A DNA stretch of 64,000 nt, taken from positions 2,411,219 through 2,475,218 of the forward strand of contig NZ_CP094828.1 in NCBI RefSeq assembly GCF_022865125.1. The letters are read 5' to 3'. The notes under the pieces are model-generated. The model had not been told where the DNA came from. It worked only from the letters and a program-made list of their open reading frames with translations, and did not search any database. Positions within the stretch are counted from its first letter, which is position 1; every line of letters starts with the position of its first letter. The position numbers and the translations under genes were made by a program. The stretch comes from Acuticoccus sp. I52.16.1 (lineage in GTDB: Bacteria; Pseudomonadota; Alphaproteobacteria; Rhizobiales; Amorphaceae). Below are positions 1 to 64,000 of the stretch, piece by piece.

Positions 1-508
1 TCTGCAGCGCTTCGGTCAGAGCCAGAACATAGGCCTTGCCGGCCACGTAGACCGCGTGAAACTGGTCTGGTGCCATCACCACCGCCGACGAGATGTTGGT
101 GATGCCGCCCCGACCGCGTGCCGCGAAGGCCGCGGCCGCCGCCAGAGTCAGCTCCTGCAGTGCGACGACGTTGACCGCCATCAGCGGCGCGTAACGCTTG
201 GCTTCGCCGCCGAGTGCCGGCCCGGCGACCCAGAGGCCGGCACAATTCACGACGCGGTCGATCCGCGGGTCCGAGTCGATCCGCTCCGCGACCCGCGCGA
301 CGTCACCGGCATCGGCGAGATCCGCGCGGCAGACCTCGACGGCGACGCCGTGTTCGTCCCGCAGTCGCGCCGCCACAGCGTCGAGCCGGTCCGCGTCGCG
401 CGCGACGATGATGAGGTCGTTCCCGCGACGCGCGAGTTCCTGCGCGAAGGCCTTGCCGATGCCGGACGAGGCGCCCGTCACGAGCGCGGTGCCATAGTTC
501 GTGTTCAT
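1..508 (-). CDS. SDR-family oxidoreductase, C-terminus beyond window
   Basis: The reverse reading from the ATG at 506-508 stays open to the left edge (169 codons seen). It starts MNTNYGTALVTGASSGIGKA, so the Rossmann TGxxxGxG motif lies at about residues 11-18. An NCAG-type motif follows near residue 90, then a NISS active-site strand and YVAGK (the catalytic YxxxK) near residue 155. This is a classical short-chain dehydrogenase/reductase that uses NAD(P)H to reduce a carbonyl or oxidise an alcohol; the substrate is unknown. It diverges from the forward operon that begins at 650. The last part of the protein is outside the window. Other SDR subfamilies cannot be excluded. Confidence 0.85.
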   Translation of the reverse strand, partial: MNTNYGTALVTGASSGIGKAFAQELARRGNDLIIVARDADRLDAVAARLRDEHGVAVEVCRADLADAGDVARVAERIDSDPRIDRVVNCAGLWVAGPALGGEAKRYAPLMAVNVVALQELTLAAAAAFAARGRGGITNISSAVVMAPDQFHAVYVAGKAYVLALTEALQ

Positions 509-649
509 GCTGACTCCTTGAAGCCCGGATCATCCGGGAAAACCATGGCCGGAGCGTACATCCCGTATCGGGCGCCGATTACTATATCTATGGATGGATA
601 ATCACGTTCGGGATCTTCGGTTACCTCTGGAGCTGAAGGAGATCCCATC
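509..649. promoter_or_regulatory. divergent intergenic region between SDR and CMD genes
   Basis: This 141-bp gap separates two divergent genes and must hold both promoters. It contains an AT-rich patch near 580-602 (ctatatctatgg) in otherwise GC-rich DNA that could be a -10 region. A GAAGGAG ribosome-binding site sits at 635-641, ahead of the ATG at 650. No operator is recognisable. Confidence 0.35.
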
Positions 650-1000
650 ATGATGCTGAATTGGAATACTTACCGCGACGAACTCAAGGCCGGCGTCGGC
701 GCGTTCGGGCGGCTGAGCCCCGAAACGGTGCGCAGCTATGTCGGGCTGTCCTCTGCCGGTGCGAAGAAGGACGTCCTCGGCGCCAAGACGCGCGAGCTGA
801 TCGCTCTGGCGGTCGCCGTCGCCCAGCGCTGTGACGGCTGCATTACGATCCACACCGAGCAGGCGCTGAAACACGGCGCGAGCGAAGACGAGATCGCCGA
901 GGCGCTCGGGGTCGCGGTCGCGCTCGGTGCCGGCGCCTCGCTCGTCTACTCGACGCGGGTGATGGACGCCGTCGCCGCCTATAACACGATCGAGGCATGA
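650..1000 (+). CDS. carboxymuconolactone decarboxylase / AhpD-like protein
   Basis: This 116-residue protein carries the AhpD-like signature: C61-D-G-C64 followed by H68 (RCDGCITIH) on the conserved helix, with the preceding ELIALAVAVA helix. The CMD/AhpD family includes peroxidatic disulfide reductases and decarboxylases. The CxxC...H motif favours a thiol-dependent redox activity. A GAAGGAG ribosome-binding site lies 8 nt upstream of the first of two tandem ATGs (650 and 653). Its stop overlaps the next start as ATGA, so the two genes are translationally coupled. It heads a forward operon that runs to about 3833. The physiological substrate is unknown. Confidence 0.85.
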   Translation: MMLNWNTYRDELKAGVGAFGRLSPETVRSYVGLSSAGAKKDVLGAKTRELIALAVAVAQRCDGCITIHTEQALKHGASEDEIAEALGVAVALGAGASLVYSTRVMDAVAAYNTIEA

Positions 1001-1728
1001 GCGCCCGGCCGATCCGCGTCGGCCACATCGACCTTTCCTTCCACGACGCCTCGGCCCGCGAGGTCGAGGCCATCCTGGTGGGGGATGGTCACACGGTCGA
1101 ACGCTCGAGCGCGCCGCACGAGGAGATGTTCGCCCGGCTCGGGCGCGGCGAGGTGGATGTCCTCGTCTCGGCCTGGCTGCCCGCCAGTCATGGCGCCTAC
1201 CTCGCCCCGTTCGAGGCCGATGTGCGCAAGCTCGGCATCCTCTACGAGCCCTACTGCTTCTGGGGCGTCCCACACTACGTGCCGGACGCGATCACGAGCG
1301 TGGCCGATCTCCTCGGCCCGATGGCGCTCCGGCGCATGGAGCGGCTCATCCAGGGGATCAACCCCGGTGCCGGCATCAGCCGGTTCTCCAAGGCGATCGT
1401 AGCCGCTTACGAGCTGGACGCCGTGGGCTACCACTTCGAAACTGGCACGGAGGCGGACTGCTTCGGCCGCTACGAGCGGGCGGTCGCCGAACGTCGCTGG
1501 GTGGTGGTCCCGCTGTGGCATCCCCAGTGGCTGAACCACCGCTACCGGATCCGCGAGCTGGAGGAGCCGCGCGGCCTCCTCGGCGGGCGCGATGAAGCCA
1601 CGCTCGTCGTGCGCAGGGATGCCGAAGCGCTGATCGGCGAGCCGGCCCTTGCCCGCCTCTCCGGCTTGACCCTCGGCAACGCCAGGGTCAGCGCGCTCGA
1701 CGACGCGCTTCGTCGGACGCCGCCATGA
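997..1728 (+). CDS. OpuAC-type glycine betaine/choline-binding domain protein
   Basis: This 243-residue protein resembles the substrate-binding component of betaine ABC transporters (OpuAC). It has repeated VLVSAWLPASHGAYLAP, YCFWGVPHYVP and PLWHPQWLNHRY blocks, whose Trp/Tyr residues typically cage quaternary amines. No signal peptide is visible and no transporter ATPase or permease gene is nearby. It may therefore be a cytosolic binding protein or sensor rather than a transport subunit. The start overlaps the preceding stop (ATGA). The ligand is inferred from the family only. Confidence 0.75.
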   Translation: MSARPIRVGHIDLSFHDASAREVEAILVGDGHTVERSSAPHEEMFARLGRGEVDVLVSAWLPASHGAYLAPFEADVRKLGILYEPYCFWGVPHYVPDAITSVADLLGPMALRRMERLIQGINPGAGISRFSKAIVAAYELDAVGYHFETGTEADCFGRYERAVAERRWVVVPLWHPQWLNHRYRIRELEEPRGLLGGRDEATLVVRRDAEALIGEPALARLSGLTLGNARVSALDDALRRTPP

Positions 1729-1847
1729 CGCGGCGCCGCACACACAGGCGCCTCGCCGCCCTGCAATCCCCCGAACTCTCCCTTCGACCGCTGACGCTCG
1801 GCGATGTCCCGTCCCGGACAGACATCGCAGCGTCGCTGGAGGCTCAA

Positions 1848-2387
1848 ATGAAAAAACTCGCCCTTCTTGTTCTCGCGCTGCTGCCCGGGCCGGCGATGGC
1901 CGCGACGGTCGACGACGCCGAAGCCGTGCGCATGGTCGGACCGCAGGAGGAGATCGTGTCGCCCGCCGTCCCTGCCGATGAGCGCGCCGCGATGACCGCT
2001 GCCGCCGACGCTTTCTACGGCTTCTGGACCAACGGCAGCCCGGCTCTCCTCGAGGCCGCCATCGCACCGACGTTCACCGACCGGACGCTCCCGCCCGGCC
2101 GCCCGCAGGGGCCGCAGGGACCGGCGGCCGCCTCCGCGGCCTTCCTTGCCGCCGTGCCGGACCTCACCGTCACGGTCGTGCAGCGGCTCGTCGTCGGCGA
2201 CCGTGTCGTGTCGCACCTGAGGTTCACGGGGCATTTCACCGGTACGTTCGCGGGCCGGCAGGGCGAGGGTCAACCGGTCGACTTCATCGCGACCGACATC
2301 CTGCGCATCGAGGACGGCCGGATCACCGACAACTGGCACCTCGAGGACAACCTCACCTTCCTGCGCCAGATCGGCGCCATCGACTGA
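1848..2387 (+). CDS. exported SnoaL-like (ester cyclase-type) protein
   Basis: The start chosen is the ATG at 1848, because it follows a ctggagg ribosome-binding site and opens a clear signal peptide (MKKLALLVLALLPGPAMA). An in-frame ATG at 1725 would bury this signal behind 41 residues. The mature part has a SnoaL/NTF2-like fold signature: AAADAFYGFWTNG near the N-terminus, VSHLRFTGHFTGTF, and the C-terminal DILRIEDGRITDNWHLED. SnoaL-like proteins include polyketide cyclases and many of unknown role. It lies between the OpuAC-like and MRJP-like genes and probably acts in the periplasm. Confidence 0.75.
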   Translation: MKKLALLVLALLPGPAMAATVDDAEAVRMVGPQEEIVSPAVPADERAAMTAAADAFYGFWTNGSPALLEAAIAPTFTDRTLPPGRPQGPQGPAAASAAFLAAVPDLTVTVVQRLVVGDRVVSHLRFTGHFTGTFAGRQGEGQPVDFIATDILRIEDGRITDNWHLEDNLTFLRQIGAID

Positions 2388-2400
2388 CCGGGAGCGCGCC

Positions 2401-3522
2401 ATGACACGCATTGCCCTCTTCGCGCTCGGGCTGAGCGCGCTCGTCCCCCTTCCGGCCATCGCGGAACCCGTCGAGGTCGTCGCCGAGATCCGTGGCGCCA
2501 TGCCGACCGGGATCACCGTCACGCCAGGCGGCCGCGTCTTCCTCAACTTCCCTCAGTGGGGAGACGGGAGCCCGTTCGCGGTCGCCGAACTGATCGGTGG
2601 GCGCCTCGTCCCGTTCCCGGACACGCCGTTCAATCGCTCCGGTGGCGACGATCCGGTGACGCACCTTCTCAGCGTCCAGAGCGTCGTCGCCGACGGGGCC
2701 GACCGGCTGTGGATCCTCGACACCGGGGCGCCGGGCTTCGCACCACCCGTCCCCGGAGGCGCCAAGCTCGTCGCCGTCGACCTCGGCACCGGCGATGTGG
2801 TTCGCACCATCACGTTCAGGCCGGACGTCGTGCTGCCGAGCACCTACTTGAACGACGTGCGGCTCGATTTCACGGTCGGCGAGGCCGGCGTCGCCTACAT
2901 CACCGACTCCTCGCTCTCCGGCCCCGGCGCGATCATCGTCGTGGACCTTGCCACGGGCGAGGCCAGGCGCCGCCTCTCGGGGCACGCTTCGACCATGCCC
3001 GACCCGGACTTCGTCCCGGTCATCGACGGCGAGCCGCTGATGGTCCGCCCCCCGGAGGGACCGGCGAGCCCGTGGCGCGTCGCGAGCGACGGCATCGCCA
3101 TCTCCCCCGACGGCGAGACGCTGTACTACTGCGCCCTGTCGAGCCGCCGCCTCCACGCGGTGCCCACCGCGCTCCTGCGCGACCCCGACGCTTCGGACGC
3201 GCAGATCGCCGCCGCCGTCCGCGATCTGGGCGAGAAGGGCGCGTCCGACGGTCTGGCCGAGGACGATCTCGGCCGCATCTACGCCGGCGACTACGAGAAC
3301 GACGCGCTCCGCCGCTGGGACGGCCGGCGGTGGACGACGATCGCGCAGGATCCGCTGCTAGACTGGCCGGACACGCTCTCGGTCGGCCCCGACGGCTACC
3401 TCTACGTCACCGCCAACCAGCTTGAACGTCAGGCCCCGTTCCACGGTGGCATCGACAGGCGCGAACAACCCTATCGCGTGCTGCGGGTGCCGATCGGCGC
3501 CGGCCCGGTTCATCTCGACTGA
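2401..3522 (+). CDS. MRJP/yellow-family secreted beta-propeller protein (copy 1)
   Basis: This 373-residue protein has an N-terminal signal peptide (MTRIALFALGLSALVPLPAIAEP). Its fold-defining blocks match the major royal jelly protein/yellow family, a six-bladed propeller related to SMP-30: PTGITVTPGGRVFLNFP, DRLWILDTGAPG, GGAKLVAVDL, LNDVRLDF and AYITDSS. The bacterial members are poorly characterised; lactonase-like or ligand-binding roles are suggested by the SMP-30 relationship. It is 13 nt downstream of the SnoaL-like gene, in the same operon. A second family member is encoded on the opposite strand at 6082-7188. Confidence 0.8.
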   Translation: MTRIALFALGLSALVPLPAIAEPVEVVAEIRGAMPTGITVTPGGRVFLNFPQWGDGSPFAVAELIGGRLVPFPDTPFNRSGGDDPVTHLLSVQSVVADGADRLWILDTGAPGFAPPVPGGAKLVAVDLGTGDVVRTITFRPDVVLPSTYLNDVRLDFTVGEAGVAYITDSSLSGPGAIIVVDLATGEARRRLSGHASTMPDPDFVPVIDGEPLMVRPPEGPASPWRVASDGIAISPDGETLYYCALSSRRLHAVPTALLRDPDASDAQIAAAVRDLGEKGASDGLAEDDLGRIYAGDYENDALRRWDGRRWTTIAQDPLLDWPDTLSVGPDGYLYVTANQLERQAPFHGGIDRREQPYRVLRVPIGAGPVHLD

Positions 3523-3533
3523 AAGGACAACCC

Positions 3534-3833
3534 ATGCCCGATGATGAAATCTGCCTCGTCGCCCGCCTGAAGGCCAAGCCCGGCAAGGAGGCGGCACTCG
3601 CTGAGGCCGTGACCGCCATCGTCCCGCTTGTGCGGGCGGAGCCGGGATGCCTCGGCTACACCGCGCACGTCAGCCGGGAGGAGCCGGGCACCATCGTGAT
3701 GTACGAGGTGTGGGCCGACCAGGGCGCGCTCGACACCCACGCCAAGGCACCCGCGCTCTCGTCGCTCGCCGCGCGGTTCGACGAGCTCCTCGCCGAGCCG
3801 CTCGGCCTCACGCCCCTGCGCCGGATCGCCTGA
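3534..3833 (+). CDS. antibiotic biosynthesis monooxygenase (ABM)-domain protein, YgiN-like
   Basis: This 99-residue single-domain protein has the ABM dimeric alpha-beta barrel pattern: ICLVARLKAKPGKEAALAEA, EPGCLGYTAHVS, and IVMYEVWADQGALDTHAKAP. Family members act as cofactor-free quinol monooxygenases (YgiN) or similar. It is the last gene of the forward operon, 11 nt after the MRJP gene, and is followed by a strong terminator hairpin. Its proximity to a quinone-oxidoreductase-like gene on the other strand fits quinone chemistry, but that is inference. Confidence 0.8.
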   Translation: MPDDEICLVARLKAKPGKEAALAEAVTAIVPLVRAEPGCLGYTAHVSREEPGTIVMYEVWADQGALDTHAKAPALSSLAARFDELLAEPLGLTPLRRIA

Positions 3834-3850
3834 CGCGACGCTCACGCACG

Positions 3851-3884
3851 AAACAGCCGCTCGGATCGCTCCGGGCGGCTGTTT
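3851..3884 (+). terminator. intrinsic-type terminator hairpin after the ABM gene
   Basis: A perfect 10-bp inverted repeat (aaacagccgc at 3851-3860, gcggctgttt at 3875-3884) encloses a 14-nt loop, 18 nt after the stop at 3833. The stem carries A/T at its base, so it could work in both directions between the convergent operons that end at 3833 and 3942. Confidence 0.75.
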
Positions 3885-3941
3885 GCGTTCCAGTCTGCGT
3901 CCGCCGGACCATTGCATTCCGGTCCGCTCGGTTTGGTCCGG

Positions 3942-4793
3942 TTAGGGGCGGTCGTACTCGGCGGCACTGGTGAGGCTGGCGGCAGCAATGTCGAACGCGG
4001 TGCGGTGGCGGCCGACGACCCGCCCGCCTTCGACCAGCGCGGGCAGATCGTGGCCGACGAGGAGGAAACGGCTCGTCGCCAGCGCCTTCTTCACCGCCCG
4101 CTTCTCTTCCAGCGAGCGCATCGCGCGGTTGCCGGAAATGGTCGGCTCGTGCGCGACAACGTCGTTGAGCGGCGCGGCGATCTGGTCGTCGATGTGGTAG
4201 ACGATGTCGCCGGCGATGTTGGCGATCCCCTCGTCCGTCTCCACCAGCACCGAGATCGACCCCGGCGTGTGGCCGCCCGACAGGCGCACCGCCACACCGG
4301 GCGCGATCTCCTCCTCGAACGTCCCGTCGACGTCGAAAAAGCGCAGCGCGCCGGGGGTGTGCAGCCGGTCGACGAGATGATGCGTATCGTGCGCGGTGTA
4401 CATGCCCGGTCCCATGACGCCTGACACCATGAACTCGAGCTCGGCGCGCGCCATGGCGACCGTGGTGGTCATTGGGAAAAGGTCGTCCTGACCGACATGG
4501 TCGAGGTGGGCGTGAGTGTGAACGACCGTGCGCACCTCGTCCGGACGAACGCCGAAGCGGGCGAGCTGCGCCTCGACCGTCATGTCGGGTGTCTTTTCGA
4601 ACTCCATGCCCCAGCCGGCCCAGTCGACGACGTCGCTGGCGCCGGTGTCGACGAGGATCGGCTCGCCGGCGCCCAGGATGAGGTAGCCGACGAACGGGAT
4701 CGTCTCCCGAGTGCCGGGGCGGCGGAACAGGACGAGGCCGCTGGAGTCCATGGTCAGGCGGCCGAAGGTGAGAGCGTGGATGGTAGCGGACAT
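3942..4793 (-). CDS. N-acyl homoserine lactonase-type metallo-beta-lactamase-fold hydrolase
   Basis: This 283-residue MBL-fold protein has the HxHxDH zinc motif at residues 94-99 (HTHAHLDH). Later metal ligands appear in SGGHTPGS and IAGDIVYH, and there is a C-terminal LVGHD. The overall layout matches AHL lactonases (AiiA/AttM type), which open the lactone ring of quorum signals; related lactonases use other lactones. The start at 4793 is preceded by AAGGAG. It is the last gene of a reverse operon, 20 nt after the MFS gene. Quorum quenching is a family-based suggestion. The adjacent transporter could import or export the lactone. Confidence 0.75.
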   Translation of the reverse strand: MSATIHALTFGRLTMDSSGLVLFRRPGTRETIPFVGYLILGAGEPILVDTGASDVVDWAGWGMEFEKTPDMTVEAQLARFGVRPDEVRTVVHTHAHLDHVGQDDLFPMTTTVAMARAELEFMVSGVMGPGMYTAHDTHHLVDRLHTPGALRFFDVDGTFEEEIAPGVAVRLSGGHTPGSISVLVETDEGIANIAGDIVYHIDDQIAAPLNDVVAHEPTISGNRAMRSLEEKRAVKKALATSRFLLVGHDLPALVEGGRVVGRHRTAFDIAAASLTSAAEYDRP

Positions 4794-4813
4794 GAAGGCT
4801 CCTTGCGCCGCGC

Positions 4814-5977
4814 TCAGGCGGGCCGCTGTCGCCACGCACCTGCGACCGAGGCGGCGGCCAGGGCGGCCATGAGGCCGGCGCCGATGAAGACGGAAATGGA
4901 CAGCCCGGTCAGCGTGGCGAACCACCCGAGCGCGAGGGCGAGCGCGCCGGAGACCAGATAGGCGAACAGGAGGGCGAACGAGATGCGCCCGGCACGGTTC
5001 GTGGCGGTGGAACCGGCGTCGATGATCTGAAACCCGGCCGCCACCAGAAGTGCGTAGCCGACGCCCGAAACAAACGTCGCGGCGACGAAAAACACCAGCT
5101 CGCGTGTGAGGATCGACGCCGTGAGAAGTGCCATCGCCGTCGCGGTCGAGAGGGCTCCGCCGAATATGCCGCGCCGCGGATCGCGGACCCGGAGCCATAG
5201 GCCGACGAGGCCGAAGGCGAGCGGAAACAGCGCGAGCGCCAATCCGTTGACCGTCGAGCTCGTCGAACCCACCAGCGATCCGGCGATCTGCGCCCCCAGG
5301 GCCGCCACCATCACGCCGTGAGCATAGGCGGTGACGAGGGCGATGGTGGCGACGCCAAGACCGGCGCCGCCGATGCCGGAAAGGTCCGGCAGGTGAGGTC
5401 GCCAGCGACCGGGCCGCGCCCTCGTCGTCTCGAGCCGCAGCGTCAGGGCGAACAGGAGGGCGATGACCGTCAAGAGCACGACGAACGGGAGATGCAGCGG
5501 GAACGGTGCGTACTCGACCATGACGCCATCGATAGCCAGAGCCGCAATGAGGCCGGCGGCCTGGGCCGCGACGGTGATCGCCGCGCCAGTGCGCCGGTCG
5601 GGCGCGCTCTCGGCGACGGCCGCGGCGGAGGGGCCTGCCGAAAGGCCGACGCCTACGCCCATGAGGACACGCCCCGCGATCAACGTGTCGAGGCCGGTCG
5701 CAACGGCAAACAGAGCGACCCCGGCCCCCGAAGCGGCAAGGCCCCAGAGCATGGCCTTGCGCCGGCCGACATGGTCCGCGAGGTCGCCCGCGAAGAGCAT
5801 GACGAGGACGACCACAGCCGGGTAGACGGCGAAGACGAGCGTCGTATGGGTCGTCGAGAGGCCCCATTCGCGGATGTAGAGGGGATAGGTCATCGCTGGC
5901 GCCGCGCTCGTCCAGAGCGTGTGCGCGACGACGCCCGACGCGACCCACAGGCGCATGGGAAGCGGGGAGCTGCGCAT
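4814..5977 (-). CDS. major facilitator superfamily transporter
   Basis: This 387-residue polytopic membrane protein has about 12 hydrophobic segments. The loop 2-3 motif GDLADHVGRRKAM (MFS motif A, GxxxDxxGRR) is intact. The start at 5977 follows an AAGGAG site. It lies between the second MRJP gene and the lactonase gene in the same orientation. The substrate is unknown. The length and lack of a central domain fit the drug-efflux or sugar-type 12-TM families. Confidence 0.85.
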   Translation of the reverse strand: MRSSPLPMRLWVASGVVAHTLWTSAAPAMTYPLYIREWGLSTTHTTLVFAVYPAVVVLVMLFAGDLADHVGRRKAMLWGLAASGAGVALFAVATGLDTLIAGRVLMGVGVGLSAGPSAAAVAESAPDRRTGAAITVAAQAAGLIAALAIDGVMVEYAPFPLHLPFVVLLTVIALLFALTLRLETTRARPGRWRPHLPDLSGIGGAGLGVATIALVTAYAHGVMVAALGAQIAGSLVGSTSSTVNGLALALFPLAFGLVGLWLRVRDPRRGIFGGALSTATAMALLTASILTRELVFFVAATFVSGVGYALLVAAGFQIIDAGSTATNRAGRISFALLFAYLVSGALALALGWFATLTGLSISVFIGAGLMAALAAASVAGAWRQRPA

Positions 5978-6081
5978 GGCGTACTCCTTCGGCGACGCGT
6001 TTGCGCGGCCGATGTTCGGGAGCCACGCAGAGGCGTGGCCGGAATGGGAGTGAGACGCGCCGGCCGCCGGGCCGGCGGGGG

Positions 6082-7188
6082 TCAGTCGTGGTCGTTGGGG
6101 GCGGGACCGGTGCCGATCGGAAGGCGGAACACCTCGGTCGGGAAGCGCACCGCGGACGTACCACCCTGGAAAATCGCCGCACGGTCGAGCTGCGCCGCGG
6201 GCATCCACAGGTACCCGGCCGAGTCGATCCACATGGCATCGACCCACAGAAGGCGCGGATCCTCGATCAGCGTCGAAACGGTCCCGTCCGGAGCCACGCG
6301 CATGATGCGCCGGGACTGCACGTCGCTGGCGTAGATGGCGCCGTCCGCGGCGATGGCGGTGCCGCCGGTGGGCGGCAAGTCCGCGACGGTCTCAACGTGG
6401 TCGGCGAGGCTCGCAGCCGCATCCGGGTCGTCGAGCAGTGCCGTCGGCACGCGCCGGAGCGGTCCCGTGACCGGCTGGAAGTAAAGCCACGCGCCGTCCG
6501 GCGAGACCTCGATCTGGTCGGCGTGAACATAGACCGGTGCACCGTCCGCGCCGTGTACGATACGCCCTTCGGCGGAGATCGGCCGATCCGCCGTTACGGA
6601 AGGATCGCCGTCCAGCACCCGACGCCCCGCCCCGGAAGCGATGTCGAGGACGATGAGGCCCGGATTGCCGGCGTCCGTAAGATACGCCGTGCCGCCGTTG
6701 AAGCGGATGTCGTCCACGAAGCCGTTGGGGCCGATGACACCATCGAGCGGGATGGTGCGGCGCACCCGGTTGTCCGCGAGATCGACCACGACCAGTTTCG
6801 CGCCGCCCGGTAAGACTGGTTCGCCGATCGCGGGCGATCCTGTGTCGACCAGCCACAGGTCTCCGTCCGGGCCGATGCGCATGGAATTGACGCGCACCAG
6901 CATCGTCCGCGGGTCGGCCCCCACGTGCCAGTCGTTGATGGTGGCGTCAGGGTAGGGAGCGGGGCCGTCGTCCCGCCACTCCACCACACGCGGTCCGGGG
7001 CTGCCGTCGATCCGCGCAATCAGCACGAACAGGCGCCCTCCCGGCGTGGTGGCGATGCCGGTGGATGCCACATCCGGCAGGGTCAGTGCGACCTCGAGCC
7101 CGCGCGTCGTCGCTCCGTCCGCCATCGCCCCACTGGGGGCTGCGCCGACGGCAGCCGCCAGCGTGGCCGCGGCTACGGCGCGCCTCAC
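6082..7188 (-). CDS. MRJP/yellow-family secreted beta-propeller protein (copy 2)
   Basis: This 368-residue protein begins at GTG 7186-7188, overlapping the upstream stop as GTGA, and opens with an export signal (VRRAVAAATLAAAVGAAPSGAMA). It has the same block order as the copy at 2401-3522: TGIATTPGGRLFVL, DLWLVDTGSPAIG, GGAKLVVVDLADN, VDDIRFNGGTAYLTDAG and SPDGAWLYFQPVTGPLRRVP. It is therefore a diverged paralogue. Its coupling to a quinone-oxidoreductase-like gene suggests both serve one pathway. Function is unknown beyond the SMP-30-like propeller. Confidence 0.8.
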   Translation of the reverse strand: MRRAVAAATLAAAVGAAPSGAMADGATTRGLEVALTLPDVASTGIATTPGGRLFVLIARIDGSPGPRVVEWRDDGPAPYPDATINDWHVGADPRTMLVRVNSMRIGPDGDLWLVDTGSPAIGEPVLPGGAKLVVVDLADNRVRRTIPLDGVIGPNGFVDDIRFNGGTAYLTDAGNPGLIVLDIASGAGRRVLDGDPSVTADRPISAEGRIVHGADGAPVYVHADQIEVSPDGAWLYFQPVTGPLRRVPTALLDDPDAAASLADHVETVADLPPTGGTAIAADGAIYASDVQSRRIMRVAPDGTVSTLIEDPRLLWVDAMWIDSAGYLWMPAAQLDRAAIFQGGTSAVRFPTEVFRLPIGTGPAPNDHD

Positions 7189-8201
7189 TCCCAGCCCTCC
7201 AGGACGATCTTGCCCTTCGCACGGTGGCTCTCCAGCAGAGCGTGGGCGCGCTTCAGGTTGGCCGCGTTGATCGCGCCGTAGCTCTCGCCGAGCGTCGTCT
7301 TCAGTGTGCCGTCGTCGATCAGGCGCGAGACCTCGTTCAGGAGGTCGCCCTGCTTCTCGATGTCGGCGGTGCCGAACATCGAGCGGGTGAACATGAACTC
7401 CCAGTGCGTCGACACGCTCTTCTGCTTGAAGGGCGAGATGTCGAGCGTCTCGGGATCGTCGATCAACGCGAACCGGCCCTGCGGTGCGATCAGCTTCGCG
7501 ATCTCGGGGAGGTGCTCGTCGGTGTGGGTCGTGGAGAACACGAAAGCGGGCGCGCCGATGCCGAGCGCCTCGATCTGCGCGGCCAGCGGCTGCGTGTGGT
7601 CGATGACGTGCGTGGCCCCGAGGTCCTTCGACCATGCCGTCGTCTCGCCGCGCGAGGCAGTGGTGATGACGGTGAGGTCGGTCAGCTTGGCGGCGAGCTG
7701 CGTCGCCATCGAGCCGACGCCGCCCGCACCGCCGACGATCAGGATCGCGTTCGCCGCGCCGGGCACCGGACGACGCACGTCGAGCCGGTCGAACAGTGCC
7801 TCCCAGGCCGTGATCGTCGTGAGCGGCAGGGCGGCCGCCTCGGGAGCCGAAAGGCTCGCCGGCTTCGCGCCGACGATGCGCTCGTCGACGAGGTGGTACT
7901 CGGCGTTGGTGCCCTGACGGCCGATGGCGCCGGCGTAGAAGACCGCGTCACCGGGTGCGAACAAGGTCGCCTCGGGTCCCACGGCCTCGACCACGCCGAC
8001 CGCGTCCCAGCCGAGCACCTTCCACTCGCCGGCGGCGGGCGTGGCGCGGACGCGAACCTTCGTGTCCACAGGGTTCACCGACACAGCCTGCACGGCGACG
8101 AGGAGGTCGCGGCCCTCCGGCGTCGGCTGGGGCAGCGTGATGTCCTGGAGGGAGCGGTCGTCCTCGATCGGCAGGGAGGTCTGATAGCCGACAGCGCGCA
8201 T
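7185..8201 (-). CDS. zinc-independent ADH-family (quinone oxidoreductase-like) NADPH enzyme
   Basis: This 338-residue MDR-superfamily enzyme has VQAVSVNPVDTKVR near the N-terminus, KVLGWDAVGVVEAVG, and the nucleotide-binding VGGAGGVGSMATQLAAK. The catalytic zinc cysteine of true ADHs is absent, as in quinone oxidoreductases/enoyl reductases. The ATG at 8201 is preferred because GGAG sits 6 nt upstream; an in-frame ATG at 8213 has no obvious site. It diverges from an HxlR regulator, an arrangement seen for quinone- or aldehyde-responsive detoxification genes. It is the first gene of the reverse operon. Confidence 0.85.
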   Translation of the reverse strand: MRAVGYQTSLPIEDDRSLQDITLPQPTPEGRDLLVAVQAVSVNPVDTKVRVRATPAAGEWKVLGWDAVGVVEAVGPEATLFAPGDAVFYAGAIGRQGTNAEYHLVDERIVGAKPASLSAPEAAALPLTTITAWEALFDRLDVRRPVPGAANAILIVGGAGGVGSMATQLAAKLTDLTVITTASRGETTAWSKDLGATHVIDHTQPLAAQIEALGIGAPAFVFSTTHTDEHLPEIAKLIAPQGRFALIDDPETLDISPFKQKSVSTHWEFMFTRSMFGTADIEKQGDLLNEVSRLIDDGTLKTTLGESYGAINAANLKRAHALLESHRAKGKIVLEGWE

Positions 8202-8302
8202 GATGGTCTCCATTGCGGTTTGCTGCCAGCCGAAATGAAGACTACTTATCGAGTCAGCAAGAACGCACATTTCACGCTCATAGTGTCGAAAAGGATACTG
8301 TT
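8202..8302. promoter_or_regulatory. divergent HxlR-type control region
   Basis: These 101 bp separate the reverse reductase operon from the forward HxlR gene. HxlR proteins commonly bind such divergent regions. An AT-rich tract (gaagactacttatcgagtc) near 8236-8254 is a plausible promoter/operator core, but no clear palindrome can be asserted. Confidence 0.4.
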
Positions 8303-8683
8303 ATGGCCAAGGCTCGGCACGAGCGGTTCGACTGCTCGCCCGGATGCGCCGTCGAGGCGGCGCTGCAATTCATCGACGGGAAGTGGAAGGGGGTGATCCT
8401 TTACCACCTCCTCGACGGGACGATGCGCTTCAACGAGATCCGCCGGGCGATCCCCAGCGTGACCCAGCGCATGCTCACCAACCAGCTGCGCGAGCTGGAG
8501 GCGGACGAGCTTATCGAACGCACCGTCTATGCCGAGGTGCCGCCGAAGGTGGAGTACAGCCTCACCGAGCGCGGCCGCTCGCTGGAGCCGGTCCTTCTGG
8601 CGCTGAGGGCATGGGGCAAGGAGCACTCCGGCGTGACGCTGAGCGGAGGCGAGCGCTCCCGGATGGCAGACGAGGTCGCCTGA
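8303..8683 (+). CDS. HxlR-family winged-helix transcriptional regulator
   Basis: This 126-residue protein matches the HxlR/DUF24 family: FIDGKWKGVILYHLLDGTMRFNEI, the recognition helix region VTQRMLTNQLRELEADELI, and the wing VEYSLTERGRSLEPVL. Cys11 and Cys15 near the N-terminus resemble the redox/electrophile-sensing cysteines of YodB/QorR-type members. The ATG at 8303 follows an AAAAGGA site. It is divergent from the reductase gene at 7185-8201 and probably controls it in response to quinones or aldehydes (inference). Confidence 0.9.
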   Translation: MAKARHERFDCSPGCAVEAALQFIDGKWKGVILYHLLDGTMRFNEIRRAIPSVTQRMLTNQLRELEADELIERTVYAEVPPKVEYSLTERGRSLEPVLLALRAWGKEHSGVTLSGGERSRMADEVA

Positions 8684-8920
8684 TTGCGGCGCGGCCTGCG
8701 CGGCGCCCAGCGCCACCCTGCGATGTCGCGTTGTCATATTGCTGTCCGGATGGTGTCGCGGCGATCTTAACCTCGCGGCATCGACGGCCCGAAGGTCATT
8801 TGCACCGCGTTTCAGGACATCACCTGTCCGCAACGTAGAGATGGTCTATACAAGCAGATAAGCAGCCTGGGCTGAGGTTTTCGGCTTTGTTCGTGGCGTC
8901 GCCAACGGATCGAGGTTGCC

Positions 8921-9862
8921 ATGATCACCGTGGGTCTCATCGCCGTCCCGCCGATGCAGCTGATGTCGCTTGCAGCCATCACCGTCCTGCAGACGGCAAA
9001 CTCACTCGCCGACCGGCCGACCTATCGCGTCGAGATTTTGTCCGAGGCGGGTGGGCTTGTCGAAACCTCGGCCGGCTTCGGGGTAGACACTCGGCCACTC
9101 GGTGACGCCCAATTCGACACCCTCCTGGTCGGTGCGTTTGCCGGAAAGGCGGTCCCGGCGTCTCTTGCCGCGACGGTCGGCAACTTGGCTCGTGATGCGC
9201 GGCGCGTGGGATCCTTCTGCACCGGCGCGTTCGTGCTGGCAGCGGCGGGGCTCCTCGATGGGCGCCGCGCCACGACGCACTGGCGCCATCTTCCGATGTT
9301 GGAGCGCGCGTACCCCAGGGTCCGGCTGTTGCGCGACCGGCTCTACGTCAGCGATGGCAAGTTCTGGACGGCCGCGGGCATGACTGCCGGCATCGATATG
9401 ATGCTCGCTCTCGTCGAGGCCGACCTCGGCGAGGGGACGGCGCGGGCGGTCGCGGAACGCATGGTCATGGAGCGGCGGCGGCCCGGCGGCGGGATGCAGG
9501 TCTCCGACCTTTTGACGCTGCAGCCGAAGACGGACCGGATCGAAACCGTCCTCGCCTTCGCGAAGAAGAACCTCAAGGCGCCGCTGACGGTCGGGCAGCT
9601 CGCCGAGGTGGCGCGTCTGTCGCCGCGCCAGTTCAGCCGGGCCTTCAACGCCGCCACCGGCCAGTCCCCCGCCAAGGTGATCGAGCGGCTGCGGGTGGAG
9701 GCGGCGCACGCGATGATCATTGCCTCGCGCCACTCGCTCGACACCATCGCCGCAGAGACCGGCTTCGCTGACCGCGAGCGGATGCGCCGGGCTTTCCTGC
9801 GCGTCCACGGACGGCCGCCACAGGATCTCAGGCGGACGTCGCGCGAGCTCGCCGCCGCCTAA
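8921..9862 (+). CDS. GlxA-type AraC-family transcriptional regulator with DJ-1/PfpI N-domain
   Basis: This 313-residue protein has an N-terminal DJ-1/PfpI-like domain (about residues 1-175) with SFCTGAFVLAAAGLLDGRRATTHW, a GlxA family hallmark. A C-terminal AraC double HTH follows from about 205 (LTVGQLAEVARLSPRQFSR and LDTIAAETGFADRERMRRAF). Such proteins activate catabolic operons. It lies upstream of, and in the same direction as, the Mo-enzyme/nitrile-hydratase operon starting at 9968, so control of that operon is likely. The 237-bp gap before it (8684-8920) shows no gene. Confidence 0.9.
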   Translation: MITVGLIAVPPMQLMSLAAITVLQTANSLADRPTYRVEILSEAGGLVETSAGFGVDTRPLGDAQFDTLLVGAFAGKAVPASLAATVGNLARDARRVGSFCTGAFVLAAAGLLDGRRATTHWRHLPMLERAYPRVRLLRDRLYVSDGKFWTAAGMTAGIDMMLALVEADLGEGTARAVAERMVMERRRPGGGMQVSDLLTLQPKTDRIETVLAFAKKNLKAPLTVGQLAEVARLSPRQFSRAFNAATGQSPAKVIERLRVEAAHAMIIASRHSLDTIAAETGFADRERMRRAFLRVHGRPPQDLRRTSRELAAA

Positions 9863-9967
9863 CCCTTCCCCACGTCATCGACGGACTTTCCGGACCGGCG
9901 CCGCGCGCGCCGACAGAACCCTTTTGCCCAACCCCCCTCTTTGCCCAACCCCTGGAGGCAACCCGCC

Positions 9968-10417
9968 ATGTTCACCCTGACCATCAACGGCGAGGCCCGC
10001 GACGTCGACGTCGACGAGGGCACGCCGCTTCTGTTCGTCCTGCGCGATACGCTGGGGATGACCGGCACCAAGTACGGGTGCGGCATCGCCCAGTGCGGCG
10101 CCTGCACCGTGCTGATGGACGGCTCGGCGATGCGCTCGTGCCAGCTCCCGGTGGAGTCCGTCGGCACTTCGGAGATCACGACGATCGAGGCGGTGGAAAC
10201 CGACGCGGTCGGCAAACGTGTGGTGGCAGCGTGGATCGAGGGGCAGGTGCCGCAGTGCGGCTACTGCCAGTCGGGCCAGGTGATGGCCGCGACCGCGCTG
10301 CTGAAAGAGACGCCCGAGCCGAGCGACGACGACATTCTCTACGGCATGTCCAACATCTGCCGCTGCGGCACCTACAACGCCATCGCCGCCGCCGTGCGGC
10401 AGGCCGCCAAGGCGTGA
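9968..10417 (+). CDS. (2Fe-2S) small subunit of xanthine-dehydrogenase-family oxidoreductase (IorA-like)
   Basis: This 149-residue protein has the plant-type 2Fe-2S set (KYGCGIAQCGACTVL plus a later RSC). It also has the C-terminal helical 2Fe-2S set (PQCGYCQSGQV and ICRCGTYNAI) of Mo-hydroxylases. The start at 9968 follows a CTGGAGG site. It passes electrons from the molybdenum subunit encoded next to a downstream acceptor, probably the cytochrome c at 12661. The family includes isoquinoline 1-oxidoreductase IorA and periplasmic aldehyde or nicotinate dehydrogenases. Confidence 0.9.
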   Translation: MFTLTINGEARDVDVDEGTPLLFVLRDTLGMTGTKYGCGIAQCGACTVLMDGSAMRSCQLPVESVGTSEITTIEAVETDAVGKRVVAAWIEGQVPQCGYCQSGQVMAATALLKETPEPSDDDILYGMSNICRCGTYNAIAAAVRQAAKA

Positions 10418-10425
10418 GGTCTGCC

Positions 10426-12648
10426 ATGATCCTCGCCCCCGCGTCCGCCCTCGAACTTGCTGCTGGCGGCCTCTCCCGCCGCGCCTTCATTCTCCGTTCC
10501 GGCGCCTTCGTGCTCGGCGCCGCGCTTCCCACCCGCGTCCTCGCCGAGGTTGCCGGCGCCGGCGAGGGCGCCGCCGCCATCGCTCCCGCGCCCGGCACCC
10601 GCGTTGCCGCCTTCATCGAGATCGGCGCTGACAATTCGGTGCGCTTCCTGTCGCCGTTCGTGGAGGGCGGGCAGGGGATCGCCACCGGCATGGCTCAGAC
10701 CGTGGGCGAAGAGCTCGACGTCGACCCCGCCCGCATCGCCGTGGAGTGCGCCCCGCCTGGGCCCGACTACATGGTGGTGAACGGCATGCGCCTCACCGGC
10801 GGCAGCTTCTCCACTCGCTCGTCCTTCCCCGTCATGCGTCGCCTCGGCGCGACCGCGCGCGACATGCTGCTGCGCGCCGCCGCAGCCCGGCTCGAGGTCG
10901 ACGCGGGCAGCCTCACCACACACGACGGTACGGTCGTCCACGCCCCGTCGGGCCGCACGCTGACCTACGGCGCCCTCGCCGAGGAGGCGCTGGCGCTGAC
11001 GCCGCGCGAGGACGTGGCCCTGCGTGATCCGGCGACCTTCCGCTGGATCGGCAAGCCGATCGGCCGGATCGACGTCGCCGACAAGTCGCGGGGCCTTGCG
11101 AAGTACACGATCGACCTCGCCGTGGACGGGATGCTGTTCGCCGCAGTCGTTCACGCCCCGCACTATGCGACAGAGCCGAAGTCCCTCGCCAATGAGGTCG
11201 ACGTGAAGGCGATGCCCGGCGTCCACTCGGTCCATACGCTGCCCGGCGCGGTGGCGGTGACGGCGGATTCGTGGTGGCGTGCCCGCAAGGCGGTCGAGGC
11301 GCTTGACGTCACCTGGACCGATCCTGAGCCGACCGGCATCGCCACCGTCGCGGCGGACTTCTCTTCGGACGGCATGCTCGCCGCGCTCAAAGGCTCCACC
11401 GAGGCCGGCGTCTCCGTCGAGGCGGAGGGCAACACCGACGCCGCCTTCGCCGCTGCGGCAAACACGGTCGAAGCCGAGTACCACGCACCGTACCTCAACC
11501 ACGCCCAGCTCGAGCCGCCCTCCGCCATCGCCCGCTTCAACGACGACGGCACGCTGGAGGTTTGGCTACCCAACCAGATGCCCGAGGCGTTCCAGAAGCT
11601 GTGCGCGGATGCGGGTGATGTCGGGCCGGACAAGGTGCGCATCCACTCGCCCATCCTCGGCGGCTTCTTCGGCCGGCATTTCACCTACGGGTCCGGTAAC
11701 CCCTTCCCGCAGGCGATCGCGCTCGCGAAGGCGACGGGCCGGCCGGTCAAACTCGTCTGGTCGCGGGAGGAGGAGTTCAGGATGGACGCCATGCGCCCGC
11801 TCTCCTTCACTCGGCTGAAGGCCGCGATCGGCGCGGACGGCATGCCCACGGCGATCACCACCCGCACGGTCGGCGAAGGACCGCTGGGGCGCTACTTCGG
11901 TCTTACCCCCGACTCGTCGGCGGTGGAGGGCATTACCGAGAAGCCCTACGCCGTCCCGAACCGTTCGATGGAATACGTGAAGCTTCCGCATCCGGTGAAC
12001 ATCGCCTTCTGGCGCTCCGTCGGCCACTCCATGAACGACTTCTTCTACGAGGGCTTTCTCGACGAAATCGCCGAGGCGGGCGGCAGAGACCCGTTCGAAT
12101 TGCGCAAGGCGTTGCTGGCGCACTCCCCCCGTCACCTGACGTTGCTGGACGAGGTCGCGAACATCTCCGGCGGCTGGAAGCGCGGGCCCTACGAGGTGGA
12201 CGGCAACCGGCGCGCGCGCGGTCTCGCCATGGCCTCGCCGTTCGGCTCGGAGACCGCGACCATCGCCGAGGTGTCGCTCGAGGACGGCAGCGTGAAGGTC
12301 CACCACGTCTGGGTCGCGTTCGATCCGGGGAGCGTGGTGAACCCCGCCATCGTCAAGGCGCAGGTCGAATCGGCCGTCGCGCTGGGCCTCTCGGAGACGC
12401 TCGTCGAGCAGGCGGTCTACGAGAACGGCCTCCGGCGCGACGCCAACTACGACACGTATCAGGTGCTGCGGCGCGAGATGATGCCGCAGGTCACCGTCTC
12501 CATCGTCGAGAGCGGCGCGCCGATGGGCGGCGTCGGCGAGCCTGGGCTGCCCGGCGTACCGGGCGCGGTGGTCAACGCCGTCGCGGCGCTGACCGGCGTC
12601 CGGGCGCGCAGCCTGCCGCTCGCCAACACGCAGCTTTCGGGCGCATAA
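10426..12648 (+). CDS. molybdopterin-binding large subunit, Tat-exported (IorB-like aldehyde/N-heterocycle dehydrogenase)
   Basis: This 740-residue subunit starts at ATG 10426, 9 nt after the small subunit. Near the N-terminus is a twin-arginine motif (LSRRAFILRSGAFVLGA), so the folded holoenzyme should be exported to the periplasm. IorB-type blocks include SPFVEGGQGIATGMAQTVGEEL, the mid-protein FRWIGKPIGRIDVADKSRG, and MGGVGEPGLPG, which holds the catalytic Glu of the xanthine-dehydrogenase family. No FAD subunit gene is present; this matches the IorAB/cytochrome-linked class. Substrate may be an aldehyde or N-heterocycle. The context of aldehyde-producing enzymes favours an aldehyde, but this is inference. 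Confidence 0.88.
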   Translation: MILAPASALELAAGGLSRRAFILRSGAFVLGAALPTRVLAEVAGAGEGAAAIAPAPGTRVAAFIEIGADNSVRFLSPFVEGGQGIATGMAQTVGEELDVDPARIAVECAPPGPDYMVVNGMRLTGGSFSTRSSFPVMRRLGATARDMLLRAAAARLEVDAGSLTTHDGTVVHAPSGRTLTYGALAEEALALTPREDVALRDPATFRWIGKPIGRIDVADKSRGLAKYTIDLAVDGMLFAAVVHAPHYATEPKSLANEVDVKAMPGVHSVHTLPGAVAVTADSWWRARKAVEALDVTWTDPEPTGIATVAADFSSDGMLAALKGSTEAGVSVEAEGNTDAAFAAAANTVEAEYHAPYLNHAQLEPPSAIARFNDDGTLEVWLPNQMPEAFQKLCADAGDVGPDKVRIHSPILGGFFGRHFTYGSGNPFPQAIALAKATGRPVKLVWSREEEFRMDAMRPLSFTRLKAAIGADGMPTAITTRTVGEGPLGRYFGLTPDSSAVEGITEKPYAVPNRSMEYVKLPHPVNIAFWRSVGHSMNDFFYEGFLDEIAEAGGRDPFELRKALLAHSPRHLTLLDEVANISGGWKRGPYEVDGNRRARGLAMASPFGSETATIAEVSLEDGSVKVHHVWVAFDPGSVVNPAIVKAQVESAVALGLSETLVEQAVYENGLRRDANYDTYQVLRREMMPQVTVSIVESGAPMGGVGEPGLPGVPGAVVNAVAALTGVRARSLPLANTQLSGA

Positions 12649-12660
12649 GGGAACAGACTC

Positions 12661-13101
12661 ATGACGAATGAACGGAACGGCGCGCGGCGGCGGTCGCGCG
12701 AAGGATGGCGTGCGGCCGTGTGTCTGGCTCCGGTCTTGGCGACGGTCCTCTCGGCCGGGGCGGCACATGCCGACGGCGATCCTGCCGCGGGCAAGCGCGT
12801 CTTCGCTCGCTGCCAGAGCTGCCACCAGGTCGGCGAGAAGGCCCGCAACCTCGTCGGCCCGGAGCTGAACGGCGTCATCGGCCGCACCAGCGGGACGGTC
12901 GCCGGTTATGCCTATTCGCCGGCCCTCAAGGATGCGGCGATCACATGGGACCATGACACGATCGCAGCGTTCGTGGCGAAACCACAGGCCGTCGCGAAGG
13001 GCACGCGGATGCCGCCGGCCCCGCCGCTGAAGCCGGCCGACGTCGACAACCTCATCGCCTACCTCGCGACGTTCGCCGCCGACGGCGGCGCGGCGCAGTG
13101 A
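12661..13101 (+). CDS. class I c-type cytochrome
   Basis: This 146-residue protein has an N-terminal export segment (WRAAVCLAPVLATVLSAGAAHA), a single heme site CQSCH, the following LVGPELNGVIGR segment and an axial Met in GTRMPPAP, as in mitochondrial-type cytochromes c. It is 12 nt downstream of the Mo large subunit and is the likely periplasmic electron acceptor for that enzyme. Confidence 0.9.
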   Translation: MTNERNGARRRSREGWRAAVCLAPVLATVLSAGAAHADGDPAAGKRVFARCQSCHQVGEKARNLVGPELNGVIGRTSGTVAGYAYSPALKDAAITWDHDTIAAFVAKPQAVAKGTRMPPAPPLKPADVDNLIAYLATFAADGGAAQ

Positions 13102-13115
13102 CAGGAGAACCCGTC

Positions 13116-14069
13116 ATGCACCACCATCTCACGCGGCGCGGCTTCTGCCTGTGCTGCACGGCCGCCGCCGTCGCCGGCCGCGGCTGGCTTTCCCCGGCTG
13201 AGGCGTGGGCCGAAGCGGCGAGCATCGTCGATAGGATGCGCGCCGCCGCCGCGGACGCCGAGATCACCGTCCATCGCCTCCGCGGCAACGTGGCGGTGCT
13301 GGAAGGCTCCGGCGGGAACATCGCGGTGCTTACCGGGGCGGACGGCAAGGTCTTTGTCGACGCGGGCATTACCGCCACGCGGCCGCGCATTCAGGCGGCG
13401 GCGGACGGGCTCGGGCCGGAGCCCATCACCCACCTCGTCAACACCCATTGGCACTTCGATCATGCCGACGGCAACGAGTGGCTCGCCGGAGAGGGCGCGG
13501 CGATCCTCGCCCACGCCAACACGGCGAAACACCTCGCCTCGGCCCAGCGGGTGGAGGACTGGAACTTCGACTTCCCGCCCGCCCCGCCGGCCGCGATCCC
13601 TTCGGAAACCTTCACCGGCGACACCTCCCGCGCCCTGAACGGCACCATCCTGGCGCTGACGTCCTACGCCCCGGCGCACACCGACAGCGACATCGCCGTG
13701 CGCTTCGTGGAGCCGGACATCCTCCACACCGGCGACACCTACTGGAACGGCATCTACCCGTTCATCGACTATTCCACCGGCGGCAGCATCGACGGAATGA
13801 TCGCCGCCGCCGATGCCAACCTCGCCACCACGAGCGAGGCGACCATCGTCATCCCCGGCCACGGCAACCCGGTGTCGAACCGCGCCGAGCTCGCCGTCTT
13901 CCGCGAGATGCTGGTCGCCACCCGCGAGGCTGTCGCGGCGCTGAAGGCCGAGGGCCGCTCTCTCGCCGAGACCATCGCGGCGCGGCCGACCGCCCCCTTC
14001 GACGCGAAGTGGGGCCAGTTCGTCATCACCCCCGACTTCTTCACGCGCCTTGTCTTCGAGGGCGTCTGA
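13116..14069 (+). CDS. Tat-exported metallo-beta-lactamase-fold hydrolase
   Basis: This 317-residue protein has a twin-arginine-like N-terminus (LTRRGFCLCC) and the zinc motif THWHFDH (HxHxDH). Later ligands sit in PAHTDSDI, LHTGDTYWNG and VIPGHGNPVS. The layout resembles SoxH-like/quinoprotein-relay MBL proteins. The ATG at 13116 has AGGAG 10 nt upstream and is preferred over a GTG at 13098. It lies between the cytochrome and the nitrile-hydratase-like genes. Substrate is unknown; a thioester or lactone role is possible. Confidence 0.8.
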   Translation: MHHHLTRRGFCLCCTAAAVAGRGWLSPAEAWAEAASIVDRMRAAAADAEITVHRLRGNVAVLEGSGGNIAVLTGADGKVFVDAGITATRPRIQAAADGLGPEPITHLVNTHWHFDHADGNEWLAGEGAAILAHANTAKHLASAQRVEDWNFDFPPAPPAAIPSETFTGDTSRALNGTILALTSYAPAHTDSDIAVRFVEPDILHTGDTYWNGIYPFIDYSTGGSIDGMIAAADANLATTSEATIVIPGHGNPVSNRAELAVFREMLVATREAVAALKAEGRSLAETIAARPTAPFDAKWGQFVITPDFFTRLVFEGV

Positions 14070-14087
14070 GCCATGGAGGAACCCGCC

Positions 14088-14429
14088 ATGTCCGTCACTT
14101 CAGCCGCCGGGACGTTCGAGGGCGTCGTCTGGGCGCTGAATGAAGCCCCGGCGTTCGCGCCAGGCGAGGCGGTGCGCATCCTGACGCGCACGCCCATCGG
14201 CCACTACCGCGTGCCGACGTACCTGCGCGGCAAGTCCGGCACTGTCGAATCGGTGATCGAGCCGGCCGGGCTCGACAACGAGCAGGAGGGGTTCGGCCGC
14301 AACGCCGGATCCAAGCGCCACTACTACCGCATCGCCATCCCGCTTACCGAGATCTGGCCCGACTATGTCGGCTCGCCGCGCGACGGGCTCCGGATCGAAG
14401 TCTTCGAGACATGGCTGGAAAGGATCTGA
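14088..14429 (+). CDS. nitrile hydratase beta-subunit C-terminal (SH3-like) domain as a separate protein
   Basis: This 113-residue protein matches only the C-terminal SH3-like barrel of nitrile hydratase beta: FAPGEAVRILTRTPIGHYRVPTYLRGKSG, HYYRIAIPLTEIW and a C-terminal VFETWLERI. In ordinary nitrile hydratases this barrel is fused to the helical N-domain. Here the N-domain is a separate gene (15073-15411), as in three-subunit thiocyanate hydrolase and toyocamycin nitrile hydratase. The ATG at 14088 follows a GGAGGA site; the in-frame ATG at 14073 contains that site and is less likely. Confidence 0.85.
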   Translation: MSVTSAAGTFEGVVWALNEAPAFAPGEAVRILTRTPIGHYRVPTYLRGKSGTVESVIEPAGLDNEQEGFGRNAGSKRHYYRIAIPLTEIWPDYVGSPRDGLRIEVFETWLERI

Positions 14430-14431
14430 GG

Positions 14432-15076
14432 ATGTCCGCCCACGAGCACGAACACGAGCACGATCACCCGCACGCCGAGATCACCGCCGAGCCGGCCGGA
14501 TACTACGAGATCATGGAAACCGCCGTGCGCGAGCTCCTGGCCGAGAAGGGGCTGATCGGCCCGGCCGAGATCCGCCGGCAGATCGAGGTGCTGGACTCCC
14601 GTACCCCCGCTCTCGGCGCCAAAGTGGTGGCGCGCGCCTGGGTCGACTCCGGCTTCCGCGCGCGGCTCCTCGCCGACGGACGTGCCGGTTGCGAGGAGCT
14701 CGGCATCTCCTTCTATGACGACACGCAGCTCATCGTGCTGGAGAACACGCAAGAGGTTCACAACCTCATCGTCTGCACGCTGTGCTCCTGCTACCCGCGC
14801 CCGGTGCTGGGCCTGCCGCCGGACTGGTACAAGGAAAAGCCCTACCGCGCCCGAGCCGTGATCGAGCCACGCGCCGTGCTCGCCGAGTTCGGCACCACCA
14901 TCCCGGACGACGTGGAGATCCGCGTGTCGGATTCCACCGCCATGGTCCGCTACCTCGTCCTGCCCCGCCGGCCGGACGGCACCGAGGGGTGGAGCGAAGA
15001 GGCGCTCGCCGCTCTCGTCACCCGTGACGCGATGATCGGCGTCGTTCCCGCCACCCTCCCGGAGACTGTGCAATGA
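14432..15076 (+). CDS. cobalt-type nitrile hydratase alpha / thiocyanate hydrolase gamma-like subunit
   Basis: This 214-residue catalytic subunit has the metal-binding claw C115-T-L-C118-S-C120 (VCTLCSCYPRP). Threonine in CTLCSC marks the cobalt type; iron enzymes carry CSLCSC. The family hydrates nitriles to amides or, in thiocyanate hydrolase, hydrolyses thiocyanate. The N-terminus is unusually His/Glu-rich (HEHEHEHDHPH, residues 4-14) and could chelate metal. The gene is 2 nt after the SH3-subunit gene and overlaps the next start (ATGA), so a coupled heteromer is expected. A CbiM-like permease gene lies downstream at 20792. Confidence 0.9.
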   Translation: MSAHEHEHEHDHPHAEITAEPAGYYEIMETAVRELLAEKGLIGPAEIRRQIEVLDSRTPALGAKVVARAWVDSGFRARLLADGRAGCEELGISFYDDTQLIVLENTQEVHNLIVCTLCSCYPRPVLGLPPDWYKEKPYRARAVIEPRAVLAEFGTTIPDDVEIRVSDSTAMVRYLVLPRRPDGTEGWSEEALAALVTRDAMIGVVPATLPETVQ

Positions 15077-15411
15077 CCGATAGCGCCCATCTTATCGCCA
15101 AGCTCCCCAACGACATCGGCGGCGCCGAGGCCGGGCCGATCGTCATGGCGGAGCACACGCTGCTGCCATGGGAGAAGCGCTGCCACGCGCTCGCCGACGT
15201 GCTCGACTTCAAGAAAATCATCAACACCGAGGAGAAGCGCCGCGGCGTCGAGGCCCTCGGCGCGACGGTGATCGGCAACCTCTCCTACTACGAGCGGTGG
15301 ATCGTCGCCTTCGGCAACATCCTGTTCCAGAAGGGCATCATCACCCCCGAGGAGCTCGCCCGCAAGATGGACGAGGTGGAGGCGCGGCATGCTCGCGCGG
15401 GCGGGGCGTGA
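15073..15411 (+). CDS. nitrile hydratase beta N-terminal-domain subunit or activator
   Basis: This 112-residue protein matches the helical N-terminal domain of nitrile hydratase beta: PNDIGGAEAGPI near the start, LLPWEKRCHALADVL, and SYYERWIVAFGNILFQKGIITPEEL. Nitrile hydratase activator proteins (P14K/NhlE type) share this fold, so it could be a structural subunit, a cobalt-insertion chaperone, or both. With the SH3 and alpha genes it completes a split three-gene enzyme. The start overlaps the alpha stop and its own stop overlaps the next gene (GTGA). Confidence 0.82.
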   Translation: MTDSAHLIAKLPNDIGGAEAGPIVMAEHTLLPWEKRCHALADVLDFKKIINTEEKRRGVEALGATVIGNLSYYERWIVAFGNILFQKGIITPEELARKMDEVEARHARAGGA

Positions 15412-16106
15412 CACCGGCCTGCTTCTTCGAGAACGACCCTAGCCGCGCCCTCTGGCGGCGCGCGGGGGCGGAGGGCCTCGGCACCGCTCTCCTGCTGGCG
15501 GCGGCCGTCGGCGGAGGCCTCGCCGCCGAGCGAAGCGGGGCCGCACCCGCCATCGCGGCGCTGATGATCGCGGCGTCCATCTCGGGCGCGCTGGTCGGGC
15601 TCATCGTGGCATTGGGGCCGGTGTCGGGCGGGCACTTCAACCCGCTCATCTCGGCGCTGCAGTGGCTGGCGGGCGAGCGGACCGGGCGCTGCGCGGCAGC
15701 CTACGTTGCGGCGCAGGTGGTCGGTGCGCTCGTCGGCGCCGTGCTCGCCGGGGAGCTGGCGCCGGCCGCGACGAGGTCGGCGACCGCAGGGTCCCTGCCG
15801 TTCGGCGCCAGTGAGGCGCTGGCGGCGTTCGCACTGATGCTGGTCGTGTTCGCGGTTGCGCGCGGAGCGCCCCGTTCGACCGGTCCGTTCGCCGTCGGGG
15901 CCTGGCTTTTCGCGGCGATCCTGGCCTTCCCGTCCGGATCGCTCGCCAACCCGGCCGTCGCCATCGCGGCCATGGCGGCGTCCGGCCCTCTGGCGCTGAC
16001 GTCGGGCGCTGCCCTTGCCGCGGTCGCGGCAGAGGCGCTCGGCGCCCTCGCCGCGCTGGGCGTTATCGCGTCGCTGGGCGTGCGGCCCGCAATGGTGCAG
16101 CCATGA
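15408..16106 (+). CDS. aquaporin/MIP-family channel with NPL/NPA motifs
   Basis: This 232-residue membrane protein starts at GTG 15408, overlapping the previous stop. It has the two half-helix signatures of the major intrinsic protein family: SGGHFNPLIS in the first half, an NPL variant of the usual NPA, and GSLANPAVAIA in the second. Six hydrophobic segments are evident. MIP channels pass water, glycerol, metalloids or small neutral solutes. In this operon it could let a nitrile, amide or cyanide-related neutral molecule cross the membrane (inference). Confidence 0.8.
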   Translation: MTPACFFENDPSRALWRRAGAEGLGTALLLAAAVGGGLAAERSGAAPAIAALMIAASISGALVGLIVALGPVSGGHFNPLISALQWLAGERTGRCAAAYVAAQVVGALVGAVLAGELAPAATRSATAGSLPFGASEALAAFALMLVVFAVARGAPRSTGPFAVGAWLFAAILAFPSGSLANPAVAIAAMAASGPLALTSGAALAAVAAEALGALAALGVIASLGVRPAMVQP

Positions 16107-16528
16107 CGCTCCTGTCGTCGACGAGCGCGTTCGGGCAGCAGGAGACCGTCCGGCGCCTCCTTGCGGCTGTGGCGGCGCGAGGAATGACGGTGTTCGCCCG
16201 GTTCGACCACGCGGCTGCGGCCCGCACGGCGGGCCTCTCCCTGCGCCCGACGGAGGTCGTGGTGTTCGGCGACCCGCGCGCAGGGACGCCGCTGATGCAA
16301 GCGGCACCGACCCTCGCGCTGGAGCTTCCGCTGCGCATCCTTGTTCTCGAGCGGGACGATGGGACGACGACGCTCGTCGCGGAGGATCCTGCCGCGGCTG
16401 CGGCCCGGCACGGCACGCCCGCGGCGCTCGACCCGGCGTTGGCGCGGATGACAACGGTGATCGAAGCCGTCATGGCGGATGCGGGCGGTCGGTTCGCTTC
16501 GATGGAGCAAAGTAAAATCAAAGTATAG
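16103..16528 (+). CDS. DUF302-domain protein
   Basis: This 141-residue protein resembles DUF302: STSAFGQQETVRRLLAAVAARGMTVFARFDHAAAA at the start, then TEVVVFGDPRAGTPLMQAAPTLALELPLRILV. The domain is widespread, often near redox or metal-resistance genes, and has no settled function. It overlaps the aquaporin stop (ATGA) and is followed by 55 nt before the racemase gene. Confidence 0.85.
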   Translation: MTLLSSTSAFGQQETVRRLLAAVAARGMTVFARFDHAAAARTAGLSLRPTEVVVFGDPRAGTPLMQAAPTLALELPLRILVLERDDGTTTLVAEDPAAAAARHGTPAALDPALARMTTVIEAVMADAGGRFASMEQSKIKV

Positions 16529-16583
16529 ATTTCCAATTTTGCCATACGCTGCAATCTTCGTCGCGCCGAAAGCGAGAAGAGAC

Positions 16584-17702
16584 ATGCTTCAGACCTCTCG
16601 ATCCACTCCGCCCGCTCACGACACGACCGTCCGATCGGTCACCGTCCGCGCCGTCTCCGTCCCGCTCCGCCGACCGGTGATTGCGGAGATCGGCCGGTTC
16701 GACGAGTGGCCGCTCGTCCTCGTCGACGTCGAGACCGACGATGCCGTCGGCAACGCTTACGTCTCCCCCTACCGCAGCCGGTCCGTTCCCGCCCTGGTCG
16801 CGACCATCCGCGATCTTGGCGAGGACGTGACCGGCGCCCCGCTCGCCCCGGTCAACTTCGCCGCCGGGGCCGCGAAGACGCTGAACGTCGCAGGTACGGC
16901 GGGCGTCACCATGGATGCTATCGCCGCACTCGACATGGCGCTGTGGGACGCGCGGGCCAAGGCGGCCGGGGTGCCGCTGGCAGTCCTTCTCGGCGGCTCG
17001 GTCGGCCCGGTCCGCGCCTACAACTCCAACGGCCTGTGGCGGCACGAAGCGGCAACTTTGGGTGCTGAAGCGCGGGATCTCCTGGCGGAGGGCGGCTTCG
17101 ATACGCTCAAGCTGCGCCTTGGCAACGCGCGCCTCGCAGACGACCTCGCCGCCATCGACGCCGTGCGCAACGAGGTCGGCGACATCGACTTGATGGTCGA
17201 CTTCAACCAGGCGCTCGGCCTCGGCGATGCTATCCGCCGCTGCCACGCCCTCGACGATCTCGGGCTCTACTGGTTCGAGGAGCCCATCGCCTACGACAAC
17301 CTCGCCGGATACGCGCTGCTTGCTGGCAAGCTCCGTACACCGCTCCAGCTTGGCGAAAACTTCTACGGCCCGCGTGACCTCGCGACCGTCGTCGCCGGCG
17401 GCGGCATCGCCTACGCGATGGGCGACCTCATGCGCATCGGCGGCGTGACCGGCTGGCTGCGTACCGCCGTCGTTGCAGGTGCGGCCGGCGTGCAGTTCTC
17501 CAACCACCTCTATCCCGAAATCGCCGCGCACCTCCTGCGCGTCACCCCTTCGGCCCACTGGCTCGAGTGGGTCGACTGGGCGCTCCCCATCCTCGCCGAC
17601 CCGGCGCTGCCCGTGGACGGCCACCTCACCGCGCCGGACCGCCCCGGCATCGGCCTTGTCTGGGACGAGGCCGCGATCACTCGCTTCGCGGTTCGCGTCT
17701 GA
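16584..17702 (+). CDS. mandelate racemase-like enolase-superfamily enzyme with Lys-to-Arg change at the S-specific base
   Basis: This 372-residue protein follows Pseudomonas mandelate racemase block by block: metal ligands D206 (MVDFNQALG), E232 (WFEEP) and E258 (LGENFYGP), D281 with MRIGGVTGW, H308 (FSNHLYPEIAAHLL), and E328 (HWLEWVDWA). The His308/Asp281 dyad is intact. At the KxK position the sequence is K176-L-R178 (aag ctg cgc) instead of K-T-K, so the equivalent of Lys166 is Arg. The enzyme may therefore racemise poorly or act on one enantiomer. It sits between DUF302 and aldehyde dehydrogenase genes, with a benzoylformate-decarboxylase-like gene downstream, which supports a 2-hydroxy-acid substrate. 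Confidence 0.85.
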   Translation: MLQTSRSTPPAHDTTVRSVTVRAVSVPLRRPVIAEIGRFDEWPLVLVDVETDDAVGNAYVSPYRSRSVPALVATIRDLGEDVTGAPLAPVNFAAGAAKTLNVAGTAGVTMDAIAALDMALWDARAKAAGVPLAVLLGGSVGPVRAYNSNGLWRHEAATLGAEARDLLAEGGFDTLKLRLGNARLADDLAAIDAVRNEVGDIDLMVDFNQALGLGDAIRRCHALDDLGLYWFEEPIAYDNLAGYALLAGKLRTPLQLGENFYGPRDLATVVAGGGIAYAMGDLMRIGGVTGWLRTAVVAGAAGVQFSNHLYPEIAAHLLRVTPSAHWLEWVDWALPILADPALPVDGHLTAPDRPGIGLVWDEAAITRFAVRV

Positions 17703-17724
17703 CCGCACATCCAAGGATTTCGCC

Positions 17725-19131
17725 ATGGCCTACCAGACCATCAACCCCGCCACCGGGGCAGTGGAGATGCGCTTCGACACGATCTCAAATTCCGCCCTCG
17801 AGGACGCCGTCGCCACCGCCCGCGCGACGTTCGCGGACGACTGGCGCCACCGCTCCATCGACGAACGCGCGACGATCGTGCGCCGCGCCGCCGCGCTGAT
17901 GCGAGAGGAGGCGCCCCGCCTCGCCGCGCTGGTGGTGCGCGAGATGGGCAAGCTTTTGGCGCAAGCGGAAGGGGAGGTCGCGCTGTCGGCCTCGATCCTC
18001 GACTACTACGCCGATCATGCCGCGCACTACCTGAAGCCCGAGCGGATCGCCGAGCGCGAGGGCGCGAGCGTCCACCGCCTGCCGATCGGCGTCATCCTTG
18101 GCGTCGAGCCGTGGAATTTTCCGTACTACCAGCTCGCCCGTGTCGCCGGCCCGCAGCTCATGGTCGGCAACGTGCTGATGGTGAAGCACGCCGGGTCGGT
18201 GCCACAGTGCGCCGCCGCGTTCGAGGACGTGATGCGCCGGGCCGGAGCGCCGGACGGCGTCTACACCAACATCTACGCCTCCACCGACCAGGTCGCCCGG
18301 CTGATCGAGGATCCGCGCATCGCGGGCGTGACCGTCACCGGATCGGAGCGCGCCGGGGCTGCCGTTGCCGCGCAGGCCGGAAAGAACCTCAAGAAGTCCG
18401 TCATGGAGCTGGGCGGATCCGATCCCCTGATCGTCCTGCCGGACGCGCCGTTCGAGGCGACGCTCGACAACATCATATGGGGCCGGATGAACAACACCGG
18501 CCAGAGCTGCGTCGCCTCCAAGCGCATCATCGTGGTGGGCGCGGAGCGGGCGGCCGCCTTCCTCGACGCAATTATTGAGCGGATGGCCGCACTCGTCCCC
18601 GGCGACCCGATGGACGCCGCGACGACGCTTGGCCCCCTGTCGTCCGAGGACGCGGTGGAGCACATCCTCGACCAGATCCGCCGCGCGGAGGCGGCCGGCG
18701 CGGTCGTCCATCTCGGCGGCCACCGGCTCAACCGGCCGGGCTTCTACGTTGAAGCGACGGTGCTGACCGACATCGACGACGCGAACCCGATGTATCGCGA
18801 GGAGCTGTTCGGCCCGGTCATCGCGTTCTACGCCGCATCGGACGAGGCCGAGGCGCTGAAGATCGCCAACGCCGTCCCGTTCGGCCTCGGCGGCTCGGTC
18901 TTCACCGCGGATCTGGAGCGGGGCGAACAGGTGGCGCTCGCCATCGAGAGCGGCATGGCCTTCGTCAACAACCCGACCTGGACGGCGCCCGAGCTGCCCT
19001 TCGGCGGCACCAAGAACTCCGGCTACGGCCGCGAGCTGTCGGAACTCGGCTTCGGCGAGTTCGTCAACGCCAAGCTGATCGCCGTCTCCCCGGTGGGCGC
19101 GCCGCCCCCCGGCGTGGCGCAGGCCGGTTGA
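17725..19131 (+). CDS. NAD(P)-dependent aldehyde dehydrogenase (succinate-semialdehyde/benzaldehyde type)
   Basis: This 468-residue ALDH has the catalytic Cys in NNTGQSCVASKR, the general-base Glu in MELGGSDPLIV, the cofactor-site motif GVEPWNFPYYQ, and the C-terminal PFGGTKNSGYGRE. The 468-residue length and motifs fit the GabD/SSADH-like branch, which includes aromatic aldehyde dehydrogenases. It is 22 nt after the racemase gene and 10 nt before the ThDP decarboxylase gene, so it probably oxidises the aldehyde the decarboxylase releases. Confidence 0.9.
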   Translation: MAYQTINPATGAVEMRFDTISNSALEDAVATARATFADDWRHRSIDERATIVRRAAALMREEAPRLAALVVREMGKLLAQAEGEVALSASILDYYADHAAHYLKPERIAEREGASVHRLPIGVILGVEPWNFPYYQLARVAGPQLMVGNVLMVKHAGSVPQCAAAFEDVMRRAGAPDGVYTNIYASTDQVARLIEDPRIAGVTVTGSERAGAAVAAQAGKNLKKSVMELGGSDPLIVLPDAPFEATLDNIIWGRMNNTGQSCVASKRIIVVGAERAAAFLDAIIERMAALVPGDPMDAATTLGPLSSEDAVEHILDQIRRAEAAGAVVHLGGHRLNRPGFYVEATVLTDIDDANPMYREELFGPVIAFYAASDEAEALKIANAVPFGLGGSVFTADLERGEQVALAIESGMAFVNNPTWTAPELPFGGTKNSGYGRELSELGFGEFVNAKLIAVSPVGAPPPGVAQAG

Positions 19132-19141
19132 GGGCGCGGCG

Positions 19142-20740
19142 ATGACCACCGTTCGCGAGGCCTTCTATACCGTCTGCCGCGAGCTCGGCATGACCACGAT
19201 CTTCGGCAACCCCGGTTCGACCGAAGAGACGATGCTGGCCGACTTCCCGGCCGACTTCCGCTACGTGCTGGCGCTGCAGGAGGCGCCTGCGGTCGCGATG
19301 GCCGACGCCTACGCGCAGGCGACCCGCCGCCCGGCGCTCGTCAACCTGCATACCGCCGCCGGCATGGGGAACGCGCTGGGCAACATCGAGTCCGCGTTCC
19401 TCAATAAGGTGCCGCTCGTCATCACCGCCGGCCAGCAGACCCGCGAGATGCTGCTCTTGGAGCCGTATCTCACCAACACCGCGCCGCACCAGATCGCGGC
19501 GCCGTTCGTGAAGTGGGCCTATGAGCCGGCGCGCGCGGCCGACGTGCCGGCCGCGCTGATGCGCGCCTTCGCCGCCGCGATCCAGCCGCCGGCCGGCCCG
19601 GTGTTCCTGTCGATCCCGATGGACGACTTCGAGGCCGACTGCGAGCGCCCGCCCGAAATCCGCACGGTGAGCCGGCGGCTGGGGGCGGACAGCGATCTCC
19701 TCGCGCCCGTCGCCGAGGCGCTGGCGACGGCGAGGAACCCGGTGCTCATCATCGGCGGCGCGGTGGACCAGGGCGGCGGCTGGGACGACGCCGTCCGCCT
19801 CGCCGAGGCGGCACACGCCCCGGTCCTCGCCGCGCCTTACGAGGGCCGCCCCGGCTTTCCCGAGACGCACCCGCTGTTCATGGGCCCCGCCATCGGCGCC
19901 ATCGGCCCGCTCGCCGAGCAGCTCGCGCCCTACGACGTGGTCGTCGTCATCGGAGCGCCGGTGTTCCGGTACTATCCCTACGTCCCCGGCGCGTTCCTAC
20001 CTGCGGGGACGCGCCTCTTTCACATCAGCGACGACCCGGCCGAGACGGCCCGTGCGCCGGTGGGCACCGCCATCCTCGCCGACCCGGCGCGGGCCTGCGC
20101 GGTCCTCGCCGCGGACCTCGCGCCGACGACCCGCCCGCTCCCCGCGCCGCGTCCTGCCGCGCCCGCGCCGGAGTACTGCCACGGCGCGATGACGCCAGAC
20201 GCACTCTACGACCGCATCCAGAAGGCGCGGCCGAGGGACTCGGTGATCGTGCAGGAATCGATGTCGAGCCTGAAGGCGCTGCGCCGGCGCATTCCCATCG
20301 AAACGCCGGGGTCGTTCTACTCGATGTCGAGCGGCGTGCTCGGCTACGGCCTACCCGCCGCGGTTGGCGCGGCGCTCGCAGAGCGTGACAACGGCACCCA
20401 CCGCAAGGTGATCGCGATCATCGGCGACGGTGCCGCGAACTACGTCATCCAGGCCCTGTGGACGGCGCGGCAGCAGAAGCTCGACATCCTCTACGTCATC
20501 GTCCGGAACGGCGCCTACAACATCTTGAAGGCGTTCGCGAACCTGCTCGAGACGCCCGGCGTCCCCGGCCTGGACCTGCCGGACCTCGACTTCGTCTCTC
20601 TCGCCACCGGTTACGGCTGCGCGGCCGCCCGCGTGACGAAACCGGCCGACCTCGACGACGCGCTGGCGACCGCCATAGGCCGACCGGGACTGTTCGTCCT
20701 CGAGGTGGGCGTCGACGCCACGGTTCCCGCCCTGATCTGA
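19142..20740 (+). CDS. mdlC: benzoylformate decarboxylase-like ThDP enzyme
   Basis: This 532-residue ThDP enzyme closely follows Pseudomonas putida benzoylformate decarboxylase: FGNPGS with S26, LALQE with cofactor Glu47, NLHTAAG with H70, IGAPVFRYY, and the ThDP/Mg motif IGDGAANY...NGAYN. At the place of active-site His281 (FRYH) it has Tyr278 (FRYYPY). It should cleave a 2-oxo acid to an aldehyde plus CO2. Immediate neighbours are an aldehyde dehydrogenase and a mandelate-racemase-like gene, reproducing the mandelate pathway logic. The exact aryl or alkyl substrate is not fixed by sequence, and the symbol is by homology only. Confidence 0.82.
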   Translation: MTTVREAFYTVCRELGMTTIFGNPGSTEETMLADFPADFRYVLALQEAPAVAMADAYAQATRRPALVNLHTAAGMGNALGNIESAFLNKVPLVITAGQQTREMLLLEPYLTNTAPHQIAAPFVKWAYEPARAADVPAALMRAFAAAIQPPAGPVFLSIPMDDFEADCERPPEIRTVSRRLGADSDLLAPVAEALATARNPVLIIGGAVDQGGGWDDAVRLAEAAHAPVLAAPYEGRPGFPETHPLFMGPAIGAIGPLAEQLAPYDVVVVIGAPVFRYYPYVPGAFLPAGTRLFHISDDPAETARAPVGTAILADPARACAVLAADLAPTTRPLPAPRPAAPAPEYCHGAMTPDALYDRIQKARPRDSVIVQESMSSLKALRRRIPIETPGSFYSMSSGVLGYGLPAAVGAALAERDNGTHRKVIAIIGDGAANYVIQALWTARQQKLDILYVIVRNGAYNILKAFANLLETPGVPGLDLPDLDFVSLATGYGCAAARVTKPADLDDALATAIGRPGLFVLEVGVDATVPALI

Positions 20741-20791
20741 CCCGCTCGCGGGTCCCGCCGATATCCCCGAACCTCTTCAGGAAACGCATCC

Positions 20792-21466
20792 ATGCACATC
20801 GAACCCGGCGTCGTGACTGGCGCCAAGCTCATCCTGTCCTGCGCCACCGCGGCCGTCGCCGGCGGCGCCCTCGCCGCGGCGACCCTGCGCCAGATCCGTC
20901 ACGAGGGCGCCGCGTTGCTCCTCGCGCGCAGCGTGGTGGCGACAATCGCGGTGTTCGCGTTCTTCGAGGTGTTGCCACATTGGCCGGTCGGCGTGTCCGA
21001 GGTGCACCTCATCCTCGGCTCCACGCTGTTCCTGATCCTCGGCCGCGCGCCGGCAGCGATCGGGCTGGCCGCCGGACTTCTCGTCCAGGGCCTCGTCTTC
21101 GCCCCGTTCGACCTGCCGCAGTACGGCATGAACGTGACCACACTCCTGTTGCCGCTGTTCGCAATGGCCGCGGTCGCGGATCGGATCATCCCGGCGAACA
21201 CTCCCTACGCGCAGCTGGAGTACCGCGACGTCCTCGCGCTCGCGCTCGTCTACCAGGGCGGTGTCGTCGCGTGGGTGGCGTTTTGGGCTCTCTACGGTCA
21301 CGGCTTCACCGCCGATACGATGACCGGCATCGCTTCGTTCGGCACGGCGTACGTCGCCGTCGTCGCGCTGGAACCGCTCGTGGACCTCGCGGTCCTCTTT
21401 GCGGTCAAGGCGACGGGCGAACCACGCCGCAGCGGAATTGTCGCCCCGCGGGTCCTTGCTGCGTGA
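20792..21466 (+). CDS. CbiM-like energy-coupling-factor cobalt permease
   Basis: This 224-residue polytopic membrane protein starts MHIEPGVVTGAKL. It retains the Met-His-Ile N-terminus that forms part of the metal site in CbiM/NikM-type S-components. A second His lies in GVSEVHLILGSTLFLILGRAP. About six to seven hydrophobic segments follow. No CbiQ/CbiO genes are in the window, so it would need shared energising units or act alone. Placement in an operon with a cobalt-type nitrile hydratase argues that it feeds Co to that enzyme, in the way the unrelated transporter NhlF does in Rhodococcus. Confidence 0.78.
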   Translation: MHIEPGVVTGAKLILSCATAAVAGGALAAATLRQIRHEGAALLLARSVVATIAVFAFFEVLPHWPVGVSEVHLILGSTLFLILGRAPAAIGLAAGLLVQGLVFAPFDLPQYGMNVTTLLLPLFAMAAVADRIIPANTPYAQLEYRDVLALALVYQGGVVAWVAFWALYGHGFTADTMTGIASFGTAYVAVVALEPLVDLAVLFAVKATGEPRRSGIVAPRVLAA

Positions 21467-21474
21467 AGACATGC

Positions 21475-21494
21475 GGGACCCTTCGAAGGGTCCC
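21475..21494. repeat. 20-bp perfect palindrome upstream of the PRISE reductase gene
   Basis: The sequence gggacccttcgaagggtccc reads identically on both strands. It lies 8 nt after the cobalt permease stop and 30 nt before the next start. It could be an operator or a hairpin that tunes expression of the last gene. No U-tract follows, so a classic terminator is less likely. Confidence 0.6.
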
Positions 21495-21524
21495 GAGCAA
21501 CCCGGTCTTCGAGGAGAGACGACA

Positions 21525-22565
21525 ATGACCAACGTGGCCCTTATGGCAGGCGCCGGCGGCATCATCGGCAACGCCGTCGCCGCCCATCTCGTCGCGGACG
21601 GATGGAGCGTTCGCGCCCTCGGCCGGCGGCCGGTCGACGGGATCGAGACCGTGCGGGCCGATCTGTCGGATCACGCCGCGACGGAGGCCGCACTGGCGGC
21701 CGCCGCGGATACCACCCACCTGTTCTACGCCGCGCTGAGTCCAGATCCAGATCTTGCCGTCGAGGCGGAACGAAACGCGGCCATGCTCGCGGGCCTCATC
21801 GACGGGCTGGAGGCGGTTCGCGCCCCATTAAGGCGCGTGGTGATCTATCAGGGCTTCAAGATCTACGGCATCCACTTCGGCGCGAAGGTCCGCACGCCGG
21901 CGCGCGAGAGCGACCCGCCGCACATGCCGCCCAACATCTACATCGCCCAGGAGGACGCGCTGCGCAGCCGCTCCGCGGGCAGCACCTGGGACTACGTTGC
22001 CTTGCGCCCCGACGTGGTGGTGGGCTCCACGTTCGGCAATCCGATGAATATCGCCATGGTAATCGGCGCGTTCGCCGCAATCTCTCATGAACTCGGCCTG
22101 CCACTCCGCTTCCCCGGCACCGAAACGGCCTACCGACAACTCGCGCAGTTCACCGACGCCGGACTTCTCGCGCGAGCCAGCGCCTGGGCCGCGGTCACAG
22201 ACAAGGCGGGCGGCGAGGCCTTCAACGTCACGAACGGCGACGTCTTCCGCTGGGAGCGAATGTGGGAGGACGTAGCGAGGCACTACGGGATGGACATCGC
22301 CTCACCAGTGCCGCTGACGCTCGCGCGTCACATGGCCGACAAGGGCCCGCTGTGGCGAGGCATTGCCAAGCGGGAAGGACTTACGGAAGCCTGTCTGGGC
22401 CGGCTGGTCGGCTGGTCCTTCGGCGATTTCGTCTTCCGTACCGAATCCGACGTGATCTCGGACGTCGGCAAGCTGCATGAATACGGCTTCACCGAGCGTG
22501 TATCATCGCCGCGAAGTCTCCTGACCCAGCTCGACGAGTTCAGACGGCGCGGGATCCTGCCCTAG
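21525..22565 (+). CDS. PRISE-type (progesterone 5-beta-reductase/iridoid synthase-like) SDR reductase
   Basis: This 346-residue extended SDR has an N-terminal Rossmann motif GAGGIIGNAVA and then FYAALSPD. It also has the PRISE-style active-site segments YQGFKIYGIHFG and PNIYIAQEDAL, and NVTNGDVFRWERMWEDVARHYG, typical of bacterial PRISE enzymes. These are NADPH-dependent enone 1,4-reductases. The ATG at 21525 follows GAGGAGAG. It is the last gene of the catabolic operon; the DNA downstream changes to a genomic island. Confidence 0.8.
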   Translation: MTNVALMAGAGGIIGNAVAAHLVADGWSVRALGRRPVDGIETVRADLSDHAATEAALAAAADTTHLFYAALSPDPDLAVEAERNAAMLAGLIDGLEAVRAPLRRVVIYQGFKIYGIHFGAKVRTPARESDPPHMPPNIYIAQEDALRSRSAGSTWDYVALRPDVVVGSTFGNPMNIAMVIGAFAAISHELGLPLRFPGTETAYRQLAQFTDAGLLARASAWAAVTDKAGGEAFNVTNGDVFRWERMWEDVARHYGMDIASPVPLTLARHMADKGPLWRGIAKREGLTEACLGRLVGWSFGDFVFRTESDVISDVGKLHEYGFTERVSSPRSLLTQLDEFRRRGILP

Positions 22566-23074
22566 TTGCCATGCATGAAATAAGTCAATCAAAACAACAA
22601 TTTATGGGACGGAGAATGTTCGCTCCCGGACCCTCTCGCTCCGCCATCGGCCCTTGCGAAAGCGTTCTCTGCTTTTTAGCCAGCCACAAAGACGCCACGG
22701 GCCGGGCGATGTTGCGCCGAAGCTGTTGACCGCGGGATCACCAGATGGGGAGAGATCCGGTCTCTACGCCGCGCCGTTCTCTCAACCTGTTGACTACGCC
22801 GTTTGGTCAACAGCTCTGATCGGCGCGGATGGCCTGCGTTTCTCGACCACCCTTGTCAGCTAGGTTGCAACGCTCAACTGGCCTTGGAACACGGGAACTA
22901 AACTGACAAGTAGTCAGAGGGCCGACGACGCCTCATGACTCAGTAGCCTCACACGATGCGTCAGATCCGCACTGACGAGGGCCATATCCGCCGGACTAAA
23001 CCAGCGCCGGGGCTGACACTCATCGATAGACCTTGGCTGCAAGAGCCTTCCGAGCCGGAGGCACCGTCCGTTGG
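22566..23074. other. gene-free junction between catabolic operon and island
   Basis: This 509-bp stretch holds no convincing gene. It contains copy A of the 61-bp direct repeat at 22610-22670. The rest has short open frames without family features. It marks the change from the uniform high-G+C catabolic region to the mosaic island. Confidence 0.6.
22610..22670 (+). repeat. 61-bp island-flanking direct repeat, copy A
   Basis: Copy A aligns without gaps to 46361-46421 at 48 of 61 positions. Shared blocks are cggagaatgtt, accctctc-ctccgcca and gaaagcgttctc. The centre resembles the 3' end of a tRNA-Ser gene (ccctctcgctccgcca), though no tRNA body is present. The ends gagaatg and cgttctc can pair, so it may form a hairpin. 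It is a candidate attachment site or MITE-like element. Confidence 0.6.
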
Positions 23075-25531
23075 TTAGGCGGTCGGGGTCTCGATCTCGG
23101 TCAAGATGTCTGCTGCGATGAGTGACTCGACCTCCTGATAGATATGAGCGGCGGTTTCCGCATCTACGGTCTCGATCGAAATAACGAGGGAATAGGGCAG
23201 CTTGCGTAGCCATCGATCGCCGCGTTTACGGTCGCCCCACCAGCCCTTGATCGGGAGCACGCCGATTCCGCCTTTGTGTAGAAGGTCGGAAGCTGGGCCT
23301 CGCCAGACATCATGATGGAGCGAGCCGCGGCGAGCGTTGGCGGGGCCGATCTCGAAACGGTCGTCCTCATCGAGATCTTCAGGCTCATAACCGCCATCGC
23401 GCGCGAGCCGGTTGACGCGGGCGATCGCATCGTCCACCTCGTCATCGATTCCTTTGACGACGAACCGCAGCTTCGCCGATGCATAGCGGTTCGCCTGCTG
23501 CCGCGTCGATCGCGACGGATTAGGCTCGACGAAGTAGGAGAGGGTCACCCGCAAGCGGACCTCATCCGCACCGAGTTCCTCCAACACCTCGCGGGGCCAA
23601 GGCAGCTCGTGCCACTTCATCTCGCCGAGGGCTACGCTGTTGCTCGAACCGCGGCGATAAACCTGGATGTCGTCTTGAATGATCATGGTCATCGCGTTGT
23701 CGAGGCTGTTGAGCGCGCGATCGCGGGCGGGTTTGCCGAAACCGTAGCGCTGCAGGAGGAGCGCATAGTCGCCACGGGACGGTCGCGCGGGAAGTCGCTG
23801 CCGCATTGCCGGCGTCCAGCGCGCGGAGTGAACCATCAACGCACGAACGGTTTGGGGCGTCGCGGCTGGATAGGCTGCCATGATGGAGGCCGCGAGCCCG
23901 CTTGCCGCCGCGGTGGCAGCGCTCGTCTCGCCAGTGCAGCTGAAGCGGTGGGCGCCGAAATCGCGGGCTGTCGTGACGATGCTGAGATGGGGAGCGTGCA
24001 GCGTTTGGATACCGTCCACGTCGGCGACTCGGTTGCCACCCTCCATGACGATATCAGGCTTGTTGCAGAGTGCCGGACGGTGCCAAGCGATGCCCGTCCG
24101 CGACGTCGGCGACAAGTCACCTTCGGGAGCGACATGCTCCGCCGGCCACTCTCCATGCACCAAGTGCGTGCAAGCCCCGACCGTAACCGCATTTAGCGCC
24201 TGTGAGGGCGATCGCATAGGCGAAGCATCGTTGAGCGCGATATGGTCGTCAACTTGGTAAGGCTGCTCGTCGATATTGCCGGCCGGAACGACGAAAAGAC
24301 GCTGCTTGCCCGGACGGCCAAAGGCGAGTTGGTCTATGACCGTCGACAGGCTTGACGGTCGGCCGTCCGATCGCTCGCGCGGCGCGCTCATTGAAAGGGA
24401 ATACACACGATTGGCGCGCGCCGTGCGCTCAATCAGTCGGACGGCTTCGCGTACAGAGGTGCCAGGGAGCGGCTGCGCGACCCCCGGCACGGCCGGTGGC
24501 AGGACGGTGACCGACTCCAGCCGGTAAGTCAGAACCACGGGATCGGTGCTGGCGAGCAGTGGCGCGAGGTTCTCGTAGAGCGCGACACCTGCCATGCCCG
24601 TGCCATGGCCATGATGGTCGTTTGCGTTCCAGGCCGGGTTAACGGTCAGGCACCGTTCGGCCTCGATAAACGGCGCGAGCAAGGGGTGGGCACGCCGGAC
24701 GCCACTGTCGAGCACACAGACTCGTGGCGCGTCCCCTCCCGGTGCGACAATGCGCTGTAGAAGGGCACTGGCGGTGGCCGCCTGCCGGCTTGGCGCGAGT
24801 TCAAGCAGGTGAGCCATGAAGGAGGAAGCCGCGCGCAGCTCGGCGACCACGGGTACGCGCCGGACCAGCCGCCTTATCTGCCGGCGTGTGCCGTGCGCAC
24901 GCACAACGACCGCTTCCGGAAATTGGAGATTGCCTCTCTCTATGCGAATATCGACTTCGGGCGCCGTGTCGCGGATCCAGTCCTCGGTACGCGGCCGGAG
25001 CCACAGCTCCCAAGCGAAAGGTTCGTCGCGCTCCGGTATATTACCCGGATCGGTCCAAAGATCCTCTAAGCGCCCTGGCCGGATCCTGTCGACCCGGTCG
25101 AAGAATTGCTCATTGTCGGGCCGCTGCCCGACCCCCGGCTCACTCTCGGCATAAGCCTCCGTCGCGCTCTTGAAGCGGTCGACCTTGGCCGCGCGCATGA
25201 AAACGTTCGCGGTTTGACGTCCATGATCGACCTTAACGGAGAGTAGATCGATGCCCCTGCGCGACGATTCAAAGAAGGTGAGCGGCATAGGCGTTTCGCT
25301 CGGCGCCTCGAAGCTCATGTAGAAGCCGCGATCCGTCTCAGGGAGCAGCACCTGCTCAGCGACCCGCGCGGCACTCCGAGCAGCCGCCGCGTCGACCGCA
25401 GCGACAAGCGCCTCGACGTGCTGGCGGCGATTGGTCCGGGGTACCCGCTCTTCGCGGACGAATGGGGGGATACCCTGGAATCGGAGCGCTCGGCCTTTGC
25501 GGCGGACAAAAAGGTGCGGAAGCTTGGCCAT
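23075..25531 (-). CDS. ietS: IetS-type subtilisin-like (S8) serine protease
   Basis: This 818-residue protein has a complete S8 triad: D275 (VCVLDSG), H309 (HHGHGTGMAG) and S537 (CTGETSAATAAAS), with oxyanion Asn419 in VPAGN. About 260 residues precede the protease domain and about 240 follow. There is no signal peptide, so it acts in the cytosol. It starts at an ATG 20 nt after the AAA ATPase gene. An AAA ATPase/S8 protease pair matches IetAS, first described as a plasmid stability toxin-antitoxin pair on Agrobacterium pTiC58 and later found among antiphage systems. The symbol is assigned by that architecture. Confidence 0.85.
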   Translation of the reverse strand: MAKLPHLFVRRKGRALRFQGIPPFVREERVPRTNRRQHVEALVAAVDAAAARSAARVAEQVLLPETDRGFYMSFEAPSETPMPLTFFESSRRGIDLLSVKVDHGRQTANVFMRAAKVDRFKSATEAYAESEPGVGQRPDNEQFFDRVDRIRPGRLEDLWTDPGNIPERDEPFAWELWLRPRTEDWIRDTAPEVDIRIERGNLQFPEAVVVRAHGTRRQIRRLVRRVPVVAELRAASSFMAHLLELAPSRQAATASALLQRIVAPGGDAPRVCVLDSGVRRAHPLLAPFIEAERCLTVNPAWNANDHHGHGTGMAGVALYENLAPLLASTDPVVLTYRLESVTVLPPAVPGVAQPLPGTSVREAVRLIERTARANRVYSLSMSAPRERSDGRPSSLSTVIDQLAFGRPGKQRLFVVPAGNIDEQPYQVDDHIALNDASPMRSPSQALNAVTVGACTHLVHGEWPAEHVAPEGDLSPTSRTGIAWHRPALCNKPDIVMEGGNRVADVDGIQTLHAPHLSIVTTARDFGAHRFSCTGETSAATAAASGLAASIMAAYPAATPQTVRALMVHSARWTPAMRQRLPARPSRGDYALLLQRYGFGKPARDRALNSLDNAMTMIIQDDIQVYRRGSSNSVALGEMKWHELPWPREVLEELGADEVRLRVTLSYFVEPNPSRSTRQQANRYASAKLRFVVKGIDDEVDDAIARVNRLARDGGYEPEDLDEDDRFEIGPANARRGSLHHDVWRGPASDLLHKGGIGVLPIKGWWGDRKRGDRWLRKLPYSLVISIETVDAETAAHIYQEVESLIAADILTEIETPTA

Positions 25532-25550
25532 GCCTAAATCGATCTCGACC

Positions 25551-26534
25551 TTAAATGGCGTGTCCGGTTCGCCGGTCTTTAAGGGCGGCAGTTAGAAGGT
25601 CTGAGTCCAGCTGGCCATTATGCTCGAGCACGGCCACGCGGGCAGCGTCGATGGCGGCGCGAGCAATATCGCAGTGAGACATGCCCTTAGCCTCGGGCAT
25701 CAGCGTGTCCCAATCGAGCTGGCTCAGATCGAAGGTGGTGAGGCTATTCTCCAGGACGGCGCGCGCCTGGGTTTCGTCCGGCAGCTCATAGCTGAAGATC
25801 GCATCGAAGCGACGGAACAACGCCTTGTCGAGCAGTTTGGCATGATTGGTCGCGGCCAGGATCAAGCTGGTACTGCGATCTTCCTCTAGAAACTTTAGAA
25901 AGGCCGTCGCAATACGGCGCGCCTCACCCACATCGTTGGGTATCGACCGCTCGGCGCCCAGAGCGTCCAGCTCGTCGAAAAAATAGACGCCCCGATTGTT
26001 GGCGATCGACTCGAACACCAAGCGAAGCTTGGCGGCGCTTTCGCCCATGTATTTGGTTATGACACCGTCGAGCTCGATCGTAAAAAGGGGTAAGGACAGC
26101 TCGCCCGACAGTGCTGCGGCAGTGCTTGTTTTGCCCGTACCGGGGGGGCCGCTCAGCAAGAGCTTGCGGCGAGGGCTCAGCCCATATTCGTCAAGCTTGT
26201 CGCGCTCGCGCTGCTCCTTCACGACCCGCTTGAGGGCTTCCGACAATCGACCGGGCAGCACCAGCGACGACAGCCTGATCGAGGGAAAGCTGGCACTAAG
26301 CAGGCCGGCGAGTTCGCCTTTCGGGCGCACCACCGGGATCGGGTCGCGCGTATGCTCGATCGTGGTCGCCTGACCGCGGGCTTCCTCGATCAGGTCGCGC
26401 AGCTCATCCGCGACTCGGGAATGCCCACGCTTAGCAGCGTCCGCAGCGAGCTGCAGAGCAACTTGTTCGAACCGGCTGCGATCGCCCTTGGTGTGGCTCC
26501 GCACGAGCGAAATGATTTGGGCAGCGCTGGCCAC
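25551..26534 (-). CDS. ietA: IetA-type AAA ATPase
   Basis: This 327-residue AAA protein has Walker A GPPGTGKT (129-136), Walker B VYFFDELDAL (D187/E188), a sensor-1 like ILAATNHAK and an arginine-finger region LFRRFDAIF. The N-terminal ~70 residues are helical. The start is GTG 26532-26534, supported by GAGGGA upstream. In IetAS the ATPase is thought to partner or restrain the subtilase. The gene sits directly before the protease gene. Confidence 0.85.
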   Translation of the reverse strand: MASAAQIISLVRSHTKGDRSRFEQVALQLAADAAKRGHSRVADELRDLIEEARGQATTIEHTRDPIPVVRPKGELAGLLSASFPSIRLSSLVLPGRLSEALKRVVKEQRERDKLDEYGLSPRRKLLLSGPPGTGKTSTAAALSGELSLPLFTIELDGVITKYMGESAAKLRLVFESIANNRGVYFFDELDALGAERSIPNDVGEARRIATAFLKFLEEDRSTSLILAATNHAKLLDKALFRRFDAIFSYELPDETQARAVLENSLTTFDLSQLDWDTLMPEAKGMSHCDIARAAIDAARVAVLEHNGQLDSDLLTAALKDRRTGHAI

Positions 26535-26673
26535 TATTTCCCTCGACGCGACAGCGAGTGATCGCCGCGTGACACGGCGTCACTCTTCAACGAATTTGCG
26601 CCGAAGCGGATCATGTTACAAGCTGGTTTTACTACTTCCAACAGCTGCCACCTGACGACTGGATCGCCGCCTC

Positions 26674-26967
26674 TCAGCGAACCCTGAATCGGATTTCCCG
26701 CACTCCAGCCGGCTCGTGGCGCCACGGCGCGCGGAGAAACAACTCCAATCTTATGTCACCGCTGCGCCGGGGCGTCACGAGGAAGACGTCGCGCCCGCGC
26801 CCGCCAAAGGTGGTGGCGGGCAGAGCCGGCAGCCGTTCGACGGTCAGCCCCTCGCAGTTGCCGGCTTCCCACCGGAACCCCGTAGTACCAGCCCCCGGCA
26901 AGGCGAGCTTGACCGCTTGGCCGACGTGGGCATCGATCACGCTGGAGCCTTCGGAGACCTCTTCCAT
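26674..26967 (-). CDS. chagasin-family (I42) cysteine-peptidase inhibitor
   Basis: This 97-residue protein has the three inhibitory loops of chagasin in order: GAGTTGFRW (residues 25-33, the NPTTG-type loop), FGGRG (54-58, GxGG-type loop) and LRAPW (78-82, RPW/F-type loop). No signal peptide is present. Chagasins block papain-like peptidases tightly. The gene begins 12 nt after the end of a papain-like peptidase gene, so it very probably encodes the cognate cytosolic inhibitor. The 139 bp between its stop and the ietA start show no gene. Confidence 0.82.
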   Translation of the reverse strand: MEEVSEGSSVIDAHVGQAVKLALPGAGTTGFRWEAGNCEGLTVERLPALPATTFGGRGRDVFLVTPRRSGDIRLELFLRAPWRHEPAGVREIRFRVR

Positions 26968-26979
26968 CAGCGTGTCATG

Positions 26980-27780
26980 TCAAACCCGCTCGACCTCGAT
27001 TCCGATGAACGGTAGTTCCTCGTCCAACCCGCACTGGCCATAGGCGATACGGCAAAAGCCGTCCTCCCCCCACCCCCGAGACCAGCTGTTCTTTACGATC
27101 CAGCAGGAAGCCCCGTCATCATAGCCGACTATGCAGACCGCATGGAGACCGACTTCGTCTCCCGCGGCATGTTCGTAAACCCCGCCTTTATAGAAGCGGA
27201 AATCGTCAAACACGCGCATCCCCGCGATCACCGGACCGCGAACCACAGCCCAGCGGCGGTCTTCGGCACTGTGCGCAGTCTGCCAGGAGACGACCCTGAG
27301 GACGGGCGGGATCCGCTTGCACTTGGCGTGGACGACATACGGGAAGTCGGCTTCGAGGCCGACACCCTGGCTAGCCCGCACCAGCGCGGGAATGAAGTCC
27401 CAACCGTCATCGCAGCAGGGACCGCAGCCGCAATAGAAAAGATCGGCTTCCGCGAGATCAAGGTCGGCCTCCTCGTCTTCCAGGATTGCCAGCGCGCTCT
27501 CCATGGCGGCGCAGGTCGCGAAGGCGACACAGGACCCACAGATATCTTGATATCGCGCTGCCGTGACGCGGCTTGCGTCGCGCCAGTCGACCTTGGTCGG
27601 TCGTGATCCCCTGAACGCTTCCGGGACCATGGTAGCGACCTGGAGCGCCGGCGCATCGAGGTTGGAAGGGCGCAGGCCGAACCGGCCCGGCGTGGCGACG
27701 GTGGCTGAAATTGGTGTGTCTCCGGCAAGCCATTTTAGTTTACGAGCAGAGATCGCATTCTCGACGTCCACCAGTTCCAT
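26980..27780 (-). CDS. papain-like (C1A) cysteine peptidase, cytosolic
   Basis: This 266-residue protein has oxyanion Q78, catalytic C84 in CGSCVAFA, H213 in GLHAVCIVGY and N231 in WIVKNSWSRGWGEDGF. The Q-to-C spacing of six equals that of papain. There is no signal peptide and no recognisable I29 pro-domain; about 60 N-terminal residues precede the fold. Extra cysteines occur at FYCGCGPCC. It is the first gene of a reverse unit: peptidase, chagasin inhibitor, ietA, ietS. Association with IetAS suggests a proteolytic conflict module in which the inhibitor acts as an antidote (inference). Confidence 0.85.
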   Translation of the reverse strand: MELVDVENAISARKLKWLAGDTPISATVATPGRFGLRPSNLDAPALQVATMVPEAFRGSRPTKVDWRDASRVTAARYQDICGSCVAFATCAAMESALAILEDEEADLDLAEADLFYCGCGPCCDDGWDFIPALVRASQGVGLEADFPYVVHAKCKRIPPVLRVVSWQTAHSAEDRRWAVVRGPVIAGMRVFDDFRFYKGGVYEHAAGDEVGLHAVCIVGYDDGASCWIVKNSWSRGWGEDGFCRIAYGQCGLDEELPFIGIEVERV

Positions 27781-28143
27781 TGCTCATTCGTGTCCCTGTT
27801 GCAGCTCGACGGCCCAGGCGGAGCATGCCTATCAGACGTTCCGCCGATGCGGAACAAGGCATCAGGGACGGACAAGTTGCGACTCTCCCCTAGGCGATTG
27901 TTCCGCAGGTGGACCGACCTTTGGCCAGTGCTCAAACCCTGAAAAGGATGCTGGGGCCCGGCAACTGGCCATCAACGGGGTTCAGAATTAACGTGACTAG
28001 GTGACTGAAACGACGGTCAGATTCTAGCGCTCTGGCAAGCGAAGCCGGGGGTTGCATGCGCCCCACTTCGGTCAAGGCAAGCGGCTGCTCCTGGCGCCTT
28101 CAAGATCGTGAACCGCGATCTATGGTTGTGAGTGCCCCCCCCC
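27781..28143. other. gene-free stretch upstream of the papain-like gene
   Basis: No convincing gene is seen in these 363 bp. The region lies between the start of the papain-like peptidase gene (reverse) and an IS110-like remnant (forward). It should contain the promoter of the peptidase/IetAS unit, but no clear boxes stand out. Confidence 0.5.
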
Positions 28144-28219
28144 TGTCTGTTGCCAAGGTGGTAGCATCAGAGTTGCGGAAGGAAGCCCGTCCCCCCCGAG
28201 GGTTGCCGAACCCGTTACC
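28144..28219 (+). repeat. IS110-family left-end-like remnant, copy 1
   Basis: From tgtctgttgcc onwards, 76 positions align without gaps to 49899-49974 with about 17 mismatches (roughly 78% identity). Both share ggtggtagc and a GC-rich stretch around agcccgtccc. The 49.9-kb copy precedes a truncated IS110 transposase start, so this copy is probably the non-coding left end of a related element, the region that carries bridge RNA in the IS110 family. No transposase follows here; phage lysis sequence begins instead. Confidence 0.55.
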
Positions 28220-28221
28220 GC

Positions 28222-28491
28222 TGGCCGAGCGATGTAGCACTGCCGCCCGATATTGAGCCGCTGGCAAAGTCCGGCGTCGTGCAGGGCACAAGCATCGCCG
28301 TCGCTAGCGGCGGAGCGATCGTCGCCGAGAGCCTACCCGCGCTGGTCACTGAACTCGAGCGCGCCGATCGGCACATCCAGGCGGGGACGATCTTCGGCAT
28401 TGTCATCGGCGTGCTGATCGTTGCCGGAGGCGGATATGCGCTTTGGCGGCGGATCAAGGCTGCTCGGCAGCTCGGCGAGGAGGCTGCGTGA
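28222..28491 (+). pseudogene. 3' remnant of a phage endolysin/holin-like gene with C-terminal TM segment
   Basis: An open frame with no good start reads LPPDIEPLAKSGVVQGTS. A single transmembrane segment follows (GTIFGIVIGVLIVAGGGYALW), then a basic tail ending at TGA 28489-28491. This composition is seen at the C-terminus of phage muramidase-type lysins with holin-like tails. The N-terminal catalytic part is missing and replaced by the IS110-like remnant. The stop overlaps the next ATG (TGATG), as in lysis cassettes. Confidence 0.45.
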
Positions 28492-28733
28492 TGAGCTGGC
28501 TCCTCGCTCTGCCGTGGGTGCGGCGGCTTGGGATGTACGCCGCCGCTGCCGGCGCCTTCCTTGCGGCGCTGGCCGCGATCCGTCAATCGGGCGAGCGCAG
28601 CGGGCGTCTCCAAGAGCAACTCGAACAGGAACGGGAGGTGTCCGATGCGCGTCAGCGGATGCTCGATGCGTCGCGCGATCGTCCTCGCGGGCGTGATGAT
28701 CTCGCTCGGCGCATGCGCGACGGCGAGTTCTGA
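28491..28733 (+). CDS. Rz-like phage inner-membrane spanin candidate
   Basis: This 80-residue protein has one N-terminal transmembrane segment (LGMYAAAAGAFLAALAAI) followed by a charged coiled-coil-like region (ERSGRLQEQLEQEREVSDAR). That is the layout of phage Rz i-spanins. A lipoprotein gene is embedded in another frame from 28645, the hallmark of Rz/Rz1 pairs. It starts at ATG 28491, sharing one base with the upstream stop. Confidence 0.55.
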   Translation: MSWLLALPWVRRLGMYAAAAGAFLAALAAIRQSGERSGRLQEQLEQEREVSDARQRMLDASRDRPRGRDDLARRMRDGEF

Positions 28734-28917
28734 GCACGGCGTCGCGTGCGTGCCGGTGCCGGAGTACCGGCAAGAGTTGCTCGACCAGGCCGCGGGTGAG
28801 GTTGATCGGCTGCCCGACGGCTCGCCGGTCCTGGATATGCTTGAGGACTACGCGGTGATGCGGGCGCAGGGGCGGGTTTGCGCCGAGACACGAGGCAATC
28901 TAACAGTCCGTCCCTGA
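28645..28917 (+). CDS. Rz1-like lipoprotein (o-spanin candidate), overlapping the Rz-like gene
   Basis: Read in a different frame, this 90-residue protein contains MRRAIVLAGVMISLGACATASS, an export signal with a lipobox ending LGAC. The mature part is short and rich in Pro/Glu (VPVPEYRQELLDQAAGEVDR). Translation may begin at 28645 or 28666. The first third lies inside the Rz-like gene. It marks the end of a phage lysis cassette that has lost its phage. DNA from 28918 to 29027 belongs to the next gene's leader. Confidence 0.55.
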   Translation: MRVSGCSMRRAIVLAGVMISLGACATASSEHGVACVPVPEYRQELLDQAAGEVDRLPDGSPVLDMLEDYAVMRAQGRVCAETRGNLTVRP

Positions 28918-29027
28918 AACAAGCGAATCTTGCGTCGTCACATCTGGCCTTCCATCCTTCGGCTGTGCGGAGGCTAATGCGGGTCCGTGTTCGCTCCGTC
29001 CGACTGAGCCTGCGCGAAGGTCATCCC

Positions 29028-32000
29028 ATGTCTCGCATATTCATAAGCCATTCGAGCAAAGACAATGCCGGTGCCGTCGCGCTTGCCGATTGGCTCACGC
29101 GCAACGGATGGAACGACCTTTTCCTCGATCTCGATCCGGAGCGAGGCATTGCGGCGGGGGAGCGCTGGGAGCGAGCTCTCCATGATGCGGCGGACCGATG
29201 TGAAGCCGTCATTTTTCTCGTCAGTCGCAACTGGATCGCGTCCGATTGGTGTGGGCGTGAATACGATCTTGCGCAGAAACTGTCCAAGCGTCTCTTTGGC
29301 GTACTTATCGACGATCTGACGATTCCGGAGATCCCCCCGCGCTTCACGGCGACTTGGCAATTCACTGATCTGCAGTCCGGGGAAGATCACGAGCTATTTC
29401 GCGCCCTCGTCCCGCCGTCAGACATCGAGCTCCACGTCACGTTCTCGAAGAAGGGCTTGATCCGATTGCGGCAGGGACTCATGCGCGCCGGGCTCGATGC
29501 GCGCTTCTTCGCCTGGCCGCCGGCCGATGACCCCGATAGAGCGCCTTATCGCGGTCTTTTGCCGCTCGAAGCCGCGGACGCTGGGATATTCTACGGCAGG
29601 GAAGCCCCCCTTGTTGTCGCCATTGACGCGCTCCGGGATCTTGCCGGCCGCGGCGCGCCCAGGCTTTTCGTCGTTCAGGGTGCGTCCGGAGCCGGTAAGT
29701 CGTCGTTCCTGCGTGCCGGCCTTTTGCCACGGCTGGCCCGCGACGACCGCGTCTTTCGACCGCTCCTTCCGATCCGCCCGTTCCGAGCAGTCCTGACTGG
29801 CGAAAAGGGTAGCTTTGTTGCTTCGCTTCAGGCGAGCTTCGGACGAGCTGGGATGGCTTCGTCGCGTGCCGACGTGGAGCCTCTATTCGCAGACCCAATC
29901 AGCCTCGGGCAACGTCTCGCGGAACTGGCGTTTAGGGCCCGTGTTCCACCGATGCCCGGCGAGGCACCGATACGCGCTCCGGTAATCATCATTCCCGTAG
30001 ATCAGGCCGAAGAGCTCTCTCAGTCTGAGGGCGCTGGCGAAGCAGCCCGCTTTCTCACGCTGATCCGCGAGCTCACGGAGTCGGACACCGTGCATAACGT
30101 GGGTGGCGAACGAGTTCCTCTGCGGGTTCTAGCGCTGTTCACTATCCGCACCGAGGCGTACAGCGCACTTCAAACGGCGACCGCACTGGACGGTCTGAAG
30201 CAGACCGTATTCAGCCTCGGCCCGATGCCGAAAGGTGCGTTCGAAACGGTGATCGAGGGGCCCGCGCGCCGCCGCACCGCTGAGACCAGAAAGCCGCTGA
30301 TAATCGAGCCTACACTGACTGAAGCGCTTCTCGCCGATGTGGAGAATGGCGGCGGCCGGGACACGCTACCACTCCTTGCGTTCACACTTGAGCGCCTGTT
30401 TCGCCAATTTCAGAACCTCAGTGGCACGACTTCGCTCTCCTTGGCGAACTACCAGACGCTTGGGCGGCTTCCGGGTGCCATCGAAGCCGCGGTTACTCAA
30501 GCCTTTGAAGCGGCCGATTTGGATCCGCGTGTGCCGAAAGATCCGGTTGCGCGGCTGGAGAACATGCGTCTTGGGCTTATTCCATGGCTTGCTGGCATCG
30601 ATCCAGTGACGAAAGAGCCGCGAAGGAGAGTCGCTCGGCTATCGGAAATCCCGGAAAATGCGCGTCCATTGATCGGCCACCTTGTAAGTGCGCGGCTTAT
30701 CACATCCGATCGCACACCCGGTGCCGATGAAGCCACCCTCGAGCCTGCACACGAAGCACTCCTTCGGCGGTGGTCGACGATGAGGGGGTGGCTGAACGAT
30801 GACGCTGATCTCCTTTCTACGTTGGAAGGGGTTCTCCAAGCCACACGTGAGTGGGAGGCCAACGAAGGACGTTCCGAATGGTTGATCCATTCGGCAGGAC
30901 GCCTGGACGATGCCGAGCGTCTACTAATCCGACCAGATCTTGCTGATGGTGCCATGGCTGACGGTGGCGGTCGACGAGGAGAGATTGGCAAGAAGCTTGG
31001 TTCATCGGAACGCAATTATCTGGCCGCGTGCCGAATTGCGTACAACGCCCAGCGCGATCGTGAGCTGTCGATTACGCGACAGCTCAAGGAAGAAGCCGAG
31101 TTACGCGCAGCCGCCGAAAGCGCGCACGCAAAAGCGGAGCATGAGAAAGCCGAAGAGGCCAACCAACGAGCCGCAGCTGAGCGACGTGGAAAAAAACGGG
31201 CGCTTCGGCTGAGCTACGTTGCGGCGGGGGCGCTTGTACTTACCACGGTGGCGGCTGGTATTGCCGCGAGCAAATGGCTGGAGGCCAGAAATGCGCATGA
31301 TGTGACTTTCGGCTTCGTGCAGGGCGTCGTTTCAAATCTCGCCGACAGCCACTCCGATTTAATTGGAATGCCGAGAGGTCAGTTGATCGGCCTGCTTCGC
31401 AGCGCGTCCGCTTTGGCCGAGCAGGCAGCTAATTATTCTCGCAGAAACGCCGCTTCAGTGAGGGCCCGGCTCAATTCCGGAAAAAGTCTTGCCCTGGCAT
31501 TCATTGAAATCGGAGACATCGAGACTGCTGATACCGCCCTCTCTGATGCACTTCAACTCGCAGTAACATCCTGCCACGAATTTAATGATTCGTCGGTATG
31601 TGCCATCGGCAGCGAAGTTGCTCTTCTGTATGCCGATTTGTTGTTTGCAAATCATCGCATTTCTGTGGGGGTCGATACCCTCAAGGATGGGCTCAAATTG
31701 GCACACGCCAGCGGCACGTTCGACGGCGAAATAGCGCAGGCTCGTATACAAAATCGATTGGGAGACTACTACTACGCACGCCGCGAACTCGTGGTTGCTG
31801 AGTCGCTTTTCAGCGGCGCAATAGCGTCATTGGAGACGAACGCATTACAATCTGATCAACGGCTGATCAGTGTAAAAATTAGGGCGTTGGTACGATTGGC
31901 AAATACCTCTGCGCTGAAAGGCCAGCAGAACGAAGCTCTTTCTGGCTTGGTGAATGCAGTTGAATTGGCAGAGAGACAAATTCTGAGCGCTGATGGCCGT

Positions 32001-32621
32001 ATTACGCCCCTCTTAGATTTATCATTTGCTCTTGAAAGCCTGTACCGACTGGATGGATACGATGGCGAAGGTGTTCCCCTTCCCGAATGGCATTCATTGT
32101 ATAGAGCAATCAGATTGCTTTCTGAAGCACGCGGCCACGACCCTAAGAATGCAGAAGTCCGAATCGCGCTGCTGCGCCTTCAAGCAGTTTACAGTCGTCT
32201 AAGCCCGAGTGTAAGTGTATCCGAAAGTGAGCAAGTTTCTTACGAAAGATTAATTGAATCATGGGGTGATCTACCTGAAAAGCAGCGCCAACTCCCGGAG
32301 ACTGCAGCGTTCTTGGTCTCTCTGGCACTGGATGCTGTAACGGCTGCCGAAAATGATCAAACTAAAGATTCCCTTATTCAAAGAGCCCTCAGCGCATCAG
32401 AGCCGGTTGTCTATCATGCAGACTGGAATATTGATTATCTATTACTTATTCGTGAAGTTTTAGATAGAGCTCCTCCGAAAGGCGGTAGTTGCAACGAAAG
32501 AGTTGCGGCTATTGGTAACGCGGTAGCAACATTCTCTCAGCAGAATCGCAAATCAGTTTATAAAATATTCGAATCGACTTGCTTCGACTTACCTTTAATT
32601 AAATTTTCAGCTACTCCTTGA
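29028..32621 (+). CDS. TIR - nSTAND1 NTPase - coiled coil - TM - TPR-like conflict protein
   Basis: This is a 1197-residue protein. Residues 1-100 form a TIR domain (MSRIFISHSSKD start, WCGRE with candidate catalytic E78). An nSTAND1-type NTPase follows, with Walker A GASGAGKS (218-225) and Walker B VIIIPVDQAEEL (D325). A winged-helix-like part leads to an Ala/Glu coiled coil at about 690-725. One transmembrane segment comes next (YVAAGALVLTTVAAGIAA, about 729-746), then an all-helical TPR-like C-terminus. TIR domains cleave NAD+ on activation, and STAND proteins sense invaders. ATG 29028 is chosen because the TIR starts there. The last ~450 codons are markedly AT-richer than the rest, suggesting recombination. 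Confidence 0.85.
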   Translation: MSRIFISHSSKDNAGAVALADWLTRNGWNDLFLDLDPERGIAAGERWERALHDAADRCEAVIFLVSRNWIASDWCGREYDLAQKLSKRLFGVLIDDLTIPEIPPRFTATWQFTDLQSGEDHELFRALVPPSDIELHVTFSKKGLIRLRQGLMRAGLDARFFAWPPADDPDRAPYRGLLPLEAADAGIFYGREAPLVVAIDALRDLAGRGAPRLFVVQGASGAGKSSFLRAGLLPRLARDDRVFRPLLPIRPFRAVLTGEKGSFVASLQASFGRAGMASSRADVEPLFADPISLGQRLAELAFRARVPPMPGEAPIRAPVIIIPVDQAEELSQSEGAGEAARFLTLIRELTESDTVHNVGGERVPLRVLALFTIRTEAYSALQTATALDGLKQTVFSLGPMPKGAFETVIEGPARRRTAETRKPLIIEPTLTEALLADVENGGGRDTLPLLAFTLERLFRQFQNLSGTTSLSLANYQTLGRLPGAIEAAVTQAFEAADLDPRVPKDPVARLENMRLGLIPWLAGIDPVTKEPRRRVARLSEIPENARPLIGHLVSARLITSDRTPGADEATLEPAHEALLRRWSTMRGWLNDDADLLSTLEGVLQATREWEANEGRSEWLIHSAGRLDDAERLLIRPDLADGAMADGGGRRGEIGKKLGSSERNYLAACRIAYNAQRDRELSITRQLKEEAELRAAAESAHAKAEHEKAEEANQRAAAERRGKKRALRLSYVAAGALVLTTVAAGIAASKWLEARNAHDVTFGFVQGVVSNLADSHSDLIGMPRGQLIGLLRSASALAEQAANYSRRNAASVRARLNSGKSLALAFIEIGDIETADTALSDALQLAVTSCHEFNDSSVCAIGSEVALLYADLLFANHRISVGVDTLKDGLKLAHASGTFDGEIAQARIQNRLGDYYYARRELVVAESLFSGAIASLETNALQSDQRLISVKIRALVRLANTSALKGQQNEALSGLVNAVELAERQILSADGRITPLLDLSFALESLYRLDGYDGEGVPLPEWHSLYRAIRLLSEARGHDPKNAEVRIALLRLQAVYSRLSPSVSVSESEQVSYERLIESWGDLPEKQRQLPETAAFLVSLALDAVTAAENDQTKDSLIQRALSASEPVVYHADWNIDYLLLIREVLDRAPPKGGSCNERVAAIGNAVATFSQQNRKSVYKIFESTCFDLPLIKFSATP

Positions 32622-33306
32622 GGGGACACGAATCGCAATAACAATCCACACCAGGGTAAATTTGGCGCATTATTGAATTTGCTCGTTCCTCAATTGCGCG
32701 GTTTACAATGCCGCTGATTTCAAAGCCGGCGTCATACTGCGCCCAACCGGCCTCTGCAGAATTGCTTTCAACTAACGCGCCATCCAATATTCGGGCTATT
32801 GTTGAAGTAACCCAAAGTTGCGATCCGTAGGTAGTCCCGCCTTCTGCGTATCGGGCAATATGGGCGCTCGAAAAAACAACGACGCCGTCTCTACTGCTCG
32901 GAAAAGCCTTCGATGCACATGATCTCACTATGACTCCGTTGTCGTACACGAGGCTGATCGATCTTTCACAAAGATCCCCACTGTAGATTAACTCGGCAGC
33001 AGCATAGATTTTATTGAAATCAGCGTTTGTTTCGAATTCACAATAAAGCGACTCGGTTCCGCCTCCGCAGTTGAAGCATACACCACTCCGACCTATGACG
33101 CGATTTGCGTCCTGGCCACTGCGAAATACGTCTCTCGCTCTCCCCTGTGCGCCTGACGCGACGTCCAACTCAAATGGAGGGTCAAGGTCGAGTATCGAGC
33201 GTTCCAATTGATTAAATATTCGGTCGGTTCCAAATGAATTCTCGGCGTTCGCTTCGTTTACTAAAAGTAATGCGAAGCAAAGCCATAAAAAAAGCATGGC
33301 CTGCAT
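32611..33306 (-). CDS. secreted Cys-containing protein of unknown function
   Basis: This 231-residue protein has a signal peptide (MQAMLFLWLCFALLLVNEANA). The mature part contains cysteines in VCFNCGGG, YCEFE, DLCER, SCASKA and a terminal CYCDSCPLKE. I recognise no family. It is convergent with the TIR-nSTAND gene, and their 3' ends overlap by 11 bp. It is AT-richer than the surroundings, like the 3' half of that gene. A periplasmic partner or immunity-like role is possible but unsupported. Confidence 0.6.
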   Translation of the reverse strand: MQAMLFLWLCFALLLVNEANAENSFGTDRIFNQLERSILDLDPPFELDVASGAQGRARDVFRSGQDANRVIGRSGVCFNCGGGTESLYCEFETNADFNKIYAAAELIYSGDLCERSISLVYDNGVIVRSCASKAFPSSRDGVVVFSSAHIARYAEGGTTYGSQLWVTSTIARILDGALVESNSAEAGWAQYDAGFEISGIVNRAIEERANSIMRQIYPGVDCYCDSCPLKE

Positions 33307-33339
33307 TGCGGTGTCCTTTCGAACAGCGAGTTGACAGTT

Positions 33340-35280
33340 TTACGCGGGGAGGGCGAGCGGCCTTGTCCGCGATAGTGCGTGCCATTCAGTGAGATCACTT
33401 TGCATCGCATCCACCGCTCGTTCGACGCGGTCAGAGAGCAGGGCGAGCGACGCCATCGCCTCGGCCTCCCCTTCAATACGCTCGCGGATCCGGCCCAAAG
33501 CCTCAGCGGTCTCATGCGAGCGCTCCCCTATCGCCTCAAATTCGGCGTGCGCGTTGATCGCTGCGAGCGCAGCGCCCACCGTCGGCAGAAGCGCCATCAG
33601 AAACGTAGACAGGTACTTTGTCCAGTACGCGAGCCCATGCTCCTTGAAAAGGTCCAGACTATCCGCGTGCGAATGCCACCCAAAGACTGCGAGATAGAAC
33701 GTGCCTACGATCCCGGTCGAGATGAATAGGACCCAGCCGACCGTGTGCAAGCGGTGGGCTACCTTGTGCATGGTTGTCGCCGTTCCCTCGTTGTAGCCAA
33801 GTTGCTCCGCGAGTTCGCAGTCGATCGTAGCCGCGCAAACCTTCCGGAGATAGGATGCATCGACCACTGCTGATGGGAACGGTAGCATCCGGCGGACGGC
33901 GCGAGCGTACCACAGTACGAACCCCGCTGGTCGGTCGCCGATGCCGGGGCGCCCGAGCGGACCTGATGCTCCGAGATAGGCGAGAACCCTAATAGGCCGG
34001 ACGAGCTCGGCAAGCCGGCGATAGGCGAGCCACTTCTCGTGCCACTTGCTCGACTTCCCGGTTCGGACGAGGAGCAGGATGGCGATGATCAGAACGAGCT
34101 CGATGCCGACGAGCCAAGCCTTCGTGACAGGTGAAATCCCGAAGACGCCAACCAGCGCAAGCGCGGAGGCGGCCGCCGCAAGCAAATATGCCGAAACGAA
34201 CGCGCCGCGGTAGCGCAACGCGTACCGAACAGCGAGACGATCAGCGAAGGCATGCGCGACCAATAGGTCGGTGTCGATGGCCTCTTTCAGCGGCCCGACG
34301 GTCTGCGGTCCAGACGCGCGGCACGACGTCCAGTCCTGCTCAGTCTTGGCGACGAAGGGATCCGCGAGGAATGCAGCGCGACCCGGCAGGCGTAGTCGCA
34401 CGAGGGAGACGAATGTCGGGTACACCCAGCGGAAGAGCGCGTAAGGGAGCATGCGCCATCCGATCCGCTCGCGCTCCCGCAGATACTCCTCGATCCGTAT
34501 CGGTGTGCCGCCCGTCTCGCCCTCTGCTGGCGGCGAAAGAACCGCGCTGACCACCTCGTCCAGCGCGCTCAGGTCGCAATGGGTTAGGTCTTCGATCCGT
34601 GCAGCCGCCGGCGGCATGTCCTCAAGCCCAGCCCAAACCACCGTTGGAGAGATCACATCGTCCGCTGGATTGATGAGGACGATCGGGATCCCTTCGGCCA
34701 CAGCGCGGCTGACGATGTCTGCCGTGCCGCCCTCTTCACCCGCCCGCTCGTTCCATACCGCGATCAGGATGTCCGCGTTCGCGAGCATCAACAGGCCGGC
34801 CGCTTGATACGCGCGGTGAACCTTCTCACGTCTGCCGTCGAGGGCGAAGACGGCCCGTGCTTTGGCCTGAAGTCGCTCGAACCGCTCAGCGGCAGCTCCA
34901 TCAAAATCCTTCGCGTACTCATCTGCCTCAAACGGCAGAACCGCATCGAGCGTGAACCCGCGACGGACGGCTTCCTCCGCGACGATCTGGTCAGCTCCTT
35001 CAGCGAGCGATGAAACCACGACGGTCTCGCAAGCTGCGGCACCATCCGGACGCAGGGCAAACACGCTCTGGTTCTCGGCAGCGACCGGGCAAGCGGCGGC
35101 CTCGATCTTGTCCAGCACATTGCCGACAACCTCCGCGACACGAGCGAGAGCCGCCTCAGGGAGTTTCGGCGCGACGCGATGCCCGGTCACGCCTATACGC
35201 AACACAGCTCCGGGCTTTGGCGGCGTTGCCGGTGTACGCGCGGCAAGGCCTTCGGACGAAGAGGTGGCAAGCTGGTTCAT
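33340..35280 (-). CDS. SLOG-domain / SLATT-like (2+2 TM) fusion protein
   Basis: This is a 646-residue protein. Near residue 30 is LRIGVTGHRVAP, followed by VVVSSLAEGADQIVAEEAVRRG and LIAVWNE: the Rossmannoid SLOG pattern of nucleotide-sensing or -processing proteins. The second half has four hydrophobic segments in two pairs: SAYLLAAAASALALVGVFGI with WLVGIELVLIIAILLLV, then VGWVLFISTGIVGTFYLAVF with LSTFLMALLPTVGAALAAI. A helical tail follows, as in SLATT/DUF4231 effectors. The start at 35280 avoids overlap with the divergent patatin gene. Predicted role: a nucleotide signal gates a membrane effector. Confidence 0.75.
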   Translation of the reverse strand: MNQLATSSSEGLAARTPATPPKPGAVLRIGVTGHRVAPKLPEAALARVAEVVGNVLDKIEAAACPVAAENQSVFALRPDGAAACETVVVSSLAEGADQIVAEEAVRRGFTLDAVLPFEADEYAKDFDGAAAERFERLQAKARAVFALDGRREKVHRAYQAAGLLMLANADILIAVWNERAGEEGGTADIVSRAVAEGIPIVLINPADDVISPTVVWAGLEDMPPAAARIEDLTHCDLSALDEVVSAVLSPPAEGETGGTPIRIEEYLRERERIGWRMLPYALFRWVYPTFVSLVRLRLPGRAAFLADPFVAKTEQDWTSCRASGPQTVGPLKEAIDTDLLVAHAFADRLAVRYALRYRGAFVSAYLLAAAASALALVGVFGISPVTKAWLVGIELVLIIAILLLVRTGKSSKWHEKWLAYRRLAELVRPIRVLAYLGASGPLGRPGIGDRPAGFVLWYARAVRRMLPFPSAVVDASYLRKVCAATIDCELAEQLGYNEGTATTMHKVAHRLHTVGWVLFISTGIVGTFYLAVFGWHSHADSLDLFKEHGLAYWTKYLSTFLMALLPTVGAALAAINAHAEFEAIGERSHETAEALGRIRERIEGEAEAMASLALLSDRVERAVDAMQSDLTEWHALSRTRPLALPA

Positions 35281-35371
35281 TCGGAATTGGACTGGTCTGT
35301 GGCAACGTCCAATCGTGGCACGCTCGCCGGTAAACCGCCACCGCAACTGACCGGGGCTCGACGCATTCGCG
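35281..35371. promoter_or_regulatory. divergent promoter region, SLOG-SLATT / patatin
   Basis: Only 91 bp separate two divergent genes, so their promoters must overlap and they are likely co-regulated. No palindrome or clear -35/-10 pair can be asserted. Confidence 0.4.
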
Positions 35372-36511
35372 ATGAACGACGCCAAAATGAGCAGCGCTGC
35401 AGTTCGGCGCAACATCCTCGCGCTGGACGGCGGTGGAGTTCGCGGAGCGATCTCGATCGCTTTTCTCGAGCGGATCGAGGCGTTGCTCGCCGAGCGGGGC
35501 GGCGGCCGGCTTGCCGATCATTTCGATCTTATCGGCGGCACTTCGACCGGTGCGATCATCGCCGGCGCGTTGACGCTCGGGTACAGCGCCACCGACATCC
35601 GCGACTTCTATCTTAAGCTCGCGCCGCAGGTGTTCCGGCGCTCGTGGCGCCGATTGCCTGGGCTGCAGTCAGTGTTCGACCCGGCGCCGCTAACCCGCGA
35701 AATTGCCGCCGTCGTCGGCGACCGGACCCTGGAGAGCCCTGACCTCCGCACGCACCTCGCGATCGTCATGAAGCGGATAGACACCGGCTCGGCCTGGGTA
35801 GTGACCAACAATCCGCGCGCTCCGTACTGGGACGATCCCGCCGACGGCAGTTACGTCGGCAATCGGCGTTACATGCTGAAGGCGCTGATCCGCGCGTCCA
35901 CCGCAGCGCCGCACTATTTCGCGCCGGAACCGATCCCGATCCTGTCCAACCAGCCGCCCGGTCTCTTCGTCGATGGCGGCGTGACGCCGTACAACAATCC
36001 GTCGCTCCTTCTCGCGATGGTCGCGACGATACCGGCCTACGGCTTCGGCTGGCCCTGGGGCGCCGACCGACTGACGATCTTCTCGGTCGGCACGGGGGCT
36101 TATCGCGCCACGCTCGACCCGGCGAAGGCGGCACGCATGTCCTCGGCCGGCCTGGCGGTGAAAGCGCTCGCAGGCCTGATCACCGACGCGGAGGTGGCGA
36201 CGCTGACGCTGCTGCAGTGGCTGGGACGCGCCGAGACCGTGTGGCCGATCAACTCCGAGATCGGCGACCTCACCGATGCGCCCCGTCCGGATCCGCTCTT
36301 CTCATTCACGCGGTACGACGTTCGCCTCGAGGCGCCGTGGCTCGAGGACGAGCTCGGCATGCGGCTCACGCATCGCGAAATCGAAGGCCTTCGCCAGATC
36401 GACAACGCCTCGATGATCCCGCTCGCTTACGAGATCGCCGGACGCGCCGCCGAGAAATTCGTCGAGCCACGCCATCTCGAGCCTTTGCTATCCGTCGCGT
36501 CGAGGGGGTGA
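35372..36511 (+). CDS. patatin-like phospholipase (CapV-like)
   Basis: This 379-residue protein starts with NILALDGGGVRGAISIAFLERIE (oxyanion GGGxRG), then GGTSTGAII with the nucleophilic Ser of GxSxG, and FVDGGVTPYNNPS with the catalytic Asp of DGG. Patatin lipases of this type serve as membrane-degrading effectors in CBASS (CapV) and related systems. It diverges from a SLOG-SLATT gene, and no cyclic-nucleotide synthase is visible. The activating signal, if any, may come from the SLOG partner. Stand-alone lipid metabolism is the alternative. Confidence 0.85.
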   Translation: MNDAKMSSAAVRRNILALDGGGVRGAISIAFLERIEALLAERGGGRLADHFDLIGGTSTGAIIAGALTLGYSATDIRDFYLKLAPQVFRRSWRRLPGLQSVFDPAPLTREIAAVVGDRTLESPDLRTHLAIVMKRIDTGSAWVVTNNPRAPYWDDPADGSYVGNRRYMLKALIRASTAAPHYFAPEPIPILSNQPPGLFVDGGVTPYNNPSLLLAMVATIPAYGFGWPWGADRLTIFSVGTGAYRATLDPAKAARMSSAGLAVKALAGLITDAEVATLTLLQWLGRAETVWPINSEIGDLTDAPRPDPLFSFTRYDVRLEAPWLEDELGMRLTHREIEGLRQIDNASMIPLAYEIAGRAAEKFVEPRHLEPLLSVASRG

Positions 36512-36602
36512 ACACACGACTGATCCAGTTGCCATGTTGCCATTGTGAGGAACAAAACTTGACGGCGCCTGTGGCCGCGTTGGGATTCGCCGCCGAGATG
36601 GG

Positions 36603-38021
36603 CTAAGCGCTCATACTTCTAGCGCGTAGGGTTTGGACAATCTGGGCGACGAACTGAAGCGCGTCCTGCTCGGCGGTCGCCGAGAGGATCATGTCGAGAT
36701 TGTCCGCCGTGGTCGTCGGCTGGAACCCCTCTTTGATCCGCGTCACAGCGTCGGAGAGATGCTCCTCCGCTGCCTCGGCGTTGCCGGCCAGCACGGCGAT
36801 CTCGAGCAGCGTCGCGTGCTTCCAATAGTCGTCGATGCGGATGTGCTCCGCGCTGTAGCGCACCACCGGCAGGACCTTCGCGAGCTCCGCCTTGGCGTCA
36901 GCATCGCCTTTGATGAAGAGCAGAGTCGCTAGATTCACGCCAGGATAGAAGTCACACCAATTGGCCTCGAAGCCTCGGCGGTAAGCTGCGATCGCTTTCC
37001 GAAGATGCCCAGCTGCGAGGAGATCGCCGCTATCCCGGGCGGCCTTCCACCGGGCTTTGTGAACCCGGCCGATCAGGGAGGAGGTCTCCGGATTGGCGCC
37101 GCGCTCCTCCTCGAGTTTCTCAAGAACGGTGAGAGCTCGCTCCGCATACGTCGGCGATCCGGTCTTCTCGGTGAGCCGGTTCAACGCCATGCCGAGTTGC
37201 TCGCGTGGCAGGGCCTGGCGCTTCAATAGTTCCGGCATCGCGTCGTAAACGGCCACGATGCGATCCCACGCGGAGACGGCGCGATATGCGAGGAGCAGTT
37301 CAAGGACTGGCGTCGCCTCCGCTTCCTCGATCGCACCGAGCTCCTCTCGTATCCCGTCAAGCGACGCAACTGCCGCTGCGACGCTCTCCTTGCTCTTGAA
37401 GTCCACTCCAGCGCGAACGTCGGCGATCCTAGCGCTGATCTCCTGCTCGCTGCGGATGCGGTCGGGAAAGAGATCAGCCCGGAGGTGCTCAATTTCTGGC
37501 GGGGTGAAGCCGTTGATCAGGTCGAAAAGGGGGCTGTCGCTCTCGTGACGCCGATCATGGCGATAACGGCGTTCGCGCTCGTGCGCGGCCTTCAGAGTGG
37601 TGGTGAGTGCTTCGATGAAGCGCGGTAGCTGGCTTTCGTCGAGCCGTCCCTCTGAATCAAGCGCGTACGGGATGGCGCGTAGCGGCGCGACGTCGAAGGG
37701 CATGCGCTCGGGATGGGCCGTTATCGCAACGGTGGTCCGGGGCCGGATGGCGTGGCGGGCACCGAACTCGTAGTAGACGTTGGCATTGTTGGTCGTGAGG
37801 TCGGCCACGGCGAAGTCGCAGAGGATCAATCGCTCGAAGAACTGCTTGTGGATCAGGCCGCCCCGAGCTTCGAGGTCGCCGCGTAGCGGGGACATTCCGG
37901 CTGCCTCAATGCCCTTCCGAATGGCGCGCTCGAAGACGTCGTCAAAGTCGATCGTACGGTTCGCCGCCGGGTCCGGCTTTCGGCCAAACGGCATGAGGAT
38001 GAAGCAGAGGGGCGGCTCCAC
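36603..38021 (-). CDS. deoxyribosyltransferase/TIR-like domain fused to DUF4071-type helical region
   Basis: This is a 472-residue protein. The N-terminus (CFILMPFGRKPD, FERLILCDFAVADLT, NNANVYYEFGARHA with candidate catalytic E85) matches the nucleoside 2-deoxyribosyltransferase-like/TIR-like family that attacks nucleotides. From about residue 240 it is helical and TPR-like, with AERALTVLEKLEEERGANPETSSLIGRVHK and FYPGVNLATLLF, resembling DUF4071 (TRAFs-binding) proteins. It diverges from the WD40-STAND gene at 38352. It may be an NAD+/nucleotide-degrading effector or signalling component of a conflict module. Confidence 0.7.
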   Translation of the reverse strand: MEPPLCFILMPFGRKPDPAANRTIDFDDVFERAIRKGIEAAGMSPLRGDLEARGGLIHKQFFERLILCDFAVADLTTNNANVYYEFGARHAIRPRTTVAITAHPERMPFDVAPLRAIPYALDSEGRLDESQLPRFIEALTTTLKAAHERERRYRHDRRHESDSPLFDLINGFTPPEIEHLRADLFPDRIRSEQEISARIADVRAGVDFKSKESVAAAVASLDGIREELGAIEEAEATPVLELLLAYRAVSAWDRIVAVYDAMPELLKRQALPREQLGMALNRLTEKTGSPTYAERALTVLEKLEEERGANPETSSLIGRVHKARWKAARDSGDLLAAGHLRKAIAAYRRGFEANWCDFYPGVNLATLLFIKGDADAKAELAKVLPVVRYSAEHIRIDDYWKHATLLEIAVLAGNAEAAEEHLSDAVTRIKEGFQPTTTADNLDMILSATAEQDALQFVAQIVQTLRARSMSA

Positions 38022-38351
38022 GCAACGACTCCTTCTGATGGCATTTCAGCACGCCAATCGTCGGTCCGAATTTTCGCAGGCTATTTGACAAAGCCGGATA
38101 GCGCCATGACGATCCAGTCGTGCGGCGAGTTCTATCGGTCGAAGCGCTGCGCCGACAGGCGGCCGGAGGTGCGCTCGCGAGTTCAAGATCGGCCTCGCGC
38201 AACAACGTGCGTTGACGCCACTGGAGGTTGATCTTTGTGCTTGGAACTGCGCCCTTCAGAGGATTGTAAGATGAACAAGTATCATCCGCTTAGAGGCTGA
38301 GAGCGGAAAGAGAGTGAGCAAGCAAGACGACGTGTCTTTGGTGGAGCTGGC
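38022..38351. promoter_or_regulatory. 330-bp divergent intergenic region
   Basis: No gene is seen between the divergent DUF4071-type and WD40-STAND genes. It must contain both promoters. A ggagctggc ribosome-binding segment precedes the ATG at 38352. No repeat or operator is obvious. Confidence 0.45.
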
Positions 38352-41300
38352 ATGACTTCAGATGTCCGCATCTTTGTTTCCTCGCCGTCAGACGTTCCAG
38401 CAGAGCGGATCGCCGTGGAGCGAGTGGCAACTCGTGTCGCGGCGCAATTCGAGGGCCTTGAGATCAAGGTGACTCGGTGGGAGAGCGGTCGCTACTACTC
38501 CGCCCACACCGGTTTTCAGGAGCAGATTGAGGAGATCGGGCGCTTTCACCTCGTCGTCGGCATTCTGTGGTCTCGTCTCGGCACGCCGCTCCCACCTGGC
38601 TTTGGGCCCGGAATGCCTCCGCCCCGTGAAGGACAGCCCTATCCCTCCGGCACTGCGTTCGAGATTCTGGAGGCTATCCGCCTGCGGAACGAGCGGGACG
38701 CTCCACCACCGGAGATCCTCGTCTACCGCAAGCTTGCGCCCACTCCATCGGCCAAGGCGGATGACGACATGGCTCAGGAAGAGCTCCTGGCTCAACGGCG
38801 GGCCGTGAACGGGTTTTTTCGAGACTTCTTCGCCAACGAAACCGAAGGCTTCAAGGGAGCCTTCCAGACGTTTGAGGATCTCGACCGATTTGAATCCCGT
38901 TTCGAGGCTGACCTGATCGCCTGGCTGCGCGATGCCGGCGGTCTAGGTCGGCAGCGGCGCTGGCGGATAGAGGATCCAGAACGAGGTTGTCCATTCGTCG
39001 GCCTGAATGCATTCGGTCCGAAGCATCGCGATGTGTTCTTTGGCCGTCGCGCTGACATTGAGCGAGCGCGCGAACGGCTCGAGGCCGGCAATGGCTTCCT
39101 AATGATCGACGGGGCGAGCGGCACCGGCAAGTCCTCGCTGGTTCGCGCAGGACTTCTGCCGCGGCTCCGCGATCTCAACCCCGACTTGCGTGTCGCCATT
39201 ACTGTTCCCGAGACCGCAGATCCGCTTACCGCGCTGGCCCAAGCGCTCTTCGACAAAGACGCCTTGCCCGAACTGGCGCGAAGCGACTACCCCGATTCTG
39301 TCGCGCTGGCGCGGCATTTCGCCGGCGGAGGCGACGCGTCCCCGGTGCTTCGCGCGCTTGACCGGGCAGCCAAGGCGCTCATCCAAGCGGAACGGCGCGA
39401 CAGCCCTACCGATTTGCGACTCGTCGTGGTGGTCGACCAGTTGGAGGCGCTCTTCACCAATCGTGTGCCGACCGAGATGCGCACCGTATACGCCAACTTA
39501 CTCGCCGAGTTCGTCGCCTCGGGCTGTATCCGGCTAGTCGCGACGCTTCGCGCCAACGCCCGTGAGGCTGCACTTCTCCTTCCTGCACTCGGTCAGCTAG
39601 TAAACGGCCAGATGGGGCTAAGCCTTGAGCCCCCGGGTCCGGACGCTGTAGCCGAGATCATCCGCGGCCCCGCCGAGGCGGCGGCACTAGACTTCGAACG
39701 CAACGGCGAAGGTGTGGGGCTCGACGAAGTTCTGCTTCGCGAGGTGGAAAAGGACCCTGACGCGCTGCCGCTCCTGCAATTCGCGCTGGAAAAACTGTAC
39801 GAGAGCGCGGCCAGGCGGGTGGTCAATGGCGGTGCCAGACTGGGCGACATCCCGGAAAGCTCGCCGGTCTTGACGTTGACGCATGGGGATTATCATGCGC
39901 TTGGCGGGCTCTCAGGCGCGATCGGTCACCAGGCCGAGACAGCGCTGAAGGAGCTTCCCGACGCCGTCCAAAGCCGGCTCGCTCCACTGGTGCGATCATT
40001 GACCGAAGCCGGGTCGGGTGCGTTCGTGTTGGCCCGAGTACCGGCCGCTCAGGCGGCGCCCGACCCCGAAACCCGGGAATTGGCTGAAGCTCTAATCGCC
40101 GCGCGGATTATCGTTCAGGGCAGCGATCGCGATGGCGATTCCGGAGGCGCAGTGACAACTCTGCGCTTCAGCCACGAGCGCGTACTGACGGCCTGGGATC
40201 GGGCTAGGGTTGCGGTGCAGGCGGCGGCCGGCTTCCTCCGTGTCCGGGCCGACCTTATCCGGGCCGAGGCTCGTTGGCGGCAAGCGGGCCGAAAGCCTGA
40301 CCTGTTGTTACCATCAGGAATCCGTCTTGCCGAAGCCGAAGAAGCTTTCCGCGACTTTGGCCCAGAACTGGACCGGCAAGCCCCTCGCCTGCGTGATTAT
40401 GTGCAGAACTCGGGCCGTCGCGCCCGTCGCCGACAACGCCTTACTCAAGTTGCCGCGGTTGTTTTGGCTGCTCTCACCGTAACGGCGGTATCACTCGCGT
40501 ACAGGAGCTACCAAGACAGCATGCGGGCTGAAAAGGCTCAAATTCAAGCGGAAACAGAGCGTGATCGGGCCGAATTGTCGCAAGGCCTTGCGGACGAGTC
40601 TCGGCGAAGAGCAATGGCTCTGCTGGCCCAGTTACTTGCCGAGGACGACCCCCAATCCTCGCTTAGATTGGCCGTTGTCAACTGGCCGGTTAGCGAACAG
40701 CCGACAAAAGAGTTCCAAGCTTTGGCCTTGCAAGCGATTTCGATAGCTCTAAAAGGGACGCTTCCTCAAAATGTGATTTCTGGTCCTTGGGGATTGTCAT
40801 CAGTTGATGATCTTAGCCCAGATAGATCGATGGTCCTTTCTAGTGACTTTGACGGAAATGTGACGCTGTGGGGCGTAGCCACGAAAAGCGAGGTTCTAAA
40901 GTTTTCTGAACATACTGATTACTCGCTTGCGCGCGCATTTTCGTATGATGGCCGGCACGTCTATACCGGCGCAGATGACGGCTCAGTGTTTGCTTGGGTT
41001 GCTTCAACCGGAGAGAAGATTGCCGAATTTCCAGGCAACGAAGATCGCGTGTGGCAGGTGGAAATAAACCCAACGGGTTCGATGCTTGCTACTGCCGGCC
41101 AAGATCGAACAGTCCGCATTTGGAATACCGATACAGGTGAAATTAGAGCGGTTTTGCGTGGACACTCGGAATACGTTCGTAGCGTAGGATTCAGCCCGGA
41201 CAGTCAGCATCTTGTCTCCGGCTCCGGTGACGATTCTGCAATCGTCTGGGATCTCAGTTCTGAAAGCCCTAAATTCATTCTCCTGGGACATGAAGGAGAG

Positions 41301-42722
41301 GTCCGTTCAGCAGAGTTCAGTCCGGATGGAACGCTGATCGCTACAGCCTCTGGAGACCACACAGTTCGCATTTGGGATGCCAGTAGTGGCGAAACCGGTA
41401 CCATCTTGAAGGGCCATGATGATGGAGTAAATTCCGTTGCTTTCAGCCCAAATGGTCTCGCTCTGGCTTCAGCATCTAGCGACGGGACTATTCGAATTTG
41501 GGATGTGAGAACAGGTAGCGAAATCCGAAAACTCCTAGGTCACGATGGAGAAGTCCGGACGGTAAAATTTACCCCTGATGGAAACGAAATTTTATCCAGT
41601 TCATTCGATCGAACCATTCGGATTTGGAATGTACAAGGATCATATCCTGCTTCCGAGGTACGTGATGTGGGCTGGTCCGACAGTGTAACTTTTAGCCCGG
41701 ATGGACGTTTGATAGTTCCGAGCAAGTACCACAGTCCGGAAATAATTGATATTGAGAATGGTCAAATCATGGGGCGAATTGACACTGTTACCCCTGGTGG
41801 TATTGGCGGCCCCCTTATCCACAGCGTCGTATTTAGCCCTGACGGGCGTCGAATATTCACCGCAAGCGGCGGCCAGGTACGGGTTTGGAGCTCGACAGGT
41901 GACCCGCAGGGAGTGTTATGGGAGAATGAAAGAACAATTGTTCGTCAAGTTGCAGTTGATCCGGATGGGAGTAGAGTTGCAATCGGTTCGGACGATAGGC
42001 TCGTGCGGCTTCTAAACTCACGCACCGGAGCCGAAATTCTACAGCTCGCAGGTCACGAAAGCTTTGTCTACGGCGTCGCATTTAGCTTTGATGGAACCAA
42101 AGTCGCTTCAGCTTCCGGGGACAATACTGTGAGGATTTGGGACTCATCTACCGGTACTGAGCTTGCGGTACTGGAAGGGCACGAAAAGCGGGTACTCAGC
42201 GTTTCATTTAGCCCAGATGGAAAATATGTGGTTTCGACGTCTAGCGATAACTCGGTTCGAGTATGGAGTGTTGACTCAAGAGAGCAACTAATGGTCCTAA
42301 ATGGGCACACATCGGAAGTACGACGCGCTGTTTTTCATCCAGGCGGTGAACGTATTTTGTCCGGTTCCGCGGATGGCACCGCTCGGATCTGGGATTTGCA
42401 GACCGGCGCTGAATTGTTATCGATGAAAACGGTAGATACAGTAGATGATGTAGCGGTCTCTGCAGATGGCTCGCGGTTTGCTATCGTTGGTCAATTCAAA
42501 TCTGTAAACGGCCCTGCCCGACCTGGGTCGGCTGGTTTACTAAGAATTTGGAAATGGCGCGACATAACTGGGGCTGCGCCGCAGGTTGCTTGCGGTTACA
42601 TTCGGCCCGACGGTGGCGTGATGGACGCTTCTGTGTCAACAACATTGGAAGGACTTTCCCCGCCCTCGGTTGAAGTGATGGCCAACTGCGAGCAGTTCGC
42701 TCCAATGATTTTTAGAAACTGA
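38352..42722 (+). CDS. DUF4062 - nSTAND1 NTPase - TM - 14x WD40 conflict protein
   Basis: This 1456-residue protein starts with a DUF4062 domain (RIFVSSPSDVPAERIAVE, residues 1-120). An nSTAND1-type NTPase follows with Walker A GASGTGKS (254-261) and Walker B VVVVDQLEAL (358-367), then a helical/winged region. A transmembrane segment lies near 698-717 (VAAVVLAALTVTAVSLAY). About 14 WD40 repeats from roughly 815 to 1410 end in motifs such as VRIWNT, VRIWDA, IRIWDV and ARIWDL, enough for two seven-bladed propellers. This is a bacterial NLR-like layout: the propeller senses, the STAND oligomerises, and DUF4062 (TIR-fold related) signals. The WD40 half is AT-richer than the first half. Confidence 0.85.
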   Translation: MTSDVRIFVSSPSDVPAERIAVERVATRVAAQFEGLEIKVTRWESGRYYSAHTGFQEQIEEIGRFHLVVGILWSRLGTPLPPGFGPGMPPPREGQPYPSGTAFEILEAIRLRNERDAPPPEILVYRKLAPTPSAKADDDMAQEELLAQRRAVNGFFRDFFANETEGFKGAFQTFEDLDRFESRFEADLIAWLRDAGGLGRQRRWRIEDPERGCPFVGLNAFGPKHRDVFFGRRADIERARERLEAGNGFLMIDGASGTGKSSLVRAGLLPRLRDLNPDLRVAITVPETADPLTALAQALFDKDALPELARSDYPDSVALARHFAGGGDASPVLRALDRAAKALIQAERRDSPTDLRLVVVVDQLEALFTNRVPTEMRTVYANLLAEFVASGCIRLVATLRANAREAALLLPALGQLVNGQMGLSLEPPGPDAVAEIIRGPAEAAALDFERNGEGVGLDEVLLREVEKDPDALPLLQFALEKLYESAARRVVNGGARLGDIPESSPVLTLTHGDYHALGGLSGAIGHQAETALKELPDAVQSRLAPLVRSLTEAGSGAFVLARVPAAQAAPDPETRELAEALIAARIIVQGSDRDGDSGGAVTTLRFSHERVLTAWDRARVAVQAAAGFLRVRADLIRAEARWRQAGRKPDLLLPSGIRLAEAEEAFRDFGPELDRQAPRLRDYVQNSGRRARRRQRLTQVAAVVLAALTVTAVSLAYRSYQDSMRAEKAQIQAETERDRAELSQGLADESRRRAMALLAQLLAEDDPQSSLRLAVVNWPVSEQPTKEFQALALQAISIALKGTLPQNVISGPWGLSSVDDLSPDRSMVLSSDFDGNVTLWGVATKSEVLKFSEHTDYSLARAFSYDGRHVYTGADDGSVFAWVASTGEKIAEFPGNEDRVWQVEINPTGSMLATAGQDRTVRIWNTDTGEIRAVLRGHSEYVRSVGFSPDSQHLVSGSGDDSAIVWDLSSESPKFILLGHEGEVRSAEFSPDGTLIATASGDHTVRIWDASSGETGTILKGHDDGVNSVAFSPNGLALASASSDGTIRIWDVRTGSEIRKLLGHDGEVRTVKFTPDGNEILSSSFDRTIRIWNVQGSYPASEVRDVGWSDSVTFSPDGRLIVPSKYHSPEIIDIENGQIMGRIDTVTPGGIGGPLIHSVVFSPDGRRIFTASGGQVRVWSSTGDPQGVLWENERTIVRQVAVDPDGSRVAIGSDDRLVRLLNSRTGAEILQLAGHESFVYGVAFSFDGTKVASASGDNTVRIWDSSTGTELAVLEGHEKRVLSVSFSPDGKYVVSTSSDNSVRVWSVDSREQLMVLNGHTSEVRRAVFHPGGERILSGSADGTARIWDLQTGAELLSMKTVDTVDDVAVSADGSRFAIVGQFKSVNGPARPGSAGLLRIWKWRDITGAAPQVACGYIRPDGGVMDASVSTTLEGLSPPSVEVMANCEQFAPMIFRN

Positions 42723-42800
42723 AACATCTCTTCAGCGTCTTGTTGCCGTTTTGATTGGGTCGAAAACATGCATTCCCCCAAGGTTTTTGAGAGGCGGGCT

Positions 42801-43585
42801 CTAGGTCGTGGACTCATGGTGTCGTAGCCATAGGCGGGTCGATGCCAAGGCGACGGCGGCCATGAAGTTTCGGGCGAGTTTGTCGAATCGGGTGGCAATG
42901 CGGCGGAAGTGCTTCAGCTTGTTGAAGTACCGCTCGACGAGGTTGCGCAGCCGATAGAGCGGTGGCGCAACGGTGCGCATAACACGAACGTTGCGCTGAC
43001 TCGGGATGTGGGCGGTGGCGCCTCTGGCCGCACACCATTCGATCAGCGCCTTGGCGCTGTAGCCGCGGTCGGCCACGATGTCCGGTGCGAGTGGGAGCCC
43101 GTCGAGGAGGATCGGCGCTGTTGTCTTGTCGGAGGCCTGACCAGCCGTGATTACGAAGCGGATCGGCAGGCCCCGCTCGTTGACGACGGCGTGGAGTTTG
43201 GTCGTCAGTCCTCCACGAGAACGGCCAATGGCGTGATCCGGGCCCCCTTTTTTCCGCCGGCTGCGTGCTGGTGAGCCTTCACGATGGAGCTGTCGATGAG
43301 CTGGAGCGCGGCCGGCTCTTCTTGAGCAAGTGCCTCGAACACCGCCAGCCATACGCCGCGCTTGGCCCATCTGTTGAAGCGATTGTAGACCGTCGTCGAT
43401 GGGCCATAGCGCGCCGGCAAGTCGCGCCACGGTGACCCGGTCCGCAACACCCAGAAGATGCCGTTGAGGACACGCCGGTCGTCCACACGCTGCTTTCCGG
43501 GCGGCGCCGGCGGCAACAGCGGCTCGATGATCGACCATTCCACTTCGCTCAGATCGTAATGACCTGCCTGGATTCTTCGGACCAC
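42801..43585 (-). pseudogene. IS427-like IS5-family transposase (orfA-orfB), 5' end cut by IS3
   Basis: OrfA originally began at GTG 44868-44870, giving an MARYDLSEVEW start. IS3 insertion after the fourth codon now replaces the N-terminus. The orfA remainder (DLSEVEWSIIEPLLPP, RRVLNGIFWVLRTGSPWRDLP) ends at 43205. OrfB follows by a -1 shift at an A AAA AAG heptamer around 43247-43253, typical of the group. It reads KLHAVVNERGLPIRFVIT and PDIVADRGYSAKAL to the stop in the flanking CTAG. Confidence 0.8.
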
Positions 43586-43587
43586 GC

Positions 43588-44535
43588 TTAGCTTGAGAAC
43601 GCTGCCCCTGTGTCTGCCTCGTTGAGCCCCGTGTGGGGCGGTTTGACGACGGGGCGGGCCGTGGAGGCCCCACATACCGCAGCGGTCCGCCCCGTCGTGG
43701 CCGCTGGGTGTTCGGTGCTGGTCTTCGCCGCGAAGGCGGCCGGCGTCAGATAGCCGAGGCTCGAGTGAGGTCGCACCTCGTTGTAGTGCCGGCGCCAGGC
43801 TTCGATCGTCATCTTGGCCTCGGCGCGCGAGCGAAACCATTCCAGGCTCAGGCACTCGTCGCGGAACTTGCCGTTGAAGCTCTCTCCGGTGCCATTTTGC
43901 CAGGGTTTGCCCGGATCGATCAACGCCGTGTCGGCGCCCTGATCGACGATCCACGCCAGCAGCGCGCGGGAGACGAACTCCGGCCCGTTGTCGGACCGCA
44001 GGTAGAGCGGCGCGCCGCGCTCGGACACAAGGCGCGACAGCACCTCGATGACTCGCGAGGAGCGGATGCGGCCATCGACCTCGATCGCCAGGCCCTCCCT
44101 GGTCCACTCGTCGGTGATCGTCAGGCACTTCAGCTTCTGGCCGTTGGCGCACCAGTCGAACACGAAATCGTAGCTCCAAACCTGGTTCGCTCCGGTCGGT
44201 GCCATCGGACGCGGCCGGCCGGCGGCGATGCGCTTGCGCGGCCGTTTGCGCGGCACCAGCAGCCCGGCTCGCCGCCACAGACGGTACGCCCGCTCGAAGC
44301 TCATGGCGTGACCGTCGCGACCGAGGAAGACCGCGATCCGACGGTACCCGTAGCGCGGATACTGGGCCGAGAGCTCGACCATGCGCCTCAGCACCGGCGC
44401 GTCCTTCTGCGCCTGCCGCGAGCGATAGGTGAGCGCCGACCGTGCTACTCCGATCAGCGTGCAGGCGCGCCGCTGCGACAGGCCCCGGCTCACCGCATAG
44501 GCCACGGCCGCGCGACGCTCCGGCACGCTCACCAT
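43588..44535 (-). CDS. IS3-family transposase orfB (DDE integrase core)
   Basis: The 315-residue integrase region has DDE residues in VWSYDFVFDW, LRSDNGPEFV and NGTGESFNGKFRDECL, plus an N-terminal HTH_21-like segment (YPRYGYRRIAVFL). It is normally made as an orfAB fusion by -1 slippage on a run of seven A residues (44535-44541 on the reverse strand). ATG 44535 could also start it independently. The C-terminus runs to the element end. Confidence 0.88.
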   Translation of the reverse strand: MVSVPERRAAVAYAVSRGLSQRRACTLIGVARSALTYRSRQAQKDAPVLRRMVELSAQYPRYGYRRIAVFLGRDGHAMSFERAYRLWRRAGLLVPRKRPRKRIAAGRPRPMAPTGANQVWSYDFVFDWCANGQKLKCLTITDEWTREGLAIEVDGRIRSSRVIEVLSRLVSERGAPLYLRSDNGPEFVSRALLAWIVDQGADTALIDPGKPWQNGTGESFNGKFRDECLSLEWFRSRAEAKMTIEAWRRHYNEVRPHSSLGYLTPAAFAAKTSTEHPAATTGRTAAVCGASTARPVVKPPHTGLNEADTGAAFSS

Positions 44536-44804
44536 TTTTTTGCAGCGATCTCCTTCATCACCTCGATCTCGAGGTCCCGCTCGACCACCAATTTCTTCAG
44601 CCTCGTGTTCTCCGCCTCCAGCTGCTTCAGCCGCCGCACGTCGTCGGCCTCGAACGCGCCGAAACGCTTGCGCCAAGTATAGATGGTCTGCTCGCTGACA
44701 CCGTGCCGCTTCGCCACCGTCGGCGTCGTATCGCGATCCGCCTCCCGCACGATCGACACCATCTGCTCGTTCGTGAATCTCGACTTGCGCATCCTTCCCT
44801 CCAT
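44529..44804 (-). CDS. IS3-family transposase orfA (HTH)
   Basis: The 91-residue protein has a helix-turn-helix (MVSIVREADRDTTPTVAKRHGVSEQTIYTWRK) and a C-terminal leucine-zipper-like helix (LKQLEAENTRLKKLVVERDLEI), as in IS407-group OrfA. It overlaps orfB at the A7 slippery run. It binds the element's ends and regulates transposition. Confidence 0.88.
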   Translation of the reverse strand: MEGRMRKSRFTNEQMVSIVREADRDTTPTVAKRHGVSEQTIYTWRKRFGAFEADDVRRLKQLEAENTRLKKLVVERDLEIEVMKEIAAKKW

Positions 44805-44945
44805 GCCGGAGGGCAGCCTCTCAAGGAATTGTTGGTCCGAAATTACCGGGGCAGGTCAGTAACGTGCCACGCCCCAACTCCTGACTGACAGGAGATTGAA
44901 TCATGGGCGCGACCATTTGAGAATCCCGGACCATGAGTTCACGAC

Positions 44946-46166
44946 CTAGACCCCAATCAACAGGTGGACACCGCCGGTAACGGGGTCGGATGCCGCATCA
45001 GATCGAGGAGCGAGGCCGTTCGGCCGTTCGAGCGCTGCGGAAGGTCGATGGCTGTCTTTTTCGAGCGGCGGCAGGGTCTTGAGGGACCCGGGCGCACCTC
45101 GCCCGTCGAGCCAGCACCAGCGCTTCATGTTGTAGGCCATGTTGGCGAGCGTGATGCCGGTCTCGGCGCGGACGCGGCCGATGGTGCGCACCGCGAGCCC
45201 CATCACGCTCTTCTGGTGGCCGAAGCAGTGCTCGACGCGGGCTCGCACGGCCGACTTTCGCGTTGGCCCTGGCGTGGTGCTTCGGCATCATCTTGCCGCG
45301 CGGCTTGCGGCGGTGGATCCGTCTGACCCGACCGACGTCCTCGAGGTAGCGCTCGTTCGCCGTCGAGCGGTAGGCCGTGTCGGCCCACACGTCCGCGGCC
45401 GTGTTCATCGGATCGATCAATCCTTCGCGCAGCTGTGCGCCGTCATGGGCCGCCGCGTCGATGACCGTCTGCCGGCGGATGATCCCGTGTCGCCGGTCGA
45501 CCGAGATGTGGCTCTTGGAGCCGTACGTCGGCACCGCGATGTCGATCTGCGCTGAGCCGTCCGCGGCGGGCTTCGCCTCGGCGAACTTCATCGTCCAGCG
45601 GGCGTCGGTGTCCTTCTGGCGCGCCTTGGCCGGCGTCTCCGGCCAGATCTCGTGCGCCGTTCGGCCTTCCTTGATCGCCGCCTTCTCGCCGCCGGTGAGG
45701 CGCTGGCGCGGCGCCGCCACCAGCGTGGCGTCGACGATCTGCCCCGACATCGGCAGATAGCCGGCTCGGTGATCGCGCGGTCGAGCCGCGCGAACAGCGC
45801 CTCGAGCGCACTGGCGGCGATCAGCGCCTCGCGGAAATCCCACAGCGTGTTGGCATCGGGGACCGCATCGCCGGGGCCGAGCCGGCAGAACCGCATCCAG
45901 CTCAGCCGGTCGGCCACGAGGTACTGCGTCTGCGCCAGCGACAGCCCGTGCATTGCTTGTAGCACCAGCATGCGGAACTTCAGCACAGGGTCGAACGGCG
46001 GGCGGCCACCCTTCGACCGGTCGGGTCGGCCCAGCGCCAGGTCGAGGTCCGCCCGGAACATCTCAAAGTCCACCGTCGCGCCGAGCCTCTCCAGCGGGTC
46101 ACCCTGCTCGGACAGAGCCTTCAGCCGATCCTCGACGTCCCAGAAACCGCGCTGACCTGCCGACAT
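44946..46166 (-). pseudogene. degenerate IS5-family transposase with two frameshifts
   Basis: Three consecutive frames make one IS5-type transposase with a DUF772 N-domain. The first (46166 to about 45765) includes GFWDVEDRLKALSEQGDPLERL and ADRLSWMRFCRL. The second (to about 45258) includes GYLPMSGQIVDATLVAAPRQR and VWADTAYRS. The third includes VRARVEHCFGHQKSVMGL and ends in the CTAG flank of the neighbouring IS427-like element. A base is missing near 45765, and one or two near 45258. The neighbouring element may have cut its last codons. The outer ends of this element were not resolved. Confidence 0.75.
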
Positions 46167-46907
46167 CTCGCACCCCGACGAATCAACCCTTGCGTCGGCC
46201 GATTATGCCGGCCCTCGTACTGCGGGGTGGTTTCCGGAGGCGTCCAGCTTCCCGAAACCGTCTCCGACGAGGAACTCGGCGCCGCCATCAGCGCCGCTAT
46301 CGAGGTGAGCCGCGCCGACGGAAAGCGCTGAAACGCTGGCGTTCTCAGCGAGAGGCGGAGCGGAGAATGTTGGGTCCTAGACCCTCTCCCTCCGCCAGTC
46401 GCCTCAGAGAAAGCGTTCTCCCGATGCGGCTGCGGCCGGAAATTCCCGTTGTTTTAGAGGGTTATGCGAGAGAAGCTGTTCACCTGCCCGGCCGTAGGAG
46501 GTCTGCAAGCGGTCTCTTCGAGCCGATATTCTCCGGACCTCATGACTGCACCAATTTGGTGAATGGCCTCCAGGGCATTAAAAACCAAGGGTTTCTCTTC
46601 CAGCGACGCTAATCACTTCGACGTCAGTGGCGCTCGACCAATTGGAACAGAAATCAGACGACGGACGGAGCTTTCGAACGCCTCTGGCAGACCGCAGACG
46701 CGATGGGCTGCCAAGTCATGGAAGCTCCTTCTCGCAGCTTGTCGGTCGTGCCTGAGCTGGAGGACCGGGCGCTAATGGAGCCTTCACGCGCGCGTGAGAC
46801 GCCCCGCCGGAGGTGCGGTAAGGACCTGCCTTGGCCCACCGAGGGCGAACCGCTAAGGATGATACCAGAACGGCTCGAGAAACCAAGCAGGTGACGCTCG
46901 GAGTAGA
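46167..46907. other. gene-poor stretch with gene fragment and repeat copy B
   Basis: These 741 bp contain no intact gene. At 46233-46332 a frame reads GGVQLPETVSDEELGAAI and ends at TGA; it looks like the 3' end of a lost gene. Copy B of the island-flanking repeat is at 46361-46421. The remainder up to the GIY-YIG gene has only short unsupported frames. A promoter for the gene at 46908 should lie here. Confidence 0.5.
46361..46421 (+). repeat. 61-bp island-flanking direct repeat, copy B
   Basis: It is the same length as copy A at 22610-22670 and aligns without gaps at 48 of 61 positions. The conserved core is accctctccctccgcca. It sits just right of the IS cluster and left of the phosphorothioation locus. 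With copy A it brackets 23.8 kb of mostly conflict genes and could be attL/attR of an integrated element. Confidence 0.6.
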
Positions 46908-47552
46908 ATGACCAACGCGATACAAAAGCATCTTTGGGCCGACCTTGGCAACGCTCCTGCGGCATCGGGCATCTACGCGTGGTATTACAGTCCGGAGATT
47001 ACCGACTTCGATCTCGAGCGCACGATCGAGGCGGTGCAGTCCGCGACCGAACGCTCTGAGGCCGAACGGGTGATCAGGGCCGTGCTAGACGGGCGGCTCT
47101 TCCACTACTTTGAGGAGGAACCGTATACCGCGGCGATCAGCGGACCACTGAAGCCCGCTTACGTCGGCTCTCTCGCGCATGAGACAGCGGCATCCGCTAG
47201 CCTAGTTAGTCGCTTGGCGTCGGAACCAGAGCGGCTGCGGACCATCCGTGACGCCTTAACGCTTTCCGCGCCGATGTTCTCCAGCCCACTCTATATTGGA
47301 ATGGCCTCGGTACTGCGATCCCGCCTTGCGCGCCACAAGGAACTCATCGAACGCTTCAGGTCTATCGTACCACGTGACGGACATACAAGCCAAAGTTCGG
47401 ACGCGGGGTTTGCATGGCAGGTCGCGAAGCGTAAGATACCGCCCGAACGCCTCCTGGTTTTTACATGCTTAATCTCGAGTGACGATGGAGCGGCTGTCGA
47501 CATCGAGAATATCCTTAACCGCATCTGCTATCCGATCTTGGGAAGAAACTAA
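46908..47552 (+). CDS. GIY-YIG endonuclease-like protein (Eco29kI-like size)
   Basis: This 214-residue protein has G21-I-Y23 in ASGIYAWYYSP, Y129-I-G131 in PLYIGMASVLRSRLARHKE (with the following arginines), and a C-terminal E200 in VDIENILNRICYPILGRN. These are the three conserved elements of a GIY-YIG nuclease. The spacing between GIY and YIG is longer than in minimal domains, as in restriction enzymes of the Eco29kI type. It ends 1 nt before the DGQHR gene, so the two are one unit. It faces the ssp operon and may cleave unmodified DNA (inference). Confidence 0.65.
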   Translation: MTNAIQKHLWADLGNAPAASGIYAWYYSPEITDFDLERTIEAVQSATERSEAERVIRAVLDGRLFHYFEEEPYTAAISGPLKPAYVGSLAHETAASASLVSRLASEPERLRTIRDALTLSAPMFSSPLYIGMASVLRSRLARHKELIERFRSIVPRDGHTSQSSDAGFAWQVAKRKIPPERLLVFTCLISSDDGAAVDIENILNRICYPILGRN

Positions 47553-47553
47553 C

Positions 47554-49848
47554 ATGAGTCTCGGTCTAAGCATATCGTCGGCCCTCAACCTCACTCTGTC
47601 AGGCTCGATCGGCACGTTCAGCGTTGGAACCGGGAAAGCCGATCAGAAGACCGTCGACGTGAAATACTTCCTTACTCATGTCGGCCTGAATTTTGCAAGT
47701 AGCGCGAACGAGGAAGTGCTTAAGCACCTCGCGCCCGTCCGAGAGATTTTCCCAACGACTGAGCTTGAGTTTGATGAAATCATGCAGCGCGATATTGACG
47801 ATGCGCGCGTGTCTTCTGAACTTGTGCCCTACTTGCTCGACCATCGGTCCAAGGATCTGGTGAAGCTTTTTCCACCGATCATTGTGGTGGTGATGCCGGT
47901 AAAGGAGCTCGATAACCGGCCAGCCGACTACTACCCAAAGGTGGAGACAGAGACGCGCCAAATGTCGGACCACGACCTAGAAATTCTGCGATCGGGTCCG
48001 ATCGGCCAGGAACTCTTTGAGTTCCAACAGCCCCGGCAGGGAAATGTCTTATTCGAACACGACCTCGTTAAGTTGCGGCTCAACACAAATAAATCAAAGC
48101 TCGTGATTGTTGATGGTCAACACCGTGCCATGGCCCTGCTCGCAATCTATCGCAATCTCAAGCAGGATTGGTCCGATGCAATGCGTGCGCCCTACAAAGA
48201 CTACTATGAGGAGTGGACCCCCAGCTACATCCAGCAATTCTCCCTCAAGAATATCAGCCTACCCGTGATGTTCTGCACCTTTCCAGCGCTCGATGAGACC
48301 TACGGCGGTGGGTACAACGTGAAGATGGCCGCACGATCGATCTTCCTGACGCTCAATAAGACCGCGCGCCAGGTTTCGGCGTCGCGCAACCGGTTGCTCG
48401 ACGATAACGATCTGATCGCGCTCTTCCTACGCGATACACTTTCGACGATTAAGAGAAAGGACGCGCGGTCCAGCGCGTCGCTTCGAATTAGCAATGTCGA
48501 ACTTGATCAGGCGCATGACCGGGTCAAGATCGACAGCCCAATAGCTATGACGAGCGTAAATCATATTTATTACTTTATAGAGCACATCCTCCTAAATAAG
48601 CGGGATGAGGACGTGAATGGTGCTAAACCACGCTCGGGCAAGTTCTACAAGCGCACCGAGCTGCAGAGCGCCGGTGCACTCGAACGCCTTGATGGCCGCA
48701 ACGTCCTCGGCGCTGATGTGGCAGACGCCACAAGCCGCAACTTCTACACGCCTGACGCTGGCGGGAAGCTGACCGCGCAGTTCCATGAGCGCTTCGGCAG
48801 ACACATCGTTGCCGCGTTTGAGCGTTTTCTTCCGTTTGAAGCCCATGCCGGAGCTGTCCTTTGGCTCGAGCAGCAACTGCTGAGCCAGTCGAACACCAAG
48901 CTCCGTCCGATCCTCTTCGAGGGCCAGGGAATTGGACGAACGTTCGCCGCACATCAGGAGAACCTCGCAGAGAAGTTGGGGGCCGGGGAGTTTGGGTCAG
49001 AAGCAACCAAGATCCAGGAGGTAGCCGACCGGCTGAAAGCGACCCAGAAGCTCGTGCAGGACTTCATTCAGAAGCTCCGGCATCAGCGCGCCGAGCGCGT
49101 CCTGGCCAGCGTCGCTGATAAGCGAGCGCTGCGACTAGAGGATGGGTCCTACCAACCCAAGGTGCTCGAATTCATCAACGATTTATATGATAACGTCTTG
49201 ACGACCGTTGCGTTTCAGTCCGCGCTCGTCGCGGGCTTCTTCGGCGAGATCGAGAGGTGCAATCTCAGCCGGACGAAAGACAATGCCGCTCCGCTCGACG
49301 TAACAGCGGAATTTGATCGCTACATCTCGGAGCTCAACGCGTTCTTCTCGCCCTCGAAAGCCAGCGACGTTCGCCGTCTGATCGAGGTGTTCGTCGGCAC
49401 GCCTGAGGGCGAGATCAGAGATTGGAAGGTTGGGCCGTCCGCCTCTACGTTCCGACGGGTCGTCTATCGTGGCGAGATGCAGCCCGACCAATGGCCGAAA
49501 TACAAGTATCTTCTGCTGGAAATTTGGCGTGCCGAGGGAAGTGAGCTGGCCGATTCGCTGCGTCAGGAACGCGTTAAGTGCAGAAACCAAATTTTCAACT
49601 CACTTCTCGACGAGTATCGGAAGGATTTTCTGGAGAGAAAATTGATGCGCGAGGAAAACCTGACTCCACAGGATCGTGCAGAGATCGCCGATAGCGCCTA
49701 CGAATCATTCCGCAACTTTTTGAAGAACGTGGGCTGGCGATATCAAGATGTCCCGGCCAAGGCGGCGCTGCTGAAACCGCCAAAGGCTGAGGACGCGACT
49801 GAAGCGCCACCAGCTGATGAGACGTGGGAATCTGTCGAACCAGACTAG
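47554..49848 (+). CDS. DGQHR-domain (DndB-like) protein
   Basis: This 764-residue protein carries the signature DGQHR at residues 187-191 (LVIVDGQHRAMALLAIYRN), with IFLTLNKTARQVSASRNRLLDDNDLIALFLRD downstream, as in DndB/DGQHR proteins. DndB regulates Dnd phosphorothioation genes, and the related DGQQR motif of SspE senses phosphorothioate and drives NTP hydrolysis. It is about twice the length of DndB; the second half is helical with a charged tail. It is coupled to the GIY-YIG gene, and ATG 47554 follows GGAAG. It is a likely sensor, NTPase or regulator for that nuclease. Confidence 0.8.
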   Translation: MSLGLSISSALNLTLSGSIGTFSVGTGKADQKTVDVKYFLTHVGLNFASSANEEVLKHLAPVREIFPTTELEFDEIMQRDIDDARVSSELVPYLLDHRSKDLVKLFPPIIVVVMPVKELDNRPADYYPKVETETRQMSDHDLEILRSGPIGQELFEFQQPRQGNVLFEHDLVKLRLNTNKSKLVIVDGQHRAMALLAIYRNLKQDWSDAMRAPYKDYYEEWTPSYIQQFSLKNISLPVMFCTFPALDETYGGGYNVKMAARSIFLTLNKTARQVSASRNRLLDDNDLIALFLRDTLSTIKRKDARSSASLRISNVELDQAHDRVKIDSPIAMTSVNHIYYFIEHILLNKRDEDVNGAKPRSGKFYKRTELQSAGALERLDGRNVLGADVADATSRNFYTPDAGGKLTAQFHERFGRHIVAAFERFLPFEAHAGAVLWLEQQLLSQSNTKLRPILFEGQGIGRTFAAHQENLAEKLGAGEFGSEATKIQEVADRLKATQKLVQDFIQKLRHQRAERVLASVADKRALRLEDGSYQPKVLEFINDLYDNVLTTVAFQSALVAGFFGEIERCNLSRTKDNAAPLDVTAEFDRYISELNAFFSPSKASDVRRLIEVFVGTPEGEIRDWKVGPSASTFRRVVYRGEMQPDQWPKYKYLLLEIWRAEGSELADSLRQERVKCRNQIFNSLLDEYRKDFLERKLMREENLTPQDRAEIADSAYESFRNFLKNVGWRYQDVPAKAALLKPPKAEDATEAPPADETWESVEPD

Positions 49849-49898
49849 TTCACGGAGTAACCGGGCAGCCGCTCTACCTCAAAAGTCTTCTCGCCCCG

Positions 49899-50109
49899 TG
49901 TCTGTTGCCGAGGTGGTAGCTTAGGAGTTGGGGAAGGGAGCCCGTCCCACCCAAGGGCCCCGGAGCCCGTTAGGGAGCATGGGTCCCTTCCGCATCGCTC
50001 TTGAACCCTGAACAGTTGCTTGGGACTGCCGATCCCGCACGACATGGACAGGACCTCCACCATGCCACGCACCATCATCGGCTGCGACCTCTCGCGCGCC
50101 GTCAGTTGA
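49899..50109 (+). mobile_element. IS110-family left-end fragment with truncated transposase start
   Basis: The first 76 bp match 28144-28219 (about 78%). They are followed by a GC-rich, foldable non-coding leader to 50061, then ATG 50062 reading MPRTIIGCDLSRAVS and a stop at 50107-50109. IIGCDLSRA matches the N-terminal start of the IS110 DEDD transposase. In IS110 elements the left non-coding end specifies bridge RNA, so 49899-50061 may preserve such an RNA. The remainder of the element is gone. Confidence 0.65.
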
Positions 50110-50218
50110 GACCGCCCTTGGCCTGACCGTCATACTGCATCTCCCCGGTTAGCCTGGTGTCATTCTGTTGGGCCGATGTGGGTGGCTTTTGGCATCTCTG
50201 GCATTGCGCTGCTGGCCC
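50110..50218. other. short gene-free gap before the sspD end
   Basis: These 109 bp hold no gene. They separate the IS110 debris from the 3' end of the reverse-strand sspD gene. No strong terminator hairpin is evident. Confidence 0.4.
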
Positions 50219-51058
50219 TCATTTGTGGCAGATGACGCAGGAGGCCGCGACTTCAGCCGTGCCGTATGCGTCGTCGATTTCGATGTCAGTCAGATTAGCA
50301 CGCAGCGGGTTTTTAGGCCGGCGCGCTTTGGCCCGCTCAAAGCGCTGCTGATAATCATCCTCTATCTGCTTGATGCGCTCTGGTCGCTCCAACTCAGTGA
50401 GCGACTCTCGGTCACTCCAGGTGAACGGCGAGCCGTGCTCAAGGGCCGACTTCTCGTACGCCTTGGCCTCTTCGAAGGCTTCCGGGTGGGTTCGTTTGAG
50501 GCGCACCCACTCGATCTTCTGTTGGTAGAAGCAGAATGTGCAGCCGCTGCGTGAACGCCAATCATAGTAGGTAGGCAGGCCAAGTCCGGAGGATTCCAGA
50601 AGTTCGACCACAGCGGACTTATCGAGACCATGCTTGCGCAACGGGAAGGTGATCTTCAGATTGGGATGGGTCGCCTGCATGCCTGTGCGAGCCGGCTCAT
50701 CGGCGCGAATCGCGACGTAGCTGATAATCTCGCTGCCACTCTCCAGATCACTCTTCACCCATTTCTCGAACGGGCGTAACTTGAGCTGGCGCGTGCACCA
50801 TCGGGTACGTGGGGAGGGCAGAAAATTGCCATACTCCTTGAGCCAGAAATCGAAGTCGCGGTCGGGATTGAGATAGGCGATAGGGCGCCCTAGAAAGCCT
50901 TCCAAGCGGCCCAGGAATTCATAAACCTCGGGTAGCTCCTTGCCCGTGTCGGTGAAAAAATACTCGATCGGCAGGTCTGGGTAGGTCTGGCGCATGAACA
51001 CAGCCAAGGCAGCGCTGTCGCGCCCTCCGGACAGGCCGAGAACGTGGCGCGTACTCAT
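50219..51058 (-). CDS. sspD: SspD-type PAPS-reductase-like PP-loop ATPase
   Basis: This 279-residue protein starts with VLGLSGGRDSAALAVFM, the PP-loop (SGGxDS). It carries cysteines in RTRWCTRQLK, SGCTFCFY and the C-terminal ASCVICHK that could hold an Fe-S cluster. The PAPS-reductase-like fold matches DndC/SspD, which activates the DNA backbone for sulfur insertion. It overlaps the sspC stop as ATGA. The gene order sspA-B-C-D on this strand matches the single-strand phosphorothioation operon, so the symbol is by family and context. Confidence 0.82.
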   Translation of the reverse strand: MSTRHVLGLSGGRDSAALAVFMRQTYPDLPIEYFFTDTGKELPEVYEFLGRLEGFLGRPIAYLNPDRDFDFWLKEYGNFLPSPRTRWCTRQLKLRPFEKWVKSDLESGSEIISYVAIRADEPARTGMQATHPNLKITFPLRKHGLDKSAVVELLESSGLGLPTYYDWRSRSGCTFCFYQQKIEWVRLKRTHPEAFEEAKAYEKSALEHGSPFTWSDRESLTELERPERIKQIEDDYQQRFERAKARRPKNPLRANLTDIEIDDAYGTAEVAASCVICHK

Positions 51059-54000
51059 CCTGTCAGGCTCCTCATCGCATCATCATGCGCGCCCATGCGC
51101 TGCATGCCCGCCTCGGCGAGGGCGGCCAATGCCACGGCATCGCTGACTCCAGCTTTGGCGAGAATACCTTGAAGGCTTGCGGCTAGCGCCTTGGCGGCCT
51201 CCTGCTCTGCCGGTGACAGCTCCACGGCCTGATGGGCAGTGGCGCCCCGCGCACCCGTGCCGACAACTACGCCAAGCGCATGGCGGCTTGGGGCGCGCCC
51301 TTGCACCTGCGCCAGCATCTCGGCCTGGCGAAACCCAAGAGCAAGCTTGCCCGCCTCCAAGGCAGCGCGGTTAGGCTCGAGATCGCTCCAATTGCGCGGG
51401 GGCTTGTTGGCTAGCAGACCGGCTAGGGATTCCATATCAACAAGGCTTCCCGAAAAGTTCTGCAGACGCGCCGCAAAGGCATCAAGCCGCAAATCGCCGG
51501 AAATGCCCTTGATGGTCTCTGCACGGCGCTGCAGCGCCGCTAGCGGGCCTTCCTTATGGCCGAGAGCATCAAGCATCTTGTCCCGCAATCGGCCAAGCAT
51601 GGTGTCGTAGGCTTCATTCAGCTCGCGTAGAAGGCCACCAATATGGGGAGCGACTGACGCGGGAGCCTCGCTTCCGCTAAGCTGTACCAAATCGACAAAG
51701 ATTGTTCGGTGCGGATCACTGGCTGCCCGCATGATCCGGCAAAGCTCCTGAGCTTCCTTTGAAACGGAGGATGTGCGGCGCGTCCATTCCGGAAGGCGCA
51801 TCACGAATTCAACCAGAGCTTGGGCGACATGCAGAGGCTTGAGCTCAGGCGCGCGCGCCATAACGGTGTCGATCTCGACGCTCAGCGCCTTGAGAAGGGC
51901 TTCGCCCTCAGTTTTCGGATCAACGTGGCGCAGGGACAGATCCCGCGGGTCTTGGAGCAGGCGATCGACCACATAGTCATTGATCTCAGGCTGGAAGACG
52001 CCGTCGACATAGACGGCCATGGTGGAGCGGTGCGCGAGGATAAAGGAAGCAGCCAATAGCGGCAGCAATCCGGAGCGCACACCGAAGGGCGGCTGCTGCC
52101 ACAGCCCATAAATATCCAGAAGGGGAAACTCTCCAGCCTTCTCAAATGCGAGCTGCTCGGCCTGCTGCCACATGGGGCGCAGGCTTGTGCCGGCCTTGGT
52201 CGTGGGCAGCTGAAAGCCAAATCCGCCCTTGGAACTCCGATGTAGGCCAGTGGCTTTGAGCACGGTGCGATAGAGCCCCATCTCCGCAGGGAAGCCTTCC
52301 ATTCCCAGATCATCCAGATCAGGGCTATTGACCATGGCATGCAGCAGGGCGCGCACCGCCGCCTGGCTGTTGCTGGAGGGCTGCTCACGGTTGACCAGCT
52401 CGCTGCGAATATGCGGCGTCTCGGGGAAGGTCGCATCAGCTAGGGTTGAGGCAATCTGCGCTATGGCCTGGCTACTCCCCGCCTTATGCGCGGTGCCATG
52501 GACATACCAGGTCGCCAGAACAAAGCCTTGGCGCAGCGCCTCTTCAAGTTCGGCCCTAACCACGGCCAATCGCGCCTCAAGCTCCCGGCGGGCAACAGCA
52601 TCGCCTTCGAGGGCCGGGTGCCCCTGGCGAATGCGCTCCAACGCGAGCAGCGCTGAGCCGGACTTGCGGATATGCTGCGCATTGGGCGGCACCCCTAGCG
52701 CGACGGGATACGCACCGGTCTTGGTTGACACCTCGCGGCAGCGAGCCGCCGGCTTCGAGGCCGGCCAGTCATCATCCGGGATAACCAGCAGGAACTGTCC
52801 TGCGGCTCCATTGGTAGGGCTGTAGCGCTCGACAGTTTTGGCCAACCCCTGCGGTGACGCCAATCCCGCTGTGAACCAGCGCAGCGTTCCCGTGGTGAAA
52901 TAGTGCTTCTTTGCCAAGACGGGCTGCAGATCGGCGAAGGTGGACAGGCGATTTAGGTCCAGCTCACCGAGCTGGGTTTTCACTTCGACAAGCGCGGCTT
53001 CAATATCGAAATCGCTGCCGGCGAAAAGGGCGAAGGCATTAAGATGCCCTCTGTAGACCGTCACTGACCAATCCTGCAGCTGCTGCAAGGCGTGGTCGAC
53101 TGCCTCCGGTGCTGCATCAGGCACGCAGGTAGCCAAGATGCTGCGCTCGGGCAGTACCCCGCTTCCGCCATGGAACAGCTCAATTACGGCGATGCTCTTG
53201 GCAAGCTTCAGGTGCAGCGCTTCGCCATTGCGCTCGCAGCGCTGCACGGCATCCACCGCTTCGGACCAGCGATGAGAGTCGGGAGACGCAAGGATGGCGG
53301 GTTCCAGATTGGCTCGCAGATAGTCCCACAGCTGGGCAGGATCATAGGGGGCTGAGCCCGCCTCATGCGTCTTGAGATATTCCTGAAACCCACCGGGCTC
53401 GGCAGAATTGAGGAACCCGAAGACGCTGCGCTCATTCTGGCCGAAACGCCGGCGCGACAGGGGACCAATCAGGGCTGCGCTGACCGGATGAAGCGGCCAA
53501 CAGGCCGCAAGGCGCTCTGCCAGGTCATGTGGGCTGCCAGGTCGACGCCGGCGGATGGCGTCGGCAGCCGTTCCGATTATCTCGGTAGGGATGAGCGCCT
53601 GGTTAGCACGCGTGAGAGCTCGGCCAATGAGATCGAGAACTTCATCGATCGCCGTGACGATTGGGATATCGACAAAACGGCCCTGAATCTTGGCCCAATC
53701 GTCCTGCATGTCGGCGCCGAAACGCCGCGCATACTGATCGAAGGATTGATGCAGAACACCAACGATCAGCAGCCGGCCTTCACAGCGGGCGGCGGCCTCG
53801 GCGAGTTCCTGAAAGAAGTGGATATCGGCACTGCCATCAGCAGCGGCCTCCAGGTATTTCCCGAGCTCATCTATGACAAGCAGCACGCCGGCCTCTGGTC
53901 GCGCAGAAGCCTCCCTCAAGAGGCGATCGATTACGTCACGGCCGGCAGGATCAATCTGACGGCGCTTGGTGCGCGCTGGCTTCGCCTCGCGGGCGACTGC

Positions 54001-54396
54001 ATCCGCCACGGCCTCGCGCAGATCTGAGACGGGGTCGGCGCGGCGCCCAACAAGCGGCACAACCAGCCATGGTTCTGCCTCTTGCGGGAAGGCATCGCGG
54101 AAACCGGGCACGTCGCCAAGCAGCTGCAGCCCAGCCTGCTTTTGTTTTGCGCTGCCGCCAATGGTTTGGCAAAGCAGAAGCGCAAGGCTCGACTTGCCGC
54201 CCCCATAGGGGCCGGTCCAAGTGAAGGCGCGCTGGCCCGTCTCCTGGTAGAGGCGCGCCATGGTCTCGATGGCCTGGCGGCCAGAGCCATGGCAGACATA
54301 GCCCTGCAGGGCACCATTGGTAGCGTGATCCGTGTCGAGCCGTACGGAACGCTGAAACCGGCGGGAGACGGCGACGATATCGGACAGCATGCTCAT
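51055..54396 (-). CDS. sspC: SspC-type large P-loop ATPase
   Basis: This 1113-residue protein has Walker A GPYGGGKSS at 62-70 and Walker B VLLVIDELGKYLE at 171-183 (D176/E177). The P-loop region resembles BrxC-like ATPases of defence systems. The long remainder is mostly helical, with no other recognised domain. The start ATG at 54394-54396 overlaps the sspB stop (ATGA); an alternative ATG is at 54390. It lies between DUF4007 and PP-loop genes, matching SspC of SspABCD. It probably couples ATP hydrolysis to the modification complex. Confidence 0.8.
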   Translation of the reverse strand: MSMLSDIVAVSRRFQRSVRLDTDHATNGALQGYVCHGSGRQAIETMARLYQETGQRAFTWTGPYGGGKSSLALLLCQTIGGSAKQKQAGLQLLGDVPGFRDAFPQEAEPWLVVPLVGRRADPVSDLREAVADAVAREAKPARTKRRQIDPAGRDVIDRLLREASARPEAGVLLVIDELGKYLEAAADGSADIHFFQELAEAAARCEGRLLIVGVLHQSFDQYARRFGADMQDDWAKIQGRFVDIPIVTAIDEVLDLIGRALTRANQALIPTEIIGTAADAIRRRRPGSPHDLAERLAACWPLHPVSAALIGPLSRRRFGQNERSVFGFLNSAEPGGFQEYLKTHEAGSAPYDPAQLWDYLRANLEPAILASPDSHRWSEAVDAVQRCERNGEALHLKLAKSIAVIELFHGGSGVLPERSILATCVPDAAPEAVDHALQQLQDWSVTVYRGHLNAFALFAGSDFDIEAALVEVKTQLGELDLNRLSTFADLQPVLAKKHYFTTGTLRWFTAGLASPQGLAKTVERYSPTNGAAGQFLLVIPDDDWPASKPAARCREVSTKTGAYPVALGVPPNAQHIRKSGSALLALERIRQGHPALEGDAVARRELEARLAVVRAELEEALRQGFVLATWYVHGTAHKAGSSQAIAQIASTLADATFPETPHIRSELVNREQPSSNSQAAVRALLHAMVNSPDLDDLGMEGFPAEMGLYRTVLKATGLHRSSKGGFGFQLPTTKAGTSLRPMWQQAEQLAFEKAGEFPLLDIYGLWQQPPFGVRSGLLPLLAASFILAHRSTMAVYVDGVFQPEINDYVVDRLLQDPRDLSLRHVDPKTEGEALLKALSVEIDTVMARAPELKPLHVAQALVEFVMRLPEWTRRTSSVSKEAQELCRIMRAASDPHRTIFVDLVQLSGSEAPASVAPHIGGLLRELNEAYDTMLGRLRDKMLDALGHKEGPLAALQRRAETIKGISGDLRLDAFAARLQNFSGSLVDMESLAGLLANKPPRNWSDLEPNRAALEAGKLALGFRQAEMLAQVQGRAPSRHALGVVVGTGARGATAHQAVELSPAEQEAAKALAASLQGILAKAGVSDAVALAALAEAGMQRMGAHDDAMRSLTG

Positions 54397-55355
54397 GCGG
54401 CACTCCTCTGCGCTGCGGACTCATAGGCAGAAGCCAAAAATCCTATGCGGTCGGGGTTTTCGCTGCGGCGAGCGACGTTGCGCACGCCGGCCGTGTCGGA
54501 CCAGATAAAGGCCCGAGTTGAGCTCTCTTCGATGCGCGCCAATCGCTCCACCAAAGCATCTTCATCGAGCTTGAAGACGCGGCCTGGTGAGCCGGGCTCG
54601 AATGTCAGCGCTTCGACCGAGAGAGTCTTCTGTTCAGGCGCATAGCGCGACCAGAAATCATTCAGGGCAAAGAGAAAGATGCCGTCAGGCAAAGTGGGCT
54701 TGGCGCCCCTGCGAAACTGGAAGGCCTTGCTACTAACAGCCCGAATCAGTCCAAGCGGTACCAAGGCCGGCTCGAATAGGTCGTCACTGAACTTTCCGTG
54801 CCGTGTGGGGACATAGCTTCGTATGAAGCACTCTACATCCCGCTTGATAGTCGCGTCCGACGCGCGAATGCGGTTCTTGAGCACCGCATTCTGCTGGTCG
54901 CGATAATCGCGCAGCGGCGCTGCGATCGCTTCATGATCGAAGGTCTGCACCGTGAGATGATTGAAGGCATAGAACCATGTGGTGCTGCGCTCCGGCGCAC
55001 CGGCCATCATCCAATGCAGCAGCCAAAGCGTCGCCGGTGCTTCCAAGAATGGATCGACGCCGCGCTCATCGCCAAACAGATAATCGCCGATCGGTGTAGT
55101 GCGGAAGAAATCACCGTCTTCTGTGAGCACGCCGCACGTCAGTGCCCAATGGCGAATGGCGGCAACCATATTCTTGCCCACCCCGAAGGTGACGATCGCC
55201 TCCGGATCTGTAAAGATTGACCTTGGCGCCGCGCCGTCCTTTCCCGCGGCCACCTGATCATATGCCTTCTTGAGCCAGAGATGGCGCAGCGGGAAGGTCT
55301 CGTGACCTGAGAATTGCGCGCGGAATGTCGGGTCGGCGAGGGGGCCTCTAATCAT
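54393..55355 (-). CDS. sspB: SspB-type DUF4007 protein
   Basis: This 320-residue protein begins MIRGPLADPTFRAQFSGHETFPLRHLWLKKAYD (split here by domain): FSGHETFPLRHLWLKK near residue 15, VTFGVGKNMVAAIRHWA, and later DDLFEPALVPLGLI, all typical of DUF4007. SspB is reported as the DNA-nicking partner of single-strand phosphorothioation. An AGGAGG site precedes ATG 55355. It is 79 nt downstream of sspA and overlaps sspC by 4 bp. Confidence 0.8.
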   Translation of the reverse strand: MIRGPLADPTFRAQFSGHETFPLRHLWLKKAYDQVAAGKDGAAPRSIFTDPEAIVTFGVGKNMVAAIRHWALTCGVLTEDGDFFRTTPIGDYLFGDERGVDPFLEAPATLWLLHWMMAGAPERSTTWFYAFNHLTVQTFDHEAIAAPLRDYRDQQNAVLKNRIRASDATIKRDVECFIRSYVPTRHGKFSDDLFEPALVPLGLIRAVSSKAFQFRRGAKPTLPDGIFLFALNDFWSRYAPEQKTLSVEALTFEPGSPGRVFKLDEDALVERLARIEESSTRAFIWSDTAGVRNVARRSENPDRIGFLASAYESAAQRSAA

Positions 55356-55434
55356 GAAACGGTCCTCCTGGATGGAGCATCCAGTCTCTGTGGCAGAGAG
55401 ATATATCCTCGCGTTGGTTGCCGCATGACTGTCC

Positions 55435-56595
55435 TCAGGCCGCAGCGCGGATGTGGGACAGGCGATCCGCCTTCTCACAGATCAGCGTTGTCGCCTTATC
55501 GATGTCGTCAATGGTGGTAAAACGCCCAAAGCCGAGGCGCAGGGAAGCGCTTGCCTCGGCAGGCGTGAGGCCGATCGAGCCGAGCACATAAGAGGGCTCG
55601 ATCAGGCCGGCATTGCAGGCAGAACCCACCGAGGCCGCAAGCTCCGTCTGCAGCGTCATCAGCAGGGCATGTGCATCAATGCCCGGAATGCAGATATTTA
55701 AGCAGCCGCTGAGGCTGCGAGTCTCTGAGCCATTGACCTTGAGCGCAGGCAGCCCCTCTTTCAGCCGGCTCAACAGGCGAGATTTGAGAAATTCCGTGTG
55801 CGCCGCATCCTTGGCTTGCTGTACGAGTGCCTTCCCCGCAGCTGCAGCAATTCCGGCACAGAGCATCGGGGCGAGTGTCCCGGCGCGCATCCCGTGCTGC
55901 TGACCGCCACCATGGATAATGGGTGCAATCTGAGGTCGCACGTCAGCGGCGAGGTAAAGCGCTCCAATCCCCTTCGGACCGTAGAATTTGTGCGCTGACA
56001 GGCTGAGCAGATCAATGCCGGTGGCGGCAACATCGATCGGAAGCTTGCCGACAAGCTGCGCGGCATCCGTATGGAATAGTGCCCCGGCCTCAGCACATAG
56101 GGCGCCAATTTCCTGCAGCGGCTGCAGCGTGCCGATCTCGTTATTTGCCGCCATCACCGAGACCAAAGCCGTATCAGGCCCTATTAACTGCGGTAGTCGC
56201 TCCAGATCGACGATGCCGTCGGCCTGCACGGGGATGGTCTCGACTTTAAGGCCGAGCTCGGCGAGCGCTTGTGCCGGCGCAAGCACGCTCTTGTGCTCGA
56301 TGGCAGAGACCAAAATATGACGCCGCTTCGTGCGCTTTGCCGCCCCGAGCAGGCTCAGATTGTTGGCCTCGGTTGCGCCGCCGGTCACGATAATCTCGCC
56401 GGGCGCCGCACCAATCAGCTCAGCAACCGCTCGGCGCGCATCCTCCACGGCCTCAGCCGCATCCCAGCCAAGTGCATGCTCCGAATGCGGATTGCCGAAC
56501 CGGTCTTCAAGGAACGGCAGCATGGCCGCACGCACATCCGGATCAAGCGGAGTGGTCGCTTGGTAATCCAGGTATATCGGCGCGGATCGGCTCAT
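55435..56595 (-). CDS. sspA: SspA/DndA-type cysteine desulfurase
   Basis: This 386-residue class V aminotransferase has PLP lysine K203 in SLSAHKFYGPKG and catalytic C327 in GSACNAG. The NifS/IscS-like start APIYLDYQATTPLDP is also clear. It mobilises sulfur from cysteine as a persulfide. The three genes downstream (DUF4007, P-loop ATPase, PP-loop protein) show that this is the sulfur donor of a phosphorothioation system rather than an Fe-S assembly gene. It starts two bases from the stop of an upstream, frameshifted RHH gene. Confidence 0.85.
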   Translation of the reverse strand: MSRSAPIYLDYQATTPLDPDVRAAMLPFLEDRFGNPHSEHALGWDAAEAVEDARRAVAELIGAAPGEIIVTGGATEANNLSLLGAAKRTKRRHILVSAIEHKSVLAPAQALAELGLKVETIPVQADGIVDLERLPQLIGPDTALVSVMAANNEIGTLQPLQEIGALCAEAGALFHTDAAQLVGKLPIDVAATGIDLLSLSAHKFYGPKGIGALYLAADVRPQIAPIIHGGGQQHGMRAGTLAPMLCAGIAAAAGKALVQQAKDAAHTEFLKSRLLSRLKEGLPALKVNGSETRSLSGCLNICIPGIDAHALLMTLQTELAASVGSACNAGLIEPSYVLGSIGLTPAEASASLRLGFGRFTTIDDIDKATTLICEKADRLSHIRAAA

Positions 56596-56596
56596 C

Positions 56597-56814
56597 TCAT
56601 TCCTCGGATGCCGGCTGCGAGAAGGGCAGCTCGGGCTGTTGGCTTGCATGTTGGCGTTCAACGAACTCTGCCACCGCGCGACGCACGGCCCATGAGAGCG
56701 ACAGATCGTTGCTCTTGGCGATGCGCAGCAGCGTCGAGTGGAGCTGAGGGTCAAACTCACCGTGAAGCGGACAGTGTCCTTTCTGCCTCTTGGTCGGTGA
56801 CCACCTTTCACCAT
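56597..56814 (-). pseudogene. frameshifted ribbon-helix-helix regulator upstream of sspA
   Basis: The first frame from ATG 56814 reads RKDTVRFTV. After one missing base (gtgag where gtggag is expected) another frame continues EFDPQLHSTLLRIAKSNDLS and then WAVRRAVAEFVERQ to the TGA at 56597-56599. Joined, this is a 72-residue CopG/ribbon-helix-helix-like protein. The 218-bp length is one base short of 73 codons. It could have been the operon's repressor. A sequencing error or programmed slippage is the alternative. Confidence 0.65.
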
Positions 56815-56985
56815 GTCAGCATCAAACTCAACCCACCTGGAGGAGTCGTCCAGGTTCGGATCCTATGAGATGGCGATATGCTAAGTGAGGACCCTTGTTC
56901 TTGCAACGTTCTCCTCCCTATCTCGCTTGTGCGCCGCTTTCGTCCCGAGGTGTCCGACGGCCGCAGGAGCAGGCGTAATGTCCTG

Positions 56986-57378
56986 CTAAGAAAGCGCTTT
57001 ATCTCGAAACTCTTGCGCCATCCACTCCACCGGAAACGGCTCCAGCACCCTCGCCAGCGTCACTTCCGGCCTCTGCCTGCCGTCCAGGATCGCCTCGACG
57101 AGGTCCGGTGCCAGCAGCGTCAGACGCAGGATGCGTGTCATGTATGACGGCGCGATCTTTTCCCGCTCAGCCAGCTCCGCGATCGTCGCGATCTCTCCTG
57201 ACCGCAACATGCGCTCCCACCGGAATGCGCGCGCCAGCGCTTTTACCAACGCGTTGTCCAGCTCCGGCCGCGATGGTGCGCCGTCCGGCAGCCGGATTTC
57301 CTTTCGCCCGCCACGCTTTACGGTCCGAAATGGGACATGAACCGTCACGGTGTCGGGAATCGGCGTAGCGCGGGTCAT
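56986..57378 (-). CDS. phage/recombinase-associated small protein (LAPDLVEAILDGRQ type)
   Basis: This 130-residue protein contains IATIAELAEREKIAPSYMTRILRLTLLAPDLVEAILDGRQRP (here given by its key parts): an HTH-like helix EREKIAPSYMTRIL and the conserved LAPDLVEAILDGR. Such proteins are commonly encoded right after large serine recombinases in alphaproteobacterial prophage-like regions. It overlaps the recombinase fragment by 4 bp (ATGA). Function is unknown; a DNA-binding role is suggested by the HTH-like segment. Confidence 0.65.
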   Translation of the reverse strand: MTRATPIPDTVTVHVPFRTVKRGGRKEIRLPDGAPSRPELDNALVKALARAFRWERMLRSGEIATIAELAEREKIAPSYMTRILRLTLLAPDLVEAILDGRQRPEVTLARVLEPFPVEWMAQEFRDKALS

Positions 57379-57647
57379 GCGGCGCGGTCCAAATTGTCCG
57401 CCAGCGTTTCGCGCGCGAGTCCGACCAAGCCATCGACCCGAAGCTGAACGTTCAGCCCATCGGTGCCAATGTCGATCCGCTCGACCAGCAGCGCCACGAT
57501 GCGCGCCTTCTCCGCCGGGAATAGCTCATCCCAAGTCGGGTTCAGCTGGTGCAGCGCGGTGTGGATGACGCCGTGCGCCAGGATCGCGCAGACTTGGCGC
57601 CGCCGCTCGCGCGGGCTGAGATGTTGCGGGTGAATGGGATTGGGCAT
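57375..57647 (-). pseudogene. fusion scar: small phage protein start joined to serine recombinase C-terminus
   Basis: The frame from ATG 57647 begins MPNPIHPQHLSPRERRRQVC, like small phage proteins, then changes to WDELFPAEKARIVALLVERI and VQLRVDGLVGLARE. The second part matches the extreme C-terminus of large serine recombinases. The catalytic N-terminus is absent, so a deletion has joined two gene ends. It marks a former integrase region next to the tail module. Confidence 0.6.
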
Positions 57648-58031
57648 TTGCATCCGGGCCGAGGACCAATCTGATTCGATTGGCCGAACGGACCATGCCG
57701 ATGCTGGAAGAGTAAGCAAAATTGGCCGGCTATCGCAGCGCTGCGGCGAAGAAGGAAAAGGTGCGAAGGCCGGCGAATGTGGACGCGCCTCGGCTTTGTC
57801 CTCCCCCGCACCGGACGAGAGCGGCGTGGCCCGTTCCCTCTCCGCTCAATAGCGCGCGACGCGATTCGCACGCGAACGCTCCTTTCGCGACAGTTCCGAT
57901 CCACCTTTCGGCGCCTCCGCGAAACGTCCTTTCGGTCCCACTTGAGCGTGTGGATTGTTGCATGAATCAATCTTGAATGGCGGTGATGAGCGGATATCCC
58001 TGCCCGCCTTCGTATCCTCCGCATCAGGAAA
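57648..58031. other. gene-free stretch before a phage-type gene
   Basis: No convincing gene is seen in these 384 bp. The region separates the reverse recombinase debris from the forward gene at 58032 and should hold that gene's promoter. Confidence 0.45.
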
Positions 58032-58781
58032 ATGCAGACGATGTCTCTCATCGAAAAGGAATATTTTACGCTTGGCGAGATCGAAGAGCGCTGGTCTATG
58101 CCGCGTCGAGATCTCGCCTACCTCGCCGAGAACAGCCAGCTTCGTCTCAGTGTTCGCCTGTTCGGGATCGCGATCGAACGGGCCTACCTCGAACAGTCGC
58201 CTGACGGAGGCTGGTTCGACGTGCCCTACGAAAAGACCCGGTACAGCGGCCTAATGGACCTCCTCGAACGGGACGTCGTCACGCTGTTCCAGGAAGGCTG
58301 GGTGGCGGTCAATAGTTTCTACCACCAGGACGAGTTCATCCGGCTGATCCCGTCGGCGCCGCCCGTGATGGTGAAGATCTCCGGTGTTGTCGTGCGCCGC
58401 TCGGAACGCGACCGGGCTGAAGCGGAGCTGGGGCTGAGCGGCGCTCAAATGGACACATCACGATGCCGGACATGTGTCGCTGCGGCCATGCTGGAGAATG
58501 CCGCGCCATCGTCGGCGAAGCCAGCGACCATCGTTTCCGATAACTGCACCGAGGTGCGGATTGGCGGCATCGAACTGCGGTTGGGCAAAATTCAGGCGAG
58601 GGTGGTCCGCCACCTTCGCGCTGCAGCCCAGTCGGGTCATCCTTGGCGGGATGGCAAGGAACTGTTGAAGGGCGCCGGTTCGAGGAGTCTGCGCATGTCG
58701 GACGTCTTCAAGTCCAAGCCCGGGTGGCGCGAACTGATCCTGTCAGATGGTCGAGGTAAGTACCGGATCGTCTCCGATTGA
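58032..58781 (+). CDS. unknown protein with N-terminal HTH-like segment and C-terminal winged-helix-like segment
   Basis: This 249-residue protein starts EKEYFTLGEIEERWSMPRRDLAYLAENSQLRLSVRLFG (key part LGEIEERWSMPRRDLAYLAE), which looks like a MerR/excisionase-type HTH. Near the C-terminus are RVVRHLRAAAQSGHPWRDGKELL and MSDVFKSKPGWRELIL, resembling winged-helix ends of phage or integron-associated regulators. A start at 58041 is possible. It precedes the tail genes but may be cellular. I do not recognise a family. Confidence 0.5.
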   Translation: MQTMSLIEKEYFTLGEIEERWSMPRRDLAYLAENSQLRLSVRLFGIAIERAYLEQSPDGGWFDVPYEKTRYSGLMDLLERDVVTLFQEGWVAVNSFYHQDEFIRLIPSAPPVMVKISGVVVRRSERDRAEAELGLSGAQMDTSRCRTCVAAAMLENAAPSSAKPATIVSDNCTEVRIGGIELRLGKIQARVVRHLRAAAQSGHPWRDGKELLKGAGSRSLRMSDVFKSKPGWRELILSDGRGKYRIVSD

Positions 58782-58809
58782 TCGGAGCTGATCCCGCTCC
58801 GGGGGATGG

Positions 58810-58830
58810 GTGGGGGATGCTATCCCCCAC
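58810..58830. repeat. GC-rich perfect hairpin 1
   Basis: The arms gtgggggat (58810-58818) and atcccccac (58822-58830) are perfectly complementary around a 3-nt loop. A second hairpin with the same gggggat/atccccc arms follows at 58867. The pair resembles REP/BIME-type or terminator elements and lies at the edge of the truncated tail module. Confidence 0.7.
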
Positions 58831-58866
58831 CGTGTTCGAAACCGCAGACATGCTGCGAGTATTCAC

Positions 58867-58885
58867 AGGGGGATCTCATCCCCCT
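58867..58885. repeat. GC-rich perfect hairpin 2
   Basis: The arms agggggat (58867-58874) and atccccct (58878-58885) pair perfectly around ctc. The stem sequence repeats that of hairpin 1, 36 nt upstream. Further lone gggggat and atccccc words occur nearby at 58800-58806 and about 58911-58917. Confidence 0.7.
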
Positions 58886-58956
58886 CCAGTGTGGGTGGAA
58901 ATCCCCCAGCCATGATTTGCAGTCTCCCTCCCGCACAGACCGGGAAGGAGACTGTA

Positions 58957-59649
58957 GTGACCAGGCATCTCAGCCCGACCACGACGGGCACCGGCCCGTA
59001 CACTCACGAGTTCCACTCGGGATCATGGACGCTGCCCTCGATGGCGATCGAGACGGCGATGCCGGACGTCCCGCACTTCGCGATGGCCACCGGCTGCGTC
59101 GTCGATCGGCTGACGTGGCAGATGCAGCGGTCCGGCTTGCTCACCGCCACCGTTGGCCTGATCGCGCAGGGCGAGACAGTCGCTTCGAGCACCGCCGCCG
59201 GCACACCGTCGGATTGGTCGCTGAAGCGGTTCGGCCACTTCGCCGGCTCGATCAGCCGCGACGGTTCAGCACTCGGCAACGTCGTCTCCGCCGAGGTGAC
59301 GTACGCCAACAACCTCGACCGCATCGAGACCATCCGCGCCGACGGCCGCATCGACGGCGCCGACCCGTCCATCGCCGCCCTCACGGGCCGGATCGACGTC
59401 CGGTTCGCCGACCAGACCCTGCTCAACCAGGCGATCAACGGCACCTCCGCCGAGCTGACCTTCGCCTACACGCTGCCATCCGGTGAAAGCTTCGAGCTTG
59501 TCGCCCACGCCGTCTACCTGCCACGCCCGCGGCTGGAGATCTCTGGGCCGCAGGGCGTGCAGGCGAGCTTCGACTGGCAGGCGGCGCGCGACCCCGTCGT
59601 CGGCCGCATGTGCACCGCAACCCTCGTCAACGACATCGAGGAATACTGA
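58957..59649 (+). CDS. phage tail tube protein, 5'-truncated
   Basis: The frame reads PTTTGTGPYTHEFHSGSW near its start, followed by IETAMPDVPHFAMATGCVVDRLTWQ, GLIAQGETVA, and VTYANNLDRIETIRADGRIDGADP. These are blocks of the central and C-terminal parts of siphophage tail tube proteins. Family members usually have roughly 80-100 more residues before this point. A GTG at 58957 behind AAGGAG could restart translation, but the N-terminal domain seems deleted; upstream DNA is the hairpin region. The stop overlaps the next ATG. Confidence 0.7.
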   Translation: MTRHLSPTTTGTGPYTHEFHSGSWTLPSMAIETAMPDVPHFAMATGCVVDRLTWQMQRSGLLTATVGLIAQGETVASSTAAGTPSDWSLKRFGHFAGSISRDGSALGNVVSAEVTYANNLDRIETIRADGRIDGADPSIAALTGRIDVRFADQTLLNQAINGTSAELTFAYTLPSGESFELVAHAVYLPRPRLEISGPQGVQASFDWQAARDPVVGRMCTATLVNDIEEY

Positions 59650-60086
59650 TGCTTCGACTCGATCTTCATCGCGAGCCGGTCTGGCTCGATCTCGCCGCCG
59701 GCGTGCGCGTTTGCCTCGCCCCGCTTACAACCGCGCTGATGGTCTCGGCGCGCAACGATCCGGTGGTCCACGAGATGCCGGACGACGCGCCCGACGAGGA
59801 TCGCGCGCTGGCGTACGCCAAGGCCATCGCCCGCCGTGCGCTGCTCGGGTGGGAAGGCGTCGGCGATGCCGATGGCGAGCCTGTCGACCCGACCTTCGAC
59901 GGCATCGACGCGCTGCTCGACCTCTATCCCGTCTTCGAGGCCTTCCAGCTGAAGTACGTGAACAAGGGGCTGCTGCTCGACGCGGAAAAAAACGGCTCGG
60001 CGACCTCGCCGAATGGCACTTCGGCGGGGGCCAAGGATACTGTGACGCCTGCCCGTCGCCGTGCCCGGAGTGCCCGGGCCGCCTGA
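59649..60086 (+). CDS. tail assembly chaperone (gpG-like)
   Basis: This 145-residue protein (MLRLDLHREPVWLDLAAGVRVCLAP start) lies between tail tube and tape measure genes, the gpG position. Its sequence holds an A AAA AAC slippery heptamer at 59987-59993, and the -1 frame continues open to 60313 as gpT-like. This matches the programmed frameshift that gives G and GT products in siphophages. The 0-frame tail after the site is short and basic (TPARRRARSARAA). Confidence 0.7.
   Translation: MLRLDLHREPVWLDLAAGVRVCLAPLTTALMVSARNDPVVHEMPDDAPDEDRALAYAKAIARRALLGWEGVGDADGEPVDPTFDGIDALLDLYPVFEAFQLKYVNKGLLLDAEKNGSATSPNGTSAGAKDTVTPARRRARSARAA
59987..59993 (+). other. -1 programmed frameshift site A AAA AAC
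   Basis: In the 0 frame the codons are GAA AAA AAC, giving the heptamer A AAA AAC, one of the most efficient -1 slippery sites. It lies in the 3' part of the tail chaperone gene. The -1 frame then encodes RLGDLAEWHFGGGQGYCDAC and further, without a stop until 60313. Confidence 0.75.
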
Positions 60087-60313
60087 ACCTGCCGCAGACC
60101 GTCGAGGGCTGGCAGGTGTGGGACCTCGCCCAGCGCATGGGCGGACAAGTCCGTGTCGTGCCTGGCGGCATCGTCGGCTGGGACATGACCGCGGCGCTCG
60201 CCATGGCTGACGCGCTGAGCGTCAGCACGCTCGCCGCCGCCGAGATGCTCCCTGCGCTCGAAGCGGCGGCGGTAACCGCCATAAACAAGCAGATCGGATC
60301 GGAGCATGTCTGA
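59994..60313 (+). CDS. gpT-like extension of the tail chaperone, read by -1 frameshift
   Basis: The -1 frame has four cysteines in YCDACPSPCPEC, a zinc-knuckle-like cluster, then WQVWDLAQRMGGQVRVVPGG and a helical tail ending at TGA 60311-60313. It has no start codon of its own near the site, which supports translation only as a fusion with the upstream gene. It overlaps the tape measure start (60306) by 8 bp. The T part in other phages contacts the tape measure and tail tube subunits. Confidence 0.65.
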
Positions 60314-61992
60314 GAAACGCGTCAGCGTCCGCCTTGCCGCGGTCGGCGGACGTCAGGTCAAAGCCGAGCTGCAGGGCGTCGGCGACACCGGCGGTAAAGC
60401 GTTCGCCCGACTCTCGCGCGAAATGGAAGCGGCGAATGCGCGAATGGCATCGTTCGCCCGAGCGGCACGCGCCGGGCTCACCGCAGCCGCGGCCGGCGCG
60501 ACGGCATCGCTTGGCCTCATCGTCCGCTCCGCGGCGGAGAGCGGCGCGCAGCTCCGGCAGTTCGTGCAGGTCGCCAACGCCACGCCCGAGGGCTTCCAGC
60601 GCTGGTCGGGCGCCGCCCGGACGGTAGGTATCGAGCAGGAGAAGCTCGCCGACATCCTGAAGGACGTGAACGATCGCGTCGGCGACTTCCTCCAGACCGG
60701 CGGCGGCCCCATGGCGGACTTCTTCGAGAAGGTCGCGCCGCGGGTGGGCGTCACCGCCGATCAGTTCGCTCGCCTCTCCGGTCCCGAGGCGCTGCAGCTC
60801 TACGTCGACACCTTGCAGCGTGCCGGGCTGTCGCAGCAGGAGATGACGTTCCACCTCGAGGCGATGGCCTCCGACGCGACGCGCCTCCTGCCGCTTCTGC
60901 GCGGCGGGGGCGCGGAGATGCAGCGCCTTGGCGATCGCGCGGCGGACCTTGGCGCCGTGCTCGATGCCGACGCGCTCAAGGCGCTGCAGCGGACCGAGGT
61001 TGCGCTCGACACGATGTCGCTCGTGATGGAGGAGCTACGCAATCGGATTGCGGTCGCGGCGGCGCCGGCCGTCGAAGCACTCGCTTCGGCCTTCGTCACG
61101 CTCGCGTCCGCCGGCGGCATCGTCCGCACGGCTATCGATATGGTGATCGGCAACCTCGGCCGTGTCGCGACGTATGCGGCGACGGCTGCGGCGTTCTTCG
61201 TCGGACGCTGGGTCGCTGGAATGGTGGCGGCTGCGGTCTCGGTCCGCGGCCTGGGCACCGCCCTCGTCGTGCTCCGTGGCGCGCTCATCCGGACCGGCAT
61301 CGGCGCGCTCATCGTCGGCGCGGGTGAGCTGATCTACCAGTTCGGCCGCCTCGTCAGCAGCACCGGCGGTTTCGGCAAGGCGCTGTCATTGCTCGCCGAT
61401 GTGGCGACCGAGGTCTGGGAGCGGATCAAATCCGGTGACCGACTACGCCAAGCAGGCGATGGCGCTCGGCAAGAACATCGGCGACACGCTGGTCAGCGCG
61501 TTCCGCAGCGCCGAGGAGGCGTTCGCCGAGTTCGTGCGGACGGGCAAGATCGACTTCCGCAGCCTGGTCAGCTCGATGCTCGTCGATATGGCCAAGGTGG
61601 CGGCGCAGCGGTTCATCTTCGGGCCGCTCTCAAACGCGCTGTCGGCCGGTATCGGTCGCCTCGGTTCGGTGTTCGCCAGCGTCTTCCACGACGGCGGTGT
61701 CGTGGGGCAGCGGGCGCCGATGCGTCTCGCGCCGGCCGCGGCGTTCGCTGGAGCGCATCGGTATCATGCGGGCGGCGTGGCGGGACTGCGGCCCGACGAG
61801 GTGCCGGCGATCCTGCAGCGCAAAAAACGCGTTCTGTCCCGTCGTGAGACGGCGGTGCTCGACCGGGATCGCGCAACGGGCGGTGTAAGCGTCACCATCG
61901 TCGCCAAAGACGCGGAGAGCTTCCGCCAGTCGCGCACGCAGGTCGCGGCAGATGTCGCTCGCGCGGTGTCGCTCGGACGGCGGGGGCTCTGA
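60306..61992 (+). pseudogene. tail tape measure protein, frame-disrupted and short
   Basis: The first frame (60306 to about 61430) has an Ala-rich helical start and hydrophobic segments (GLGTALVVLRGALIRTGIGALIVGAG). Reading then has to shift frame: the second frame continues DYAKQAMALGKNIGDTLVSA, FEFVRTGKIDFRSLVSSMLV-type TMP C-terminal motifs and ends QVAADVARAVSLGRRGL at 61992. Total coding is about 560 codons, shorter than many tape measures, so an internal deletion with frameshift near 61430 is likely. Without an intact tape measure this tail cannot assemble normally. Confidence 0.65.
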
Positions 61993-62621
61993 TGGTGGCT
62001 TTCCACGAGGTGCGCTTCCCCGAGAACATCAGCCGCGGCGCGCGTGGCGGACCGCAGCGGCGCACGCAGATCGTCGAGCTGGCATCCGGTGTCGAGGAAC
62101 GCAACGCCAGCTGGGCCAACTCGCGCCGCCGCTACGATGTCGCCTACGGTATACGACGCGTCGACGACCTCGCGGCGGTCGTCGCCTTCTTCGAGGCGCG
62201 GAACGGACGGCTCTACGGCTTCCGGTTCAAGGACTGGGCCGACTACAAGTCGTGCACGCCGTCCGGGGCGCCAACGTCCGCCGATCAGCTAATCGGCACC
62301 GGCGACGGCGATCAGACCGAGTTCCAGCTGACGAAGGCGTACGCGTCGGGCGGCCACAACTGGATCCGCGCGATCACCAAGCCGGTCACCGGGACGGTTC
62401 GCGTCGCTGTCGACGGCACCGAGCAGATGTCCGGTTGGGCCATCGATGCCACCACCGGGATCGTCACGTTCGCCACCGCGCCTGCCGATGGCGTTGCCGT
62501 CCGCGCGGGCTTCGAGTTTGACGTACCCGTCCGCTTCGACACCGACGCCCTCGACGTCACCCTCGACATCGAGCGGCTCGGCTCGATCACTTCCATCCCG
62601 CTCGTGGAGCTCCGCCGATGA
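61992..62621 (+). CDS. DUF2460 phage tail protein (GTA Orfg12-like)
   Basis: This 209-residue protein matches DUF2460: FHEVRFPENISRGARGGPQR, IVELASGVEERNASWANSRRRYD, and FFEARNGRLYGFRFKDWADYKSC. This distal tail protein is the Orfg12 homologue of gene transfer agents and related siphophages. Its ATG overlaps the preceding TGA, and the stop overlaps the next start (ATGA). Confidence 0.88.
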   Translation: MVAFHEVRFPENISRGARGGPQRRTQIVELASGVEERNASWANSRRRYDVAYGIRRVDDLAAVVAFFEARNGRLYGFRFKDWADYKSCTPSGAPTSADQLIGTGDGDQTEFQLTKAYASGGHNWIRAITKPVTGTVRVAVDGTEQMSGWAIDATTGIVTFATAPADGVAVRAGFEFDVPVRFDTDALDVTLDIERLGSITSIPLVELRR

Positions 62622-63502
62622 AGGCGCTCTCACCTGAATTGCAGGCCCATCTCGACGAGGGCACGACGACGCTCGCCTGGTGCTGGCGGATCGTCCGATC
62701 CGACGGTGAGTCGTTCGGCTTCACCGACCACGATCGCACGCTGACCTTCGACGGCACGGATTTCGAGCCGGAGAGCGGCCTAACCGCGTCGGAGATCCGC
62801 TCCGGCTCCGACCTTTCCGTCGATGCGCAAGACGCCGAGGGCGTGCTGACATCGGACCGGATCACCGAGACGGACATCCTCGACGGACGCTGGGACAACG
62901 CCGCCGTTGAGGTCTGGCGCGTCAACTGGACGGAGGTCAGCCAGCGCGTCCTGATGCGGCGCGGCTCGATCGGCCAGATCCGGCGCGGCCGGCTCGCGTT
63001 CGTCGCCGAGGTGCGTTCGCTCGCGCACGTGCTGGGCCAGACCGTCGGTCGGACGTACCAAGCCACGTGCGACGCTGTGCTCGGCGACGCTCGTTGCATG
63101 GTCGATCTCGACGCGGCCGCCTACCGCGGATCGGGTGCTGTGGTCGATCGCCTGCGCGACCGAGCCTTCACCGCATCCGGGATCGGCGCGTTCGAGGCGG
63201 GCTGGTTCCTCCACGGTACCGTCCATTGGACGAGCGGGCCCAACACCAGCCGCCGAGCCGAGGTCATTGCGCATGACGTGACCGGAGGGCTCGTGACGAT
63301 CACGCTGCTCGAAGCCCCGGTGCGGGGCATCGCCGAGGGCGATGCGTTCGTGATCCGCGCCGGTTGCGACAAGCACGTTGCGACCTGCGCGGCGAAGTTC
63401 GCCAATATCGCGAATTTTCGCGGCTTCCCGCACATCCCAGGCCAGGACACGGTGATTCGCTACGCGACGAGCGACGGCGGCCACGAGGGCGGCGTTCTGT
63501 GA
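62618..63502 (+). CDS. DUF2163 phage tail protein (GTA Orfg13-like)
   Basis: This 294-residue protein matches DUF2163: LAWCWRIVRSDGESFGFTDHDRTLTFDGTDFEP (key words FGFTDHDRTL), TYQATCDAVLGDARCMVDLDA, and the C-terminal CDKHVATCAAKFANIANFRGF with cysteines that coordinate metal in the GTA hub structure. It follows DUF2460 exactly as in GTAs. The stop overlaps the next gene (GTGA). Confidence 0.88.
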   Translation: MKALSPELQAHLDEGTTTLAWCWRIVRSDGESFGFTDHDRTLTFDGTDFEPESGLTASEIRSGSDLSVDAQDAEGVLTSDRITETDILDGRWDNAAVEVWRVNWTEVSQRVLMRRGSIGQIRRGRLAFVAEVRSLAHVLGQTVGRTYQATCDAVLGDARCMVDLDAAAYRGSGAVVDRLRDRAFTASGIGAFEAGWFLHGTVHWTSGPNTSRRAEVIAHDVTGGLVTITLLEAPVRGIAEGDAFVIRAGCDKHVATCAAKFANIANFRGFPHIPGQDTVIRYATSDGGHEGGVL

Positions 63503-63903
63503 CGATCCCGCCGAGCCGCACGGTCTGGGACGCGCTCGTCGCTCTGGCGGCCACCGCGCTGGACGTTCCCACCGCCGAGGTGGGCGGACCAACCCGCGGT
63601 CCGGCACGCGCGGCACTCGCCCGGCAGCTCGCCTACTATCTCGCGGTCACGACGTTGGGCTGGACGGCGAGCGATGCGGCGCGGATCTGCGGTCGCGACA
63701 GAACTTCGGTGAGCCATGCGCTCGGCTTGATCGAAGATCGGCGGGACTGCCCGCAGTTCGACGCCATGGTCGAACGCCTTGAGGGAGCCGCGCTGGCGGC
63801 GGCTGGGTTGGCCGGCGTTGCTGATAGCGTTCCGGGTCTCCCGGTCGTGGCGCGGAGGGCGTCGCGAACACCCGTTCTCCTGACGGGACCGGCCGGCCGA
63901 TGA
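63499..63903 (+). CDS. DnaA domain-IV-like HTH protein inside the tail operon
   Basis: This 134-residue protein starts at GTG 63499, coupled to DUF2163. Its core, RQLAYYLAVTTLGWTASDAARICGRDRTSVSHALGLIEDRRD (key parts TASDAARICGRDRTSVSHAL and IEDRRD), matches the DnaA-box-binding domain IV helix-turn-helix of DnaA. No ATPase domain is present. It is inserted between DUF2163 and NlpC/P60, where GTAs have no gene. The next ATG overlaps its stop. Role unknown; possible DNA-binding regulator of the prophage or of host replication. Confidence 0.75.
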   Translation: MTIPPSRTVWDALVALAATALDVPTAEVGGPTRGPARAALARQLAYYLAVTTLGWTASDAARICGRDRTSVSHALGLIEDRRDCPQFDAMVERLEGAALAAAGLAGVADSVPGLPVVARRASRTPVLLTGPAGR

Positions 63904-64000
63904 CCCACACCGTCGATCCCACCCGCATCGTCGATGCGGCACGGTCCTGGCTCGGCACGCCGTACCATGATCAGGCCAGCCGCAAGGGTGTCGGGTGCGA
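63900..64000 (+). CDS. NlpC/P60 tail peptidase (GTA Orfg14-like), cut by window end
   Basis: Only the first 33 codons are visible: IVDAARSWLGTPYHDQASRK followed by GVGC, whose Cys is the expected catalytic residue of NlpC/P60 peptidases. Position after DUF2460 and DUF2163 agrees with Orfg14, a tail-tip peptidoglycan hydrolase. The start overlaps the preceding stop (ATGA). Confidence 0.85.
   Translation, partial: MTHTVDPTRIVDAARSWLGTPYHDQASRKGVGC

What the first reader, a model, noticed from the sequence alone, without database searches (positions are those of the whole stretch)
46908..56814. SspABCD phosphorothioation operon faced by a GIY-YIG plus DGQHR pair instead of SspE
The reverse operon has cysteine desulfurase, DUF4007, P-loop ATPase and PAPS-reductase-like genes in sspABCD order. 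The known restriction partner SspE carries a DGQQR sensor and a nicking domain in one protein. Here no SspE is present. A GIY-YIG nuclease-like protein and a separate 764-residue DGQHR protein, 1 nt apart, occupy the neighbouring position. This could be a split, undescribed phosphorothioate-sensing restriction module.
Basis: partly seen in the sequence, partly recalled or inferred. Interest (0 to 1): 0.82.

Follow-up and report, generated by a model that had tools for sequence, protein, structure and literature searches.

The report
Nuclease-sensor pair linked to DNA phosphorothioation
Next to genes that put sulfur into this bacterium's DNA backbone lies a two-gene cassette, a probable DNA-cutting enzyme and a large partner protein, that seems to travel as one unit between bacteria and nearly always sits in genomes with such sulfur-tagging genes, so it is probably an undescribed defence module that relies on the sulfur tag.

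Summary
In detail: sspDCBA (reverse strand) faces a 214-residue GIY-YIG-type protein and a 764-residue DGQHR protein, 1 nt apart. No SspE-type (GmrSD_N) domain was found in the genome. The pair recurs widely. Of 80 loci found with the DGQHR protein, 64 have ssp or dnd genes in the flank and 12 more lie in genomes with DndC or SspD elsewhere; 58 of 80 have the GIY-YIG gene, usually within a few nt. All 63 GIY-YIG copies aligned keep the catalytic Tyr, Tyr, Arg, His and Glu. GIY-YIG and DGQHR proteins evolve in lockstep (r 0.96) but follow SspB/C/D only loosely (r 0.43-0.49), so they look like a cassette that moves between modification operons. A distinct shorter pair (about 175 + 420 residues) occurs with ssp and with dnd too. 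The DGQHR protein is a large DndB relative, not an SspE relative by sequence, although three superfamily motifs are shared. Best reading: a two-protein phosphorothioate-dependent restriction effector. "Instead of SspE" is too simple: three relatives carry both. No activity has been tested. In the literature seen, GIY-YIG nucleases are noted at Dnd boundaries as possible backups.

The parts
46908..47552 (+). GIY-YIG nuclease-like protein, 214 aa; Y23, Y129, R139, H143, E200 predicted catalytic; about 100-aa insert between the GIY and YIG strands
47554..49848 (+). DGQHR protein, 764 aa, large DndB relative (ParB-like superfamily); Q78-R79, D187-R191, F264-N268 motifs; helical C-terminal half
50219..51058 (-). 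sspD, PAPS-reductase/ATP-pyrophosphatase-like sulfurtransferase
51055..54396 (-). sspC, P-loop ATPase, 1113 aa
54393..55478 (-). sspB, DUF4007
55435..56814 (-). sspA, cysteine desulfurase (start uncertain; the conserved domain begins about 77 aa in)

Best explanation
The pair is the restriction (effector) half of a phosphorothioation-based defence system. SspABCD marks host DNA with sulfur (inferred from gene content). The DGQHR protein, a ParB/DndB-superfamily protein, binds DNA and reads the mark, probably by NTP binding or hydrolysis at its DGQHR motif (inferred from SspE and DndI, where changing the arginine of DGQQR destroys hydrolysis). It holds or releases the GIY-YIG protein, which nicks or cuts invading DNA (the nuclease is predicted from topology and catalytic residues, not shown). 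The two genes form one cassette that moves between ssp operons and has a sister lineage on dnd operons. Whether the mark licenses the nuclease (as for SspE) or restrains it (as for DndFGH and DndI) cannot be told from sequence; I lean slightly to licensing, because a cassette that moves on its own survives better if harmless in unmodified cells.
For: Linkage: 64 of 80 DGQHR loci in genome contigs have ssp (43) or dnd (21) genes in the flank; 12 of the other 16 lie in genomes with DndC or SspD elsewhere. Background: SspB in 8 of 385 and 14 of 396 other genomes of the window's class and phylum. One unit: 58 of 62 pairs have a gap of -1 to 7 nt (starts chosen by script). GIY/DGQHR distance correlation 0.96 against 0.43-0.49 to SspB/C/D, which correlate 0.87-0.95 with each other. 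Cassette transfer in this locus: pair 82/88% identical to L009, whose SspC is 39% identical. Catalytic residues 63 of 63; core topology b-b-a-a-b-a at pLDDT 91.6; dN/dS 0.02-0.14 in the comparisons with finite dS (5 of 10 for GIY, 6 of 10 for DGQHR). On the DGQHR tree ssp and dnd partners are separated by one change (71 labelled rows). A short GIY-YIG + DGQHR pair occurs at ssp (L135, L136, L144, L156) and dnd (L158) loci. Where GIY-YIG is absent, an HNH nuclease (L033, L051) or SspE-type protein (L053) can stand upstream of DGQHR. No GmrSD_N in this genome.
Against: No activity, binding or phage data. Pair and other effectors co-occur: SspE-type in 3 of 41 and DEAD/GHKL/PLD genes in 12 of 41 ssp+pair loci; SspFGH beside a short pair in L157. 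So the pair may be accessory. 22 of 80 loci lack the GIY-YIG gene, 11 of them among the 21 dnd loci. DndB, the nearest characterised relative, is a transcriptional regulator (PMC4507180, passages). Hormoscilla L045/L049/L052 have the DGQHR protein without GIY in genomes with DndC but no strong SspD. Four loci lie in genomes without a strong DndC or SspD (L025, L042, L051, L061); L025 and L042 have the pair. The correlation of the pair with SspB/C/D is weak but above every one of 500 permutations, so the two parts are not independent. Short DndB-like proteins also occur without a short GIY (L017, L018, L039, L054, L068; 2 of 7 plasmid hits). Foldseek gave no significant match for either model.
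Confidence: 0.6

Rival explanations
1. Backup suicide nuclease: the GIY-YIG protein is a general DNA-destroying effector kept in check by the DGQHR protein and released when phage disables the main system, not a phosphorothioate-reading restriction enzyme. This is the role proposed for URI genes at Dnd boundaries in PMC10853773 (section 17 read).
For: Pair lies at the edge of the modification operon and here on the opposite strand; 12 of 41 ssp+pair loci have DEAD, GHKL or PLD genes and 3 have an SspE-type gene; L157 has SspFGH; the upstream slot can hold HepT or PIN genes (L008, L045).
Against: 26 of 41 ssp+pair loci hold none of the other effectors tested (SspE and SspF/G/H profiles were built from single sequences, and flanks are limited to 10 kb or the contig end); the ssp and dnd lineages of the DGQHR protein are separated by one change, which suggests fitting to the modification type.
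Confidence: 0.17
2. Regulator: the DGQHR protein is a large DndB-like transcriptional regulator of the ssp operon, and the GIY-YIG protein assists it or is incidental.
For: Nearest characterised relative is DndB, which in Salmonella binds palindromes in the dndBCDE promoter region (PMC4507180, passages).
Against: 19 of 21 dnd loci with the DGQHR protein also carry a canonical DndB. No TACGN8-12CGTA site in 46000-50300 or 56000-57500; the two upstream regions share no palindrome, only one 12-base match that lies inside the long sspA frame. A regulator does not explain an unchanged nuclease active site in 63 of 63. The pair follows SspBCD only loosely.
Confidence: 0.12
3. Part of the modification machinery: the GIY-YIG protein supplies a nick for sulfur insertion or repairs modified DNA.
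For: SspB nicking is reported as essential for single-strand phosphorothioation (PMC8092258, first part of the text read), so a nickase near ssp is plausible.
Against: None of 22 other SspB-positive genomes sampled has the long DGQHR protein; three gave partial matches that are short DndB-like proteins. So it is dispensable. Loose co-evolution with SspBCD.
Confidence: 0.06
4. Hitchhiker: an unrelated cassette that merely gathers in the same defence islands.
For: Defence-like genes lie nearby in the window (28878-32621, 36603-42722); the cassette looks mobile.
Against: 76 of 80 loci in genomes with phosphorothioation genes against SspB in 2-4% of sampled genomes; two forms of the pair, each seen with both modification types.
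Confidence: 0.05

Closest known systems
SspABCD-SspE (Ssp system)
   Same: SspABCD present; a DGQ(H/Q)R protein and a nuclease beside it; QR, DGQxR and FxxxN motifs shared at superfamily level (motifs from PMC4619093 passages; nearly invariant here)
   Different: two separate proteins; nuclease is GIY-YIG, not DUF1524/HNH; no SspE homology by hhalign; no GmrSD_N in the genome
DndB / DGQHR family (PF14072, TIGR03187)
   Same: weak but real homology over residues about 50-355
   Different: below both curated cut-offs; mostly 715-810 aa with a helical C-terminal half; coupled to a nuclease gene; coexists with canonical DndB in 19 of 21 dnd loci
URI/GIY-YIG nucleases at Dnd boundaries (PMC10853773)
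   Same: GIY-YIG nuclease linked to phosphorothioation genes
   Different: that paper, in the section read, speaks of Dnd, treats the nuclease as stand-alone backup and names no DGQHR partner
DndI (DUF262-DUF1524; IscS-DndBCDE-DndI)
   Same: DGQQR ATPase plus nickase logic; small effector for a modification operon (PMC11662687, abstract and passages)
   Different: one fused protein with HNH nuclease; other families
SspFGH and DndFGH
   Same: restriction partners of phosphorothioation operons; SspFGH sits beside a short pair in L157
   Different: three other proteins; no GIY-YIG (recalled for DndFGH)

Membership tests
SspABCD phosphorothioation operon | sspA, sspB (DUF4007), sspC (ATPase), sspD (sulfurtransferase) adjacent | tested here: met
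SspABCD phosphorothioation operon | phosphorothioate at 5'-CCA-3' in host DNA | not testable with these tools
   needs LC-MS/MS
SspE | DUF262/GmrSD_N domain with DGQQR | tested here: not met
   GmrSD_N E 0.065, 13.8 bits under the 33.2 cut-off; hhalign to an SspE-type set of 5 gives 0.4%; motif is DGQHR
SspE | C-terminal DUF1524 HNH nuclease in the same protein | tested here: not met
   no GmrSD_C or HNH match at E<=0.1
DndB / DGQHR family | match to PF14072 or TIGR03187 above the curated score | tested here: not met
   26.6 of 29.1 and 35.1 of 58.85 bits; relative L053 reaches 30.3 bits on PF14072
DndB / DGQHR family | QR pair, DGQHR, FxxxN motifs (described in PMC4619093) | tested here: met
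   Q78-R79 86 of 88, D187-R191 88 of 88, F264 and N268 88 of 88 aligned rows. DGQHR was part of one search pattern, so its constancy is partly by construction; it is 7 of 7 in A1, whose 6 relatives were found by tblastn without a pattern
DndB (transcriptional regulator) | binds TACGN10CGTA palindromes at its promoter | tested here: inconclusive
   site absent in the two regions scanned, but the motif may differ
GIY-YIG nuclease superfamily | catalytic Tyr (GIY), Tyr (YIG), Arg, His/Tyr four residues on, Glu (roles recalled) | tested here: met
   63 of 63 aligned copies
GIY-YIG nuclease superfamily | b-b-a-a-b-a core (recalled) | tested here: met
   order of elements in the model, with an insert between b1 and b2
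GIY-YIG nuclease superfamily | profile or structure match | tested here: inconclusive
   window protein 0 families; 40 of 59 members weakly match PF01541; UvrC and Endonuclease II best among PDB chains at E 0.13-0.67; Foldseek none
DEAD-GHKL-PLD effector genes | their genes in this locus | tested here: not met
   no hit of the three profiles in the window
SspFGH / PbeABCD | their genes in this genome | not tested
   the PADLOC models were run on 9 window proteins only (no match to these families); not on the rest of the window or genome

The most novel reading that the evidence does not exclude
It serves both the single-strand (Ssp) and double-strand (Dnd) marks, and two lineages of GIY-YIG + DGQHR pair, long and short, have settled on both modification systems.
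Probability: 0.35. Interest if true: 0.85.

Novelty: new variant of a known kind. Interest (0 to 1): 0.74.

Why it matters
With two query sequences, only 199 and 196 of 2,678 sspBCD loci were found to have SspE or SspFGH nearby (PMC8092258, passage), so many ssp operons have no recognised effector. A two-gene cassette with a predicted nuclease and a DndB-like partner, shared by Ssp and Dnd, would fill part of that gap. It also reopens what DndB-family proteins do (regulator only, or reader of the mark) in a form that can be tested directly.

Tried and rejected
Foldseek against PDB for both models: nothing at E<=0.001; the long insert between the GIY and YIG strands may hide the fold. Sequence profile against PDB chains: UvrC and Endonuclease II only, at E 0.13-0.67; for the DGQHR protein only chance-like matches, best E 0.25. 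Long GIY against short GIY by hhalign: 61%, aligned over the N-terminal part, so common origin of the two GIY genes is not shown. Phage records: no match to the DGQHR protein. Viral contigs gave 2 loci: L090 without the GIY gene, and L089 cut off where it would lie. Promoter-like sites: 1 found against 3.1 expected; terminators 4 against 7.6: nothing to use. DndB-type operators: none found.

Rejected: that the DGQHR protein is simply DndB (19 of 21 dnd loci have both); that pair and SspE exclude each other (L010, L029, L039).

Dropped rows and limits: one search found 97 relatives and kept 80, so 17 were not seen; loci were counted, not independent events (for instance three Hormoscilla). L006 (GIY annotated in two pieces) was left out of the GIY count, and the shortened L159 copy came later and was not in it. 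L061, L089, L057 and L083 were left out of the tree, a 'quick' tree that warns of long branches; its 14 'none' rows were not counted for the ssp/dnd change. The mirror test used 36 of 43 ssp loci (all five genes present), then 37 with the window. Of 22 SspB-positive genomes, 20 were fetched (G579 and G732 not). Of 7 plasmid hits to the long protein, 6 were fetched (H4 not). 'None in flank' depends on bit thresholds set. DndC controls: 5 of 14 ring, none over the cut-off; SspD controls: 7 of 14 ring (strengths not shown), so only SspD matches of 359 bits or more were counted. The class, order and phylum samples share some genomes.
Full report
What is there. The window holds sspD, sspC, sspB and sspA on the reverse strand (50219-56814), each with a strong PADLOC match. 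Facing them on the forward strand are a 214-aa protein (46908-47552) and a 764-aa protein (47554-49848) with one base between stop and start. No GmrSD_N domain, the mark of SspE and DndI, was found in the whole genome, and no DEAD, GHKL, PLD or SspE profile hit occurs in the window. SspFGH was not searched for in the rest of the genome.

The small protein is a GIY-YIG nuclease by several weak but agreeing lines. 40 of 59 members of its alignment match Pfam GIY-YIG at E<=10 (best 5.7e-4) and 4 match GIY_YIG_2; the commonest family of another kind matches 3. All 63 copies aligned keep G21, Y23, Y129, G131, R139, H143, E200, P209 and G212. The AlphaFold2 model (pLDDT 91.6) has strand 21-27, strand 129-133, helix 136-152, helix 164-174, strand 182-188 and helix 193-207, which is the order of the GIY-YIG core (recalled), with about 100 residues inserted between the first two strands. 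Foldseek found nothing, so the assignment rests on sequence and topology. Purifying selection is strong where it can be measured (dN/dS 0.06-0.14 for GIY in the 5 of 10 comparisons with finite dS).

The large protein belongs with DndB, loosely. hhalign gives 89.3% to canonical DndB, 97.4% to short DndB-like proteins and 0.4% to a set of five SspE-type proteins. It is under the cut-offs of both family models. The QR, DGQHR and FxxxN motifs that PMC4619093 describes as common to DGQHR domains and to the GmrS (DUF262) domain are all present and almost invariant. SspE and DndI use the DGQQR motif for NTP hydrolysis that responds to phosphorothioate (PMC9646914 and PMC11662687, passages). So it may work like the SspE sensor; what it is, by sequence, is a large DndB relative.

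Linkage. The genome-contig scan found 97 relatives and kept 80. With thresholds fixed, 43 loci have ssp genes in the flank (41 with the GIY gene), 21 have dnd genes (10 with GIY) and 16 neither (7 with GIY). Of the genomes of those 16, 11 have DndC above its cut-off elsewhere and one has a strong SspD only. That leaves L025, L042, L051 and L061, all metagenome bins by their titles; L042 has a phosphorothioation-type methyltransferase hit in its flank. In all, 76 of 80. For comparison SspB occurs in 8 of 385 and 14 of 396 other genomes sampled from the window's class and phylum, and dndBCD in 568 of 31,478 genomes in PMC11662687 (passage). In the other direction the long pair is rare. The DGQHR protein is in 1 of 289 class genomes, its own. 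The GIY gene is in 2 of 397 order genomes: its own, and a shortened copy (L159) with no partner in the 20-kb stretch and a transposase-like frame (by eye) beside it. None of 22 other SspB-positive genomes has the long DGQHR protein; three partial matches are short DndB-like proteins. So the pair implies phosphorothioation genes, but phosphorothioation genes do not imply the pair.

One cassette. Gaps between the two genes are -1 to 7 nt in 58 of 62 pairs (start codons chosen by script). Distances among GIY proteins and among DGQHR proteins correlate at 0.96, while each correlates only 0.43-0.49 with SspB, SspC or SspD; those three correlate 0.87-0.95 among themselves (n=36; n=37). By rank the figures are 0.87 against 0.13-0.23 and 0.69-0.85. 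The weak linear correlations still exceed all of 500 permutations, so the two parts are not independent. Within the window's clade (n=23) it is 0.94 against 0.55-0.69, with SspB/C/D at 0.93-0.98. This genome is an example: its pair is 82% and 88% identical to that of Sphingobium lactosutens (L009), whose SspC, SspA, SspB and SspD are 39%, 41%, 46% and 68% identical to the window's; its SspD is 93% identical to that of L013, whose DGQHR protein is 55% identical. The pair is therefore probably not a fixed subunit of the modification complex. Yet on the DGQHR tree, ssp- and dnd-linked rows (71 of 85) are separated by a single change (quick tree), so lineages keep to one modification type.

Variants. 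In 10 actinomycete loci without the GIY gene (9 with dnd genes in the flank) a GHKL ATPase stands upstream (the family was checked on L058). Elsewhere the slot holds an HNH endonuclease (L033, L051, both without phosphorothioation genes in the flank), an SspE-type protein (L053), HepT (L008) or PIN (L045). A distinct, short pair (GIY-YIG 173-196 aa in most, DndB-like about 420 aa) follows sspD in 3 of 20 sampled ssp loci (L135, L136, L144) and in a Roseobacter plasmid (L156, which also has DEAD, GHKL and PLD genes). It lies beside SspFGH and sspD in a Rhizobium plasmid (L157), and precedes dndBCDE in another (L158). In the plasmid collection all 5 records with the short GIY also have the short DGQHR protein next to it by coordinates; 2 further records have a relative of that protein without the short GIY. 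L041 has both the long and the short pair. Short DndB-like proteins also occur without a short GIY in L017, L018, L039, L054 and L068. The short GIY proteins keep Y64, Y83, R98, Y102 and E145 in 7 of 7. A GIY-YIG nuclease with a DGQHR protein thus recurs in two forms, each seen with both modification types.

Other effectors. 26 of 41 ssp+pair loci show none of the other effectors tested; 3 have an SspE-type gene (L010, L029, L039) and 12 have DEAD, GHKL or PLD genes (some profiles come from single sequences, and flanks end at 10 kb or the contig end). L010's SspE-type gene matches PADLOC SspE at 853.8 bits. So the pair can be the sole effector recognised, as here, or an additional one. SspFGH and SspE are reported to be compatible in one cell (PMC8092258, first part read), so coexistence does not exclude an effector role.

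Prior reports. Searches for DGQHR with GIY-YIG, phosphorothioat- with GIY-YIG and DndB, DGQHR, SspBCD with DndB, phosphorothioation with GIY-YIG, nuclease and defense and sspABCD with UvrC, URI and endonuclease showed no description of this pair in titles, abstract starts or the passages I opened. I opened 8 papers, most of them only in passages. PMC10853773 (section 17 read; passages) notes URI/GIY-YIG genes at the edges of Dnd systems and proposes them as suicidal backups. PMC3226654 (passages) lists a 'DGQHR domain protein' besides DptB correlated with the Dnd system in 7 of 7 genomes.

Judgement. A phosphorothioate-dependent effector is the most likely function (0.6). Backup nuclease, regulator, modification helper and hitchhiker follow. 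Shown: gene content, linkage, co-evolution, conservation of the active site. Inferred: nuclease activity, sensing, restriction, and its direction.

Noticed in passing
L133, L136, L137, L139, L143, L144, L147-L150; L005, L014, L016, L056, L156: A DEAD helicase (PbeA/TIGR04095-like) + GHKL ATPase (MzaB-like) + PLD (DrmC-like) gene set sits beside ssp operons in 10 of 20 sampled loci (PLD not seen in L136 and weak in several); PADLOC gives only weak names. It may be a common, little-described Ssp effector.
   Followed up: partly
L028:2965-3420 (-) and 8 other loci (cluster 12): A second, 152-aa GIY-YIG-like protein (by eye) next to a GHKL ATPase near ssp genes; no family match.
   Followed up: no
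L058, L063, L067, L069, L070, L072, L074, L079, L084, L085: Actinomycete loci, 9 of 10 with dnd genes in the flank (L072 has DndC elsewhere), where a GHKL ATPase of about 576-663 aa stands upstream of the DGQHR protein and the GIY-YIG gene is absent.
   Followed up: partly
L138:14846-17281 (-): An 812-aa protein without Pfam or PADLOC match is convergent with an ssp operon that is nearest to the window's in SspA, SspB and SspC (54-59%; SspD 81%), in the position of the pair.
   Followed up: no
window 28878-32621, 36603-38021, 38352-42722: TIR + nSTAND1, TPR-S sensor, and nSTAND1 + WD40 genes: looks like a defence island upstream of the pair.
   Followed up: partly
window 42801-46166: Transposase-like reading frames (DUF772 by Pfam at 45591-46166; others by eye) between the STAND gene and the pair, some overlapping.
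   Followed up: no
window 60306-63502: Phage-tail or gene-transfer-agent-like genes (DUF2460, baseplate hub Gp84, BR0599).
   Followed up: no
L013:3-926: SspD 93% identical to the window's in a Rhodobacteraceae metagenome bin whose pair is only 45-55% identical: the reverse of the L009 case.
   Followed up: partly
L045, L049, L052 (Hormoscilla): DGQHR protein without GIY-YIG or local phosphorothioation genes; a PIN gene upstream in L045; DndC elsewhere in the genomes.
   Followed up: partly
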